Source: Citrus sinensis
Taxonomy: Eukaryota; Streptophyta; Magnoliopsida; Sapindales; Rutaceae
Length of the DNA: 64,000 bases
Assembly (NCBI RefSeq): GCF_022201045.2
Contig: NC_068557.1
Span: forward strand, 7,068,001 to 7,132,000
Reading direction: 5' to 3'
Both the position numbers and the translations under genes were made by a program. This document shows positions 1-64,000 of this stretch, one piece after another (the first letter of the stretch is position 1; each line of letters starts with the position of its first letter). Under the pieces are notes generated by a model. That model was not told the origin of the DNA. It saw only the letters and a program-made list of their open reading frames with translations, and did not search any database.

Positions 1-1074
1 CAGATTGGTGAAGACCATGTAATTTCCGTAGTCTTGCATTCAACTGAACACAGAGCCCTGACACAGGCCTCGTCATCGGTGATGACATGGGCCACGTCAT
101 CGGTCGGCAATTTTTTTTTTTTTTAAATCTCTTATAGATTTTAATCCTTGAAAGGAGTTGGTGGTCGTTGCAATCAAGTGACGTTAAAATGGCGCACTTT
201 TCAGGTATTAATTATTATTAATTTATGCAAGGCCATCAGAATTAAAAAAAAGAAAAGAAATACAAGTTAAGATTTGCTTGGACTTCCCCGACTTGAATTA
301 TCAATTATGAGTACATTTAGCACACTGTTATGTTATAATACCTTATTTTAATTGTATTGTATTATAATCTATTAATATCACACAATTATATATTGTATTA
401 GGTGATAATACATTATCATGTTTGATGTAGCATACATTGTAATAACTATGATGATATTTTATTTTAATATGTTATATTAAATTAATTTTTTATAATTATT
501 AATATTTTAAAGTTTTATATTTATATTTTTATTAAAATTATGATTTAATTTTTAATTAAAAATAAAATTACTCACTGGCAGTCAGGGTTGACTACCATGA
601 ACTGCCATCGATAATTAGATTCAAACATTCATTAACGATATTTTTGGTACCATTAGAGTCCTCATCCCCGTAGCTACTGTTCACTGTAAATCACTAGTCA
701 AAATTTTGGGATTCAAGGCTTTAACCATAGATCTATGGCGAAATAAAGCTCTGTTGTTGGTAATACTTTGCATAGATCTAATAATAAAAATTCCAACGGC
801 ACTAGAATGAACTTCAACAAACATAAAACTGGCAGCCAAGTGCAATCCTTATGGTGGTCGAATGTGGCTTTTGTTATCCATATATTTTTAATTTAATAAT
901 TAATGAAAACAATAAAGAAAATTATTTAATGAAAGTTAATATGATGAAAAAAAATGAAATCTAACGCTATGCTACATTAATTTAAAAGTTAATGCAATGT
1001 AAGTGATCCTCCAAATATTGGATAACATTATTTTAATGAGGAATAATATTCTAATACTATACAATGCAGTGCTG
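1..1074. other. AT-rich intergenic DNA, no gene seen
   Basis: This stretch is AT-rich with stops in all frames and no recognisable protein. The first ~115 bases contain 'cgtcatcggt' and 'cacgtcatcggtc', which echo the CACGTCATC motifs of the LTRs further right. It may be a worn LTR fragment, but it is too short to call. Confidence 0.5.
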
Positions 1075-1643
1075 CATAGGGATGACAAATTGGTCTATCC
1101 AAATTGGATATCCATATATCTAATCCAATTGAAGTGGATAATATCCATCCAAAATCTTCTTGGATATGGATATTTTTAAAAATATCCAATTAAATATTGG
1201 ATGCGTATGGATATTTAATGGATATCCAAAATCCAATTAATCTATCCATTTAAAGTTAAAAAAATTTATATTATTAAACTAAAATAAAAAAAACAACAAA
1301 ATCTAATTTTCTCTTATATTAACTAGTACAAAATTTAAATTCCTCTTATATTAAAAATTAAAGTTTCCAAAATTACTCTTTAATTTTTTAACTTATATAA
1401 TACTATTAATAATTATTATTTTATTTTATTGATTTAATATTATAAATTGATCTCCACCGGAAAGTCGCCGGACCACCACCGGACTTCGCCGGATCACCGT
1501 CGGACATTGCCGGAAGGTCGCTGGAATTACCGTCGGATCTCGTCAGAAGGTCACCGGACCACCGTCGGCTTCGTCGGAAAGTTGCCGGACCTCCGCCGGA
1601 CTTCGCAGGACCGCTGCCACCGGCCACCGGACCGCCATTTTAT

Positions 1644-1674
<31 letters not shown>

Positions 1675-1875
1675 ACTAATATAAATAGTTTAATAACCAA
1701 ATTTGATATTGAAATTTTAACTATTTTATATTATTATTTTTATATAATAAAAATAAATTATCCATGGATTTCCATAATTATATGGATAAAATTCATATCC
1801 ATGTCTAATATTAAATACTGGATATGGATATGGATATATCCATTATGGATAATTATGGATTTGTGTTTGGATTAA
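1075..1875. repeat. Degenerate ggatat-rich element with CCGGA-type GC island
   Basis: The segment begins 'agggatgacaaattgg' and is filled on both flanks by repeats of 'ggatat', 'tccatt' and 'atccaatt'. The start resembles the 'agggatggcaaa' terminus of hAT-type elements found elsewhere in this window. Inside it (about 1450-1635) is a sharply GC-rich block of CGCCGGA/CACCGGA repeats, followed by an (AT)n tract near 1645-1670. I see no convincing inverted terminus at the right end, so the family assignment is inference. Confidence 0.4.
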
Positions 1876-2870
1876 TTTCTCTTTAGCTTCTAACGTTAGG
1901 GTTAATTGTTTAGTTAGTCCTTGAATGAGATTTTTTTTTAAAAAAAATCTTATTAATTTATTAAATTAATTTATTTGCCCTAGTTGGAATAATAAAAATT
2001 TATTATATGATGAAAATTATTAATTTATTTAGAATTAATTTATGAAAGTTATAGTGTAACCTTTTAAGCTTACAGTAAATAAATGGAAATAAAAAAGAAA
2101 GAAAAGAAAGAACAAAGTTCTACCCACAATGATTGATAGGAATTTGAATGGCAGTTGACCACATTTGTCCTGAATTTGCAAGAAATCCCAAGTTTCCAAA
2201 AATTCAATCCTACAGGTGTGAATGCAATACAACAAAGAATACCATTCACTGTTACAATGACCGACGAACCACCTCTTTCTTCACGTGTAAGAAATTAGAG
2301 GGTTAATTTTGCAAGTGATCTTCCTTTTGGGCGAAGCTTCTTATTTCTTCGATTATCCACTCAATCTCTGTCTTGTGAGACAACTTCCCTTTGGATCAAA
2401 TTCACTTACATTGTCGGAATCTGTTTCAATGACCAAAGGTGACAGACCTGTATCCATAGCGAGGTGTAGGGTTGGCAGAATCCCAACCCATTCGGAATGT
2501 TACAAAATTTTATCCCAGTTTAATAGTCAGGTCAAGGAATCAATTCCTTTTTAGATTCAAAATTCGGACACGATTCGGGACCATTGAAAATTCCGATCGG
2601 GATTATTCCGAATTAAGCAAAATCTAAGTTTTTAGAAATGATGATAAGTTGGTTTAATATTAATAAATCACGTGTATCTAACACGTCAGACTGATATATA
2701 ATATAAATGCTTACATGTTTTTTTTTTATATATAAGTACATGCGACTAACCATTTTGTACAAAAATAAGTATAACAAAATCTTTTTATATTTAAGAAAAT
2801 ATGACTCTTCCTTTTACATATAAATATGTATGATTAGTCATGCAATTATATTCCTAAAAATCACATTTCA
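1876..2870. other. Intergenic, nothing recognised
   Basis: AT-rich DNA with short chance ORFs only. No domain, splice structure or repeat boundary was recognised. Confidence 0.5.
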
Positions 2871-2879
2871 AACATATAT

Positions 2880-3745
2880 AATATTCTACTGGCTTGCCAT
2901 ACAACGTACTTGTCAAAATGACTTGTCATACATTATGATTCTATAAAAAAACGACTTGCCATGATTTGTCATACAATGTTGACAAAATGACATGTCATAC
3001 TTCCTAATTATATAAACGTTGTGTCGAACATTTTGTTTTACAGTACATGATTTGTTATACTCTATGTTTTGACAAAACGACTTGTTGTACAAATCAAAAC
3101 AACCTGTTACACAATATTATCAAAATGACTTAGCAAACATCTGTATTATTTTCTACGACTAGTCATATTGTGATTGTTCAAAAACAACATTTCAGACATG
3201 CATATTACCTTCTACGACATGTCATATGTAATATATGTCAAAACGACTTGTCATACGTAATACTGTCAAAACGATTTGTCATTCATGTTTACCATCAAAA
3301 CAAGTTGTTATTCACTTATGTAGTCACCAAACGACTTGTCATATATGTTAGTAAAATGTCTTGTCATACGTCGCATGACGGGGAACGACAAACCCAACGA
3401 CTTGTTGTGCATTGTATTTATTAAACACATTTCAAACATCTATATTATGAACAAGACAACGTGTCACACTATTATTGGTCAAAATGACTTGTCCTACAGT
3501 ACAATGTCGAAATGACTAGTCATGCATGTTGATTTGCGTTAACGACTTGTCTTAAAACTATATCATTCTAAACGACTTGTCATATGATATGTACAAAAAT
3601 GACTTGTCATAGGTAAGATACTTTAAAACTATTTGTTAGACAAATATTGCCTAATTGAGTTGTCATACATCTACATTCTCTTTGAAACGACTTGTCATAT
3701 GATGATTTGACAAATGTACTATTACTATTGAAACGTATACGTATA
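2880..3745 (+). repeat. Array of ACGACTTGTCATA-like short motifs (left arm)
   Basis: About 15-20 imperfect copies of a 12-15 bp motif close to 'aaacgacttgtcatac' occur at irregular 25-50 bp spacing. Clear copies lie near 2915, 3241, 3328, 3572, 3598 and 3692. Variants such as 'gacttgccat' and 'gatttgtcat' show decay. Clustered short motifs of this kind are typical of subterminal transposase-binding repeats in DNA transposons, and the inverted copies at 4740-4920 fit that. I saw no clear terminus, so the superfamily is open. Confidence 0.55.
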
Positions 3746-3779
3746 GATTTTGTTAAAATGATATTGTTTCGATATATAT

Positions 3780-4734
3780 AGGTGGCAAGAAAACCTGTCT
3801 GGGCCGGATTCGGACCGAACCCAGTTCATACGGTCTGGGTTTTATTCGGCCCGTATTAATAAAGAAAACGGTCCCGGCTATTGAAAATCTATGCCTGGAT
3901 CATTCCATGCCTAGGTCCAGCCATAAGCCTAAAAACCCGGAACCCAGATCCGTGTCTGGCTAAATTTTTTTAATTTTAAAAAATAAAATAAAAAATATAA
4001 ATATTGCATTACCCATTTACAAACCCTAGAACTCTCATAAACACACACTCACAAAGCCACCACTCCCTCAACTTCAACTCTCCAGGTCAACTCCCTCATC
4101 TTCAACTCTCCAAGCCAACGCCCAACAGCCATAACCCTCACTCCTCTTCAAACACAAAGAAACCCTAAATCCCAATCCAAGGACAAATTAATAGAAATAT
4201 TTTTCTTATTCTTATTCTCCTTTTTTTTTTTGCCCTTTTCCCATTTCTTGGATTTTGCCTATGATCCTCTACAACCCATCGTGCACAACACCTCCACATC
4301 ACAACCATGTTTGTGCAGCAACCATCTTGTCAGTTTGTTCTTAGTTGTTTGATATTTTGGAATTTTCATATATTATATTGGTAGTTGGTATTTTAATTAT
4401 CAATGTAATTATTATACTGCTTAATTTAAGTTTTTGATGGAGAATGAAATGAATGAAATGAATGAATTTAGGAGGAGATTGAATGAATTTAAGTAGTAGA
4501 TTAAAAGAATTTTTATTTGTCATTAATTTAAAATTTAATTTGTGTTGATTTTTTTCTAAATTCACTCGTTCGAGCAACAGAAGCCCGAGTAAAAAACCTG
4601 TGCCCGGAGGGTGGCGGGCTTAACCTGGACCGTATGCCAGACACAAACCTGAGTTCGAGCATTTGTTAAACCAATCCGAGCTGGTCCCGAGTAAAGCCAA
4701 ACCCGACTTGGAACCCAGTGTTTTGCCATCCCTA
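3780..4734. mobile_element. Non-autonomous hAT-like element inserted in the motif array
   Basis: The left end reads 'aggtggcaagaaaacc' and the right end, in reverse complement, 'agggatggcaaaacac', a recognisable imperfect terminal inverted repeat of the kind seen in hAT-type elements. The interior repeats 'cggacc', 'aacccgg' and 'cccagt'. Flanks are AT runs ('gatatat', 'aatatata'), so a target duplication cannot be read with confidence. It splits the motif array into two arms. No coding capacity was recognised. Confidence 0.5.
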
Positions 4735-4925
4735 ATATATATGTATAACAAGTATTGTATATGGCAAGTCGTTTTGATCTATAACAATGTATGACATGTC
4801 GTTTTTTAATATATTATACATGTATGGCACATTTTAAATGATACACATGACACATCATTTTGTGGTATGACAAGCCGATATATAAATTGATATGACAAAT
4901 TGTTGGTTAATATATATAACACACA
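4735..4925 (-). repeat. Inverted right arm of the ACGACTTGTCATA motif array
   Basis: Motifs here read 'ggcaagtcgtttt', 'tatgacatgtcgtttt' and 'tatgacaagccg', the reverse complement of the motif at 2880-3745. The two arms therefore face each other across the hAT-like insertion. Confidence 0.5.
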
Positions 4926-6240
4926 TCAGCATCACTAACGACGACGACAACAACAATAATAAGCTCATCATCATCATCATTTTTGCAAAGTGCTCTTATC
5001 AACAATAACGCCCATTGTCTATGGTCGACAATGCCTCAAAGTAGAAAGGTCGCCATTAATGCAGAAGGCTTTCACATATGAAAAATATACACGAAGGTGC
5101 CCCTAGGGGCTTGTTTGAGTGGTTTCAAACAACTTTCTTTAGGCCAAGAGTTCAAATTTTAGGAAAAGTAAAAGGTTAAAAAATTAATTTGAACTTTTCT
5201 ACCTTCTTATCATTTAGTATCATTTAATATAAGAGTGGCGCTATTGGCACCCCTCTATGTCTCATATGAAATCCTCTTATTTTGTATTTATAAATTTATC
5301 CTTTATATTCAATTATATTAAAAATAAAACTTATCTAATTAAACCTACCTGTGTTTTCCTAATTTTTCTCCATTATAAACTCATTAAATCTATAAAATTT
5401 GAAAAAACAATCAATTGTCATAGAATAAGAATTTCATCTAAATATAAACCAAGGTTTTGTAGGAAAGATAATTTTGTAATGTTTGTTTACTTAGGCCAAG
5501 TTTTTCTTTCAAATTCGCATGTATGTCTTTATATATATATGGTTACTACCTATTAAGAAAAACAAAGAGAGATTGAGAAAAAAATAAAAAATTTAAGAAT
5601 ACCATAATCAAGGAGAAATGGAAAGTGGTTTGAAATGGGAGAAGGGTGAGAGGAAGCACCTAACATAAACTTTTTTTTTTTAAGTATTGATGCATGAGTT
5701 TATTAAAAAAGTACAACAAATTAATGAAGGTTATTTTAGGAATTAATGAGAATATACACAAAAAAAGGTTTGAAAAGAATGTTAGAGGTGTGCGAATAGT
5801 TTGTCTAACTCTTAATACAAATACACACAAAAACGGGTGCTGTTTTAAATGCCAATCTTATGGAGCCTTGAATACACCACATTTTTTTACCCACCTGAAA
5901 ACTTGCCAGCAAAGCAGAACAATATAAGCTAGTTAATAAGACATGATATTTCTGAAAGCAGATCTATTGATCAGCTGGACCATCTCATGTTCCATGTTGA
6001 GCAATGAATGCTGCTTAAGGCTGAAAAGGAAAGAAAGTGGGAAAGAACAAATAATAAAACAAAATCTTCGCAGCCGTCGAGATTAAATAACATCCATGTC
6101 CTTATAACATAGACATAAGAGAGGAAAAGCAAACCTCTGCTTTTCAAAGAAAAGATTGATGATTTCCTAGTTGGGTTGCAAATGAATGATGTGAATATAA
6201 ATTTCAGTACAAAATAATCAATCAATCAATCAAGTTTAAG
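4926..6240. other. Intergenic, nothing recognised
   Basis: A short CAT/CAA microsatellite lies at 4938-4985, otherwise AT-rich DNA with chance ORFs. The right end probably runs into the 3' UTR of the minus-strand Rab gene that follows. Confidence 0.45.
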
Positions 6241-6619
6241 AACAGAATTATCTTAACATACTTCCCAAATTCCAGTCCTCAGAAACCAAATATAAACTAT
6301 CCTAGAGCTTAGGAGCTGATAACATACTACAATATTTTTTGGAGACAAACAGAGACAATACAATAAGAGAAAAACAGTAGGCTCTTGCACAAACATGAGA
6401 TCTCAGATCCAAATGATTATGGCTTTAACCTAACTCAAGCAAGATTTTGAGATTACCGGTACATGATGAAATGTAAAACTATAATTTCTTCCCGCACTCC
6501 ATGTTGTCTCGTCCTGGCAAGCAGATCAAAGCCAAGATGTCTCCAAGCCATGGAAATGTAAGTTCTAGAAAGAGGAGAAACTATTTTTTAGCACCTGGAT
6601 TTTCCTTCGAAGCTGCAGA

Positions 6620-7679
6620 TTATGCAGAGCAGCACCCAGTCTTTTTCACAGCCGATACATCATCTTTAGTACCAATATTAATAGTTTGACCCTTGGGCAA
6701 GGCTGCTGGGTCATCACCTACATCAAGAGCCTTCCTGCTAACAACTCGATATATCTGAGTGAGCACTTCGGTGAAGGCATTTTCAACATTCAACGACTCT
6801 AGGGCAGAGGTTTCCATGAAGAAAGTGTTCTCTTTCTCAGCGAACGACTGAGCATCCTCAGTTGAAACAGCACGCAAGTGACGCAAATCAGCCTTGTTAC
6901 CCACAAGCATTATCACAATGTTTGAGTCTGTGTGATCCCGAAGCTCTTTCAACCATCTCTCAACATTCTCAAAAGTAACATGTCGGGTGACATCATAGAC
7001 AAGCAAGGCACCAACAGCTCCCCGGTAGTACGCACTTGTGATAGCACGATATCTGAATAAAAAATACATAAAACGATACTACAATTGACATCTATCATTC
7101 TCCTTGTGAACAGAATCAGCCAAATAAACACCACAAGAAGGTCATATCTGAACGTAAATGAAGTAATCAAACTCAAACATAGTTTCAAATATTCTCGAGA
7201 CACCAAACCCCAACAAGGTCAAATTTGCATGTGAAACTAAAATATCACTTTCGTTATGTTCCGCAAAACTCATAGATTTGCTGATAGGGAATTAGATCTC
7301 GAAAACAAGATTTTATTGTAAATGTAATGTAAAACTAAATTCAATCAGTTGATAAATCAAACATGTGGCAGGCAAGCCGTTAACCAATCCCAAGGTCGCA
7401 GCAAAATCAATGGCATTCAGATCTCAGATAAACAGATCGGTGAAATGAAAATGGTTACCGTTCTTGGCCGGCGGTGTCCCAAATCTGAGCCTTGACGACC
7501 TTGTCGTCGACGCGAATGCTGCGAGTGGCGAATTCGACGCCGATGGTGGATTTCGATTCGAGGCTGAATTCGTTCTTGGTGAATCGAGATAACAGATTTG
7601 ATTTCCCAACTCCTGAATCTCCAATTAACACCACCTTGAACAAGTAATCGTAGTCGTCGTCAGCTCTGTATGCTCCCAT
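6620..7679 (-). CDS. RABA1-type Rab GTPase (Rab11 family)
   Basis: Small GTPase of the plant RabA1 (Rab11-like) subgroup, known to act in trafficking between trans-Golgi/recycling endosomes and the plasma membrane or cell plate. Two coding exons: 7459-7679 and 7052-6620, with a GT-AG intron of 406 bp splitting the Arg codon after GQE. The product is 217 aa, usual for RABA1. Visible motifs: P-loop GDSGVGKS, switch I with [24 protein letters not shown], and a C-terminal double cysteine (GCCSA) for geranylgeranylation. The start is the ATG before [14 protein letters not shown]; an upstream in-frame extension is 5' UTR read-through. The UTR upstream is CT-rich with a GA repeat. The family call is certain; the exact RABA1 member is not resolved. 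Confidence 0.95.
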
Positions 7680-7964
7680 TTTTTTCAATTTCTTTCTTCT
7701 TTTTTTTTCCCCTCCTCTCTTATTGAATTGTGTATTATGCAATTAACGCAATAGAGAGAGAGAGATAAGTGTGAGTGTGTGTGCAAGACAGGTGAGGTGA
7801 AGTTGATGATGGGAACAGATGAAGAAAATCTAAGGCTTTCGCTATTCTTCTTCTTCTTGTTTGAGTAATGTTATTAACATTGCCTTTTAAGAAGGGTGGT
7901 GTAAGAGAGGGACGGGAGCAAGGCTTTCACTTTTCAATGCTTTTTTGAGATTAACTACTAATTA

Positions 7965-7990
7965 CCCCCCCCCCCCCCCCCCCCCCCCCC
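7965..7990. repeat. Poly-C tract (26 C)
   Basis: Uninterrupted run of 26 C between the Rab gene promoter side and the next intergenic region. The length may be affected by sequencing or assembly. Confidence 0.9.
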
Positions 7991-8984
7991 AGCTGGTTAT
8001 AACTAATTAATTATTATTATCTTATCTTATTTCTTTCCTTTAGTTTCTAATTTGAATTTATTTATTTTTTGACGGTAATGGGAAAATATGATGATACTTT
8101 TCTCGGCATCCTTTGCAAAACTTGTTCAAACAAAGCGATAACGTGTGGTACCTTTTTCTCTAATTCAAAATTCAATTTGAAATTGTTTCAAAATTTTGGA
8201 TTCCAACGGCCGGGTCTTACCGAAAATATATCAAAAGATGAACGTGATGCGAATTATTATCAAGTAACGTTTAAAGAGATTTCATTTTCATCTCAAAGTA
8301 ATACGTCATTCATCGTACGCTGGCTCTTGAAAATTATGACGTTAGATTACTCGCAAAAGCTGAATCTGTATTCCAAACTAGAAAGGTGCAGTCGACGTGT
8401 CTGCAACCACATTTTGAATCCGTCTTCTTTTCATTTCATACTTGATTAAGTTGAAGCCGTGTATGAGAGTTGATATGGAAACTTGCTTGGCTTGTCTTAT
8501 GACCGTTTCCCCAGAAAATTTTCTCGGCATCTTCTTATCAAAACTTCTGCAGCTCTTCTTACAATCTCTGTCGCAATTTTAAAATTACTAACAAAAGTCA
8601 TACCCAAATATTTAAAAATGGTCAACCAATGAACAATGCTTGCAACGCAAACTATTCATACAAACTAGTACGTGTACACATACATATGTATCGAGCCTTG
8701 CGTGTCCAAAACCAAGGGCTTTCTGATTACCATAGGGAAAAAAGACGAAAGCCTTTGGGTATCGATGCCAAAACAATAATTTCTAGTGGCAGACTTGCAA
8801 TTATCGTTTCCTACCTCCTTATTTTCACTACTGTTGTTGCTATTTTCTTTTTACATTTACTATAATTGCTTATCTGGATTCTGGATTCAAATGATAACTA
8901 TAATTTGGTTTACAAATTCAATAAGATTACTATAATTTGGTTACAAATTAAATAAGATTACAAAATTGTGTCAAGGACAGAGGC
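7991..8984. other. Intergenic, nothing recognised
   Basis: Two plus-strand ORFs of 126 and 78 codons occur here, but neither shows a recognisable family, splice structure or codon bias. The right end probably holds the 3' UTR of the minus-strand TypA/BipA-like gene. Confidence 0.5.
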
Positions 8985-11900
8985 TCACTCCTTCGGCCTT
9001 TTGCTCATGGTTTTGCGCTTATTAACATCCAGGTATCTCTTCCTCAATCTAATGGCCTTCGGTGTAACCTGCAAAAACAGCATAAAATGACATTGGACAA
9101 GCAAAGTAATACTAAGATCAGATGCATAATTAAAAATTTAGCTCAAAAAAATGGTAAGGGTGAACCACGAAACAACTTGAAGCAATGAATAATGTAAAAC
9201 AGTAGTGGATGGTCATAACTCTAAGAAAAATTAGAAATCCGCAATTGTGTGAATGGTTTAGCACGTAAGAGACATACAAAACAGTGCTGGGATTGTTACG
9301 GAAAAAAAAAATGGTTGTTAAAAGCTACCGCATAATTAGGAGTTTTGAGATGGATATTTCTTACAGAAAAAACAACAGAAATGAACTTTCCAGTGTATTA
9401 GATAAACTAATATTTGAGACTGCATCCAAAAACATTTTTTTCCCCTTTCTTGTCACCATAAAACATAGTACATTGAATGAAATGCACTTTTGTAGTCAAT
9501 TTTCAGATACAAAGAGTAATAGCTAGATAAAAATATCATAGAGGCCGTTAACAGTTTGTACAAAGAATCATAGATAAATCTACTCATTAATCTCAAATGC
9601 TGTAAAATATTAAGTACAACTTGCCTCAATAAGCTCATCAGAAGCTACATAACCTATGGCCTCTTCAAGCGTCATCTGCACACGAAAAATGAAGACTGTT
9701 ATGTAGGGTGATTGAAAATGAATAGTCACGATATTGGTATGGCCTTACAATATCCCCTAACTGGGTTCACTAACAACTAAGGCATTACAAACAGGTGCAC
9801 GACAACCATTTGTTTTTGTTTTATCTAATTTTTTATATTTTCTATCTTTTTCATTTTCATAAAAGGCAGATTGTATTAACAGAAGGTGAACACCATTGAC
9901 GAATGCCAAAAACACTTTGGGAGTTTATATCATTCTTAGAGTAAATTGCATAAGAACCCAATATCCACAGAAAGAGAGAGGAGCGGAAAAACCACTCTAA
10001 GAGTGAAAAATTCATGTAAATGTAACTGAGGACATAAAAACAAACAACTGAATAGCACACTGGACGCAAAGTGCATACGAGGCGAGGAGGAGTTAGCTTC
10101 ACGTTCTCATCCTTGCCAGCAGCTCGAACATTAGAAAGTTCCTTAGCCCTAACTGGGTTAACCTGTAACAATATGACAGCTGAAATGTCAGTCACCTGGC
10201 AACAAACAAAATGGACAATATGATGGGCAAGATTATTCTTACATCAAGATCTGTATCTCGTGAATGTTCACCAATAATCATGCCATCATAAGTCTGCATA
10301 CAAATGGATAACAGTTAGCAGAAATTCAAACAAAACCAGACATAGGTGCTCAGTTGCTAAGACAAGTATCTCCAATTCCTTGAAAAGAAATAACCTCTTT
10401 CACAAAATCCATAGACCATTGTTATTCTGAACTTTAACATGTTAACCACATTTGTAACTCCAAAACCACATAGGTAAATCTGTTGCACTACCCTTAACTC
10501 TTCTCCTTACCAGAGATTAGAAACAAGGAGTTCTGAACATACTCGAGCAAAGGAAACACATCAATCTAACAGGTGTCAGAAGTGATTAATTAATGACTGC
10601 ACAAAGAGTTGTTAAAATTGTCTCAAATGACTCTAAAACAATTCAGTGTCTCCTTACAGGCATATAACAGAGGAACAAAGGACGGTAGATGGATTATATC
10701 TATTCAAACGAAAGTGTAAGATAGGAAGTCAATCCATCCTATCCGAATATTGTAAATCCACCATATATAAGTACAAAAAACAATAGATAAGTAGAGAAAC
10801 AAACATAAAGAAATAGCACTGGTTAAGCTAATAAAAAAACAACCTCTGTCCCAGGAGGCACAAAGAGAATTCCACGAGGTTCTAAACTCATCAATGCATG
10901 AGCTGTGATAGACCCAAAACCCATTGATACCTGTTCAATTAAGTAAACAAAGATGACATCAGGTGCTTTAAAAAGCACAGTCCAAGTTCAAAAGGTACTT
11001 CAATTAACAGAGCATACAATACATAATGGATGGGATGCCCTTAACTTCTTTTTACTAAAAATGAGATACAATTTTTCATCTATTGATCCCATGCAATCCA
11101 GTGGTTGATACTAATTGTCAAAAAGTTAGTTATTTAATGTTGCCAACCATCAACCCTCTTTACCAGTGGATTGCATGGGATCGATGACTCAAAATTTGTG
11201 TCAACATTTAGATTAAAAAATTTAAGATGATATATATTACCCATAAATCCCATCCATACGAAATATATCTACCCAACATTTTTTTTCAAAGCACTAAATA
11301 ATTTTGGAAAAGTATAGCAACAACTAAATGTCTCAGTACATACAAAAGCAATAATCTTGGTAAAAAGTTATTGAAAAAAGAAAAAACAAATCCTTTCTCG
11401 GTTCTTAATAATTGGTACATATGTGAAACTGAAGCCAATCGTTTATAAAATTTAGCAGACGGATCTCCCACCATTAGTGATGTCACCATTTGCGATGTCA
11501 ATGATTTGTGCGTCATATCATTCCCTTTTACATGCATTCAGAACCATTATTTGCAGATTCTTTCTGATGAAAGACACTCTTATAAAATAGGGGATCACCT
11601 CCCACTCACTGTGAACATTCTCTTTGAGTTTTGTGTGTGTTAAATTCAGATCAGACCATTTTACACTGATCTGTATCACACAAAGCACCTTAATATTAAC
11701 TTAAAATATGATCAACTTCCTACATATTGAGATCTGTAGTAAAGCATATTATATGACACAGATTGCGCATTTACCTGTTACAACAGAAATTGGGGTATTT
11801 CCTATTCAGTTATAAAATCATTTGGTTCTATTTACACAGGTATAAAAGTGAAAGAAAAACTAAATTATGGTAAAAAGTTATCACTATACAGACAAAAATT

Positions 11901-14900
11901 AAATAAACATACCAATACTCCTTTTCTAACATTTCCAAGAAGCCCTCGATGTTTTTCATATTCTGCCACAAGATGATTAATATGAGTGAGACAACAATTC
12001 CAAAAAAGGAAATAAATTAAACTATGAACAAGTACAATATAGACACAAATGATGAAAATCAAGGTTATTGGAATAGAAAACGATTATCCCTGTTGGTGAC
12101 CTATTGTGACACAGTACCATATATGGAAAAGCAACCAAAAAAGGTATCTAAAACATAAGGCGCATACTCAGGAAGGCACGATGCATGAATCCAGTTCCAC
12201 GAGTGTCACTGCTGAACACACTTCTGTAACCAACCAGGCCCCTGAAGAATACACAACAGAAAATAAATATGCTTTATTCGAAGCAAACACCCTCAGATTT
12301 GAAAACAAAGTCCACAACCTCGAAGCAACATTCATGGACAGGTACATAGCAGTTACTTGCATTCCCAGGACATAAATCATATATATCAAAGGAAAGTATT
12401 AATCCTACAATTTTGGCTGAAGCTTATACTCTTTTTACCTGTTTTTGAGGATTTTGACAATTTGTCCTAAAAGCCAAAACCAGAGCATGCAAAAAATAAA
12501 TGAAATTTAGGGTATGCGTATAATTTAGCTTTGTTTCTGCTAAATTTTCTTTGTCTTAACTTTATTATTCTTATTTAAACAGATGATTTTGAACTTACCA
12601 ATGCCTCCCACAACTATTGAAAGCTAAAGATTTGGCCTTCATTTCATCTTAATAACCTTTAGCTAGAACTACTGTGTTATCTAAAGGAGTCTGAATCTCT
12701 CCTTTATCATTAGCCTTAACATCTTGCTGGGTTGTTAAAAAGGACATTTTAACTAATGTTGAAGGAGATTTAAGCAATAACCTTGATGGACAAGTTAAGG
12801 ATAGTTTAGTCCTGCCAGCACTTCCAGGGACAGGACCCATGTCCATAACCTCAGCTTTCCTGTGAGAGAGAGCTTCCATAACCAACCCCACATGTTCCTC
12901 GTTAACCTAAAACAAAATCTTAATGAAGAAAGGTACCAAATACATAAGGAAAGAAGCTAATTGATGTTTGCATCTGAAATTCTTACCTCGATAGTCACTT
13001 CTTCAATTGGCTCGAGCTTTACACCATTCTCAGTTTTATACCTGATGTAAGACAGGGAGATATTGGTGATAAATTGCCAATAAAGAAATGCAACAAGAAT
13101 AAAGATTTGACCAAACACACAGAGAGACCAAAAAATATATAAAAGTGACTTTTAAGTAATCATTTAGAGGAAAATTACACATAAAGAAGCAATTCTCCAA
13201 AGTATTTGCAATTGGCAAATCACTCAGCTCATTATCTATGATCTTTAAAATATAAACTTTCTAATTTTAATACAAAGAATAGAAACACAACACGAAGAAC
13301 AGAGGTTCCTGGATAAGTACACATCAAGAAAACAATATGTTTCCCATTACATTTTGCAATAGGATCAGCCTGAGACCTAGACAACCAGGAGCAATTATCA
13401 TTGATACTGATCAATGAGAGTTAAGATTACTAACAAATAGAAAACAAAGAACAGCCAAAAACAGAATCAAGGAATCACACATCCCCCGTGAACAACTATT
13501 CCAAAGGTCACATGCCACAAATGTTTAATGAAAACTTTCATGTTTCTCCTGATATTTCTCTCTCAAATCAATACTAAAACTTTAGAGTTTCAGAAGCCTG
13601 ATATCTCCAGAATATAGACTTATTCCTTTTACGCACACAATAATTATCATATCATGAATATGAAATAATAATGTCAAAACTAGTGCCTCATTTAATAATG
13701 ACAACTAGTGCCTCATTCAAGTATATGCAGAGAACTTACATAACTTTAGGTGGTGATACAGAAAGCTCAAATCCTTCACGCCTCATATTCTCGATTAATA
13801 TACCTATTTAGTATAATAGCAATAAAGAAAGAATAAAAGTCCAGGTACAGAATGCCATTCCAAATTATCTATCTCTTTAAGAGATACCCCTCTGCATATG
13901 CTTTCAGGGTAAAAGGGAAAAAAAATGCAATATTAGGGGATACATACCCAGTTGAAGTTCTCCCCTCCCCTGAACCTCATAAGTTTCAGCCATGCCTGGA
14001 ATTACATTTATTGCAAGGTTTGTTTCAGCTTCAGACATTAGCCGAGCACCAATCTTTCCTCCAGTCAACTACAATTATAGACAAATGTTCAATCACCTTA
14101 GAGAGTTAAAAAATACCCTATATCCTGAAGCATTCCAGTATGAAAGCAACACGCACTGCATAGAACTCTCCAATAAAGAATTTTCCCTTTTATTAAAAAT
14201 AAAAAATAAAATAAAAATAAAAAGCACTTAGCAATATGAAGGGTTTGCAGTATTCAAATTCAGAATTCATTGCAGGTGAGGTCACCAAAATTTATAAAAC
14301 CTTTATAAACAATTGGTAAGCACAACTATAGTAAATAAAATCCTTAAACTCAACAGTTAATGGTCAAATGCAAAAATCCACTTACTTCACTTAGGAACTG
14401 AAAATTTTAAGATACCAAATGTTTTATCACTTCCAAAATCAAATTTCATTTTTCATCACAATGTGTTCAACTTAGATGAAATCAATCATGTCAGGCCATT
14501 TTCAAGTCCTCAATATAAACAAACAGCACCTAGACTAAAAAAGGTATAAGAGCTTGAAGCAACCTGCACATGTATCAGACTTAACTACAGTTGTGTCAAA
14601 CACAGTTTAAATACACCATGAATGCAAGCTGGTAAAAACATGAGGCTGTCATAGCCAGAAATGCAAGCTGGTAACAGCTATGGAAAACCAGGAAACTGGA
14701 AGTAACATAAAGCACTGCAAGCATGCACACATACATACTACAAATTTCAACATAAGGCAAAGTTAGGGACTTACATGAGTACCATCACGACCAGCCAATG
14801 GAGAGTCATTGACACCAAAAGTCATGGAAATGGTTGGGGGGTCCAACTCAATGGTTGGTAATGCAGTTGTAACCTAGGAAGACACATTGATAAACGAACT

Positions 14901-17900
14901 TAGAGATATAACCAAGCTCTTAAAATATCTATAAACATGATGATCAGGTAAAGAGCACATCAAATATCACAGTAAGATTGCATTGAATCCCATTGCAAAG
15001 CAGTAACTTAAACTGAGGAAAGAATAACCACCATTTTCATGCATTAAACAACTATGCTGTTGTGGAAAATTCCCATCAGAAGGCAACGACTAAAAGCAAT
15101 TCAGCCTACATGATGGAATACTTTTTATATACTAAATGCTTGATTTCAGTTTGAAAGAAGCAAAGATTTAATTTCACAAAAGCACACAGTAATCTAATCC
15201 GCTAAACAGAAAATAACTATCAGCAATTTTTTAACATAAGATATTACATATGATTACATGAAGAAAAGACGGCGCATAAATAACATCCGAAGGAATAATA
15301 TAAACCACGACCAAGTACCTCTGTATTTGCTACTGTATGGCCTATTGATGGTTTTGTCATGCCTGCTATTGAGATAATGTCACCCGCTCCAGCACTATCA
15401 ATTAGAACCATGCCTGTACCTTTCTTTTTCATTAGCTTTATAACCTACAAAATCAATAGCATCAATCTGACCTGTACAATAATAACACTGCTTGCAGAAG
15501 GTCATTAAATATCAGAAGAAAGAAAATTAACATTAAACCCTTGAATATTGAAAACAATAGTTAAAAGCAAATTAAGGGTGAAGCTATAATAAATTCAACT
15601 AAACTAAGCAAAGATAGAACAACAAACCTTTCCTTCTTCAATCTTCTCAGTCCCAGAATCAGTGATTCGTAGTCCATGTACTTTGTCACCAACAGAAACA
15701 ACACCAGAAGAAACACGACCGGTTAATATTCGCCCAAGATAGAAGTCTTTTTCCATCATTGTAACCTGAAAGCCACTATCAATTATTTTCATCAAATATC
15801 TCAATGAAGGAGTAAAAACTGTGTGCCCGCTTCCCCCACCACCCCCAGTCAAAAAAAAAAAGGGCAAACAGACATGAGCACGCGTATTTACACAACTACA
15901 TTTCGGTAATTTAATGAACTTATCAGCATTGTATACCAACCAGCATTTGAAAAGGTGCGTCAAGGCTTGCTTTGGGTGGGGGAACATGTCTTATGATGGC
16001 ATCAAGCAATTGCGACATATTCCTCACATCAGCAGGCGGATCTTTGGTAAATGTGGAAGATGCCCATCCTTCTTTAGCAGAAGCATACAGAACTGGAAAA
16101 TCTAGCTGCTCGTCTAAACAGAAGAAAATAAATCAAAATTATTAAATATCCCTTTTTTTCTAATTTACTAATAAACTCTTAGCCAAAACAAGTTAAGTCA
16201 GTTGACCATAAAGTTTTTTATATTATTTCACCTGTAGCACCGAGATTTGCAAAAAGATCAAACACCAAGCTCTCAACTTCATCACATCTCTCCTCGGAAA
16301 CTGCATAATGCAAGCCAACGACATAAGGACTAATCCCTAATAAACTAAAGAAAAATGTCATGAGTTATAATATCTGCCACAGCTGAAAGTATAAAGTTGC
16401 AACTGCAACTTATTTGCTAATAATTGAACCTATAATATATAATTATAACCACTTTTCAGCCTAGTTCAGGTTATTCAGTGCCTAATTTTATCTCCTAATA
16501 GTTGGTAAGATTCCAGTCCACAAGACCGCATCTTCTCGATCAGAATGCATCGAGCATGGTCTGTAAGATGATGATGCCATCATCCAAATCTACAGTTTAA
16601 AGAAAATGCAAGCACAGAGGAGAGGGAAGAGGATATCACATTTTCTTTTTTATGTTTGTCTTAGGCATCACCCAAACAAATTGCAGTTTCAAGGAAGCCA
16701 CTCTCATAAATAAATATATAAATAAGTGAGTATATTTCATACCAGCAGGTCTGTCAACTTTGTTTAAGAGAAGTATAGGGCGTAGCCCATACTTCAAGGC
16801 CTTGGCAAGGACAAACTTTGTCTGTGCAAGTGGACCTTCACCAGCATCTACAACTAAAATTGCTCCTTCAACCATGCCAACAACTCGCTCAACCTATTTC
16901 CATCCAAAATAAAGTCAAGCATAGATCAACCATCAAATAATTCGGGAAATGCTAAACATAACATACCAGTATTACAAAAGGACTTCTAGCAAAGCCCATT
17001 TATCAATTTAACCCCTACTACTAGGCTTTCCCAATGATCTCTTTCATCACACACTACACAATTTTTCCCATCAAATTAATGTGCTACTTCTTTGTTCACA
17101 TAGTATCGAATTTTTCAATAACTTAATGATTTTCTTCTCATAAAACACATCCCAAGTTACAGTAAATGAATGAAGCCCTCCATGGAGCATCATCTTAGAC
17201 CTGACTCCGCCAATTGGATGATATGACAATTCTGACTGTTTACATAAGCAGTTCAAACACTCAAGCGGTGACTTATATTATCAAATCTTCAAGTCCACAT
17301 CATATTTTGAATTTCTTCTGCTCAGATTGCATTTCATTAGCATAAAATTGTGTATACTTAATAAAAGGGAAAAAAAAGGACATACTTCACCACCAAAATC
17401 AGCATGTCCAGGCGTATCAACCATGTTCAGCTCATTTTCCCTCCAAGATATCCCCGTAACCTGCATATAATTCCCCAAAAAAACAGAACATTATTATGCC
17501 AAGATAATCTAAATACTACAGCACTTCAATTGGATATTATTTCACTACCAACAATACTACGTCGTTTCAGTGTGGAAGCAAACAAATGACAGAAAACGAA
17601 CCTTAGAGGCGATAGTGATACCGCGCTCGCGCTCAAGGCTGATGGAGTCCATGGCGCGTTCGTGAGGGATATCAGCACCGCACTGGCGTAAGAGCCGGTC
17701 CATGAGCGTGGTCTTGCCGTGGTCGACGTGAGCTATGACCGCCACGTTGCGGAGCCGGCCAGGGTCCAGCGTCGAATTCGGAGATACGGCGGCGGCGGCG
17801 GCATTGGCGGCTGTGAATAAGGCGCGTGCAGACGAGAGGTAGGATTTGAGATGAAGTGATGATGCTGACGGCGAGGATAGCGATCTCTTGCCCGTGGACC

Positions 17901-17931
17901 AAAGAGAACGGAGAAGTAATGGACCCGCCAT
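8985..17931 (-). CDS. TypA/BipA-type translational GTPase, organelle-targeted
   Basis: Ribosome-associated GTPase of the BipA/TypA family (EF-G-like fold, roles in organelle ribosome function or stress). Nineteen coding exons reconstructed: 17602-17931, 17386-17460, 16743-16893, 16232-16300, 15941-16113, 15628-15765, 15319-15444, 14775-14873, 13948-14068, 13740-13803, 12987-13041, 12782-12906, 12168-12241, 11913-11962, 10844-10930, 10243-10293, 10079-10162, 9625-9675, 8985-9068. They sum to 669 codons (668 aa), normal for the family. Motifs: [10 protein letters not shown]-loop, switch-region [23 protein letters not shown], then EF-G-like domains and the BipA C-terminal part ([44 protein letters not shown]). 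The first ~55 residues are Ser/Ala/Arg-rich and acid-poor, as in a mitochondrial or plastid transit peptide. It resembles the Arabidopsis At2g31060 type more than plastid SVR3. The last intron uses a GC donor. Confidence 0.93.
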
Positions 17932-18059
17932 TTCGTGAAGAAATGGCGAAGAGATTGTGTGCTAATTTGTTCAGTTGGCGGATTGATTTGATTTAATTTC
18001 TTGGTTGCCAAGTTTTCCAGCTGATGTGCGAGGGGTTTAGGGTTTTGGGGTTTTCGAGA

Positions 18060-20164
18060 AATTAGGAATATTCTTATTATCTATTATTTGTGTAAAAATA
18101 TCGACTTTTTTATGCTAGTTAAATTTACGAATTATTAAAATTTGTGAAAAATAGAAAAAAAAATTAATTCTATGTTAAAAGTCAGAATTGATATAATAAA
18201 TGACGACTTCTTTAGAAAGTCTTCAATTGATTGTAAAAATTATGAAAAAGAGTTTTTTTTTTATTAAAGATTTTGAATAATCTTTATAATTGTATCCTAG
18301 AATCCAGCTTTATAAATATCCCAAATTCAATTAAACATGTTTTGTAAAATTTATTTCTTGTGCTTTGAAAAATAATAAATTATTTTAAGATCATAAATCA
18401 AATAAACTCGTAAATTCTATCACCATTATATATCATTGTTAATGCATCTTGGATAAAAATTCTTTCTTAGACATCTACATTTAAAAAAAAAATTGTAGAC
18501 AATAAAATCTTATATTGAAAGTTAAGTAAATTTTCTTTTTTACTCAATTTCCTTCTTCAATGATTTGGTATAATTTATTTAATAATCTTAAGGTTTTACT
18601 GTTAGATCAAAAGATCCAACATTGTTGATTATTAATTCAACGTTAAACTTATATGTAAATAATTATATGTTGTGAAGTGTTATATAAGGTTAAATCTAAT
18701 TAAAATGATCTATTAAGGTTTATGTTGATATGAGATTCAATGTATTTAAAAGGGTGTGAGCCTTTAATATGTAGATACTAAAGATATGGATGAATTCTAA
18801 ATGCTGAGAAGAATTTTCACTGTACTAAAATGAGAATAACTTTGGCTATTAAATAACCTTACATAACGAACCAAGCAACAAAACAGGAACGCATGTTTAA
18901 CGACTCCTAAAAACATGGAAGACTAAAATCAACAAATAACGTCACCCTTAACAATAAGGATTTTATTTTGACTAAGTAGTAACAAAATCAACTCAACAAT
19001 GATAATGGGGTGGGGTTGGGGTGGGGAGGCCTACCCCATTCCCCACCCCATTAAAAATTTTCACCTCAATTCTCCATCTCATTCTCTAGTAAATTTATGG
19101 TGTGTTTACTTCATGGAATGGAAATGATGTGGAATGAAAATGAGTTGAGAATGAGAATGGGTTGAAATGAGAATGAGATTTCAATGTTTACTTGACAAAA
19201 ATAAATGTGAATGAGAATGTGCTGAAATGTCATTGATGTGTTTACTTGGCAAAATAAATGGGAATGAGGAATGAGAATGAGAATCAATTTACTTAAATAC
19301 CCATAGTATTAATAATTAATAAAAATAATTTATTTATCATTATTAACAATATTATCATTATTGTTGTTATTATTATTACTATTATTATTATTAAAAATAA
19401 TATTAACAATAATTAATAATAACTAAAATAATAAAGTTAATAAAATTTAATAATGATAATATTAATATAATATTATCATTATTAACATTTATTAATAATA
19501 ATATTATTATAATTTTAGTTATTATTAATTATTGTTAATATTTATATAATTTTTAACGAAAACGTTTGTCAATAATTAAACAACTAAATTTCTTTTTAAT
19601 AAAAAAGCAAAAAACTGTATTTAAATAATTTTTATTTTAAAAAATTATACCATACGGAAGTTAATTAATTCGATGAGTGCCTTTACAATTTTTATAATTC
19701 ATGTGAGATAAATTAAGAACAAAGTTTCGTTTTCATAATTGTTCCATGCTCCCTTAGCAAGCACTTATGGCAAAATTTGAAGGGATCTCATTACCTTCCT
19801 TAGATCTCTTCTTGTAAGAAGATGGAAAATCTGTCTTAAATCAAACACACGATTTGTCTTGCACGATGTATTAAAAGAGACGACATGTCATAGTTCTTTT
19901 ATCGCTTCGTCTCAAGAACATACGGAATCTAAATCAATACAGACGACAAGCATACAAAATGAGCAATTTTACTCTACTGCTTATTCTATCTCAAGTGTAC
20001 TGTTTGCCAACAAAAAGCCTCTGCAAAATACAGGGGAAATTTTGAAATACTGAAAGAAAGAAGAAAAGAAAGCAGCAAGGCCATGGCCTTACCGGCACAT
20101 ATATATGTATAGCTTAATAAGAAATTACAAAATGGAGAGATTGATAGATTGGATTTTGATCTGT
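18060..20164. other. Intergenic, AT-rich with GGGGT palindrome and gaatgaga repeats
   Basis: No gene was recognised. At about 19008-19060 a GC-rich palindrome (ggggtgggg...ccccacccc) stands out, followed at 19095-19280 by imperfect gaatgaga/ggaatg repeats, then attatt-type low-complexity DNA to about 19560. The last few hundred bases before 20165 likely hold the ROP gene 3' UTR. Confidence 0.45.
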
Positions 20165-21273
<1,109 letters not shown>

Positions 21274-21299
21274 CTAGCTCCTTTTTTTCCTTATCACCT

Positions 21300-23100
21300 T
21301 CTTTTATTCTGTTCCATCAATAGCAATATACACTTTGAAGAAAATGTTGAAAGCCTTGAATTAATGCCAAAGATACAGAAGCTGAATGCCTTTGAGTTTT
21401 GAAATTTGAACAGAAATGGAGGGGTGAAGGTGGCGTTTAATAAGGTGGTGACTATATATTAAAGCACCCACTTTAGCTACGATTCTTTATCTTTACCATG
21501 ATTGCCGAATTGCTTTCTGTTTCTTTAAGGGGAAGGACCCAAGAGTCTAAAGACCAACAAAGTAAGTGTTTGGTGCTAGTGTTAGTTGGTTAAGTGTTGA
21601 ACAAGGTACATACTGAATGATGAATACTTAGAAACCTTAACATTGCTTATTTAGCAAAAACTACATCATAATGAATGCAAGAAAAATACCCAAAAGTTAT
21701 ATTTATTTATATATATTCACTTTTCTAGGCATGAAATTTACATGCTAGCTATCTAACTCAAATGATGACATCAAACCCACATAATAATCTTAGGGTAGCC
21801 TTTGGGTGAAAAATTTACATAGAATGGTCTTATTAAAATCATCCCATAAGAAAAATCAACAGATTTTAACTTTCTTCTTTTGTTCACTTTTATAATTTTG
21901 GTCAGTTACAAGATAAATGTGCATGAATAAAAAGATATGTAATATACATGCGCAAATGAATAATGTGGTATCTCTGCTCCATCTAAAATTTTCTCTATTT
22001 TTAAGAGTATTTTTTTAATTATATATATATATATATATATCAACTCAATTAGAAACTTAAAATATTTTGAAGCGAGATGGATCAACCTTGTAGGATTCAT
22101 CTAAAATTTAAGTGGGGCTATTGTGACTTCCATTGCTGATTGCTTTCATGGGCATCATCTTGTTTTTCTTAAGAGTGATTTGTTTGATTTAACTTAAATA
22201 TCAAGTGATATTCGGTCTCCATAGTGCGTTGGTTAGACTGTATATGGCATATGCTGGCTGGCAAGAATGGCTGCTATAAGTAGAAAGCAATAATACAATT
22301 TGCTGGCACATCATTTTTACTGATCATTTGTATAAGTAAAAAGTGCACAAATTGTCTCAAAGTTTGTTTGTATGCTATTGTCGAATATAATGGATAATTA
22401 CGTTACTGCTGTCTGCTGACGTAGATAATTAATTGATTTAAAATTTCACCTTACAAGTAGTCACCAATTTATATATTAAACAGGGGACCATTATCCAAAC
22501 ATGTGGTGATCCGGTAATAAGGAAAATTTTCAGGAACAATTTGCAAACCTAGAAATCTTGAAGTGCCCGACAATGCTTGACTTGTATTTATTCATTTATA
22601 TTGGCAACTTTTATTGGGGACAATGAGATGAAATTGACTTGGACAAACAATTTCGCAAAAAATAGTCTTTGATTGTCTCAAAATCAATGAAAATAATTTA
22701 ATTAGACATTGTTTGTATTAAAATTGGATAACAATATCTTTAAGCTACAATACTAAAACATTTAATAAACACATATTGATACTGAAAGTTGTGATAATTT
22801 AGCCTCATACTCGTATGATAAAAAAGTTTTAATATTTTTAAGATTTTTGTTAAAATTATTATTGTAAAATCATATTTATGATATACTATCATACTTGTAA
22901 TTTTTTTTTTAACAACAATTGTAATTTAAATGTTATAACACCTTAATATCAAACAAAATCTTAACATTATATAAGTACATTTAGCAAAGGATTCAAGTCC
23001 CCAATATAAGGGTTGGAGTAGAACTTCTTCTTGAAGCAGGTTTCTCAATCCGAGCAGCAGACTACGCTATATGAAGATAATCATTTACCTAATGTCAAGT
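21300..23100. other. Intergenic: ROP upstream region and AT-rich DNA
   Basis: The part next to 21261 would be the ROP 5' UTR and promoter. An (AT)n microsatellite lies near 22018-22040. No gene was recognised. Confidence 0.5.
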
Positions 23101-23109
23101 TATCAACAT

Positions 23110-23475
23110 TAAGAAGTATGGATGGCACCAATGGGTCTTTGGTCCAGTAGGAGAACCCTTACATTTACAATGTTGAGTGTAAAGGTTCGAGCCTCCATAA
23201 AAATATTATGGAGGTTAATTTCAATCTTCCCTCAATTATCAAATAATTGATTGGAGTCAGTCTATCCCTTACGAAATGTGAGTGGAGTGGACAATTCGTG
23301 AGTGAAGTGGACAGTTCTCGAATATTTGAGAGGGTTTAAAGAATCTATGCAACGCTTTAGAGAAGTACATGCCACGAAGAAGGTCCCAGTTGTATAATTT
23401 GTTTGTAAATATTAATTATAATATATGATTTAATATCAGTAACAGTCCTATATAACAGTATTAAAAAAAAGAGTA
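23110..23475 (+). mobile_element. tRNA-like SINE, family copy 1
   Basis: Begins near 'ggtccagtaggag' (A-box-like) with a B-box-like 'aggttcgagcctcc' about 50 bp on, a polymerase III promoter layout. The body carries 'gtgagtggagtgg' and 'gagggttta', and the end is AT-rich with an A-run (about 23461-23470). It shares body and tail motifs with 58590-58870 and 62795-63110. Confidence 0.55.
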
Positions 23476-24340
23476 AGGATGACAATTGTGCCCGCAAATC
23501 TGCCCAAATCCGCCCGCTATGGATAATTTTGTAGGTTGCTGGCATGTTTGATATTACAAATTAAAACCCGCACTTAGATGCGGGTGGGTTTGGTACTAAC
23601 CCAATATTTGATGGATACCTGCATGGATATCTGCTAGACCCATAAAATTTTTAAATATTTTTAATTTAATTTTACTTAAAAAATTTTAAATCTAAAAAAT
23701 ATATAAGGACAATAATGCAATTAGGAAAAGTGCCAAATAATCAAAGTGTTTTTGTATGGACCATTTTTCTTTAACTTAATGCATGAATTATTTTATTATT
23801 ATAATTTTTTTCTTCGGATTAATATTTGAAAAGTATTATTCTTTGAAAAATATTAATTTTAATCATTATTGTAGGCATCATGTTTGGATGGGTGTTAATG
23901 ATGGTGAATGAAATGAAAATCTTATCTTGGAGCTTGTGTTGAACAATAATATGAAATGCAATTGTTATTTTTAAATACTATAGTTTTTTAATGGATTTGT
24001 TTAATTTATACTTAAATTTGAGAATTTGTGTTGGATTGATGTTGAAATTTTTATTTTTTATTTACATTGGTTAAATTTAAAATTGAGTATGTTATGTAGA
24101 ATTTAAGGTTATTATTGTAAATTTATATATTCAACATTTGTGATTTTAAATGTACAAACCCGCAAAAAATCCGTTGAATACCATTGCGGGTTTGATAATT
24201 GTCAAAACTCGCAGTTGATGATTTTTTTAAAAAAAATTAAGTCCCATTATAAATTGCGGATGAATTTAATAATTTAAATTTTATACGGATTTAAATTTAT
24301 TAATGACAAATCCGCTCTGAGCGGTGCTCACCATTCCTAT
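23472..24340. mobile_element. hAT-like degenerate non-autonomous element
   Basis: Starts 'gtaaggatgacaattgtgcccgc' right after the SINE tail and ends near 'gctcaccattcctatta', a weak inverted match. Both ends carry cgggt/cccgca-type repeats and the interior is AT-rich. It resembles the better-defined element at 25707-26141. No coding sequence was recognised. Confidence 0.35.
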
Positions 24341-25189
24341 TAAGAACTAAGAAGCCTCTTGGTTAGGAACTACGGAAGAGCTGGCCCAGCCCTGGCCTGC
24401 GGTGATCTCTGCAGCATTCTATTTTTTTGCACTAAAAATTAGAAATTTATACTTTGGCCCTTCCAAGATTGGATTTTTATCTTTTCGCCCTCCCGATGTA
24501 GAAGAAAATCGCTCTACTCACAACACGTGTAATGTGTTCAGTCTGCACTCGGCATCTTCCTTAAGCGGTCGCCCTTCGTTCTTTCGATCATATAAATCTG
24601 TTTCCAGCCATTTTAGTTCACAGGGAAAGCCGCTGTTAATTATTTTTCCATTTTATTTGGGAAGAGTACAGGTTTATTGATTTTTTTTCTTGTTTTTTTT
24701 TGGTTTTATTTAACTCAAGAGCTCTCTTTTAATTCAAAGCATTTTTTTTTTTTTGGTTTAAAAAATGAACATTCTATATTTTTTACGATTTTTTTGTTGT
24801 TGGAAATATTACATCTCAACCTATTGATTTAAAATAAGAAAATTGTGTTACATTCTCTCAGTCTACAGCATGGTGAATTGGTGATATTAGAATAAGTAGG
24901 AGCACAAGGTTGACTTGTCATAATCGTCCACAATTATTCCGTATTATTTTTTATGTTCAACACTTTACAGATATTAATTGTGGCTCATTAATTTCACATT
25001 TTGCTGTTCTCATTTTCATATATGATTGGAGGATTTTTCCTCCTCAACTGTTTTGTCCTCAATTGTTTTGCCATCTTTGAGATTTTCTATCCAAAATAAA
25101 TTAAGATTTTATTAAATTTTTTTAAAACTTAGTTTAATGGCCGCTTAATCTCCTCCTTTGTGGTGAAAAGTGAAAACCACCCAATTAAG

Positions 25190-25545
25190 TTGTTTTTATT
25201 TTATTTGGCTGATTTCCTTTGGTTTTTATTTTCTTTCATTTTCAGTCTTCTGCTTATTTTATTTTTATGTTTAAAATTTTCCTATTTTTTTCTGCTTTTC
25301 TATTTCTCTTTATTTATGGTAGTTGTTTTTAAATTTTCCCAACCCAACAACTCATTGCCGCCAACAAAAAGGACGTTTCTCTGGCCGGAGAGGCCAATGT
25401 CTTTTATTTGGCCGAGTTCCTTTTGTTTTTATTTTATTTCATTTCCAGTCGTCTGTTCATTTTATTTTTATGTTTTAAATTTTCCTAACTTTTATGTTTT
25501 TCTATTTCTTTTACTTTACGGTAGTTGTTTTTCTTATTGATTGTT
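25190..25545. repeat. Tandem duplication, period about 200 bp
   Basis: Two imperfect copies of a T-rich block starting 'ttttatttggc(t/c)ga' (25198 and 25400) and running to 'ggtagttgttttt' (25317 and 25520). The spacing of about 202 bp and ordered matches along the whole block show a tandem duplication. No function is evident. Confidence 0.6.
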
Positions 25546-25579
25546 GCATGTTATTTATCCGCTTCTCTTGAGATCTTGT

Positions 25580-26325
25580 ATGGCCGTAGATGACGTCAAC
25601 TCAACATCAACTTCGAGTTCAGATCAAAATCGTGTCAATGTTCAAATTGGAAGGATATGAGCTGTCTTGGAGTTGATGAAGGGCTCTAATAGCAGTGCAT
25701 CTATATAGGGATGGCAAAATCCGGGTGCGGGTCCGGGTTTAGCCTTTCCGGATCCGGACCCGGATACCATTTTCTTTTTCCGGACCCAGATTTTAATCCG
25801 AATTTTTTCACCCGGGTCCGGGTCCGGGTTCAACCCGGAAAAATCCGGGTTTCTAGATTCCGGGTTTTGAACCTGGATCAATGAATCAATATTAATTTCT
25901 AAAATTATAAAAATAAAAAATTAATACATTTCTAAACAATAACATATTTAGATTAATTAATTAAAAAATAATATAAAAATTAAATATCCGGGTCCGGGTT
26001 AACCTAAACCCGGACCCGGACCCGGATATATCCGGGTTATTAAAATTTATTCCGGACCCGAATTTTTTTATATTCCGGTGCGGGTTCAACCCGGCCCAGA
26101 TTATCCGGGTTCGTCCGGGTCCGGGCTATTTTGCCATCCCTTCTATATTATGATGACTTGGTGCGAATTGCCGATAGCATGGGTTGAGAGCTCGTTAAAA
26201 GGCTCGTTGGGAATACTCTCGATGTGGTGGTTATGTTGTGGCTTTTTGTTGTGTTTGTAGTCAGTATTGTGTTATGGTGTATTTTATTTTGTATTATTAT
26301 TTTTCTTCTCCGATTAGAAAAATGA
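25580..26325 (+). pseudogene. Possible pseudogene of a small tail-anchored membrane protein
   Basis: An ATG at 25580 opens a frame (MAVDDVNSTSTSSSDQ...) that continues, across the 442-bp insertion of the hAT-like element plus its target copy (25707-26148), into ...DDLVRIADSMG... and a long hydrophobic C-terminus (about 26224-26316) ending LRLEK at a TGA (26323-26325). Two in-frame TGA codons (25658-25660 and 26185-26187) interrupt it, and each is one C-to-T step from CGA. A poly(A) run follows at about 26580-26596, so this may be a processed copy. I do not recognise the family. Confidence 0.35.
25707..26141. mobile_element. hAT-type MITE with TCTATAT target duplication
   Basis: The terminal inverted repeat reads 'agggatggcaaaat' at the left and its complement 'attttgccatccct' at the right. 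TCTATAT flanks both sides (25700-25706 and 26142-26148), consistent with the ~8-bp duplications of hAT elements. The 435-bp interior is built of repeated ccgggt/acccgg words in both orientations around an AT-rich core. It has no coding capacity. Confidence 0.75.
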
Positions 26326-26596
26326 GTTTCATTTGCATTAGTTGAAGTTGGCAGTAGTCCCTAAAATTTCTTCAGATTTTAGGTAGTTCTAATAGGTGAA
26401 ATTCTCTTTTTCTTTTTGGTTTTTAATTGTTAGGAGTTGTCTTAACTCAGAATTAAGTTATAGGTCTTATCCTATATTGCATTTCTGCTTAATGTGATCA
26501 TGTATTATCTAATATCTATACCCATGTGGCATTATATCGTTAGCCATTATTGGTCATTAACGAAAGGCATGCTTTCTTGTTAAAAAAAAAAAAAAA

Positions 26597-27440
26597 CTTG
26601 TTAAGAAAAATTAAAAAAGAGAGTGAGAGAGATGGTTCTTTGCTGGATAACGTTTAGCTTAAAGAATCCTTACTGTTAAGAATTCTTACAAGATATGATC
26701 ACTATCGTATCATCAACTATGTGCATATGTACACATATATATAAGTTGTGAATAATTCATATATATATATATATATATATGAATTATTTAACGCAACATT
26801 TTTGCTAGGAAAATGTTATGGGAGGTGCCATCACCACCACGCACGTTCACTTCACCGCCCAATAATATTTCGCCAAGTATACACCAAGAATTACACGGTA
26901 TCCGTTTGTTAATTTCTACATCATCCCATATCAAATCTAACAAGATTTGCTTCTTCCGCCAATTTTTATATAAAGAAAATGGAAAACCTAGATTCTTTTC
27001 CATTAAGACTAGATTTCTTTCTTTAGTTAACACATATTTAATTCTCCTAACAATTATATTATCATCTCCTTCCGCGGCTCTTATTATTTCTATGATCTAC
27101 CTAAACCCTAATCAACTCTTCCCCAAAAAGCCTTGAATCTCACAGTGACAATCTTTTCGTGCGCTATATACTCACACTTAATTTCTTCTTTCATCTTCTT
27201 GTTCCCCCATTTTATTTATACTAATGTTCTCTTTTCACTCCCACCCATTAATCTTCGTATAATAAGGTTAGTGCGTTAACTTGTTTTCTTCCCTTTTAAT
27301 TATTCTATTGTATATATTTTGTCAAAGTGGTTTCTTCAAATTTCTTCGTTTTCTCAATTTCCTTCCTCTATGATGATCTTATATATATAAACTGTATGTA
27401 TAATGCAAATTTCTTATTTTGCTATAATATTTTGTTAACA
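26597..27440. promoter_or_regulatory. Upstream region of the LOB-domain gene
   Basis: Holds an (AT)n tract at 26757-26780 and C/T-rich leader-like DNA from about 27060. An acceptor-like 'tttgtag' immediately before the start ATG at 27484 suggests an intron in the 5' UTR. No specific operator motif was identified. Confidence 0.4.
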
Positions 27441-27483
27441 AATTGTGTTGTTATTGTGTTTGTTTGTACATATAATTTGTAGG

Positions 27484-28340
27484 ATGATGCAAAGGAATAA
27501 CAATAACTCGTCAACAACATCAAGCGTGCAATCAGCATGTGCTGCATGCAAGCACCAAAGGAAAAAATGCAGTGAGGATTGCAAATTGGCACGCTATTTT
27601 CCTGCTAACAGGAGCAAAGAATTTCAAGCTGTGCATAAAGTTTTTGGCGTCAGTAACGTCACAAAGATAGTCCAAAACGCCAATGACGAAGAAAGTAGAC
27701 AAAAAGTCGTTGATTCGTTGATTTGGGAAGCTTTTTGGAGACAGAAGGATCCGGTTTCAGGACCCTACGGCGAGTATCAGAGGATTTGCGAGGAACTTAA
27801 GTTGTATAGAAGTCAAACCCTAATGCAAAACCACAACCACCGGAATCAGAATCATCAATTGGTGCAGTTACCAGGACAAGGGGGGATGATTTACAGGTCT
27901 TCTTCGCAGCCACTAATGGGATGGAATAATGGGATGAATACTAACAATGGCATTAGTGTCAGTGGTAACGAGCAGTTGAATTATAATAATCATGATAATG
28001 GGAATAATTCGATCGTTGATTTGGATACTTATAGTTTTGCTTCACATTTTGTGCAAAGTCCAAAGAATTTGAAGCAAGAAAGAGAGGTTGGTACCGTTGT
28101 TATTCCACTGCAGCAGCAGCAGCAGCAACGGCAACAACCCTCCATCAATAGTGGGTTTAGCCAGCAGTACTACATTCCAGGTAAATTTTAATAACCCATT
28201 AACATAAAGCACATTACATGAATCAATTACCAAGCAAAGAGAAAAAAAAAGGTCAATAAAAATTGTAATTGATTTATCAACCACAAAGTAATTAAATGTC
28301 TTGTGTTTAATTGGTTTATTGTTTAGGTCAATTTAGTTGA
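27484..28340 (+). CDS. LOB-domain (LBD/AS2-like) transcription factor, class I
   Basis: Plant-specific nuclear transcription factor family controlling organ boundaries and lateral organ or pollen development. The LOB domain spans about residues 17-115: Cys block C-x2-C-x6-C-x3-C (CAACKHQRKKCSEDC), a GAS-like region with FGVSNVTKIV, and the DPVSGPYGEY segment followed by a short leucine/basic stretch. The C-terminus is Asn/Gln-rich with a poly-Gln run. Start: ATG at 27484, since the frame upstream has only a GTG and a probable 5' UTR splice acceptor ends at 27483. Exon 1 is 27484-28180. A GT at 28181 and 'tttag' at 28326 give a second exon 28327-28340 ending GQFS, 236 aa; without splicing the frame ends GKF. 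It looks closest to the LBD22-like branch, but I do not assign a member. Confidence 0.88.
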
Positions 28341-28835
28341 ACAAGTGGCAAGGTGAAGGGGAAGCAGAGAAAGGGCTGGAATCTTTTTCGACTAATTTTG
28401 CAATGAAGGCTGATTATTTCACTTCTTGTTTGTCTTGGATGGAAATTGCAAGCCATACATGATTATAGAAATTCTTTGTATTGAACTGAAGGAGGGTTAT
28501 ATACAATTGATTATTATTCAATCTCCCACTTGAATTAAATTAATATATGTCGTTAATTAAATATTATGAATGAACAGGGAGCTTAAATTTAAAGTGAATT
28601 ACCCTCAATTACTCTATATGTTAAGAAACTTGAAATTGTTTAATATACTACATACTGTTCATTTACCACAACTTAGAATTGTTCATGAGTTCATTTTTAT
28701 TGTAGATAATAACACACGGGTAGTCTACTTAATGTAAAACCTACCTAATTACCTTAATCTGATGCGTTTTTTTTTCTTTCTTTCTGGTTTTCTTTTTGTT
28801 TGTTGTTTAATTCTTAATAAGAACTTTTATTAAAA
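28341..28835. other. LBD 3' UTR and intergenic DNA
   Basis: Probable 3' UTR of the LBD gene followed by AT-rich DNA without recognisable features. Confidence 0.45.
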
Positions 28836-28839
28836 ATTG

Positions 28840-29170
28840 TAAACTTATTTTATTAGGCAAGTTTTCAAAGTCATGAGGATATTTTAGGTATTTCAATATT
28901 TTGAAAAGTTTTTCAGTAATATTTTGAAAAAAATTTCGGCCTTTACTTCCAAAAGCTCAAAATTTAAGTTTTTTACTAGTAAAAGATTAAATAAGCTAAT
29001 AGAAGCAAAATAACTTATTTAATCTTTAAAAACTCTACTAAAAACAATCAAACAACAATAAAAAAAAATTTAAAAAAACTTATAAGATTAAATGAACACT
29101 TATAACCATTAAATAAGCTATACATTTATTATTCTTTGAAAAATCATGCTATATTTATAATTAATAACAC
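28840..29170 (-). mobile_element. MITE-like copy related to 59819-60209
   Basis: Contains the ordered words 'cttccaaaagctcaaaattt', 'aataacttatttaa' and 'cattaaataagc', which match in reverse complement the element at 59819-60209 (actcaaattttttacttttgg, taaataaactatttt, gcttatttaatt). Boundaries are approximate and no target duplication was established. Confidence 0.45.
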
Positions 29171-29638
29171 ATTTTTGCCATCGATTTAATGAGAGATCTG
29201 TAAAGAGATTCAAATTGTATTAATCTTATGATTCAGGAAAAAATAAAGAAGAAATTAACATCAATATAAGAACATGTTACAATTATTTTGTAATTAGGCA
29301 GTTGCTAAGTTACATTAAGTGCAACTTACAACTAACCTAAAATTAGTTTTCACCATCTTTAAATTGTTTGAATAATAACAATGTAGAAGTACAATTTATT
29401 TTTAAATATCGTATGTTACAACGAATGTAACATAACAAAAATGGTCTAATTAATAAGGATATGTCCAGAGATGATCTAATGGGATTGATTTAAAAAGGAA
29501 GAAAAAAAAAGGTGTTATTTGAGCCATTGGACCAATCCATTATGTCATCCTCATACTATGAACTTCATCATTATGTGTTAGAGAAAAATTAAACCTTCAA
29601 ATGGTGGAAAATGAGATTCATCCACGTTAAACACTACA

Positions 29639-31560
29639 GTTAGCACAAAACGAACTATAAAATAATTTATTGTGGCGCACAACACACACACACACACCTC
29701 ACTATCTCTCACGCAAACTCACATTACGCTCATTGTTGAGTGTTAGAAAATGCATATTTATAAAGGAGAAAATCGTCATTTTACATTTCAAACCTTACTA
29801 ACAACCCTTACTTTTATATATTTAAGCTTTTTGTAATTTAATTATGTGTGTTTTATTTTAATTAAGTATTTTATGTATTTTAGGGGCATTATAGTCATTT
29901 CACAATGAACGAGAGATCAGATGGCAAAACAAACATCACTTTTGAACTCAAGACAGTCGATAACGTTAGAAGGAGCATCAAAGGAAAAATGGCATTGTTC
30001 ACATGTACGGTACTATTCACATGTACGGTACTGTCTACGTTACTGTTCACATAGACGGATCGATGACGTGGCATTGACCGATGATGTGGCATTGACTGAT
30101 GAGGTGTCACGATCATGTTGGACTAAAATTCTTATGCACTGTTGATCGATGACGTGGCAGCATATCAGTGGACCAAAAATCTCGCGTACGGTACATGCAT
30201 TACACATGATTATTTTCAACCAAACCGCGTCACTGTTCAACCCGGGTCAAACCGTGTTACTGTTCACCCACGTGGTCAAACTGCGTACTGTTGACTGATG
30301 ACGTGGCGCAATCCTGAGCGTCCAAACTGTTTTTAATCTGATGGCCACGATTTACTCAATGTATCTATAAAAAGGGGGCCTCTCCCCCTAATTTGATATC
30401 TTTGAATCCATTTTTGAACTCCATTTTCGGCAATTCCTTCTCCATCTTATATTTTCTATGTATTTTAATAAATTCTCATTTTGCCCCTAGTTCAATAATG
30501 AGTAGCTAATTTTCTTTCAAGCTTAGGTTGAAGGTGAAGTCTCAACATGTGTCATGGGCTTTATTTGGTAAATTTATTTTCTTTTCCCCTCTAATTTTTG
30601 TGGATGATTTGACTTTTCGTCGATAAATAATAATAATCTTGTTTAGATATCGCCTTGGTTACATCGGCTCCTTAGTACAAGGTTATTATTATTTGGCACG
30701 ATAAGGCCTTAGCACCATATTGATTAGAGTGTGGTTCATGAGGTGTGGATTCTCCCCTCATGATTTAATTGACATTAATAAGGAAAATTTAGCCCATGGT
30801 GCATGTTGATACGGATCCAGATACCCAAGTACGTCATTTCAATAGAATTCTCTTCAAATTATTCTCGTCATTTCAATTCTAATTTTAGGATAATCTAAAT
30901 CATTTTCACCACAAATCCAACCACCCATTTAGAAAATTAATTCTACACAATTAAAATCCACCCCCTCGTAGGATCGACACTCGTCACCATTGATCTATAC
31001 TACAATAGATTCGTGCACTTGCGAGTTCAATAAAATTTGCACAACACTCATGCCAAAATGCAGTGTTTCTCATGCATCTTATTGCTTTGTGCTCTGTCCG
31101 TCAGCGTTCTCTCTCTCTCTCGTTGTGGGTCTCTCCACATATGGCCTCTTATGCATCTCAGTACTCTCTCCTTCGGTTTTCTCTCTCTCTCTCTCATCTT
31201 GGGTCTCTCCAGATTTGATCGTTGGCTCTCTCTCTCTACCTCGTCGATAACTGCAACTTCACTCTCTTAGCTTTACTTGTTATCGGTTGTCGTAATTGAT
31301 TTGTGGAGGTAATTTGTTTCATTAATGTAAAATTTTGGTTGTGTTAATTACGAATATGTGAAGATTCAATTGCCATTTTGTTGCATTGTGTTGATAGTTT
31401 ATGTAAAAACTTGTTGTTGCAAATTACCTAAATGCTATTCTGTTGTGAGTTATTTGCTGTTAAAACTTGCTGCTAGAAATGTTAAATTATGTTGATATAT
31501 ATACTTTATGAGTTGCTGATGATTATACAAGAAAATATAAGTTGCAACAAGCGTATGAAT
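29639..31560 (+). repeat. Left terminal inverted repeat of the MULE (split by solo LTR)
   Basis: Arm of about 600 bp once the solo LTR 29734-31046 and its duplicated CTCAT are removed. It matches the reverse complement of 48233-48803, including the 'atacaagaaaatataagttgcaa' region near its inner end. CT-microsatellite tracts lie at 31110-31240. Confidence 0.75.
29734..31046 (+). mobile_element. Solo LTR of the same Athila-type family, TSD CTCAT
   Basis: A 1313-bp LTR from 'tgttgagtgttag' to 'aaatttgcacaaca', in the opposite orientation to the intact element and clearly diverged from its LTRs. CTCAT flanks both sides (29729-29733 and 31047-31051). It keeps a TATA-like 'ctataaaaaggggg' at about 30365-30378 and the TTGAC/GATGACGTGGC motif cluster near 30059-30110. 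No internal region remains, so it reflects LTR-LTR recombination. The other MULE arm preserves the empty site. Confidence 0.88.
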
Positions 31561-32554
31561 TAGTTTAGATTGATTTATACTGGATAAGTAGTTTAGTTTT
31601 AATTGATTTGTACTAGGCAAATGAGTTCGTATATGTTGCTTTGTAATTGCATTTTTGATAGTTTTAGGAGTTGATTAAGATGGCTCTGTGCTGGAAATGA
31701 CACCATGATCACTATAACTGAAGCTTGTTTTATGCCACTATAGTTTTGGTTTTCAAGGACATGTTTATCCATTGATGAAAAACTTGAAGTGACATGTGCT
31801 ATGTTCTTGATTGAATTTAAAAGGCTTTCTGGTTTTATTTGGTTAATCTTAAAACGACACATATATTAGTTATTCTTAGAAATTAGAGATGAATATAAAA
31901 CATGCCTAACTTAGCTTTATTTTAACTAACTAGTCTTTTTAAACTACCAACCTTTGTATGATGTGCAAACTTTTATATATATATTTATATGGCACTCAAA
32001 GCCACCACAAGCTACAAATCACATCCTTTATATGTCCTTTTTTTTTATAGTTGACTTTATGGTCGAAAATATATGCTTGGACATAGTTACGTTGCACCTA
32101 CACCCAATTAGTGTCTTTAGTAAATTCCTATAAATTACTTTCAAACTTTACAGATAAAGTAGCATAATAAAATGAAATACAATCTCTATCTATATAAAAT
32201 TATATTTTGAAAAGCTTTCAATTCATTAGCTTTGCTCTTGGATTGGAACAGTGACAATTAAAATGATAGAAACTTAACTGTAGGATGCCTATTTCACTAA
32301 TAGGGATAAGGATTGCTTAATTTTAAGTTTAACTTCATGAATTCAAATATTGACAAACTATAAGTTATATATTTAAGTTACTTTAAGCTGATCATGCATA
32401 GAGAAAGCATTTGATTTGTATTTGGATTTGAGAATTGCCATTGTGTGCTATTTATATTTAAAATTGTCGTTATGTGCTGCAATGGCTTACCTTGACAATC
32501 ATTATGTGCTATTTGTTTATATTGTACAGAAATTGTTCAATCATTATGTCTTGT

Positions 32555-32905
32555 AGGGCAAGTAAAAATTAAACACAATTGAAAGCTTGTGAAAAATGCT
32601 GCAACAATAATAAGGTCTTACAAACTTAACGTACAAGAGAAAATTCGAATCGTAAGCTTTGGAAGTGCAACAGATATGGGGCTTTTGAATGGGATGATGA
32701 TCAGGAGAGCAATGAATTTAATGACTTTGGAGGGATGGAAGATTGAAATATGAATGAGAATAAATTTAATATCTTATTAGGAGAAGTGCGCAGGTTGAGG
32801 CATCAAATAGAATGCTTGTCTTTTAAATTTCAATTGTTTGATAAAGAACTTAAAAAAAGACGAGAACATTAAGATCAAAAGCAACTGACGGAGGATGAAC
32901 TACGA
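32555..32905 (+). pseudogene. Remnant of a GRF-type zinc-finger / coiled-coil gene
   Basis: One frame reads RKLWKCNRYGAFEWDDDQES (about 32651-32710), which resembles the C-terminal half of a GRF-type zinc finger (aromatic-x-x-C then FEW-D). After a stop, the same frame continues with a heptad-like charged segment (GEVRRLRHQIECL...KELKKRREH). Small plant GRF proteins often pair this finger with a coiled coil, and such genes accompany some MULEs. The missing N-terminal half, the stops and the lack of an obvious start mark it as broken. This is a motif-level call only. Confidence 0.35.
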
Positions 32906-33059
32906 AAAAGAGAACCAAGACTTATTGTAAAATATGTCCCACAAATAATTCTAACTATTTTAATATGTATTATATTTAAGTTCTATACTTAACTAATATA
33001 TTGTTATTTGTTTTTTAGAAATGTATCATGAATGCTTCAATAGATGCAAATTTTTGTCC

Positions 33060-35340
33060 ACGACAGTAATATTAATGTATCATGAATGCTTCAGTAGCTT
33101 ATTTTATTAATTATAACTATTGGATCATGTACTGTCTCAATATCATTCGTTGAAATTCCCATGCTATTACTACAACTTCCTTGGCCTATAACAACAGTTG
33201 CCTCATTACCTCTGCACTGAATTGTTTTCGATAGATCTTTCCATACCTTCTCAATCCAATTCAAAACAAGATTACAACTTTTAACATTTGTTGCAGTCAT
33301 GTTTGCAACCTCTGCAAAACTAACACACATTTTCTCATATCGCTTTTATTCATCTATGCAGCTATACATCTCATGACTCGTTTTCACCCTCTTATGGCAT
33401 CTCCACACATATTTTCTTCATCTCTATATGATATATGTTTTTGCAAGTACTTCCATGTCATTGCGTATCATGCCTGCAAAGAGATTTCCTAAACTGGAAC
33501 CTTGAACAACTACAACGGATTTCACTATTTTCTTTATCAAAATATACTTAAAAAAAGTTCTGTTTTTACCCTCTCCAACTTTGACATCCTCTCTAACTAT
33601 ATATTCACAACCCATGAAATTGACAAATTCGCAATACATCTTTCCAACTAACTCTTATTGAAATTCTTGAAACTTCGAAATGGTGTACACATCTCGGATC
33701 TGCTTCTCCATCGCATAAGATGTTACACATGGCATTTACTGGGAAAGGCAACGAACATATTTTTCAACTTCTTTTTGAACTTTATTCTTTAATGCATTGC
33801 TACATTGCTCCACAAATTGCTTCAAAGTAATTTTCAAGTTAACATAACCATAACAAAATACATTCATACTTTCACTGTGTTGAGTGGTTTACATTCCTGC
33901 CCAAAAACTATTTTTTAGACAACAAGGTATTCAACGATGCCTCTCATTGTATAAGTCATGTAACTATTCATTTCCACCCAAATCATATTTTACAATCACG
34001 TGGTGCCAAATTTCCTCAAATTTTACAGGGCTCTGTGAGTCATAAATAGCACAATGCAACACATTGCTAATGTCACGATATTCTTTATAGCCCTCTAGCT
34101 TATCTGGAATCTTCTTCAGTATATGCCATAAATACCACCGATATAGAGTATTGGGGAAAACAATCTTAATTGCAATTTTTATTGCTTTGTCTGGGTCTGT
34201 AATGATTCCAATGGGAGCAGAATTAGACATCAGGATAACCATGTCTGAAATAACCATGTGAATGTTTTAATGTCTTCGTTTAAAATCAATTCACACACAA
34301 ACAAAATAGAATGATCATGATGATTAACTCCTACAAATATAATGAATGTCATGTCATACTTATTTGTAGGATATATGGTGTCAAATGTAATAACGTCCCC
34401 AAAATCTTTGTAGGCTTCCTTATTTTTTGTCTCAGCCCAAAAAATATTTTTTTAGTCGTCCTTCATCATCCACTTGCATGCTAAAGAAAAACATATTGTC
34501 TTTTACTTGCACTTTCATAAAATGGTTTTGAAGAGTAGCAGCATCCATATCTTCAAGTCGTAATCTTCTTTCTTTCTAAACATGATTTCTACAATCTCTT
34601 TCTATGAATGTCACGTTTTCATGTCCATCAGCCTCAATAACAAGTGATTGATCATTTTTGGACAATTTGATTCCCGCTCGATCATTTATATCAAGTTTCT
34701 TTTTTGTGTATGCATTGAGGCTATGATTGCACCGAAAAAAACCTAGACTTGGTTGGAGTCAACAATGCATGGTTGTGTTCATGATATAAGCTTCGAATCG
34801 TCCACTATACATCTTCCCCTAAACCAGCTCCCAATCTAGCATTGTAGCCTTTTTTTTTTATTTTATTAGGTTGCGACCTTAAGATATTAGTAGATTTGCT
34901 TCTTGTCTCACCTCTTCGCCCACAAGCAAAAGTCAAATTTCTAAGTGCATCACTGTCCTTTCTACTACTTCTCCGCATAACTGGAAACCTTTTTTTTTTA
35001 TGAGTAATGATACAGCCACAAACTCTTGTACAAACTTATTTTGTACAAACTGATGTGGCATGATAAGATTGGTTGCATTAAATATCACTTGACCCACATG
35101 ATTTGTTTTTATTAATTTATATTTTCATTCAACCAATAAATTAATGCCACGTCAGCTTGTACAAAATAAGTTTGTACAAGAGTTTGTGGCTGTATCATTA
35201 CTCTTTTTTTATATAACCATACTCTTTGAAGTAAATGAACATTTCAATATCAATATCAAATGACATCTCAATCATTAGCTCATCATCCTCCTTAATTTTC
35301 TCCAACTCTTCAATTTCGGTGGCCTTTTCCATATTCTTTA
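33060..35340 (-). pseudogene. Broken FAR1/FHY3-type MULE transposase
   Basis: Reading leftwards: a FAR1 DNA-binding region (MSFDIDIEMFIYF near 35250, then after the MITE RFPVMRRSSRKDSDALRNL..CGRRG, HEHNHALLTP), the segment HSLNAYTKKKLDINDRAG, the MULE core with VGVNHH and GIITDPDKAIKIAIKIVFPNT followed by RWYLWHILKKIPDKLEGYKEY (34050-34230), and the C-terminal region with EYIVREDVKVGEGKNRTFFK (33545-33610). These occur in the order of FAR1-related proteins and Mutator-like transposases. In-frame stops (for example after GLGEDV near 34810 and after FWAGM near 33890), frame changes and the inserted MITE show that it is not functional. It is probably the former autonomous transposase of the surrounding MULE. 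Confidence 0.8.
35002..35203. mobile_element. 202-bp MITE inside the transposase pseudogene, 9-bp TSD
   Basis: Near-perfect terminal inverted repeats of about 59 bp start 'gagtaatgatacagccacaa' at both ends. The nine bases TTTTTTTAT flank it at 34993-35001 and 35204-35212. A 9-bp duplication fits a Mutator-type MITE. The T-rich target makes the exact duplication length slightly uncertain. It interrupts the FAR1 domain of the transposase remnant. Confidence 0.85.
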
Positions 35341-35726
35341 TTTCTACAAAATGGAAATTGACAATAATTTGTATTAACAAAATGAAAATAATTTATATTA
35401 ACAAAACTAATTTCAAAAACAAAATAATTCATGACAACAAAATGAAAATAATTCGTATTAACAAAACTGATTTAAAAAATAAAATAACTCATATTAAACA
35501 TATTACCAAAACCAAAATTAAGCACAACCTCATAAAATTACCACAACAACAGCTGAAATTAAACTTGTTTCCAAACAGAAAACTAAACTAACTCACTTGC
35601 TCAATACTTTCAATAGAAATTAACATAATGCCAGCTTAATCTTGACAGATACTCTCAACACAAAACTAAACTAACTCACAAAACTAAGCGAACTCACTGT
35701 AAAAGAACCTAAACTCTTATGATCTC

Positions 35727-37113
35727 TGTTGTGCAAATTTTAATGTACTCGCAAGCGCACGAATCTATTGTAGTATAGACTAATGGTGACGAGTGTCGAT
35801 CCCACGAGGAGGTGGATTTTAATTATATATAGAATTAATTTTGTAAATGGGTAGTTGGATTTATGGGGGAAATGATTTGGAATAAGCTAATACTTAAATT
35901 AAAATGGCGAGAATAAATTCTAAAATTGGAATTGCAATGGAGAGAATAAATTGAAGAGAAAATCTATTAAATTGACGTACTTGGGTATCTGGATCCGTAT
36001 CAACATGCATCATGGGCTAAATAATCCGTATTAATGCCAATTAAATCATGAGGGGGGAATCCACACCTCATGAACCACGCTCTAATCAATATGGTGCTAA
36101 GGGCTTATCGTGCCAAATAATAATAACCTTATACTAGAGAGCCGGTGTAACCAAGGCGGTACTAGACAAGATTAGTATTATTTGTCGACGAGAAGTCAAA
36201 ACATCCACAAAAACTAGAGGGGAAGAGAAAGTAAATTTATCAAATTAAGCCCATGACACATGTTGAGACTTCACCTTCAACCCAAGCTTGAAAGAAAATT
36301 AGCCACTCATAATTGAACTAGGGGCAAAATGGGAATTTATTAAAATACATAGAAAATACAAGATGGAGAGAGAATTACAGAAAATGGATCCCAAAAATGG
36401 ATTCAGAGATATCAAATTAGGGGGGGGGATGCCCCCTTTTTATAGATACATGGAGTAAATCATGGCCATCGGATTAAAAACAGTTTGGACGCTCAGGATT
36501 GCGCCACGTCATCAGTCAACAGTCCACGGTTTGACCACGCGGATGAACAGTAACACGGTTTGACCCGACTTTGAACAGTAACGCGGTTTGACCCGGATGA
36601 ACAGTAACGCGGTTTGGTTGAAAATAATCCTGTGTGATGCATGCACCGTACGCGAGATTTTTCGTCCACTGATATGCTGCCACGTCACCATCAACAGTAC
36701 ATAAGAATTTTAGTCCAACAGGATCGTGACACCTCATCAGTCAATGCCACATCATCGGTCAATGCCACGTCATCATCCGTCTGTGTGAACAGTGTCGTGA
36801 ACAGTAACGTATACAGTACCGTACACGTGAATAGTACCGTACATGTGAATAGTGCCATTTTTCCTTTTATGCTCCTCCTAAGGTTTTCGACCATCCTGAG
36901 TTCAAAAGTGATGTCCGTTTTGCCGTCTGATCTCTCCTTTATTGTGAAATGACTATAATGCCCCTAAAATACATAAAATACTTAATTAAAATAAAACACA
37001 TGTAATTAAATCACAAGAAGGTTAAATATATAAAAGTAAGGGTTGTTAGTAAGACTTAAAATGTAAAATGACGGTTTTCTCCTTTATAAATATGCATTTT
37101 CTAACACTCAACA
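35727..37113 (-). repeat. 3' LTR of the Athila-type element (1387 bp)
   Basis: Bounded by TG...CA in the element sense ('tgttgagtgttag' to 'tttgcacaaca'). It carries a TATA-like box at 36437-36445 and the same motif clusters as the 5' LTR. Differences from the other LTR include 'aaataatccg' versus 'taataatctg', 'tttatcaaa' versus 'tttaccaaa', and 'aatcctgtgtgatg' versus 'aatccagtgatg'. Confidence 0.95.
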
Positions 37114-37125
37114 CACCCCCCAACC
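37114..37125 (-). other. Polypurine tract of the retrotransposon
   Basis: On the element strand 'ggttggggggtg' directly abuts the 3' LTR start 'tgttgag', the expected position for the plus-strand primer. Confidence 0.85.
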
Positions 37126-39004
37126 AGCTTATTGCTAGTCCCTAGCAAATAAAGCGAAAATAAAATTCAAATTCAAAATATTTTTTTTTTAATAGAAACA
37201 CTCGTATTTATTCCATCAGATTAATGATAGCAATCAAATAAAAGTATAAGCATTATCTCCAGTCTAAAGCAACATCACACCCACATCAACCATCCACATG
37301 AATTAGCCCAGTAGACTTGTTTTAGCTACTCTCAAGAATGACATGTCAAACCCCAAAATCTCACTGGAAGTAGTGACACTCTCACAAATAAATTAATCCC
37401 AATAAAAATAGTCACTCCAATGAATGGTAATTGAGAGAGAAAATAATAAAGAAGTGATATCACATGCTCTCACCAAGATGAAATAAATATGCCCTCAGCT
37501 TAGAAATAATACGATCTCAAGTCAAATAAAATGTTAGTCAACCCACTTTATTTATCTTTTTTTTTTTTTTTAATTATGCATCACTACATCTTTTTAGCCC
37601 ATATAACTAGCTTCTACTTCGGACTTAGGACGTAACGTAGGCTAGGGACATGGTTAACAAAGAAGGGAAATAAGGAAAACAAAGTGTATGTTTGAGAAAA
37701 ATGCAGAGAATTTTTTTTTTTTTTTTTTTGAAGTTGCAAGGTGGATTTCACCTATTTTTATTCTTTTGAAACAACAACTTTTGTTTTTGTTTTTGTTTTT
37801 GTTTTTTTTTTTTTGTTTTTTTTTTTTGGCATAACTTCACTGAACAACATAATTATTTACATTTTCTCAAACATAAATAGGTGATGGAACTTATAAGACA
37901 TCGGGTAATACTCCAAATCGGAGTGGGTCAAGATGATAAGTTGACAAAGAAAATGTTTTTTTTTTTTTTTAAAGGCTCAAAAGGGTTAACTATGGATATT
38001 TAATAAAAGGGATGGCTAGAAAGGCTCAAACGGATCAAAGATGGCCTTTCCATCGTCTTTTAGGGCTCTGAATAACCTTCCATATCTACTAGTTAGATGG
38101 GCCTCCAAATGTAGCAACACACTTTTTTTTTTTTTTATTAAGGGTTAACTCAAAAGAAATCTAGAGATCGTGTATACAATAATAAACTGTTAAGCTGTAT
38201 AAAGAATGGGCAAAAGGGTTACTCTCCAAGAAAAATGATAGGCTCAAAAACTCACTTGGTACTTATTATGACATGTTCATTCCTTCAAGCAACTCATATA
38301 TGTCTCCAACATCAACATGTAGAGTAGCAAACATAATGTAACATCACTTAAGACCAAAGATAATACAAATACTAAAATTTAAATTAATCATGTCACCCAA
38401 TGTTAAAACAAATCAAAATTTTTTTTTTTTTAAAAAAAAAAACATTCTACCCCCCAACCTATTCTAAACATAAAAAAAAAAAAAATATGCATGCAGAAAT
38501 GTGAAAATGATGTAGAAAAATTAATTTAGAAAAGTTACATTTAAAATGATAGAAAAGAAAATGATTTTTTTATTATTTTTTTTAAAGAAGATGCGTTTCT
38601 AGAGGAACTACACTCCATATTCAGCCATCTTCGACTCAAAAGTTGGAAAATGCATTTTTATAGAGGATAAATTAAAAAGAAGAAAAATAAACATAAACAC
38701 ATAATAAAGAAAAAAGAAAATGTCTTAATTAATTTTTTTTTAAGTTTTTTTTTTTAATTTTTTTTTTTAAACGATGAAGATGCGTTTCTAGAGTCACTAC
38801 ACTCCATATTCAGCCATCTTCAACACAAAAAGTTAGCAACAGTTAGTTTCTACAACAAAAAATTAGTAAAAACTTAACCAAAATTTCATAATTGTCGACT
38901 ATTCCCTCCCCCCAACCAGAACGAAACATTGTCCTCAATGTTTGAAATGAAAGAAGTAGAGTTTAGAAGACATCACCTGGGTGGTGCAACACAGAAGAAA
39001 ATAT
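37126..39004 (-). other. A-rich untranslated region of the retrotransposon with internal polypurine tracts
   Basis: No ORF of note. Many A-runs on the element strand (T-runs on plus). The word 'ccccccaacc' of the true polypurine tract recurs at 38450-38459 and 38908-38917. A direct repeat containing 'agatgcgtttctagag' and 'actacactccatattcagcc' lies at 38588-38633 and 38776-38823. Confidence 0.7.
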
Positions 39005-39673
39005 TTACAGGCAGAGAGTTAAATCTAATTTGTACTTCTTACTGCTGCTACTGTTACCATCATTATTTGGGCGCTCCAACACAAAGGTCCAGGGGTCTGG
39101 CTCCGGTTTATACGCTTGTAACAGATCAAGTAGCTCATTAGCAGTGTGAGCACAAATAAAGAGTTTTTTCACATTAGCGGGAATGAAATAGTTTTTTATT
39201 GCATGGTTAAGAAATGCGATAAAGCCATCATAAAAGTTATTGACATTTAACAAACCGATGGGTTTTTGGTGGATGTGCAGATGGGCCCAAGATGCTAGCG
39301 TGATAAGTGCCTCTAGTGTTGCAAGATCTCCTGGAAGGAAAATAAAAGCATCAGCATGATTAAGCATTTCAGTTATTCTTTCTTGCATACCTGAGACGAC
39401 TAACTCTTCTCCAGTTGATGAGTCAGACGAACTGCCCAATGGTTTTAAGACTCTTGGGATGATGCCTAACACTTGACTTCCTCTGATAAAAGCTGCTTCG
39501 GAGACCATTTTTGATAACCCTCGGTTACCTCCTCCATACACCAAATGTAAATTTCTCGCTGCTATGCTTCGACCAAGATCTATGGCTGCCTCAACGAACT
39601 CTTTATGTTTGCCATATGTAAATCCAGAAAGCACACAAATGTTCTTGAATTGTCTATTGGGAGTAGCTGACAT
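39005..39673 (-). CDS. Accessory ORF 3: LOG-like protein (cytokinin-activating enzyme family) with altered active-site motif
   Basis: 222 aa from ATG 39673 (MSATPNRQFKNICVLSGF), full length for LOG proteins, which release free-base cytokinin from its riboside monophosphate. The frame also runs 57 codons upstream (from 39844) but only the later ATG fits the family start. Rossmann-like features: LHLVYGGGNRGLSK, GSQVLGIIP, DAFIFLPGD, KPIGLLNVNNFYDG. The signature PGGxGTxxE is replaced by PGDLATLEA: the second Gly is Asp, the Gly of GT is Ala, and the final Glu is Ala. The nearby Arg of the MQERI segment is kept. The N-terminal CGSS is SGFTYG. Activity is therefore doubtful. It lies in sense within the retrotransposon and is uninterrupted, suggesting capture of a divergent host gene. 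Confidence 0.8.
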   Translation of the reverse strand: MSATPNRQFKNICVLSGFTYGKHKEFVEAAIDLGRSIAARNLHLVYGGGNRGLSKMVSEAAFIRGSQVLGIIPRVLKPLGSSSDSSTGEELVVSGMQERITEMLNHADAFIFLPGDLATLEALITLASWAHLHIHQKPIGLLNVNNFYDGFIAFLNHAIKNYFIPANVKKLFICAHTANELLDLLQAYKPEPDPWTFVLERPNNDGNSSSSKKYKLDLTLCL

Positions 39674-39993
39674 TGTGATACTTCTCAAAAACAATTTGTG
39701 AGTGCTTGACAAAAAAGAAATCACATTTAAGAGTCTTGGTGATAGTGGGTCATGGTTGTGTATGAGGTAATATGTCAGTGTCAAATAACGCGTAAAGCAC
39801 GTGGCTCGCAAGTCAAAAAGAAAACAGTAAAAAGGAAAAAGCAAACAGTAATAAAATTATTAAAGACAATAATGCAAACAATAAGACAATAGTGAAATAA
39901 AATAACAATAAAGTAAAAGGATATTTACAGGTAGTTGCGACTGTGGCTCACATCTTCCTCTGGTTTTACGTCCAGAAACGGCTTGAACGCCCT

Positions 39994-40551
39994 CTATGGG
40001 TCGAGGATAGGCTTCCTATCCAGTTTTCTTATAAACTGGCAAACAGGGTCGTTTATAGTCAGATTCCCGAGACTATATCGTGCATGCTCTTTCTGGAATA
40101 ATGGCCATAACTGGAGAATCGCTCCTTGCACATATCCACTGGGATGCGTTTCAAGAGACAAAATGATATCATCCAATGACTCCTTATTCAAGCCATCCCT
40201 AATGAATTGAATCTTATCTTCCCTGTTATCAGACACCATTCCTAAAGAACATGGGTTTTTATTGCAACTCATTCTGGCACACTTATGACAAGCAACAGAA
40301 ATTCTTCGAGCTCGTCGTTTTCTTGCATAATTTCCTTTACCACAACCAGGCATGTATGCAATAAATTTTGGAGGTAACTCACCTGCCGATCGTACTTTAG
40401 CCTCGATTAACCAACGGATGTCAGCAGGTATGTTATTCCTCATGAGTAATCGCATGCGTTCGGACCGAGCTTTATAGATCGTAAGGAGGGCATTCTGAGG
40501 AAGTGAAGGGAATCGCTTGTGAAGCTTCGCTAGAATCTCGTTTCTGTCCAT
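39994..40551 (-). CDS. Accessory ORF 2: basic Cys4 protein resembling carla-/mandarivirus nucleic-acid-binding proteins
   Basis: 185 aa, intact. A basic patch (KRRARR, residues 78-83) directly precedes C88-x2-C91-x4-C96-x4-C101 followed by a glycine, with a GKGNYAR lead-in. That order (Tyr-Ala-Arg, arginine cluster, CxxC, Cx4C, Gly) is the layout of the cysteine-rich nucleic-acid-binding proteins of carlaviruses and the citrus mandariviruses, though the spacing between the Cys pairs is shorter here. Those viral proteins bind nucleic acid and several act as RNA-silencing suppressors or induce host genes. The N-terminal ~70 and C-terminal ~80 residues (with FIRDG, then a hydrophobic QGAILQLWPLF) match nothing I recognise. 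It has no CCHC knuckle, so it is not a displaced gag. The homology is inferred from motif layout and is not proven. Confidence 0.5.
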   Translation of the reverse strand: MDRNEILAKLHKRFPSLPQNALLTIYKARSERMRLLMRNNIPADIRWLIEAKVRSAGELPPKFIAYMPGCGKGNYARKRRARRISVACHKCARMSCNKNPCSLGMVSDNREDKIQFIRDGLNKESLDDIILSLETHPSGYVQGAILQLWPLFQKEHARYSLGNLTINDPVCQFIRKLDRKPILDP

Positions 40552-40692
40552 ACCTTCGCCTCAGAATATCAGTTATTATGGGAAACTGAAGTAACCGACT
40601 TGATTGTCACGGAGTACCGTTATCCGCCACTTCACCGGGGTAACAAACTAAAGCACACAAATAGAAAAACAAATTAAAACACACAAAGAAAA

Positions 40693-40968
40693 TTAAAATC
40701 GTCCTCTTATTGAATTTACCTCAAGCTCCAACTGGATGTCGTAAACACTTCTCTCAATGTCACTGAGTTGGCGTTCTAAACCCTCAACATAGGCTACTAA
40801 CTCTGGTGGTTGTAGAGCCCAAATGCGTTGTGTTTTACAAAATTGAATCTGCCTTTTGAGATGAGTTTTGACACGTTGAAGTGGTTTAAGAATGCTCAGG
40901 AGGAACGGTCTAAGTATGAGACTCATGATTAAAAATGATAAGAGAAAACTTAATGGTAAAATAAACAC
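40693..40968 (-). CDS. Accessory ORF 1: small membrane/coiled-coil protein of the retrotransposon
   Basis: 91 aa, sense strand, first ORF after integrase (86-base gap). The N-terminus is strongly hydrophobic (residues 2-30, FILPLSFLLSFLIMSLILRP...), then a basic stretch (RVKTHLKRQ) and a C-terminal helix with coiled-coil character (VEGLERQLSDIERSVYDIQLELEV, about 61-85). A second Met at residue 15 could be the real start and would shorten the hydrophobic segment. Athila elements often carry an envelope-like membrane protein in this position, but this is far shorter, and I recognise no family. Confidence 0.5.
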   Translation of the reverse strand: MFILPLSFLLSFLIMSLILRPFLLSILKPLQRVKTHLKRQIQFCKTQRIWALQPPELVAYVEGLERQLSDIERSVYDIQLELEVNSIRGRF

Positions 40969-41053
40969 ACTTATGCAAAAACAATTTCAATTAGCAAAAG
41001 AATAATAATAAAAAGAAAGAAAGAAAAATCAAATCAACGAAAAGAAAAAAAAA

Positions 41054-42509
41054 TCAATTCAAATTTGGTGGGTCACTCAAATTTATTTCGGTGTCTTCTT
41101 CATGTGGTTGGTACTCTAGATATGGCTTTAATCTTTGACCATTAACTTTAAACGTGACACCATTCTTTGGGTCTTTAATTTCAATTGCCCCATGTGGAAA
41201 AACAGTATGAACAATAAAGGGACCAGACCAACGAGAGCGTAACTTACCTGGGAATAGGTGCAAGCGAGAATTGAATAAAAGCACTTTCTGACCTGGAGTG
41301 AACGATTTTCTCATAATTTGCTTATCATGGAAGACTTTCATTCGTTGCTTGTAAATCTTGGCATTTTCGTACGCGTCATTGCGAATTTCTTCAAGTTCTG
41401 CCAGCTGTAATCTTCTTTCTGAGCTGGCTTGCTGCATGTCAAAATTGAATTTCTTGATGGCCCAATATGCACGATGCTCGAGCTCCACAGGTAGGTGGCA
41501 AGCTTTTCCATACACTAGCCTGTAGGGTGACATCCCAATCGGGGTCTTGAAAGCCGTTCTATATGCCCATAATGCATCATCAAGTCTTAATGACCAATCT
41601 TTCCTGTCTGGCCTCACCGTCTTTTCTAATATGTGCTTTATTTCTCGATTGGAGATCTCAACTTGGCCACTGGTTTGCGGATGATACGGGGTCGCCACTT
41701 TGTGTGTGATTGAATACTTTGTCAAAAGTGCTTTGAATGCTTTGTTACAAAAGTGGGCACCACCATCACTGATTATTGCTCGAGGGAATCCAAAGCGTGA
41801 AACAATGTTGCTCTTCAAAAATGCTATCACCACCTTGTGATCATTGGTCCTACATGGAATTGCTTCTACCCATTTTGATACGTAGTCAACAGCAACCAAT
41901 ATGTATTGATGGCCAAAAGACGGGGGAAAGGGTCCCATGAAGTCGATACCCCATACATCAAAAATCTCAACCACTAAAATTGGATTTAGTGGCATCATGT
42001 TCCTTCGTGTAATGCTTCCCATTCGTTGACACCTATCACATGAAGAACAGAAAGTGTAAGCGTCTCGAAATATAGATGGCCAATAGAAACCACATTGTAA
42101 AACTTTAGTCGCTGTTTTCTTAGCACTGAAATGGCCTCCACAAGCTTGTTCATGGCAGAATGAAAGGATATTCTGAATTTCACTTTCTGGGACACATCGT
42201 CTAACAATTTGGTCTGCACAATACTTGAACAAATACGGGTCATCCCAAAAGAAATTTTTTATCTCTGCAAAGAATTTAGCCTTGTCTTGCTTGGTCCAAT
42301 GCTCTGGAAGTTTACCTGTAACAAGATAATTAACTATATCAGCATACCAAGGTAATACTTCCACATTCATTAATTGTTCATTTGGAAATGACTCATTCAA
42401 TGGTAATGATTCTGTAATTGTGTCAAAATGGAGACGAGAGAGGTGGTCCGCCACAACATTTTCTATCCCTTTTTTATCTTTGAATTCCAAGTCAAATTCC
42501 TGCAAAAGT
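41054..42509 (-). CDS. Retrotransposon integrase domain (separated by frameshift)
   Basis: About 483 codons without its own good ATG. It is the continuation of the pol frame after the one-base insertion at 42510-42512. Contents: tether region [11 protein letters not shown] and DHLSRL; H-H-C-C zinc finger ([11 protein letters not shown] ... [11 protein letters not shown], about 110-160); catalytic core with D ([13 protein letters not shown], about 190), D (ISDGGAHF, about 247) and E ([17 protein letters not shown], about 283); C-terminal GPY/F-type segment ([14 protein letters not shown], about 425). Catalytic residues are present, so the lesion is the frame break, not the enzyme. Confidence 0.92.
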
Positions 42510-45500
42510 AAACACCCAACGAATTAGTCTAGCTTTTGCATCTTTCTTTGTGAGAAGATATTTAAGAGCAGCATGATCTGTGAACACAATTATTTTACAA
42601 CCAATGAGATAAGATCGAAATTTTTCTAATGCAAACACTACTGCTAGCATTTCTTTTTCAGTAGTTGAATAGTTCAACTGTGCATCATTTAATGTCATAC
42701 TAGCATAGTAAATAACATGGGGAATTCGATCAACTCTTTGTCCTAATACTGCTCCTACTGCATAATCAGATGCATCACACATAAGCTCAAATGGTAAGTT
42801 CCAGTTTGGGGCCTGAATGATGGGTGATGATGTCAACAATTGCTTTAATTTTTCAAAAGCCATAAGACATGAATCATTAAAGATAAAAGGTACATCCTTA
42901 GCAAGTAAATTGCATAAGGGTCTAGAAACTTTGCTAAAATCTTTAATGAAACGTCTATAGAAACCAGCATGCCCAAGGAAAGATCTTACTTCTCTGACTG
43001 TTTTAGGTGGAGGAAGATTAGAAATGAGATCCACCTTGGCTTTGTCAACCTCAATACCTTTGCTCGAAATGATGTGACCGAGAACAATACCTTGTTTTAC
43101 CATAAAATGACATTTCTCCCAATTTAAGACCAAGTTCTTCTCGATACATCTCTGCAGAACTAGTGTTAGATGATGTAAACATTGATCAAACGAGTCACCA
43201 AAGACAGAAAAATCATCCATAAAGACTTCAAGGAATCGTTCCACCATATCAGAAAAAATGCTCAACATGCATCGTTGAAATGTAGCAGGTGCATTACATA
43301 ATCCAAATGGCATTCTCCTATATGCAAATGTGCCAAAAGGGCAAGTGAAAGTAGTTTTCTCTTGATCTTTTGGTGCTATGGGAATCTGATTATATCCTGA
43401 GTAACCATCTAGAAAGCAATAAAATTCATGGCCTGCTAATCTATCAAGCATTTGATCAATAAATGGTAAAGGAAAATGGTCTTTACGTGTGACAGAATTC
43501 AATTTTCTATAATCAATGCATACACGCCATCCTGTAGTTACTCTAGTGGGTATCAATTCATTATCTGCATTCGTAACTACTGTGACTCCTGACTTTTTGG
43601 GGACAACTTGTACAGGACTGACCCATGAACTATCAGAAATTGGGTAAATGATACCTGCGTCTAATAGCTTAAGGACTTCTGTTCTAACAACTTCTTTCAT
43701 ATTAGGATTTAACCGACGTTGCATTTCCCTAGTAGATTTAGCATTTTCATCAAGGTGAATGTAATGCATGCAGTCTACTGGGTTTATACCTTTGATGTCT
43801 GCTATGGTCCATCCTAATGCCCCTTTATGCTCTTTTAAAACATCCAACAACTTACCTTTTTGTTCGTCATTGAGGGATGATGAGATGATTACCGGCAGAG
43901 TGCTTTCTTCTCCCAAAAACGCATATTCCAAAGTGTTGGGCAATGGTTTGAGCTCGAGTTTCGGTGGTGATTCTGATGATGGAATGAGTTGCTTCTCTGA
44001 TGGTGCTAGTTGTTCAACTCTTGACTTCCATTTATTAGTGTCCATAGATGGTGCTGAGTCAAGCAGGGCGTTGACCTCATCAACCGATCTGTCAATATCA
44101 AAATCCAAACCAAAGTGAGTTAAGCATGTCTGTAAAGGATCATCACTAAGGTTTGAAAGAAAAGTATTATCAACTATTGTTTCTATTAAATCCACATCAA
44201 CAATTTCATCATCTGCACTGTGAGGTTGTTTGGCAATGTTGAAGATGTTCAGTTCCATAGTCATGTTGCCGAAGGACAACTGCATATTTCCAGTCCTGCA
44301 TTGAATGTGAGCATCCGCAGTTGCCAAGAAAGGTCGGCCTAGAATAATGGGGATGTGCTTCCTTGAATCCTGTATTGGTTGAGTGTCAATTACAATGAAA
44401 TCAACAGGAAAATAAAATTTGTCTACCTGGATAAGCACGTCCTCCACAATACCACGAGGTATTTTTGTGGACCGATCTGCAAGTTGTAACACCACTGGAG
44501 TTGGGTGTAATTCTCCCAGTCCAAGTTTCACAAACACTGAATAAGGTAACAGATTTACACTAGCTCCTAAATCCAACAAAGCATTCTCAATTGTGTGGTT
44601 CCCTATACTACATGAGATAGTGGGGGAGCCAGGGTCTTTGCATTTTAAAGGAATTTTATGTTGGAGTATAGAACTAACGTTTTCTGTTAAAAATGCCTTC
44701 TTTTGAACATGCATGTTTCTCTTTTTAGTACAAAGGTCTTTAAGAAACTTGGCATAAGATGGAACTTGTTTAATAGCATCAAGTAAAGGGATGTTAACAC
44801 TTACCTGTTTGAAGATTTCAAGAATCTCACCTGTGGATTTTCCCTTCTTTCCTTTAGCTAACCTTTGAGGAAATGGAGCTTTGGGAACGTATTCTCGTGG
44901 GTTAGTTTCTTCTTTCTCCTCCGGTGATGAGTCCTCAACATTCACAGGTACAATTTGATTTTCTTTTGTCACCGGCATCTCCACTTTGTTGTCGACTTCC
45001 TTTCCTTTTCGCAAGGTCATTACTGCTTTGATCTCTCCATGCTGCTGTGGTGAACTGGTACTTGCTTCATGCACTCCTTTAGGGTTAGGCACTGGTTGAC
45101 TTGGAAATTTTCCTTTCTCAACAGTCATTGCCAAGGTCTGAACTGAAGAAGCAAGTTGTCCCACCATCTTCTCGAGGCTTGAAACTGATTGGGCTTGTGA
45201 ATTGAAGCCTGCTCTCAACTCATTTCGTAGTCCATCAATGGTGCGGTTCTGTTGCTCAATCGTGGAGTGAGTAACATTCCTGAAATTCTGGAATGCATCC
45301 TCCCATGGTCTAGGTTGAGAGTGGTTCTGGTTCTGATTGTATGGTCTAAATGGTGGTTGAGAGGCTTGAGAAATTTGAGGAATTGGTTGCATTGGTGGAG
45401 CTGGAGCTGCTGGTCCATTCTGTTGGAGTCCTTGAGACCATGAAAAATTGGGGTGGTCTCTCCATCCAGGGTTATATGTGTTGGAGTATGGGTTGTAATT

Positions 45501-46445
45501 TGATGGCTTTCTCATTACACCTATGACATTGGCTTGATCTGAGTATGAGTCATGGTCATGTGGTTCTGTTGATTTAGCAGTCGATAACGATGCTATTTGT
45601 CGAGCAAGACCTTCAACCATCTCCTTGACTTCTTTGATTCCCGAAGTTGACTCGCCAATTTGAACCTCATTTACTCCTTTAATTCTTCTAGTATTCCTGA
45701 GTGATCGACTCCGTTGTTGGGAATTATCCGCTTGTCGCTGGAAGAATTCCCAAATTTCTGATGCACTTTTTGACATTAGCTCTCCTCCACTTGTTGCCAT
45801 TAGCCATTCTTGCACATTTGGTAGTAATCCCTCCAAAAAGTATTGACATTGGTGCCATTTTTCGTACCCATGATGTGGACACTTCAAGAGTAGCCCATTA
45901 AATCGCTCCCATGTTTCAAAAAATTGCTCGTCCTCTCTCTGGGTAAACTCCGAGATTTCCCTGCGAATAGCATTGGTTTTATGCACTGGAAAATATTTAT
46001 TTAAAAATTTTGTAACCATTTGTTCCCATGATGTAATGCTATTAGCAGGCAACGTATTTAACCATGAACGAGCTCTATCCTTTAAAGAAAATGGGAATAG
46101 TCTAAGTTTAACATCATCATCTGAAAAATTCTCATATTTGAATGTTTGACAAATGGCATGAAAATCATTCAAATGATTATATGGATCCTCATTTTCTAGG
46201 CCATAAAATGTAGGGAGACAATTTAACACACTAGGTTTTAATTCAAAACTCCTAGCAGCTACATTTGGGTATCTTATGCATGACGTGCTCAAATTAGCTA
46301 AGGGACTAAAATAGTCCTTAAATGGCCTCTCCTGTGGTGCTTGTAAATCCATTTTATTTTTAACGTGTTTGTGTGTGCGAAGTGTTTTTTCTAATTCAAG
46401 GTCTATAGGTTCAAGATTAGGTAATAATGACCTACGACCATGCAT
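42492..46445 (-). CDS. Retrotransposon gag-protease-RT-RNase H polyprotein (frameshifted end)
   Basis: Open frame of about 1300 codons. Start is uncertain: ATG 46445 ([10 protein letters not shown]) is more likely than an in-frame ATG at 46505 that would add 20 hydrophobic residues. Counted from 46505: gag with the retrotransposon-gag core ([17 protein letters not shown], about 155-260) and the Athila-type [13 protein letters not shown]; protease [14 protein letters not shown] (about 645); reverse transcriptase with [19 protein letters not shown] and catalytic FMDD (about 1095); RNase H with [14 protein letters not shown] (about 1240) and [11 protein letters not shown]. No CCHC zinc knuckle was seen. 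The frame ends at 42494-42492, where an extra base in the run at 42510-42512 shifts it away from integrase. Confidence 0.93.
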
Positions 46446-46823
46446 GCAAAATAAATAAAATAAAAATAAAGATGCAAACAAAATAAAAAATAAAGATGGG
46501 AACAAAACAAATAAAAATAAAGAAGAGGGAGAAATTACGATACTAACCTTATTGCGCTATTACAACCTTTTTATAAAAATACACAAAAATAAATACGTGA
46601 AAGAAATTAACTAAAAATTAAATTAATAAGAAAAATTACAAAGAAAAATAAATTAAAAATTAAATTACAGAATTTTAAAGAAGAGAAAAATAAAAGAAAT
46701 ACTAACCTTTAAATGTAGATTCACTCTTTTTTTTTCTTTTTTTTTAATAATAAAAAAAAATACAAGAAAATAAATAAAAAAATTATTCACAAAAATTAAT
46801 TCTATGAATTAAAATTACTTACC

Positions 46824-46841
46824 TCCCCGGCAACGGCGCCA
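46824..46841 (-). other. Primer-binding site, tRNA-Asp
   Basis: The plus strand reads 'tccccggcaacggcgcca', which is the 3' end of plant tRNA-Asp(GUC) including CCA. On the element strand it therefore pairs over 18 bases, starting six bases inside the LTR edge. This primer choice is usual in Athila elements. Confidence 0.9.
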
Positions 46842-47557
46842 AAAACTTGTTGTGCAAATTTTAATGTACTCGCAAGCGCACGAATCTATTGTAGTATAGA
46901 CTAATGGTGACGAGTGTCGATCCCACGAGGAGGTGGATTTTAATTATATATAGAATTAATTTTGTAAATGGGTAGTTGGATTTATGGGGGAAATGATTTG
47001 GAATAAGCTAATACTTAAATTAAAATGGCGAGAATAAATTCTAAAATTGGAATTGCAATGGAGAGAATAAATTGAAGAGAAAATCTATTAAATTGACGTA
47101 CTTGGGTATCTGGATCCGTATCAACATGCATCATGGGCTTAATAATCTGTATTAATGCCAATTAAATCATGAGGGGGGAATCCACACCTCATGAACCACG
47201 CTCTAATCAATATGGTGCTAAGGGCTTATCGTGCCAAATAATAATAACCTTATACTAGAGAGCCGGTGTAACCAAGGCGGTACTAGACAAGATTAGTATT
47301 ATTTGTCGACGAGAAGTCAAAACATCCACAAAAACTAGAGGGGAAGAGAAAGTAAATTTACCAAATTAAGCCCATGACACATGTTGAGACTTCACCTTCA
47401 ACCCAAGCTTGAAAGAAAATTAGCCACTCATAATTGAACTAGGGGCAAAATGGGAATTTATTAAAATACATAGAAAATACAAGATGGAGAGAGAATTACA
47501 GAAAATGGATCCCAAAAATGGATTCAGAGATATCAAATTAGGGGGGGGGATGCCCCC

Positions 47558-47566
47558 TTTTTATAG
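47558..47566 (-). promoter_or_regulatory. LTR TATA box
   Basis: On the minus strand the sequence is 'ctataaaaagggggc', a strong plant TATA context. It is conserved in the 3' LTR (36437-36445) and in the diverged solo LTR (about 30366-30374). Confidence 0.7.
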
Positions 47567-47619
47567 ATACATGGAGTAAATCATGGCCATCGGATTAAAA
47601 ACAGTTTGGACGCTCAGGA

Positions 47620-47900
47620 TTGCGCCACGTCATCAGTCAACAGTCCACGGTTTGACCACGCGGATGAACAGTAACACGGTTTGACCCGACTTTGAACAGT
47701 AACGCGGTTTGACCCGGATGAACAGTAACGCGGTTTGGTTGAAAATAATCCAGTGATGCATGCACCGTACGCGAGATTTTTCGTCCACTGATATGCTGCC
47801 ACGTCACCATCAACAGTACATAAGAATTTTAGTCCAACAGGATCGTGACACCTCATCAGTCAATGCCACATCATCGGTCAATGCCACGTCATCATCCGTC
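47620..47900 (-). promoter_or_regulatory. U3 cluster of W-box-like and bZIP-type motifs
   Basis: On the minus strand, TTGACyGATGAyGTGGCA-like units recur about three times at 47845-47900, and GTTGACTGATGACGTGGCGC lies near 47622-47641. Each joins a TTGAC core (WRKY target) to TGACG/ACGTGGC (TGA/ABRE-type bZIP target). Between 47644 and 47745, 'gaacagtaacgcggtttgacc'-type units repeat about four times. Motif identity is seen in the sequence; stress or hormone response is inferred from known binding sites. Confidence 0.5.
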
Positions 47901-48232
47901 TGTGTGAACAGTGTCGTGAACAGTAACGTATACAGTACCGTACACGTGAATAGTACCGTACATGTGAATAGTGCCATTTTTCCTTTTATGCTCCTCCTAA
48001 GGTTTTCGACCGTCCTGAGTTCAAAAGTGATGTCCGTTTTGCCGTCTGATCTCTCATTTATTGTGAAATGACTATAATGCCCCTAAAATACATAAAATAC
48101 TTAATTAAAATAAAACACATGTAATTAAATCACAAGAAGGTTAAATATATAAAAGTAAGGGTTGTTAGTAAGACTTAAAATGTAAAATGACGGTTTTCTC
48201 CTTTATAAATATGCATTTTCTAACACTCAACA

Positions 48233-48803
48233 ATCTCCAGTTATATGCTTATTGCAACTTATATTTTCTTGTATAATTATCCCAAAATCAGCAATTCACA
48301 AAGTGTATATATATAAAAGGTTAGCAAATATCAAACAACAAATTAACATTTTACAATTTGGTAATACAAGCCTTAACAGATACCGTCAACACAGATTAAT
48401 ACTGTCAACTGCAAGCTTCACAAATTTATAATAAGCATAACCAAGATTTGGCAATAATGAAGCAAATTACCTCCACAAATTGATTATGGCAACCAACGAC
48501 GAGTGAAGCCAAGAGAGTGAAGTTGCAACTGCAAGTCAAATTTCAGATGTGCCGTGAGAATGCAATCGACGGAGTGGAGAGAGAGAGAGAGCTGACAGCC
48601 AAATGTAGAGAGACCAACGACGAGAGAGAGAGAGAGAGAACACCGATGAACAAAGCACATAGCAGTCAAATGCGTGAGAAACGCGGCGTTTTGACATGAG
48701 TGTAGTGTGTGTTTGGGTGAGTGTTGTGTGAGGCGAGTGTGTGTGTTGTGCGCTACAGTGAGTTGTTTTATAATTAGCACAAAATGAACCGTTTTGTGCT
48801 AAC
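48233..48803 (-). repeat. Right terminal inverted repeat of the MULE
   Basis: Complementary to the left arm. It contains GA-microsatellite tracts (48577-48640) and 'cctccacaaattg'. It keeps a single ATGAG/CTCAT (48696-48700) where the left arm has the solo LTR. The outer end holds a small palindrome (ttagcacaaaatg...cgttttgtgctaa). Confidence 0.75.
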
Positions 48804-49014
48804 CATGGTCCTAAATGTTGTGAGAATATTGGTGTTGTCAAATGGTTGGTTCAATTGAGCTGAACAAGGCATATATATCAGTTGCCAACTTATTAAATTA
48901 ATCGTTTTGTGCTAATTGTGGTCCTAAATGTTGTGAGAATATCGGTGTTGTCAAATGGTTGGTTCAATTGCGTCGAACAAGGCATATATATCAGTTGCCA
49001 ACTTATTAGATTCA
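48790..49014 (+). repeat. 113-bp tandem duplication at the MULE right edge
   Basis: Two copies (48790-48902 and 48903-49014) both begin 'cgttttgtgctaa' and contain 'ggtcctaaatgttgtgag' and 'ggcatatatatcagttgcc', with only a few differences. Each copy starts with the MULE terminal motif. Confidence 0.85.
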
Positions 49015-49209
49015 CTTCTTAAAGTTCAAAGGATGTAAACAGTTAAAAAGTCAAAGTCATTAGAAGGGAGGCTGCTAAGTGCTAACACAACAAGAATTGC
49101 GAATTCCCCAAAAGATACAACAGCATGCACTAGAGATGGAACTTTAGCTATTGCCGTTGGATTTAACGGTTTATTTAACGTTATCATTGAAAAACTAAAG
49201 ATGAATATC

Positions 49210-49211
<2 letters not shown>

Positions 49212-49249
<38 letters not shown>
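49212..49249. repeat. (AT)n microsatellite
   Basis: Uninterrupted AT dinucleotide run in the region upstream of the glucosidase II beta-like gene. Confidence 0.95.
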
Positions 49250-49250
<1 letters not shown>

Positions 49251-49460
49251 TGTTTTTAATTGAAAAAAATAATTAATTTTTAAAAACTAGAGCAAATCGA
49301 ATTTCTGAAAAATTCACGGGAAATATGATTGTGGATATAAGAAAAAGAAAAAAGGAAGAGAAAGAAAAAGGCTGGGGCAATTGACTCTCGAGTCAAAGTG
49401 GAAATTGGAGTAAACGTGGCTGTGGCCTGAGGGCATGGTATCTGATGAAACCAAAGAGAG

Positions 49461-51231
49461 ATGATGATGGAGTTGTTAAGAAATTTGATACCTCTAATTT
49501 CCCTTTGTTTCCTTGTGGTCTTTGTTCAGTGTAAATCTTCTCTCCGTGGCGTTCACCCACTTGGTAACTAATCCTGTGCTGTCTCAAAATCTTCTCTTAA
49601 TTAATATTTTTCAATGTTTTGCATTTAAAAAATAAAATTTCTTGTGTCTTTTTGTAGATGAGAAGTATTTCTCGAAAGAGGTTATCAAATGCAAAGATGG
49701 ATCCAAATCTTTCACAAGAGACCGCCTTAACGACAATTTCTGCGATTGCATTGATGGAACCGATGAGCCCGGTATCATTTCTTTATTCAGTTGTAATTTG
49801 TCATTAATAAATTTATATAATGATTAGTTATTAGTTCATAATTAATGAGTCAAGTGACTAATTTATTTATCTGCTCACTAGAACTTGTACCCGGAAAAAG
49901 AAAAGGGAGTTATTTTGATGAAATATTGGTTGAAGGTGACCTTGTTTATGGAAAAAGATTATAATGAATATCTGTTGGTTGTCAAAGTCTCGCAGATTTT
50001 GTTTGCAGTTATCTTGATTCTAAGCTGCAGAATGTTATTGCTCAAGTTACTCTTGGCTTCTTAAGTAAAATAACAAATTGGTCTTTAATTTCAAGTTGTG
50101 TTTTCCTTTCAAGGCATTCCATGTTGTTAATGTCTTGTTTATTGACTAGGCTTTCTTTTTGTATTCTGCAGGAACTTCTGCTTGTCCAGCAGGCAAATTT
50201 TACTGTGGGAATGTTGGAAGTACACCTCAATTCATTTTCTCTTCTCGCGTCAATGATCGTATATGTGGTAAATATTAGTTGTAATATACTTTTCCTCAAT
50301 TGCAATAGCATTGTTAATTATTTCTGCCAATGGAAATCATGTTTCTATCATGTAGCTGGCAAGTTCTGAGAAATATGCCTCTTGTCTTGATTAATTACTG
50401 ACCATAGATCTTTTAATGAGATTCATGGTGGTCAATGTTTTCTTCTGAATTGCCTGTTAAAATGTTCTGAAATGGACCTTTGAAATAGATTGCATGTTTT
50501 ATGACATCACGATCATAGTTTTTGCGGTTCAATAAAGGCCAATTTGGCCTGAATACTAAATTGCCAATGACATTTCATCTTGCAGTGCAATGGTCACTTT
50601 TCTCTGGTCTAGCCTCATTGTAAGTTTCAGGTTTCCATATATTACAAAATGACTTCTTGTCATTATTGTTATTGAGTTACGAAATGGGTCTAACCTATTA
50701 TGCTAATGCCATCACAAAATCCACGGTATTAAACCTGATTTATTTATACCGGCTTAAAAACCTATTTTAACTAAAATTATCGGTCAATTGTTTTTTGGAT
50801 CATGAAATAAGTATATTATTGTCTTCCACCTGAAAATCATGTATGCTGATATCATCATTTTTGTAGACTGTTGTGATGGAAGTGACGAGTATGATAGCAG
50901 TATCAAGTGTCCCAACACTTGTGTCATGGGAGGGAATATTGAGTACAAGGCTCAGAGTTACATATCTACAATCAATGATGCTGGCTCTATTGATGCAAGA
51001 GGAGCCAAAATTCCAGTCAACAAGGAGGACTTGATTGAGAGGCTTGGTGTTTTGTTTGTCCATAACCGTTATGCCCCGGTGAAGTTGAAAAGTTTACGAG
51101 ACTTAAGTTTTAGCTTGGTGTTTGCAGATGTGAAGATGGTAGTAATTCTGCAGTCGTTCGTTATTATCTTTTTGGTGTTTTTATGGATAATGCATCACAG
51201 TGTCAGATCTAAAAGAAGACATTCCCGTTGA
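49461..51231 (+). CDS. Short glucosidase II beta-subunit-like ER protein with C-terminal membrane segment
   Basis: Exons 49461-49563, 50172-50267 and 50867-51231, plus exon 2 at 49658-49771, joined by phase-1 GT-AG introns, give 225 aa. The N-terminus ([24 protein letters not shown]) is a signal peptide. Then come the Cys-rich LDLa-like repeats of the glucosidase II beta N-terminal domain: [23 protein letters not shown] and [14 protein letters not shown], with acidic calcium-binding signatures. The full-length beta subunit (PSL4 type, ~650 aa) has a long middle and an MRH lectin domain; both are absent. Instead it ends in a hydrophobic helix ([18 protein letters not shown]) and a basic tail RSKRRHSR, as in the short Arabidopsis At2g42390-type proteins. 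An in-frame 81-nt segment (51047-51127) has GT...AG ends and could be removed, giving 198 aa. Role: probably ER glycoprotein quality control; the partner is unknown. Confidence 0.8.
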
Positions 51232-51539
51232 AGGAATCCTCTCCCAGCAGTTCACTATTTGGGTTTTTGGTAAGTAGTTGAAATATGCTTTCACCAATTT
51301 TAATTTTTTTTAATTACCTGAATGGTGAGAATGAATGCTGCTGTCATGATTGTCCTTTAATTTTTAAGAAAATACTTTGCATGCTTCCAGGTACTTATAA
51401 CATTCTATCCGTTGATTTCATTGCAGGTTTCTACTGTTATATGTTGAGTATGCTTTTTTGATACACAATACTCTGATTTCCCAAAACCAGCCAGCGGCCA
51501 GATTCTGACTTAATTTGGGGTTTGATTGCCTCTATTTTA

Positions 51540-52530
51540 CAAGTAGTTGAAGTTCAAATTTCTTGTCAGTCTAGGAAAATTGTACATAAAACCATGAAGA
51601 GCATAGACAATGTTATAAGTAAGCTCAGTTGTGTTCTTAGTCCTAATAGATTGATCTAATTTGCATAGACTTGTACTTGAACCATTTGTACTGTATTTGT
51701 TTATCAAAAGATAGATTATTTCTTTCTTTTCTGAGTTTTTATTGCTCTCAAGTCTCAACTAAATTTCCCATAAGTATTCTGCTTAAACACTTTTGTTGGT
51801 TTTTAACTGTCGTTTTTCATTTTCTCTCAATTTTGTACGGGTTTACAGATATTATAAATAAGAAAAAGATCTTGATCTCGGGTAAATAATTATATATAAT
51901 TTTTATTCATTAAAAGAACATTTTAAAAATCAAGTAATGCAGATAAAAACAAGAAGCCACTCCCGAGTTAACTGCGCTAGTCCTCGAAATGACAACACCA
52001 TTTGTACTAACTGGGCTATCAATTCGAGCCCATGACTTGAACATGAGCCCTCGTGTCCCATTGGTCTTCGCGCAATAAAATTGTGTTATTCAAACCTCGT
52101 TTGATTGGAAATCGGGGGCTGATCTCTAGACGTACGTGTTGTACACCAGCTGTTCGTCGATATTTCTCTGTGAGCTTCGGTTCCCTATTTGTGTTTGTAA
52201 CTAGCTAGTGAGTTTCGTCGATCTTTCAAAAAAAAAACTAGCTAGTGTACTGCTTTATAGTTTGCTGGCAAAGTGAAAATGATTTCCTGAAAGAGGAACT
52301 GCGTGTTGAATTCTTGTTGCTGCTCACAGATTAAATTAAATGACAAAGTACTTGTTTCTAATTGTGTTATCAATCTTTATGCTGTCAATGGCCATATTTT
52401 GGTTTAATGTTTTCACATTCATCTAAAATAACATAACGTCCTGGTTATTATATGATGACTATCTGCAGGTTCTTAATTGTGATAGTCATGTTGCCACTGT
52501 AATGTATATATACATGTCTTTAGAAAAAAG
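51540..52530. other. Intergenic between the GII beta-like and PPR genes
   Basis: Probable 3' UTR end of the preceding gene, then AT-rich DNA. The last few hundred bases may be PPR-gene leader, possibly with a 5' UTR intron. No other gene was recognised. Confidence 0.45.
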
Positions 52531-52532
52531 CA

Positions 52533-53564
52533 ATGATGATCGGAGCAATAAAGAGTTGCAGATCTCTTGTTAATTTCCGTCCATGTCTACTCCAATTTTC
52601 TTCATTGCGTTCAATGTCTTCATTGAGAACACTTGAAGAAACTGTCAGGGCTGCAGTTGATGCCAAAGACTACCAACAAATTCCTGAGCTTCTAGGCTCT
52701 TTTGAAGAAGCTTGTCAGAACCCAAATCCCTTCTCATTCCTGTCCAACTTCCCTCAGAATCACAGAATAAAAGTCATTGATGAAATGTTGGATTCTTTTA
52801 TCCCTCTCAGACCCCGTTCTCGCCCCAAGATTGCCTATGATTACCTCCTATTGTACACCCTCCAAAGTCTGCATCCCCTCCCTCTTGCTCTTGCCATCCT
52901 CCAACGAACTCTTCGTTCTGGCTGTGTTCCGGTCCCTCAAATACGCCTCCTTCTCTCTTCTGCATGGCTAGAGCGAATGTGTCAATCTCAGTCCGTTGCT
53001 GATATTCTGTTGGAGATGAAGTCCATTGGGTATCATCCTGACTGTGGTACATGCAATTACCTTGTATCGTCTCTCTGTGCCATTGATCAGTTGGTGGAAG
53101 CAGCTAAAGTCTTGAAAGGCATGAGTAGTGCGGAATGTGTTCCTGATTTGGAGAGTTACAGGATTGTGATTGGTGCAATGAGCACAGCGAGGAAAACTAA
53201 TGATGCTGTAGAGATGATGAAGGAAATGGTGCTTAACATGGGATTGATGCCAAGGCAAGGAATGGTGATAAAAGTGGCAGCAGCATTGCGGGCAAACAGA
53301 GAGATGTGGAAAGCAGTTGAAATGATCGAGTTCCTGGAGAGGAAGGGTTGTCCTATTGGGTTTCAGGGCTATGAGGTTGTGGTTGAGGGTTGCTTGGAGT
53401 GCCGTGAATATATTTTGGCAGGAAAGACAGTAATGGGGATGACAGAGAGAGGTTTTATACCATATATTAAAGTCAGGCAAAAGGTGGTTGAGGGGCTGGC
53501 TGGTGTTGGTGAATGGAAGCTTGCTAGTGTTGTGAGGCAAAGATTCGCAGAACTGAAGTCTTAG
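52533..53564 (+). CDS. Pentatricopeptide repeat protein, At1g06270 type
   Basis: Single intact exon of 343 aa, the same length I recall for Arabidopsis At1g06270. PPR proteins bind organellar RNA. The N-terminus (MMIGAIKSCRSLVNFRPCLLQFSSLRSMSS) is Arg/Ser-rich without acidic residues, as in a mitochondrial presequence. Degenerate P-type repeats can be seen, for example from PDCGTCNYLVSSLCAIDQLVEAAKVLKGM and PDLESYRIVIGAMSTARKTNDAVEMMKEM, then RQGMVIKVAAALRANREMWKAVEMIEFL and FQGYEVVVEGCLECREYILAGKTVMGM. There is no E or DYW editing extension. The antisense ORF over it is a shadow. Confidence 0.9.
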   Translation: MMIGAIKSCRSLVNFRPCLLQFSSLRSMSSLRTLEETVRAAVDAKDYQQIPELLGSFEEACQNPNPFSFLSNFPQNHRIKVIDEMLDSFIPLRPRSRPKIAYDYLLLYTLQSLHPLPLALAILQRTLRSGCVPVPQIRLLLSSAWLERMCQSQSVADILLEMKSIGYHPDCGTCNYLVSSLCAIDQLVEAAKVLKGMSSAECVPDLESYRIVIGAMSTARKTNDAVEMMKEMVLNMGLMPRQGMVIKVAAALRANREMWKAVEMIEFLERKGCPIGFQGYEVVVEGCLECREYILAGKTVMGMTERGFIPYIKVRQKVVEGLAGVGEWKLASVVRQRFAELKS

Positions 53565-55030
53565 ATCTGTTCATCTTTTCTCAATGTGTATGATAAAGAG
53601 TTCTTGATGTATGAGGGAATGATTACTTATCACTAAAGCTTTTCTGGCACTGAATTGTGGGTTGTATTAGCTACATACTAGTCTGCTTTTAATTGATGCA
53701 TGATCCAGGGCACTCATTTCTTCATGCAATGCAAATGTGGAGATGGTGTTGGAGCTGAAAACCCCTCCAGGTTTGCTGTGATTAGTGATAGCTAAACTGG
53801 TGTTTCTGGTTGAAGTTATTAAAACTACGGGGAGAAAAAGATCCCAGTTGATACAATCTCAGGGAATATGATCTATAATCTTGGTGAAATACAACGAATG
53901 TAAAGGCCTCTTTGTAGTTCCAGTTGTGCTCTTCTCACATTTTCTGCCAATGAAGTGATGCGACACTTACGTATGGTTACCCAGTTTGTTGATAAACCAC
54001 AAATAATTCCAATTGATTTACTATGTTTTTATTCATTTTCTCCTTTCTGCTTTTACTTTCCTATAAAGTTGCTACATTCTGGAATAATTTATTTTATTCT
54101 TGTTGACAATTGTACTGATCTTGGATTTTCTATTAACAAATAGTTGAATTGTGATTGGTAGAGCTGAATATTCATGTGGATTTTCAGCTGTACAAGAAGT
54201 CTATCATTATTTATTTGTTTTAAGTTTACAGCAAGAATGCAATTCAATTAGACCAATTCAATTAGACCACAAGTTAACTACTCATCAATTTATGGAATTG
54301 TTTCAGGGAAAATAACGACTTCGCGCATTCTATGAAGGGCTACTGACATGAAATTTCAATCTGAAAGTCAACAATAACAGTATGTACTCATGTTTACTGC
54401 AGTTAAGGGGATCCCTTGCTCTGGCATCCTTCAGTATTTGCCTGTGATTTATATCATATTACTGTCTATTTATCTTTCTGATCTTTTGTGGCTAAAAGCT
54501 TGCCTTACTCAATCCATTGTTCTTTATCACCAGCTTCTAAAATTATGAACTTGTTCGCATTGAGCTTCTTTGATGGACTGCTTCTCTATTGTATATTAGT
54601 TAGTGTGAAGTTTAATTTGTGTTAGAGAAAATTCTTTCTATTACCTGCATATTCTACATTTCTGATGCTGAATTCTAAAACTATTCTGAATAAATGCATC
54701 CATGTTGACAACAGGGGCAAATCATGTTGATCTTATGGAATATATATCATGATTATCTTTTCAAAGTCAATTTTTTTTATGGATACATAAATAATTTATT
54801 AGCAACTAATAATCAGCACTGCCTTCAACCATTGTTCTTCGGTAATCTATGTATTCTATAATTAATTTTGTATGTTTGTGCCTTGTGTTTTGCTAGTCTG
54901 CCAAATACAAATCTTATGATGTATTAAACTTCTCAAATGGATTTTTTTTTGTACTTAATCTATGTGTATTTAGTGTCTTAATAAAGTTTATTGTGCTGAT
55001 GTCTTCACTTCCCCATGCCAGAAAACTTCA
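53565..55030. other. Intergenic, nothing recognised
   Basis: PPR 3' UTR and AT-rich DNA. The right end would hold the 3' UTR of the minus-strand protease. Confidence 0.45.
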
Positions 55031-56537
55031 TCAACGCTTGACAGGATAACTGGCCTGCATGAGAATGCCACAAATACCTATGTTACTAGAAGGGCTATTA
55101 CGTGCCAACCTTATATAGCCAGCTTCACCCCAGCTAGTCCCCCATGAATTCTTCACAAGCCAGTACTTTTCACCATGATCTTCTCCATAGCCAACTACCG
55201 TGACACCATGGTTGAGCTGGTGTCCGCAATATTCATCAAAGACACCATGGGAATATAGTTGAAATGCATATCCTCCAGCATCAATTGCAACAGACACTGG
55301 TTGGAGTGAAACTTTAGCTTGTAGGTTGTTCTCACTGGCAGGTATTGCTTCATACCCAGTTATGGTCACTGCATGATGTTTAGTTTTATCTGTCTGACAG
55401 CGATCATTTTTGCCTCTGTAAGGATAATCATCCTCTGTGGTGACTCCACCAATCTTTGTGATGAATTCAAATGCTTTCTCCATGTATCCACCATTGCAGC
55501 CTTGGTTTTCGCTGTTAACATCACAGTCCACCAATTCCTGCTCTGACAGAGATACCAATTTTCCTGTTTTTAATTTGTTGATGCCTTCCACAGCTGCCAC
55601 TGCAGAGAACGCCCAACAACTTCCTGCATCAAAAGGTAAGATGTCATCTACTACTACCTTTGACATTTCTCTGTCACAGTTCAATTTCAAACAGAAAACA
55701 GTCTTCCCATATAACTGCTTTTATTTGATTTAGATAATATTGAATAACCTCTATTGAAATTGATATTCAGGCATTATGTTGGTCACAGAGGGTGTTTAAG
55801 GCATATTATTCATGGTAAAATAACTTCTATTGTTTTTAGAAACTCTGCCGGGTGACTAGATTTGGGCCCTTTTTTAAAAATGCCTTCTGTTTCTCCTTTT
55901 GGGAGTGTAATTTCAGTTCAAAGACTGGATCATCAAGAAGCAGGTGGTTGACAATGGAGGTTTGAATTTATTTGAATGAAATCGAATTGAAGAAATAATG
56001 AAATAGCCAGTCCTGTAATATAATACAAAAAATGAAGTCAGTGTTTATCCCTATCTTCTAACGTGCATTGAAAACATCCCAATTTCTTGTAAGTAAATAT
56101 TACATACCACATTGGCCTTGATCTTTGACTGGAGTTACAGCACCTTCCTTTCTCCAATCTACGCTAGCTGGCAAACCCAAATATTGTACGCTTGGCCAAC
56201 TTGGTTCGTTGTACGGTTTATTATATCCCAAGTAGGTAGAAATGAACTCTTCATTTGACAGGTCTGCAAATTTATTGTCTGTTAGCTTGAATGATAGGTT
56301 TTGAGAATTGATGTAGTCAATGTACTGAACATTGGACGAGTAGATTCCAAATCGCCGTTGCCATTCATCTTCACTCCCATACTCTCGGCTATATTGTTTT
56401 AGCCAGTTTTCGAACCTCTCCTCCATGGATTGTGGGTCGTACTTTTGTGGATAGCCCTCTGACCATGCCCCTGCAGGTATCCCGAGAACCCACAAAAGAA
56501 AAAGAGATAGCACAGCATTTCTCAACATCATGCGCAT
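55031..56537 (-). CDS. Papain-type (C1A) cysteine protease, SAG12/zingipain-like
   Basis: Secreted or vacuolar endopeptidase precursor, 340 aa. Exons 56108-56537 and 55031-55623, GT-AG intron of 484 bp splitting the Gly before the catalytic Cys. Start: ATG 56537 ([19 protein letters not shown]), a clear signal peptide; the frame extends 36 codons upstream without matching the family. Order: signal peptide 1-24, I29 inhibitor prodomain ([10 protein letters not shown]...[16 protein letters not shown], about 40-105), mature start near LPASVDWR, oxyanion Gln and catalytic Cys in QGQCGSCWAFS, GCNGGYM, catalytic His in [11 protein letters not shown], Asn in NSWGTSWG. Cysteines for disulphides are present. 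No C-terminal granulin domain or KDEL. The individual subfamily member is unresolved. Confidence 0.93.
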
Positions 56538-57330
56538 ATCTATTGCTATCTTGAGATGTAGATTAGTATAGATAGCAATGAAAAGCCTATGTTGCATTTT
56601 TTTATAAATTAAAGAAGCGGCATGCATGGTATGGTATGAGGTCATTGTTTGGATTGGTCATGCAATGTGGCTCATCAATAATGTTTGTTCATACTTTACA
56701 CAGGGTTTTTCGGTTGTGATTTCTCTAGTTTTCTTCACGTCATTTCGCATCTTTTTTTGCTGGAGTTTCACTACGGAAGCTCTCTTTTGTTTTGATTACT
56801 GCATTATGCCAACCAAAAGTTATGAAGTAACAGTTTGGTTGCATGTGGGTGTGGTAAGTGTAGACAGCTCATTGTGATTTCTGAAGCTTCAGCAGTGCAG
56901 CTACTGTACCTGGAGGCTGGAGCTTGCAAGGCAAAGGGTTCATTTAAAAATCCATGAAATTGGAAATCCCATTACGGAAATAGCAATATCTTGAAAAAAA
57001 ATTGGGTTATACTGGCCGTTATTAGTTTGTGATAATTTCGTTTTTTTAGTTCCTTTTGACATTGCGCAATTTATGAGGATTCCTTAATAGTTGCCGTAAC
57101 AATTTGTCGGCTGTATCAATAGTCTGTTAATTTAATTAATCATTTCAACTTTTAATAAATTAGTATAAAAGTTATCATTTTATTAAAAATTGAGCAGGAC
57201 ATGTTCTGCACGGCGGCAGGATTGTTTGATCTAAGAAGAATTGAATCGATTTATTTATGTAAACGCGTTAATACAGGTTTGTACTACACGGCATCGCTAA
57301 CGTACTTAAATATGAATCTATGTAAATAAA
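56538..57330. other. Protease upstream region and intergenic DNA
   Basis: The part next to 56538 would be the promoter/5' UTR of the minus-strand protease. No specific motif is claimed. Confidence 0.4.
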
Positions 57331-57339
57331 ATATAAGAT

Positions 57340-58135
57340 ATGTAAAAATAATATAAAATTTGTAAATCAATATTAAGTATAAAATAAAATATAAATTATG
57401 TAAATGAAATATAAAATTTATAAATAAAAGGTAAAATAAATGAATTAACATGGAAATGATAAATTGGTGTATTATTAGTAAACAAAATAAAAATTTTCAA
57501 ATGTAACATAAAACTTCTAAATCAGCATTAAGTGTAAAATATAATATAAATTATGTGAATAAAACATAATATTTTGTAAATGGAGGGTAAAACAAATAAA
57601 TTAATATAGGAATGGTAAATTAGTGTATTATTGATAACTAAAATAAAAACTTACAAATGTAACATAAAATTTATAAATCAACGTTAAGAGTAAAATACAA
57701 CATAAATTGCGTAAATAGAACATAAGACTTGCAAATGGGAGGTAGAAAAAGTCAATTAACTAGTAAATTAGTTTATTATTTGTAATCAAACCAAAAGCTT
57801 ACAAGTATAACATCAAACTTGTAAATCAACATTAAGAGTAAAATGAAGTATAAATTGTTTAAATGGAACTAAGATTAGTAAATGGAAAGTAAAATAAGTA
57901 AATTAACAAAAGTAAATTGGCGTATTATTGGTGAACAAAATAAAAACTTATAGATATAATACAAATTTTAGTAATGAACATTAAGTATAAAATAAAACAT
58001 AAATTATGTAAATGGAATATAAGGCTTGTAAGTAAAAGATAAAACAGGTAAATTAACATAAGAGTGGTAAATTAGTGTATTAATAATAAATAAAACAAAA
58101 ACTTATAAATTTAACATAAAATTTGAAATATTATT
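57340..58135. repeat. Degenerate tandem repeat, about five copies of 145-156 bp
   Basis: The landmark 'aaatcaacattaag' and variants recur near 57363, 57519, 57675, 57826 and 57969. Each is followed in order by 'aaattatgtaaat', 'ggtaaaataa', 'ggtaaattagtgtattatt' and 'aaaaacttataaatgtaacat'. Copies differ by many substitutions and small indels. AT-rich, with no coding capacity. Confidence 0.8.
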
Positions 58136-58585
58136 TTATAATAAAATTCTCCTAATCTAAATAAGGAAAATAAAATAAACGACGTGTAAATCCAATATCT
58201 TAAAAAGAAAAAAGAATAAAATTCCTAAAAGTAACAAGTAAAATATGAAAGTAACTAAAAACTAAAAAAATAACTATGAAAGAAGTAGAATTTATGGCTC
58301 GACTGTAGGGTAGAATGGTGCAAACAATTCTAGGTTTGGTTCACTTCATCGCAAGTTTCGAAACAATATATTATACGCCCAAAATGTATAATTGTAACCA
58401 AAGTTATAATTTTCAGAAGGTGTTGTGCTCATTCCATACAACTATTCTACATCATATCGTGTATGGTAAACAATATTATGGCAGAAACTTAAAAAAAAAA
58501 AATTATGAATGTCATAGAATGAATATAGGATTTAAGGTTAAACTAATTTAATAAAACATATTCCCAATTTTTTTGTTTTCAATTG
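58136..58585. other. Intergenic, nothing recognised
   Basis: AT-rich DNA with one chance ORF of 78 codons lacking any recognisable motif. Confidence 0.45.
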
Positions 58586-58589
58586 ATGA

Positions 58590-58880
58590 GTGACTTTCTT
58601 CATTGTTCAAACCCCCACAAGCGCAATGTGGGGGTATTTCCTTCCTTAATTATATTATATAATTGAGTGAAAGTAGTTTTCTCTCTTATCTATGAGTGAG
58701 TGGAGTAGATATCCCTCGAATATTAGTGAGGGTTAAAATTTAGGCAAAGTTTCATAAGCATTGATGTAAATTGATCCCAGTAATAGTCTGATGTGTAAAT
58801 ATCAGTTATAATCTCATGTAATATGAATTGTAGTTTAAGCAATAATTTCATGTAATAAAAAAAATAAATAAATAAACTAT
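58590..58880 (+). mobile_element. SINE-family copy 2 (5'-truncated)
   Basis: Shares 'cccccacaagcg...tgtgggggt', 'gtgagtggagtaga', 'gtgagggtt' and the A-rich end with 62795-63110. The A-box part is missing. It ends in aaaaaaaataaataaat. Confidence 0.5.
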
Positions 58881-59187
58881 TAAATGATTTACAAGTTTTA
58901 TGTTATTTTTACAAATATTTTATTTTGTTTAAAATTTTAAAACAATAATTTATCATTGTTATATTAATTTACTTATTTTATATTTTATTTATTAATTTTA
59001 TATGTAATTTATAAAATTTATATTTACAACCGCATTGATGCCGTAATTTTAATCAAGCATCATAAAATATTCGTATGATTGATTGATTGAACATTACAAT
59101 CAATTTTGAGTTGTCGCATTAATTTGCACATTGCTTGAAACTAAATGAAAACTTAATTATCTAGATTAATACAATGCATGTACAAAG

Positions 59188-59715
59188 TAAGGATGACAAT
59201 TTGTCGGGTCGGGCTCGAGCTCCGCCAAGCCTGAGCCCTACCCGATCATAGAAATAAAAGGTTTGGCCCCAAAAAAAGTCCGAACATTCAAATTCCGTGT
59301 TGGGTTGGGCTAGACTAGATTCAGGTCAGGGTCGGTCCAGGCTTTTTTTCAAGCCTGAATTTCATAATATTTAAGATTAATTTAAGTAATTTAAAATTAA
59401 AAAAATGGACATAACCTTCCTTATATATTAAAATTTAACATAAACATCGAAATTACTTAAGGTCTCAACCATTTAATTGTATATATAATAAAATAAATAT
59501 AATAAAAATTATGTCTTATAAATTTATACTAGTAAAATCATATTTTTTTATTTTTAATTTTGAACTTCGGGCCGGCCCGACCCTGACCCGAATTTTAATC
59601 AGGCCCTCATATTTAGGCTCGAGTCCGACCCGGAATCCTTAAATTCGGGTCAAAGTCCGAAAAATTCGAGTCGGGTCAATCAAGCCAAATTTCAGGTCGA
59701 GTTTTTTTGCCATGC
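59188..59715. mobile_element. hAT-like non-autonomous element with gggtcgggct repeats
   Basis: Starts 'aaggatgacaatttgtcggg' and ends 'gtttttttgccatgc'. Internal repeated cgggtc/gacccg words in both orientations flank an AT-rich core, the same design as 25707-26141. No clear target duplication. Confidence 0.4.
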
Positions 59716-59818
59716 ATATGTACAAGTTTTATATAACCAAGACAAAGGATCTATTGAGCATATCTACAAAATTTTAGCCCACTGGAGATAAGAATGACTT
59801 ACAAAGATTCTCTACTAC

Positions 59819-60209
59819 TAGGTGTCTGTTTAGTATGACTTATTTAATGGTCTTAAGTGCTTATTTAATTTCATAAACTCTTATAATAATTTTTGTTATT
59901 TTTTTTCTAAATAGAGCTTTTGAAGCTTAAATAAACTATTTTACCTCTACTGACAAAAACTCAAATTTTTTACTTTTGGAGTAGAGGTTGAAAAGCTTTT
60001 TTAAATGTTAAAATATCTAAAATATCATCTACTTATTTGACAATTTTATTTTATTCTTTTCATATGATAATTTTAAAAAACTTGCCTATTAAAGTAATTT
60101 CATAAATTTTTAATAAAAATTTTTATTCACAACCAGACAACTAAAATTTTTATTTATAAAATCTCTACTTAAATAATTTCTACTTGAAATGCTCTACCAA
60201 ACAGAGCCT
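59819..60209 (+). mobile_element. MITE with aggctctgtttgg-type ends
   Basis: The left end 'aggtgtctgtttagtatgac' is an imperfect inverted match to the right end (reverse complement 'aggctctgtttggtagagca'). The interior is AT-rich. A related copy lies at 28840-29170 in opposite orientation. Confidence 0.55.
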
Positions 60210-60257
60210 AAATTGTGGGGAGATGTATTTATTTCATCCATAAGAAAAAGTTTTAAT

Positions 60258-61255
60258 TAGAGGTGGACATAACAAAATGGGTTTGGTTCAGTACTTTTTT
60301 ATTAAAAAAAAAAGATAAATACGAATTGAGAATCGAACTTAAATTTAGTTCGATTCTTGGTTCAAATTCTTACAATCGGTACTAAAATAATAAAAATTAA
60401 TTATATTTTTATATTTAAATAACACGTAGTGACATGACATAAGAGGAAATAAAAGGTAAACTCATGTTCTAAAATTATTAAATGATGTAAGAAAAATAAG
60501 AAAAAATTACATATCTAAAAAATTGATAAATCAAACTCGAATCGGTTCGGGTTCGATTTATGTTCTATTTTGATTCCTTTCGGATCAAAATCACTGAATT
60601 AGTCGAATTCTCTATTTCGTGGCTACAAGTCTACCACTAATGCCACTTGTTGCATGGCACCGCACAAGGCATGTATGCGCGCATGAGTATGAAGATAAAA
60701 GTTGAAATCATCACTTTTAGATCAAAATCACTCAACGTGTCCAAGTCCTAAATTTCTAATGAAAGAGCATATATGCCCATGTGAGGTTGGCCAAATGGTT
60801 TGACCCCTCGTTTATTTTCATAAGGTAGGTGTATTTCGGAGTTCCTATCAGGGGTGTCAAAAATATCTGTTCGATTTGGGCAATATGGGTCGGGTATTAT
60901 CCATTTTAAAGATGAAGTTAGGTTAGTCTCGGGTATCACTTAATAAATTTGAAATTCGGCTTGGAACTTAGATTTTATTGAAAAAATAATTATAAAATAT
61001 ATATTATTTTAAATAATTATATTTATTTGACCCATTTATTACATACATGTAAAGTTTTTAAACATTTAAAGCTCTTATTTTCATGTCTAATTTCATTTAA
61101 ATAAATTTAAAAATTACAAAAAAATTAATAAAAAATATGCATATATAATAATAAAAATATAAAATTCGGATTAAAAAATCAAGCCTAATGCCGGCTTTTT
61201 AAGCCTAGTCCACGTACCTAAAAATTACATCTTTGCCAACCCTAGTTCCTACGGG
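60258..61255. repeat. Two further degenerate elements with ggttcg/gggtatt words
   Basis: A first block (about 60260-60640) repeats 'aatcgaac', 'ggttcgg' and 'cgattc' around an AT core. A second (about 60850-61250) runs from 'aggggtgtcaaaaatatc' to 'atctttgccaaccctag', an imperfect inverted end pair. Both resemble the other hAT-like elements. No genes. Confidence 0.35.
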
Positions 61256-61422
61256 CTATGGCTATAGACACCCAAATTTGGGTGCCGTTCAAGTTTGACG
61301 TATTTTTAATTGCTGGCTCAAATTCGCGTTACTTGTGTTGAATCAAGTGTTTCACATTGATGGCCGCTCGGACAAATCATCTTCACGCCAGTTTTTTATA
61401 AGAAAAGTTAAAGCCCACAATT

Positions 61423-61445
61423 CCCCCCCCCCCCCCCCCCCCCCC
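61423..61445. repeat. Poly-C tract (23 C)
   Basis: Second long uninterrupted C run in the window. Confidence 0.9.
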
Positions 61446-62113
61446 TCCTTAAATCTTAAACCAATTTTGTATGTGATTAATTTTCACTAAATGACTTCAA
61501 AATCACTCATGACAGACGCATCAATATTTTATACGAAGTACTTTCTCTGAAGATGCTTTACTGTCGAGCACTTTCTTCTGATATAAGGCGGCAAAATTTA
61601 TTAAAAAAAATCCTAATTAAATACATTCTCTAATCAATCATGAATACTGCCTCCCATCACATGCATTAAATGACCCCAAAAAAATAAAACAACATAAATT
61701 CCAACTTGATAGCTAGCATGAAAATGGAAGTTGCCAAGAAACATAAAGGGGGTGAAATCGAAAGGACACATGCGTACCCTACATGTGGCTGCGGTTTAGG
61801 GACAAAGCAAAAGAAAGCCAAGGCTTAGAGCGTGGAAACAATTCACATGGGATGATACCATTACATGATCGTCGTCATCATCATCATCCTCACAATTTCC
61901 TGTCACAGGCTCACAGCTCATGTGCCCTAAATCCCACATCTTCCCCACCATTTTCTATTCCCATTATAATTCAATTTCTTTAGCATCAACTTTTTTTTTC
62001 CCTATTTTATTGTCCTTTATCTTTATGTATTATATTGGGACAAGCCTTCTGCATATGTGCACCATTGCACATGGGTATGGCCATTAAATAGCATTAATCA
62101 CAAAATACACATC

Positions 62114-62166
<53 letters not shown>

Positions 62167-62790
62167 TTCCAATAGTCTCTCTGCCTTTATCAATAGGCTA
62201 TCCCAAATCCTCAGCGTATATATATATATATAGGGAGCTACTGCACTGCACCATCTTTATATAACATTGGTCACGCATTTCCTTATTGATTACAATACTT
62301 TTATTGTACTTGGGCAATTGCCTTAAGACCTTCACGTATTTCATTATTAGTAACAATTGATCATTTTTATAGTACAATTAATAAAAATTATTATAAAAAC
62401 TACAATATTATCAAGCTGGCTCTAAATTTAATTAGAATATTTCTTATTTATGCATAATAAGCAAAAATTTAAAGCCGTACTATTTCCTCCGTAAATGGTT
62501 ATTGACATTTAACTTATTGTTTTTATTTACTTTAAATATATCTACATTTTTCTTATTAAATTAATTATTAAATTTTTACCATATACATGGTTCAAAAATA
62601 TTTGAAAACGTTATTGCAACCACAACGCATCACACCAATTGTACTTTCCAATGGTTTCAAGAAATATCTGCTCATATATTTTTCCCTAAGACCTCAAATC
62701 TCTTTGAGCTTACCTTAGTCAACATAAGAATAGTGACAAAATCACAAATTTTTTGTACAAATTGACATAAAATGAATATATTAACTACTC
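61446..62790. other. Intergenic with (AT)n microsatellite
   Basis: No gene recognised. A pure AT repeat runs 62116-62163 and a shorter one lies near 62217-62231. The stretch 61740-61985 is less AT-rich but shows no convincing coding signal. Confidence 0.5.
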
Positions 62791-62794
62791 TAAG

Positions 62795-63115
62795 TTTAGC
62801 CACTTCGGCCTTGGTCGAAGTGGTGGGCTGCTGCCCTTACAAGCGATTCAAGCCCCCACAAAAGTATTGTGGGGGTTAAATATTCTTAATATTTATAAAT
62901 CTTTCTCCCTTGCAAAATACGAGTGGAGTAGGAACATCTCTCGTTTGTGAGGGCTATTTGTCTAGGCATGTATTTTATAGAATTTAATGTGATAATATAA
63001 GTCACAACCGTATATATATGATTGTAAATATCAATATAATATATCTACTATAATAGCAGTTGTTGTAAATATTTGTGCAATGCAATAATATGATGTATAA
63101 TCACTATTAAAAAAA
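62795..63115 (+). mobile_element. SINE-family copy 3 with poly(A)
   Basis: The head contains 'ttggtcgaagtggtgggctg' (A-box-like) and 'gcgattcaagcccccac' (B-box-like, GGTTCGAATCC relative). The body has 'cgagtggagtagg' and 'tttgtgagggc', and the end is 'ttaaaaaaaaaa'. Best-preserved of three related copies. Confidence 0.55.
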
Positions 63116-64000
63116 AAAGTACTCTAAGTTTATATATAAGATTAAAAAACATGTGGGTATGAGGTGTTTCAATCTAAACCATACAATCATGCATGTAGTA
63201 TTAATTTATATAAAAATTTATACCTCCATCAGCATTATTTCGTAATGTGTGTCCGGATATTGTAGAAATTATTTTCAAAAACACGTTTTTCACTGAGTAA
63301 AAGTACCAGTAAAAGCGAAATCAGCATTAGGTTTAAACGCGAAATCAGTTACAGGCTTCTAGTCAATCCGTAACACAAATATCTTTATCTCGTGGTAAGT
63401 GGAGAACTGAAACTTTACTTAAAATTACAGGTTTAGTTGCAACTAACTGAGCAAGGTAAGTTCCATGATTGTCCGAACGCTCAGGAACGACCCATCCGAT
63501 CTTCATCACGAAAGTTGACCGGCATTGACAGATGAATCAGATGGTCAGAAGCTGGCGATGCAGAGACGTAAAAGGGGCGGTGAACACATGGGAATGTCTG
63601 GGGAGGGGTAGTAAAATAATGAGACAAAGCTTAAAATAAGCAAGGAGCACTAAAGAGACGGTCACAAGGGCACGTGGGTTGCAGATTCCTCATGGTTAAT
63701 AAACTACTGGGGGCGACTTTCCAGTTATACCGTTGAGACCCCAACTTCCTCAAACAGCTGTTACATAGCTGTCCTATCTTAACCCCTCCCATGTGACCCC
63801 TTTGCTCCCACATTTGCGAGGAAGAAAAGATTAAAAAGAACATCTCATTTTTTCTTTTTCTTTTTTTCTCTTTTCTTTCTCACACCTCAGAACTTTAAGC
63901 TTAATTAAAACCCCTCAATCACGTTGTCGTTATATAACTCGAACCTTTGCCGCTAGAGAAACTCATTTGGTGTAGTTTCTTCCTGTGTCTCTGTGTTTGT
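63116..64000. other. Intergenic; possible leader of a gene beyond the window
   Basis: From about 63850 the plus strand becomes C/T-rich ('ttttctctttctcacacctc', then 'ttcctgtgtctctgtg'), as plant 5' UTRs often are. A gene may start just past 64000. The upstream part (63460-63800) is relatively GC-rich. No coding region was recognised. Confidence 0.35.

Follow-up and report, generated by a model that had tools for sequence, protein, structure and literature searches.

A selected three-gene module with a virus-type Cys4 gene and a degenerate LOG-like gene in an Athila-like retrotransposon family of Citrus

Introduction

Which genes does a young plant retrotransposon carry between its integrase and its 3' LTR, and are they kept by selection or merely dragged along? 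The question arises from a 64,000-nucleotide stretch of Citrus sinensis DNA, analysed as a whole and here called the window, where the first-pass annotation had recognised a row of a membrane/coiled-coil protein, a viral-type Cys4 protein and a LOG-like protein, and had known of no described system with this combination. That last statement holds in part only, as a YgdH/LOG domain has already been published for Gypsy elements of Citrus sinensis and C. clementina (PMC9289625, in the available text, citing Steinbauerova et al. 2011). The Ty3/gypsy YgdH/LOG elements of Citrus (and Populus) treated there are probably of the same kind as the present one, and the main text of that paper ties the domain to cytokinin, while the terms carlavirus, NABP, nucleic acid binding, EAR motif and TOPLESS occur zero times in it. 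Among the papers listed, judged by titles and the beginnings of abstracts, none connects a plant retrotransposon with Carla_C4/Viral_NABP or with an EAR motif; within the text available, the LOG domain is known from such elements, and we found no paper on a viral-type C4 gene or an EAR-type tail in them. Extra ORFs of plant LTR retrotransposons mostly have no known domain, according to the same partial source (PMC9289625). Two observations, the EAR-type tail and the spread of C4 over several genera, go beyond the initial annotation.

Results and Discussion

The carrier element

The module resides in a whole LTR retrotransposon of the Ty3/gypsy superfamily, Athila-like and about 12.5 kb long (35727..48232, minus strand), as delimited by LTR alignment, ends, flanks and domains. 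The termini read TG...CA, and the TSD ATCTC is present on both flanks. Alignment of the 5' LTR in element sense (46848..48232, minus strand) with the 3' LTR (35727..37113, minus strand) yields 6 mismatches in 1387 columns, or 99.42% identity, which dates the insertion to 0.17-0.31 My ago if rates of 1.3e-8 and 7e-9 per site and year are assumed. A frame of 1317 aa (42492..46445, minus strand), scanned against Pfam in two pieces, encodes gag, protease, RT and RNaseH, with Retrotrans_gag at E = 5.4e-20, RVT_1 at 4.7e-31 and RT_RNaseH at 7.2e-35. It is followed by an integrase frame of 438 aa (41054..42370, minus strand; rve 2.2e-16, Integrase_H2C2 3.6e-13), and the order RT-RNaseH-integrase in the scan is that of gypsy elements.

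The frame break noted in pol is real for the window copy, in which integrase and RT lie in separate frames; 14 of the 20 best-ranked genome matches to the integrase possess a single open frame of 1817-1832 codons, so pol is uninterrupted in other copies. We label the element Athila-like on the basis of integrase and primer-site features. The primer binding site of Athila is tRNA-Asp-like, and TGGCGCCGTTGCCGGGGA, starting 6 bases past the 5' LTR, is a candidate for this site by its position. The Athila ORF-1 domain PF03078 found no match among the window ORFs scanned, a feature that is not obligatory, being present in only 16% of Athila elements (PMC6317226). The element is a common, recently active plant retrotransposon. 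As in Athila/Bagy-2-type elements with their env-like third ORF (PMC7264820, in the portion available), sense ORFs lie between pol and the 3' LTR; unlike there, three small ORFs are found, orfA has no membrane segment, and PF03078 is unmatched.

Three genes as a family trait

The presence of three sense-strand ORFs between integrase and 3' LTR was confirmed, all of them open and on the minus strand. Beyond the window, all three occur in 60 of 60 genomic copies chosen by their integrase, LOG being reduced to 86 and 112 bases in two of them, and all three are intact in 46 (orfA in 56, C4 in 54, the LOG-like ORF in 51). The copies comprise the first 40 ranked genome matches and 20 picked by hand, leaning towards shorter or broken gag-pol frames, and the underlying match set, the best 150 by integrase similarity, over-represents young copies. 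Four further loci, L088-L091, belong to the same family and are decayed. A second, sister subfamily carries the same three-ORF module, in the same order and with the same tail.

Between the subfamilies, dN/dS is 0.33 for orfA, 0.24 for C4 and 0.21 for LOG (dS 1.03, 0.94 and 0.75, respectively), and third codon positions are the most divergent. Among copies of the family, piN/piS was computed from intact frames of the same length only (54 orfA, 53 C4 and 50 LOG of 60) and amounts to 0.23 for LOG, 0.53 for C4 and 0.58 for orfA, the latter two only moderately below 1 in these young copies and the interval for orfA (0.19-2.10) including 1. Variants common to several copies give lower ratios (LOG 0.21, C4 0.38, orfA 0.36) than singletons (0.45, 0.59 and 0.89), a pattern expected if selection acts before insertion. 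The corresponding integrase value, 0.03, is biased by the choice of copies and was left unused. Two subfamilies thus possess all three genes, inherit them together and keep them under purifying selection, and the presence and dN/dS checks proposed at the outset leave the module standing. Almost certainly, the stretch from pol to the 3' LTR forms a selected accessory-gene module.

The smallest member, orfA (77 aa; 40693..40926, minus strand), has a C-terminal half that appears coiled-coil-like by eye, and no Pfam family scored above its cut-off in the 75 of 77 residues scanned. The membrane label first given to it fails on hydropathy, as the best 19-residue Kyte-Doolittle mean reaches 1.03 in the window and 0.09 in the sister subfamily. 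A membrane or env-like protein was rejected accordingly, the profile containing no transmembrane segment, and orfA may instead act as a small coiled-coil partner protein.

C4 and its virus-type homology

The middle gene, C4 (185 aa; 39994..40551, minus strand), encodes a CX2CX4CX4C cluster after a basic stretch, with relatives, among the matches listed, in Citrus, Acer, Xanthoceras, Populus, Parasponia and Striga. At E<=0.1, the Pfam profile Carla_C4 matches 61 of 66 family members (best 3.7e-8) and Viral_NABP 60 of 66 (best 1.1e-8). When seven relatives were scanned against the curated cut-offs, four passed both and all seven at least one; P0018, for example, scores 33.8 bits against a cut-off of 23 and 28.5 against 20.9. 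The viral-type reading of the first-pass annotation is therefore sustained by the profiles of relatives and not by the window copy itself, which falls under both cut-offs (16.3 versus 20.9 and 14.5 versus 23 bits). Columns kept in at least 90% of the 66 sequences include the basic residues 77-80 and C88, C91, C96 and C100.

Fold comparison with a model of pLDDT 65.6 returned 12 weak matches (best E 1.2, none at E<=0.001), five of them to proteins that we take to be of betaflexivirus origin, three of which carry the labels RNA silencing suppressor or nucleic-acid-binding; the other seven are unnamed or unrelated proteins. No virus was named among the best 120 of 557 proteins in the C4 profile search, and a scan of viral contigs for C4 relatives found none. 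Plant-like copies filled the protein-search list, and it is the profiles that carry the homology. On this footing, C4 is in all likelihood homologous to the betaflexivirus Cys4 nucleic-acid-binding proteins (NABP/CRP).

Betaflexivirus NABP/CRP (Carla_C4, Viral_NABP), such as those of chrysanthemum virus B and sweet potato chlorotic fleck virus, resemble C4 in combining a basic stretch with a four-Cys cluster, and the viral protein, like C4, has its own gene close to the 3' end. The Viral_NABP profile match spans about 85 residues. C4 differs in being longer (about 182 aa), in an extra conserved C-terminal third and in residing in a retrotransposon; Cys spacing in the C4 family is CX2CX4CX3-4C, that of viral NABP probably being wider.

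A block conserved at the nucleotide level (39930..40060, minus strand) covers the end of C4, its TAG stop, 22 more open codons and GTAAAT. Compared with locus L017, it is 0.88-0.95 identical in steps of 40 columns, against a synonymous divergence of 0.94 in C4. Folded as 39925-40065, it performs slightly better than shuffled sequences (z -2.11), and no Rfam family reached its gathering score within it; the segment before C4 folds no better than chance (z 0.61). A pattern search for a spliced copy joining the block end to the LOG start gave 0 matches, a null that says little. Recombination between the subfamilies could be an alternative source of the conservation.

A LOG-like protein with an altered active site and an EAR-type tail

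The third gene is an intronless ORF of 222 aa (39005..39673, minus strand) whose family membership is clear: it matches PF03641 at 9.1e-28 and AtLOG3 at 5.3e-46, and passes the general family model TIGR00730. The cytokinin-enzyme equivalog NF058542, a model built for prokaryote annotation, is missed, with 91.8 versus 300 bits. The signature PGGxGTxxE is degenerate, reading PGDLATLEA in the window and PGDLAT(L/F)EA or a sequence very near to it in all 51 intact copies as well as in the six sister loci read, and PGGxGT is found in 0 of the 120 LOG-like homologs among the matches listed. The one host LOG gene examined keeps PGGYGTLEE and has introns. The predicted structure was unusable (pLDDT 39.3).

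At its C-terminus the protein bears the tail KKYKLDLTL(R/C)L (39008..39040, minus strand). LxLxLxL is present in all 58 family copies, of 60, that have the LOG 3' end in the DNA examined and in each of the 10 sister loci, hence in 68 of 68 loci keeping the end, of 70. Identity in the tail motif is 0.94, against 0.49 for the preceding linker and 0.74 for the LOG-like body, in 91 of 120 listed homologs, which were picked for a tail-like end so that the tail figure is biased upward. LDL near the end is missing in 15 of the 120, of which 12 end elsewhere and three have near variants. Shuffling of the protein produced LxLxLxL anywhere in 4% of cases and at the very end in 0.02%, and the host LOG gene examined has no such tail on reading of its last exon. 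EAR motifs take the form LxLxL or DLNxxP. Thirteen known ones are of the LxLxLxL form, mostly C-terminal (PMC9956375, in the text available); LxLxL alone is, however, no predictor of TOPLESS binding, with 0 of 10 LxLxL effectors tested having bound (PMC7446885, likewise in part). From its sequence, the LOG-like protein is well supported as a captured plant LOG that has lost its catalytic site and has an EAR-type LxLxLxL tail; that it is catalytically dead is very probable, and that the tail acts as an EAR motif we propose tentatively.

Related cases put this in perspective, as far as the source texts were available. The AlkB-type RNA demethylase of a Phalaenopsis Gypsy element (PMC9289625) is likewise a captured and retained host-type enzyme family, with a domain also found in RNA viruses, but that enzyme is active in vitro, whereas the captured enzyme here is without its site. 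The parasite Hyaloperonospora arabidopsidis makes HaRxL21 (PMC7446885), which bears an EAR-type motif at its C-terminus, as the LOG-like protein does, though TOPLESS binding of HaRxL21 is known by experiment and the present tail from sequence.

Weighing the alternatives

Could the genes have been acquired by one copy or lineage and now simply be decaying? Broken or cut LOG in 9 of 60 copies, broken C4 in 6 and broken orfA in 4 would suit such passive hitch-hiking, yet the dN/dS of 0.21-0.33 between subfamilies, the order and tail alike in both and the C4 relatives in six plant genera make it next to negligible, and for LOG and C4 between subfamilies it is refuted (0.21 and 0.24). Granted selection, C4 might substitute for a nucleocapsid, condensing genomic RNA for packaging or serving as an RNA chaperone in reverse transcription, with silencing untouched. 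The gag has Retrotrans_gag and its frame gave no zf-CCHC match at E<=0.01, the basic stretch of C4 adjoins four conserved Cys, and the six genera of its relatives fit as well; against this, C4 is a separate 3' gene outside gag, and the related viral proteins are accessory ones that include suppressors of RNA silencing (PMC12172455, in the part available). We regard the nucleocapsid role as rather unlikely. By analogy with these relatives, a role of C4 against silencing is a possibility that we hold slightly short of even: the protein would bind element RNA or small RNAs, and thereby weaken host RNA silencing.

For the LOG-like protein, the first-pass annotation had favoured cytokinin activation, as by an active enzyme driving meristem division and, more conjecturally, the inheritance of copies through meristem cells. 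Its unmistakable family membership speaks for this, but the notion is not supported, as the motif is replaced in both subfamilies and PGGxGT is absent from all 120 listed homologs; the equivalog cut-off is missed as well. In LOG, PGGxGTxxE supplies residues for AMP binding and catalysis, and mutation of the crucial ones to alanine almost abolished the activity of CgLOG (PMC4979012, in the available portion), the changed residues falling in that site. An active enzyme was accordingly rejected and is very improbable. A subtler role would be that of a dominant-negative or nucleotide-sensing LOG, pairing with host LOG or holding nucleotides so that less cytokinin is activated, with the tail incidental. 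LOG dimers do share the prenyl-binding site across chains, two of its residues being supplied by the neighbouring chain (PMC4979012, in the same portion), and mapping on the AtLOG3 alignment places counterparts of the catalytic-pair Arg and of the partner-chain Trp in the LOG-like protein. The tail, however, is conserved while the preceding linker diverges, and we consider this role doubtful at best. With the captured, inactive LOG as the preferred reading, the protein, no longer making cytokinin, may serve as a scaffold through the LOG dimer fold, its tail engaging TOPLESS-type corepressors and so altering host transcription or chromatin.

Conclusions

Taken as a whole, an Athila-like family with a selected module for anti-silencing and host transcription is our best explanation, held with even confidence, and the sequences suggest that the element steers its host by means of tools taken from viruses and plants. 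A practical consequence concerns annotation: entries for Citrus that bear the name cytokinin riboside 5'-monophosphate phosphoribohydrolase can belong to retrotransposons and lack the catalytic motif, and one listed cluster under this name holds 705 member sequences. The dead LOG with its repressor-type tail would, if true, represent a captured host enzyme turned regulator. C4 offers a recognisable plant-virus relative with known biology, selected and present in several plant families, which makes the question of retroelement versus silencing testable by standard assays.

More speculatively, and on balance improbable, a eudicot-wide retrotransposon lineage would long have carried a homolog of a viral silencing suppressor, to which its branch in Citrus would have joined an inactive LOG whose tail binds TOPLESS, giving two-armed control of the host. 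If so, one arm would act against small-RNA silencing and the other reprogram transcription through hijacked corepressors, effector genes of the type used by viruses and pathogens would be part of plant LTR retrotransposons, and the C4 gene would have been exchanged between retroelements and betaflexiviruses.

Results

The three open reading frames (ORFs) reside in a minus-strand LTR retrotransposon (35727-48232), delineated by alignment of the LTRs, its ends, the flanks and the encoded domains. The LTRs, 1.39 kb each, are 99.42% identical with TG...CA ends, and ATCTC is present on both flanks. Gag, a protease-like domain (weak, E 0.005), RT, RNase H and integrase follow in this order, and the element probably belongs to an Athila-like lineage. 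Between the integrase and the 3' LTR are located orfA (77 aa, 40693-40926), C4 (185 aa, 39994-40551) and a LOG-like ORF (222 aa, 39005-39673), all open and in element sense, and no sense ORF above 30 aa is found in the approximately 1.9 kb after the latter. The first-pass annotation had described this arrangement together with a frame break in pol, and indeed RT and integrase are in different frames in the window copy; a single open frame of 1817-1832 codons is present in 14 of the first 20 matches listed from a genome search with the integrase.

Regarding the surroundings, inverted, diverged (89-93%) stretches of the same LTR (29732-31046) mark an older LTR of opposite orientation some 4.7 kb from the element, and a tandem pair of 113-base repeats is located about 0.55 kb beyond the 5' LTR (48782-49007). 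An Rfam snoR71 match (45865-45968, plus strand; 43 bits versus a cut-off of 40) is antisense within gag. The host ORFs are ordinary, presumably LOB-domain (27484-28191, plus), PPR-like (52533-53564, plus) and papain-type protease pieces (55031-56645, minus).

The named proteins most similar to those of the element come from Citrus, which suggests a Citrus or a near relative as its host. Searches of the genome (299.7 Mb, 11 contigs) recovered at least 150 matches for each ORF, nearly all open among the matches listed. For a sample that avoids selection by cargo, 60 of at least 150 integrase matches were exploited with the DNA behind them. Tabulated across these copies, all three ORFs were detected by blastn in 60/60, with LOG reduced to 86 and 112 bases in two; the frames are intact in 56 (orfA), 54 (C4) and 51 (LOG), and jointly in 46. 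A sister subfamily (loci L017-L026) was encountered while searching for host LOG genes, maintaining the order orfA, C4, LOG in the six loci read, and C4 of L017 is 68% identical to that of the window copy.

Codon comparison (Nei-Gojobori) of the window copy with L017 yielded dN/dS of 0.33 for orfA (dS 1.03), 0.24 for C4 (dS 0.94) and 0.21 for LOG (dS 0.75), answering the concern that the ORFs passively hitch-hike with dN/dS near 1. Differences at codon positions 1, 2 and 3 amount to 26, 16 and 35 (orfA), 42, 35 and 71 (C4), and 47, 24 and 72 (LOG). Among young copies, piN/piS is 0.23 (0.13-0.36) for LOG, 0.53 (0.35-0.83) for C4 and 0.58 (0.19-2.10) for orfA, with stronger constraint on variants common to copies than on singletons, as expected if selection operates during replication cycles and neutral decay follows insertion. 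These data demonstrate that orfA-C4-LOG is a selected module.

Among 5.8 billion proteins, C4 has 260 relatives at E<=1e-3 (292 candidates, best 120 listed), with Citrus, Xanthoceras, Acer and Populus as named hosts among the matches listed, and Parasponia and Striga among those listed from a second search. Some relatives represent large clusters (up to 566 members), and these numbers suggest that they too sit in retrotransposons. A tree of 83 sequences, rooted at its midpoint, pairs the two Citrus subfamilies as sisters (local support 0.94) and sets Acer/Xanthoceras and Populus apart from them. A conserved basic stretch precedes four cysteines, CX2CX4CX3-4C, and conservation is high in the C-terminal third. 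The betaflexivirus nucleic-acid-binding families Carla_C4 and Viral_NABP match 61/66 (best 3.7e-8) and 60/66 (best 1.1e-8) diverse members at E<=0.1, the best Viral_NABP matches being colinear along approximately 85 residues. All seven singly scanned relatives pass at least one curated Pfam cut-off, and four (P0017, P0018, P0054, P0347) pass both. The proposed viral character of C4 is thus upheld by its relatives, whereas the window copy itself falls below both cut-offs.

A block of about 130 bases (39930-40060, minus), comprising the end of C4 and sequence downstream of its TAG stop, shows 88-95% identity between the subfamilies despite a synonymous divergence of C4 of approximately one change per site. 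After the TAG, the frame stays open for 22 further codons to a conserved GTAAAT, which could point to a splice donor, to readthrough or to an RNA element. Upstream of C4, a non-coding stretch (40597-40656, minus) is 72-82% identical between subfamilies (40-column steps) in a poorly conserved spacer.

The LOG-like protein is by sequence a LOG (PF03641, 9.1e-28; AtLOG3, 5.3e-46), encoded without introns; the one host LOG gene found by exact motif pattern has introns and keeps PGGYGTLEE. According to PMC4979012, Gly116, Ala117, Gly118, Thr119, Glu121 and Glu122 of CgLOG, with Arg99, bind AMP or catalyse, and alanine replacement of crucial residues almost abolishes activity. Mapped by motif order, the six are Asp, Leu, Ala, Thr, Glu and Ala in the LOG-like protein, with the Arg kept, Lys100 replaced by Ile and Glu125 by Thr. 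The motif is degenerate in all 51 intact copies (PGDLATLEAL in 45, variants in six), L017 displays PGDLATFEA, and PGGxGT occurs in 0/120 homologs among the matches listed; the alteration is hence itself conserved and does not represent decay. Citrus protein records under the name cytokinin riboside 5'-monophosphate phosphoribohydrolase, among which one cluster of the matches listed comprises 705 sequences, can be genes of retrotransposons that lack this catalytic motif. In agreement, the protein passes the broad NCBIfam family cut-off and falls below that of the enzyme equivalog. The cytokinin activation initially proposed is hence not sustained.

The protein ends with KKYKLDLTLRL (Cys in place of Arg in the window copy). 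LxLxLxL is kept in all 58 copies (of 60) whose LOG 3' end lies inside the fetched DNA and in 10/10 sister loci, while LDL is near the end in 105 of 120 homologs among the matches listed (12 end elsewhere, three have near variants). The preceding linker diverges more than the body in a sample chosen for tail-like ends, and the host LOG end, read from its last exon, differs. According to PMC9956375, LxLxL is the commonest motif of EAR repressors, and examples of LxLxLxL exist, most of which are C-terminal. Caution is warranted, as ten oomycete LxLxL effectors did not bind TOPLESS (PMC7446885).

Discussion

The first-pass annotation knew of no described system with this combination. However, Gypsy elements of Citrus with a LOG/YgdH domain are already reported in PMC9289625, which cites Steinbauerova et al. 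2011 and links the domain to cytokinin; the words carlavirus, NABP, EAR motif and TOPLESS are absent from its main text. Judged by title and start of abstract, no paper among those listed connects a plant retrotransposon with Carla_C4/Viral_NABP or with an EAR motif, those with the Carla_C4/Viral_NABP names or accessions concerning glyoxalase genes (two) and a carlavirus (one).

According to PMC12172455, the protein of the sweet potato virus counteracts silencing at both the local and the systemic level, and p12 of the chrysanthemum virus acts as a weak suppressor and as a transcription factor causing hyperplasia. C4 may analogously shield element RNA from small-RNA silencing, or bind it for packaging. 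That C4 serves as a nucleocapsid substitute represents a serious alternative, because the domain scan of the element detected no zf-CCHC match in gag at E<=0.01. Alongside a C4 that shields or packages element RNA, the dead LOG would serve as a dimeric scaffold displaying the repressor tail, with orfA as a putative partner.
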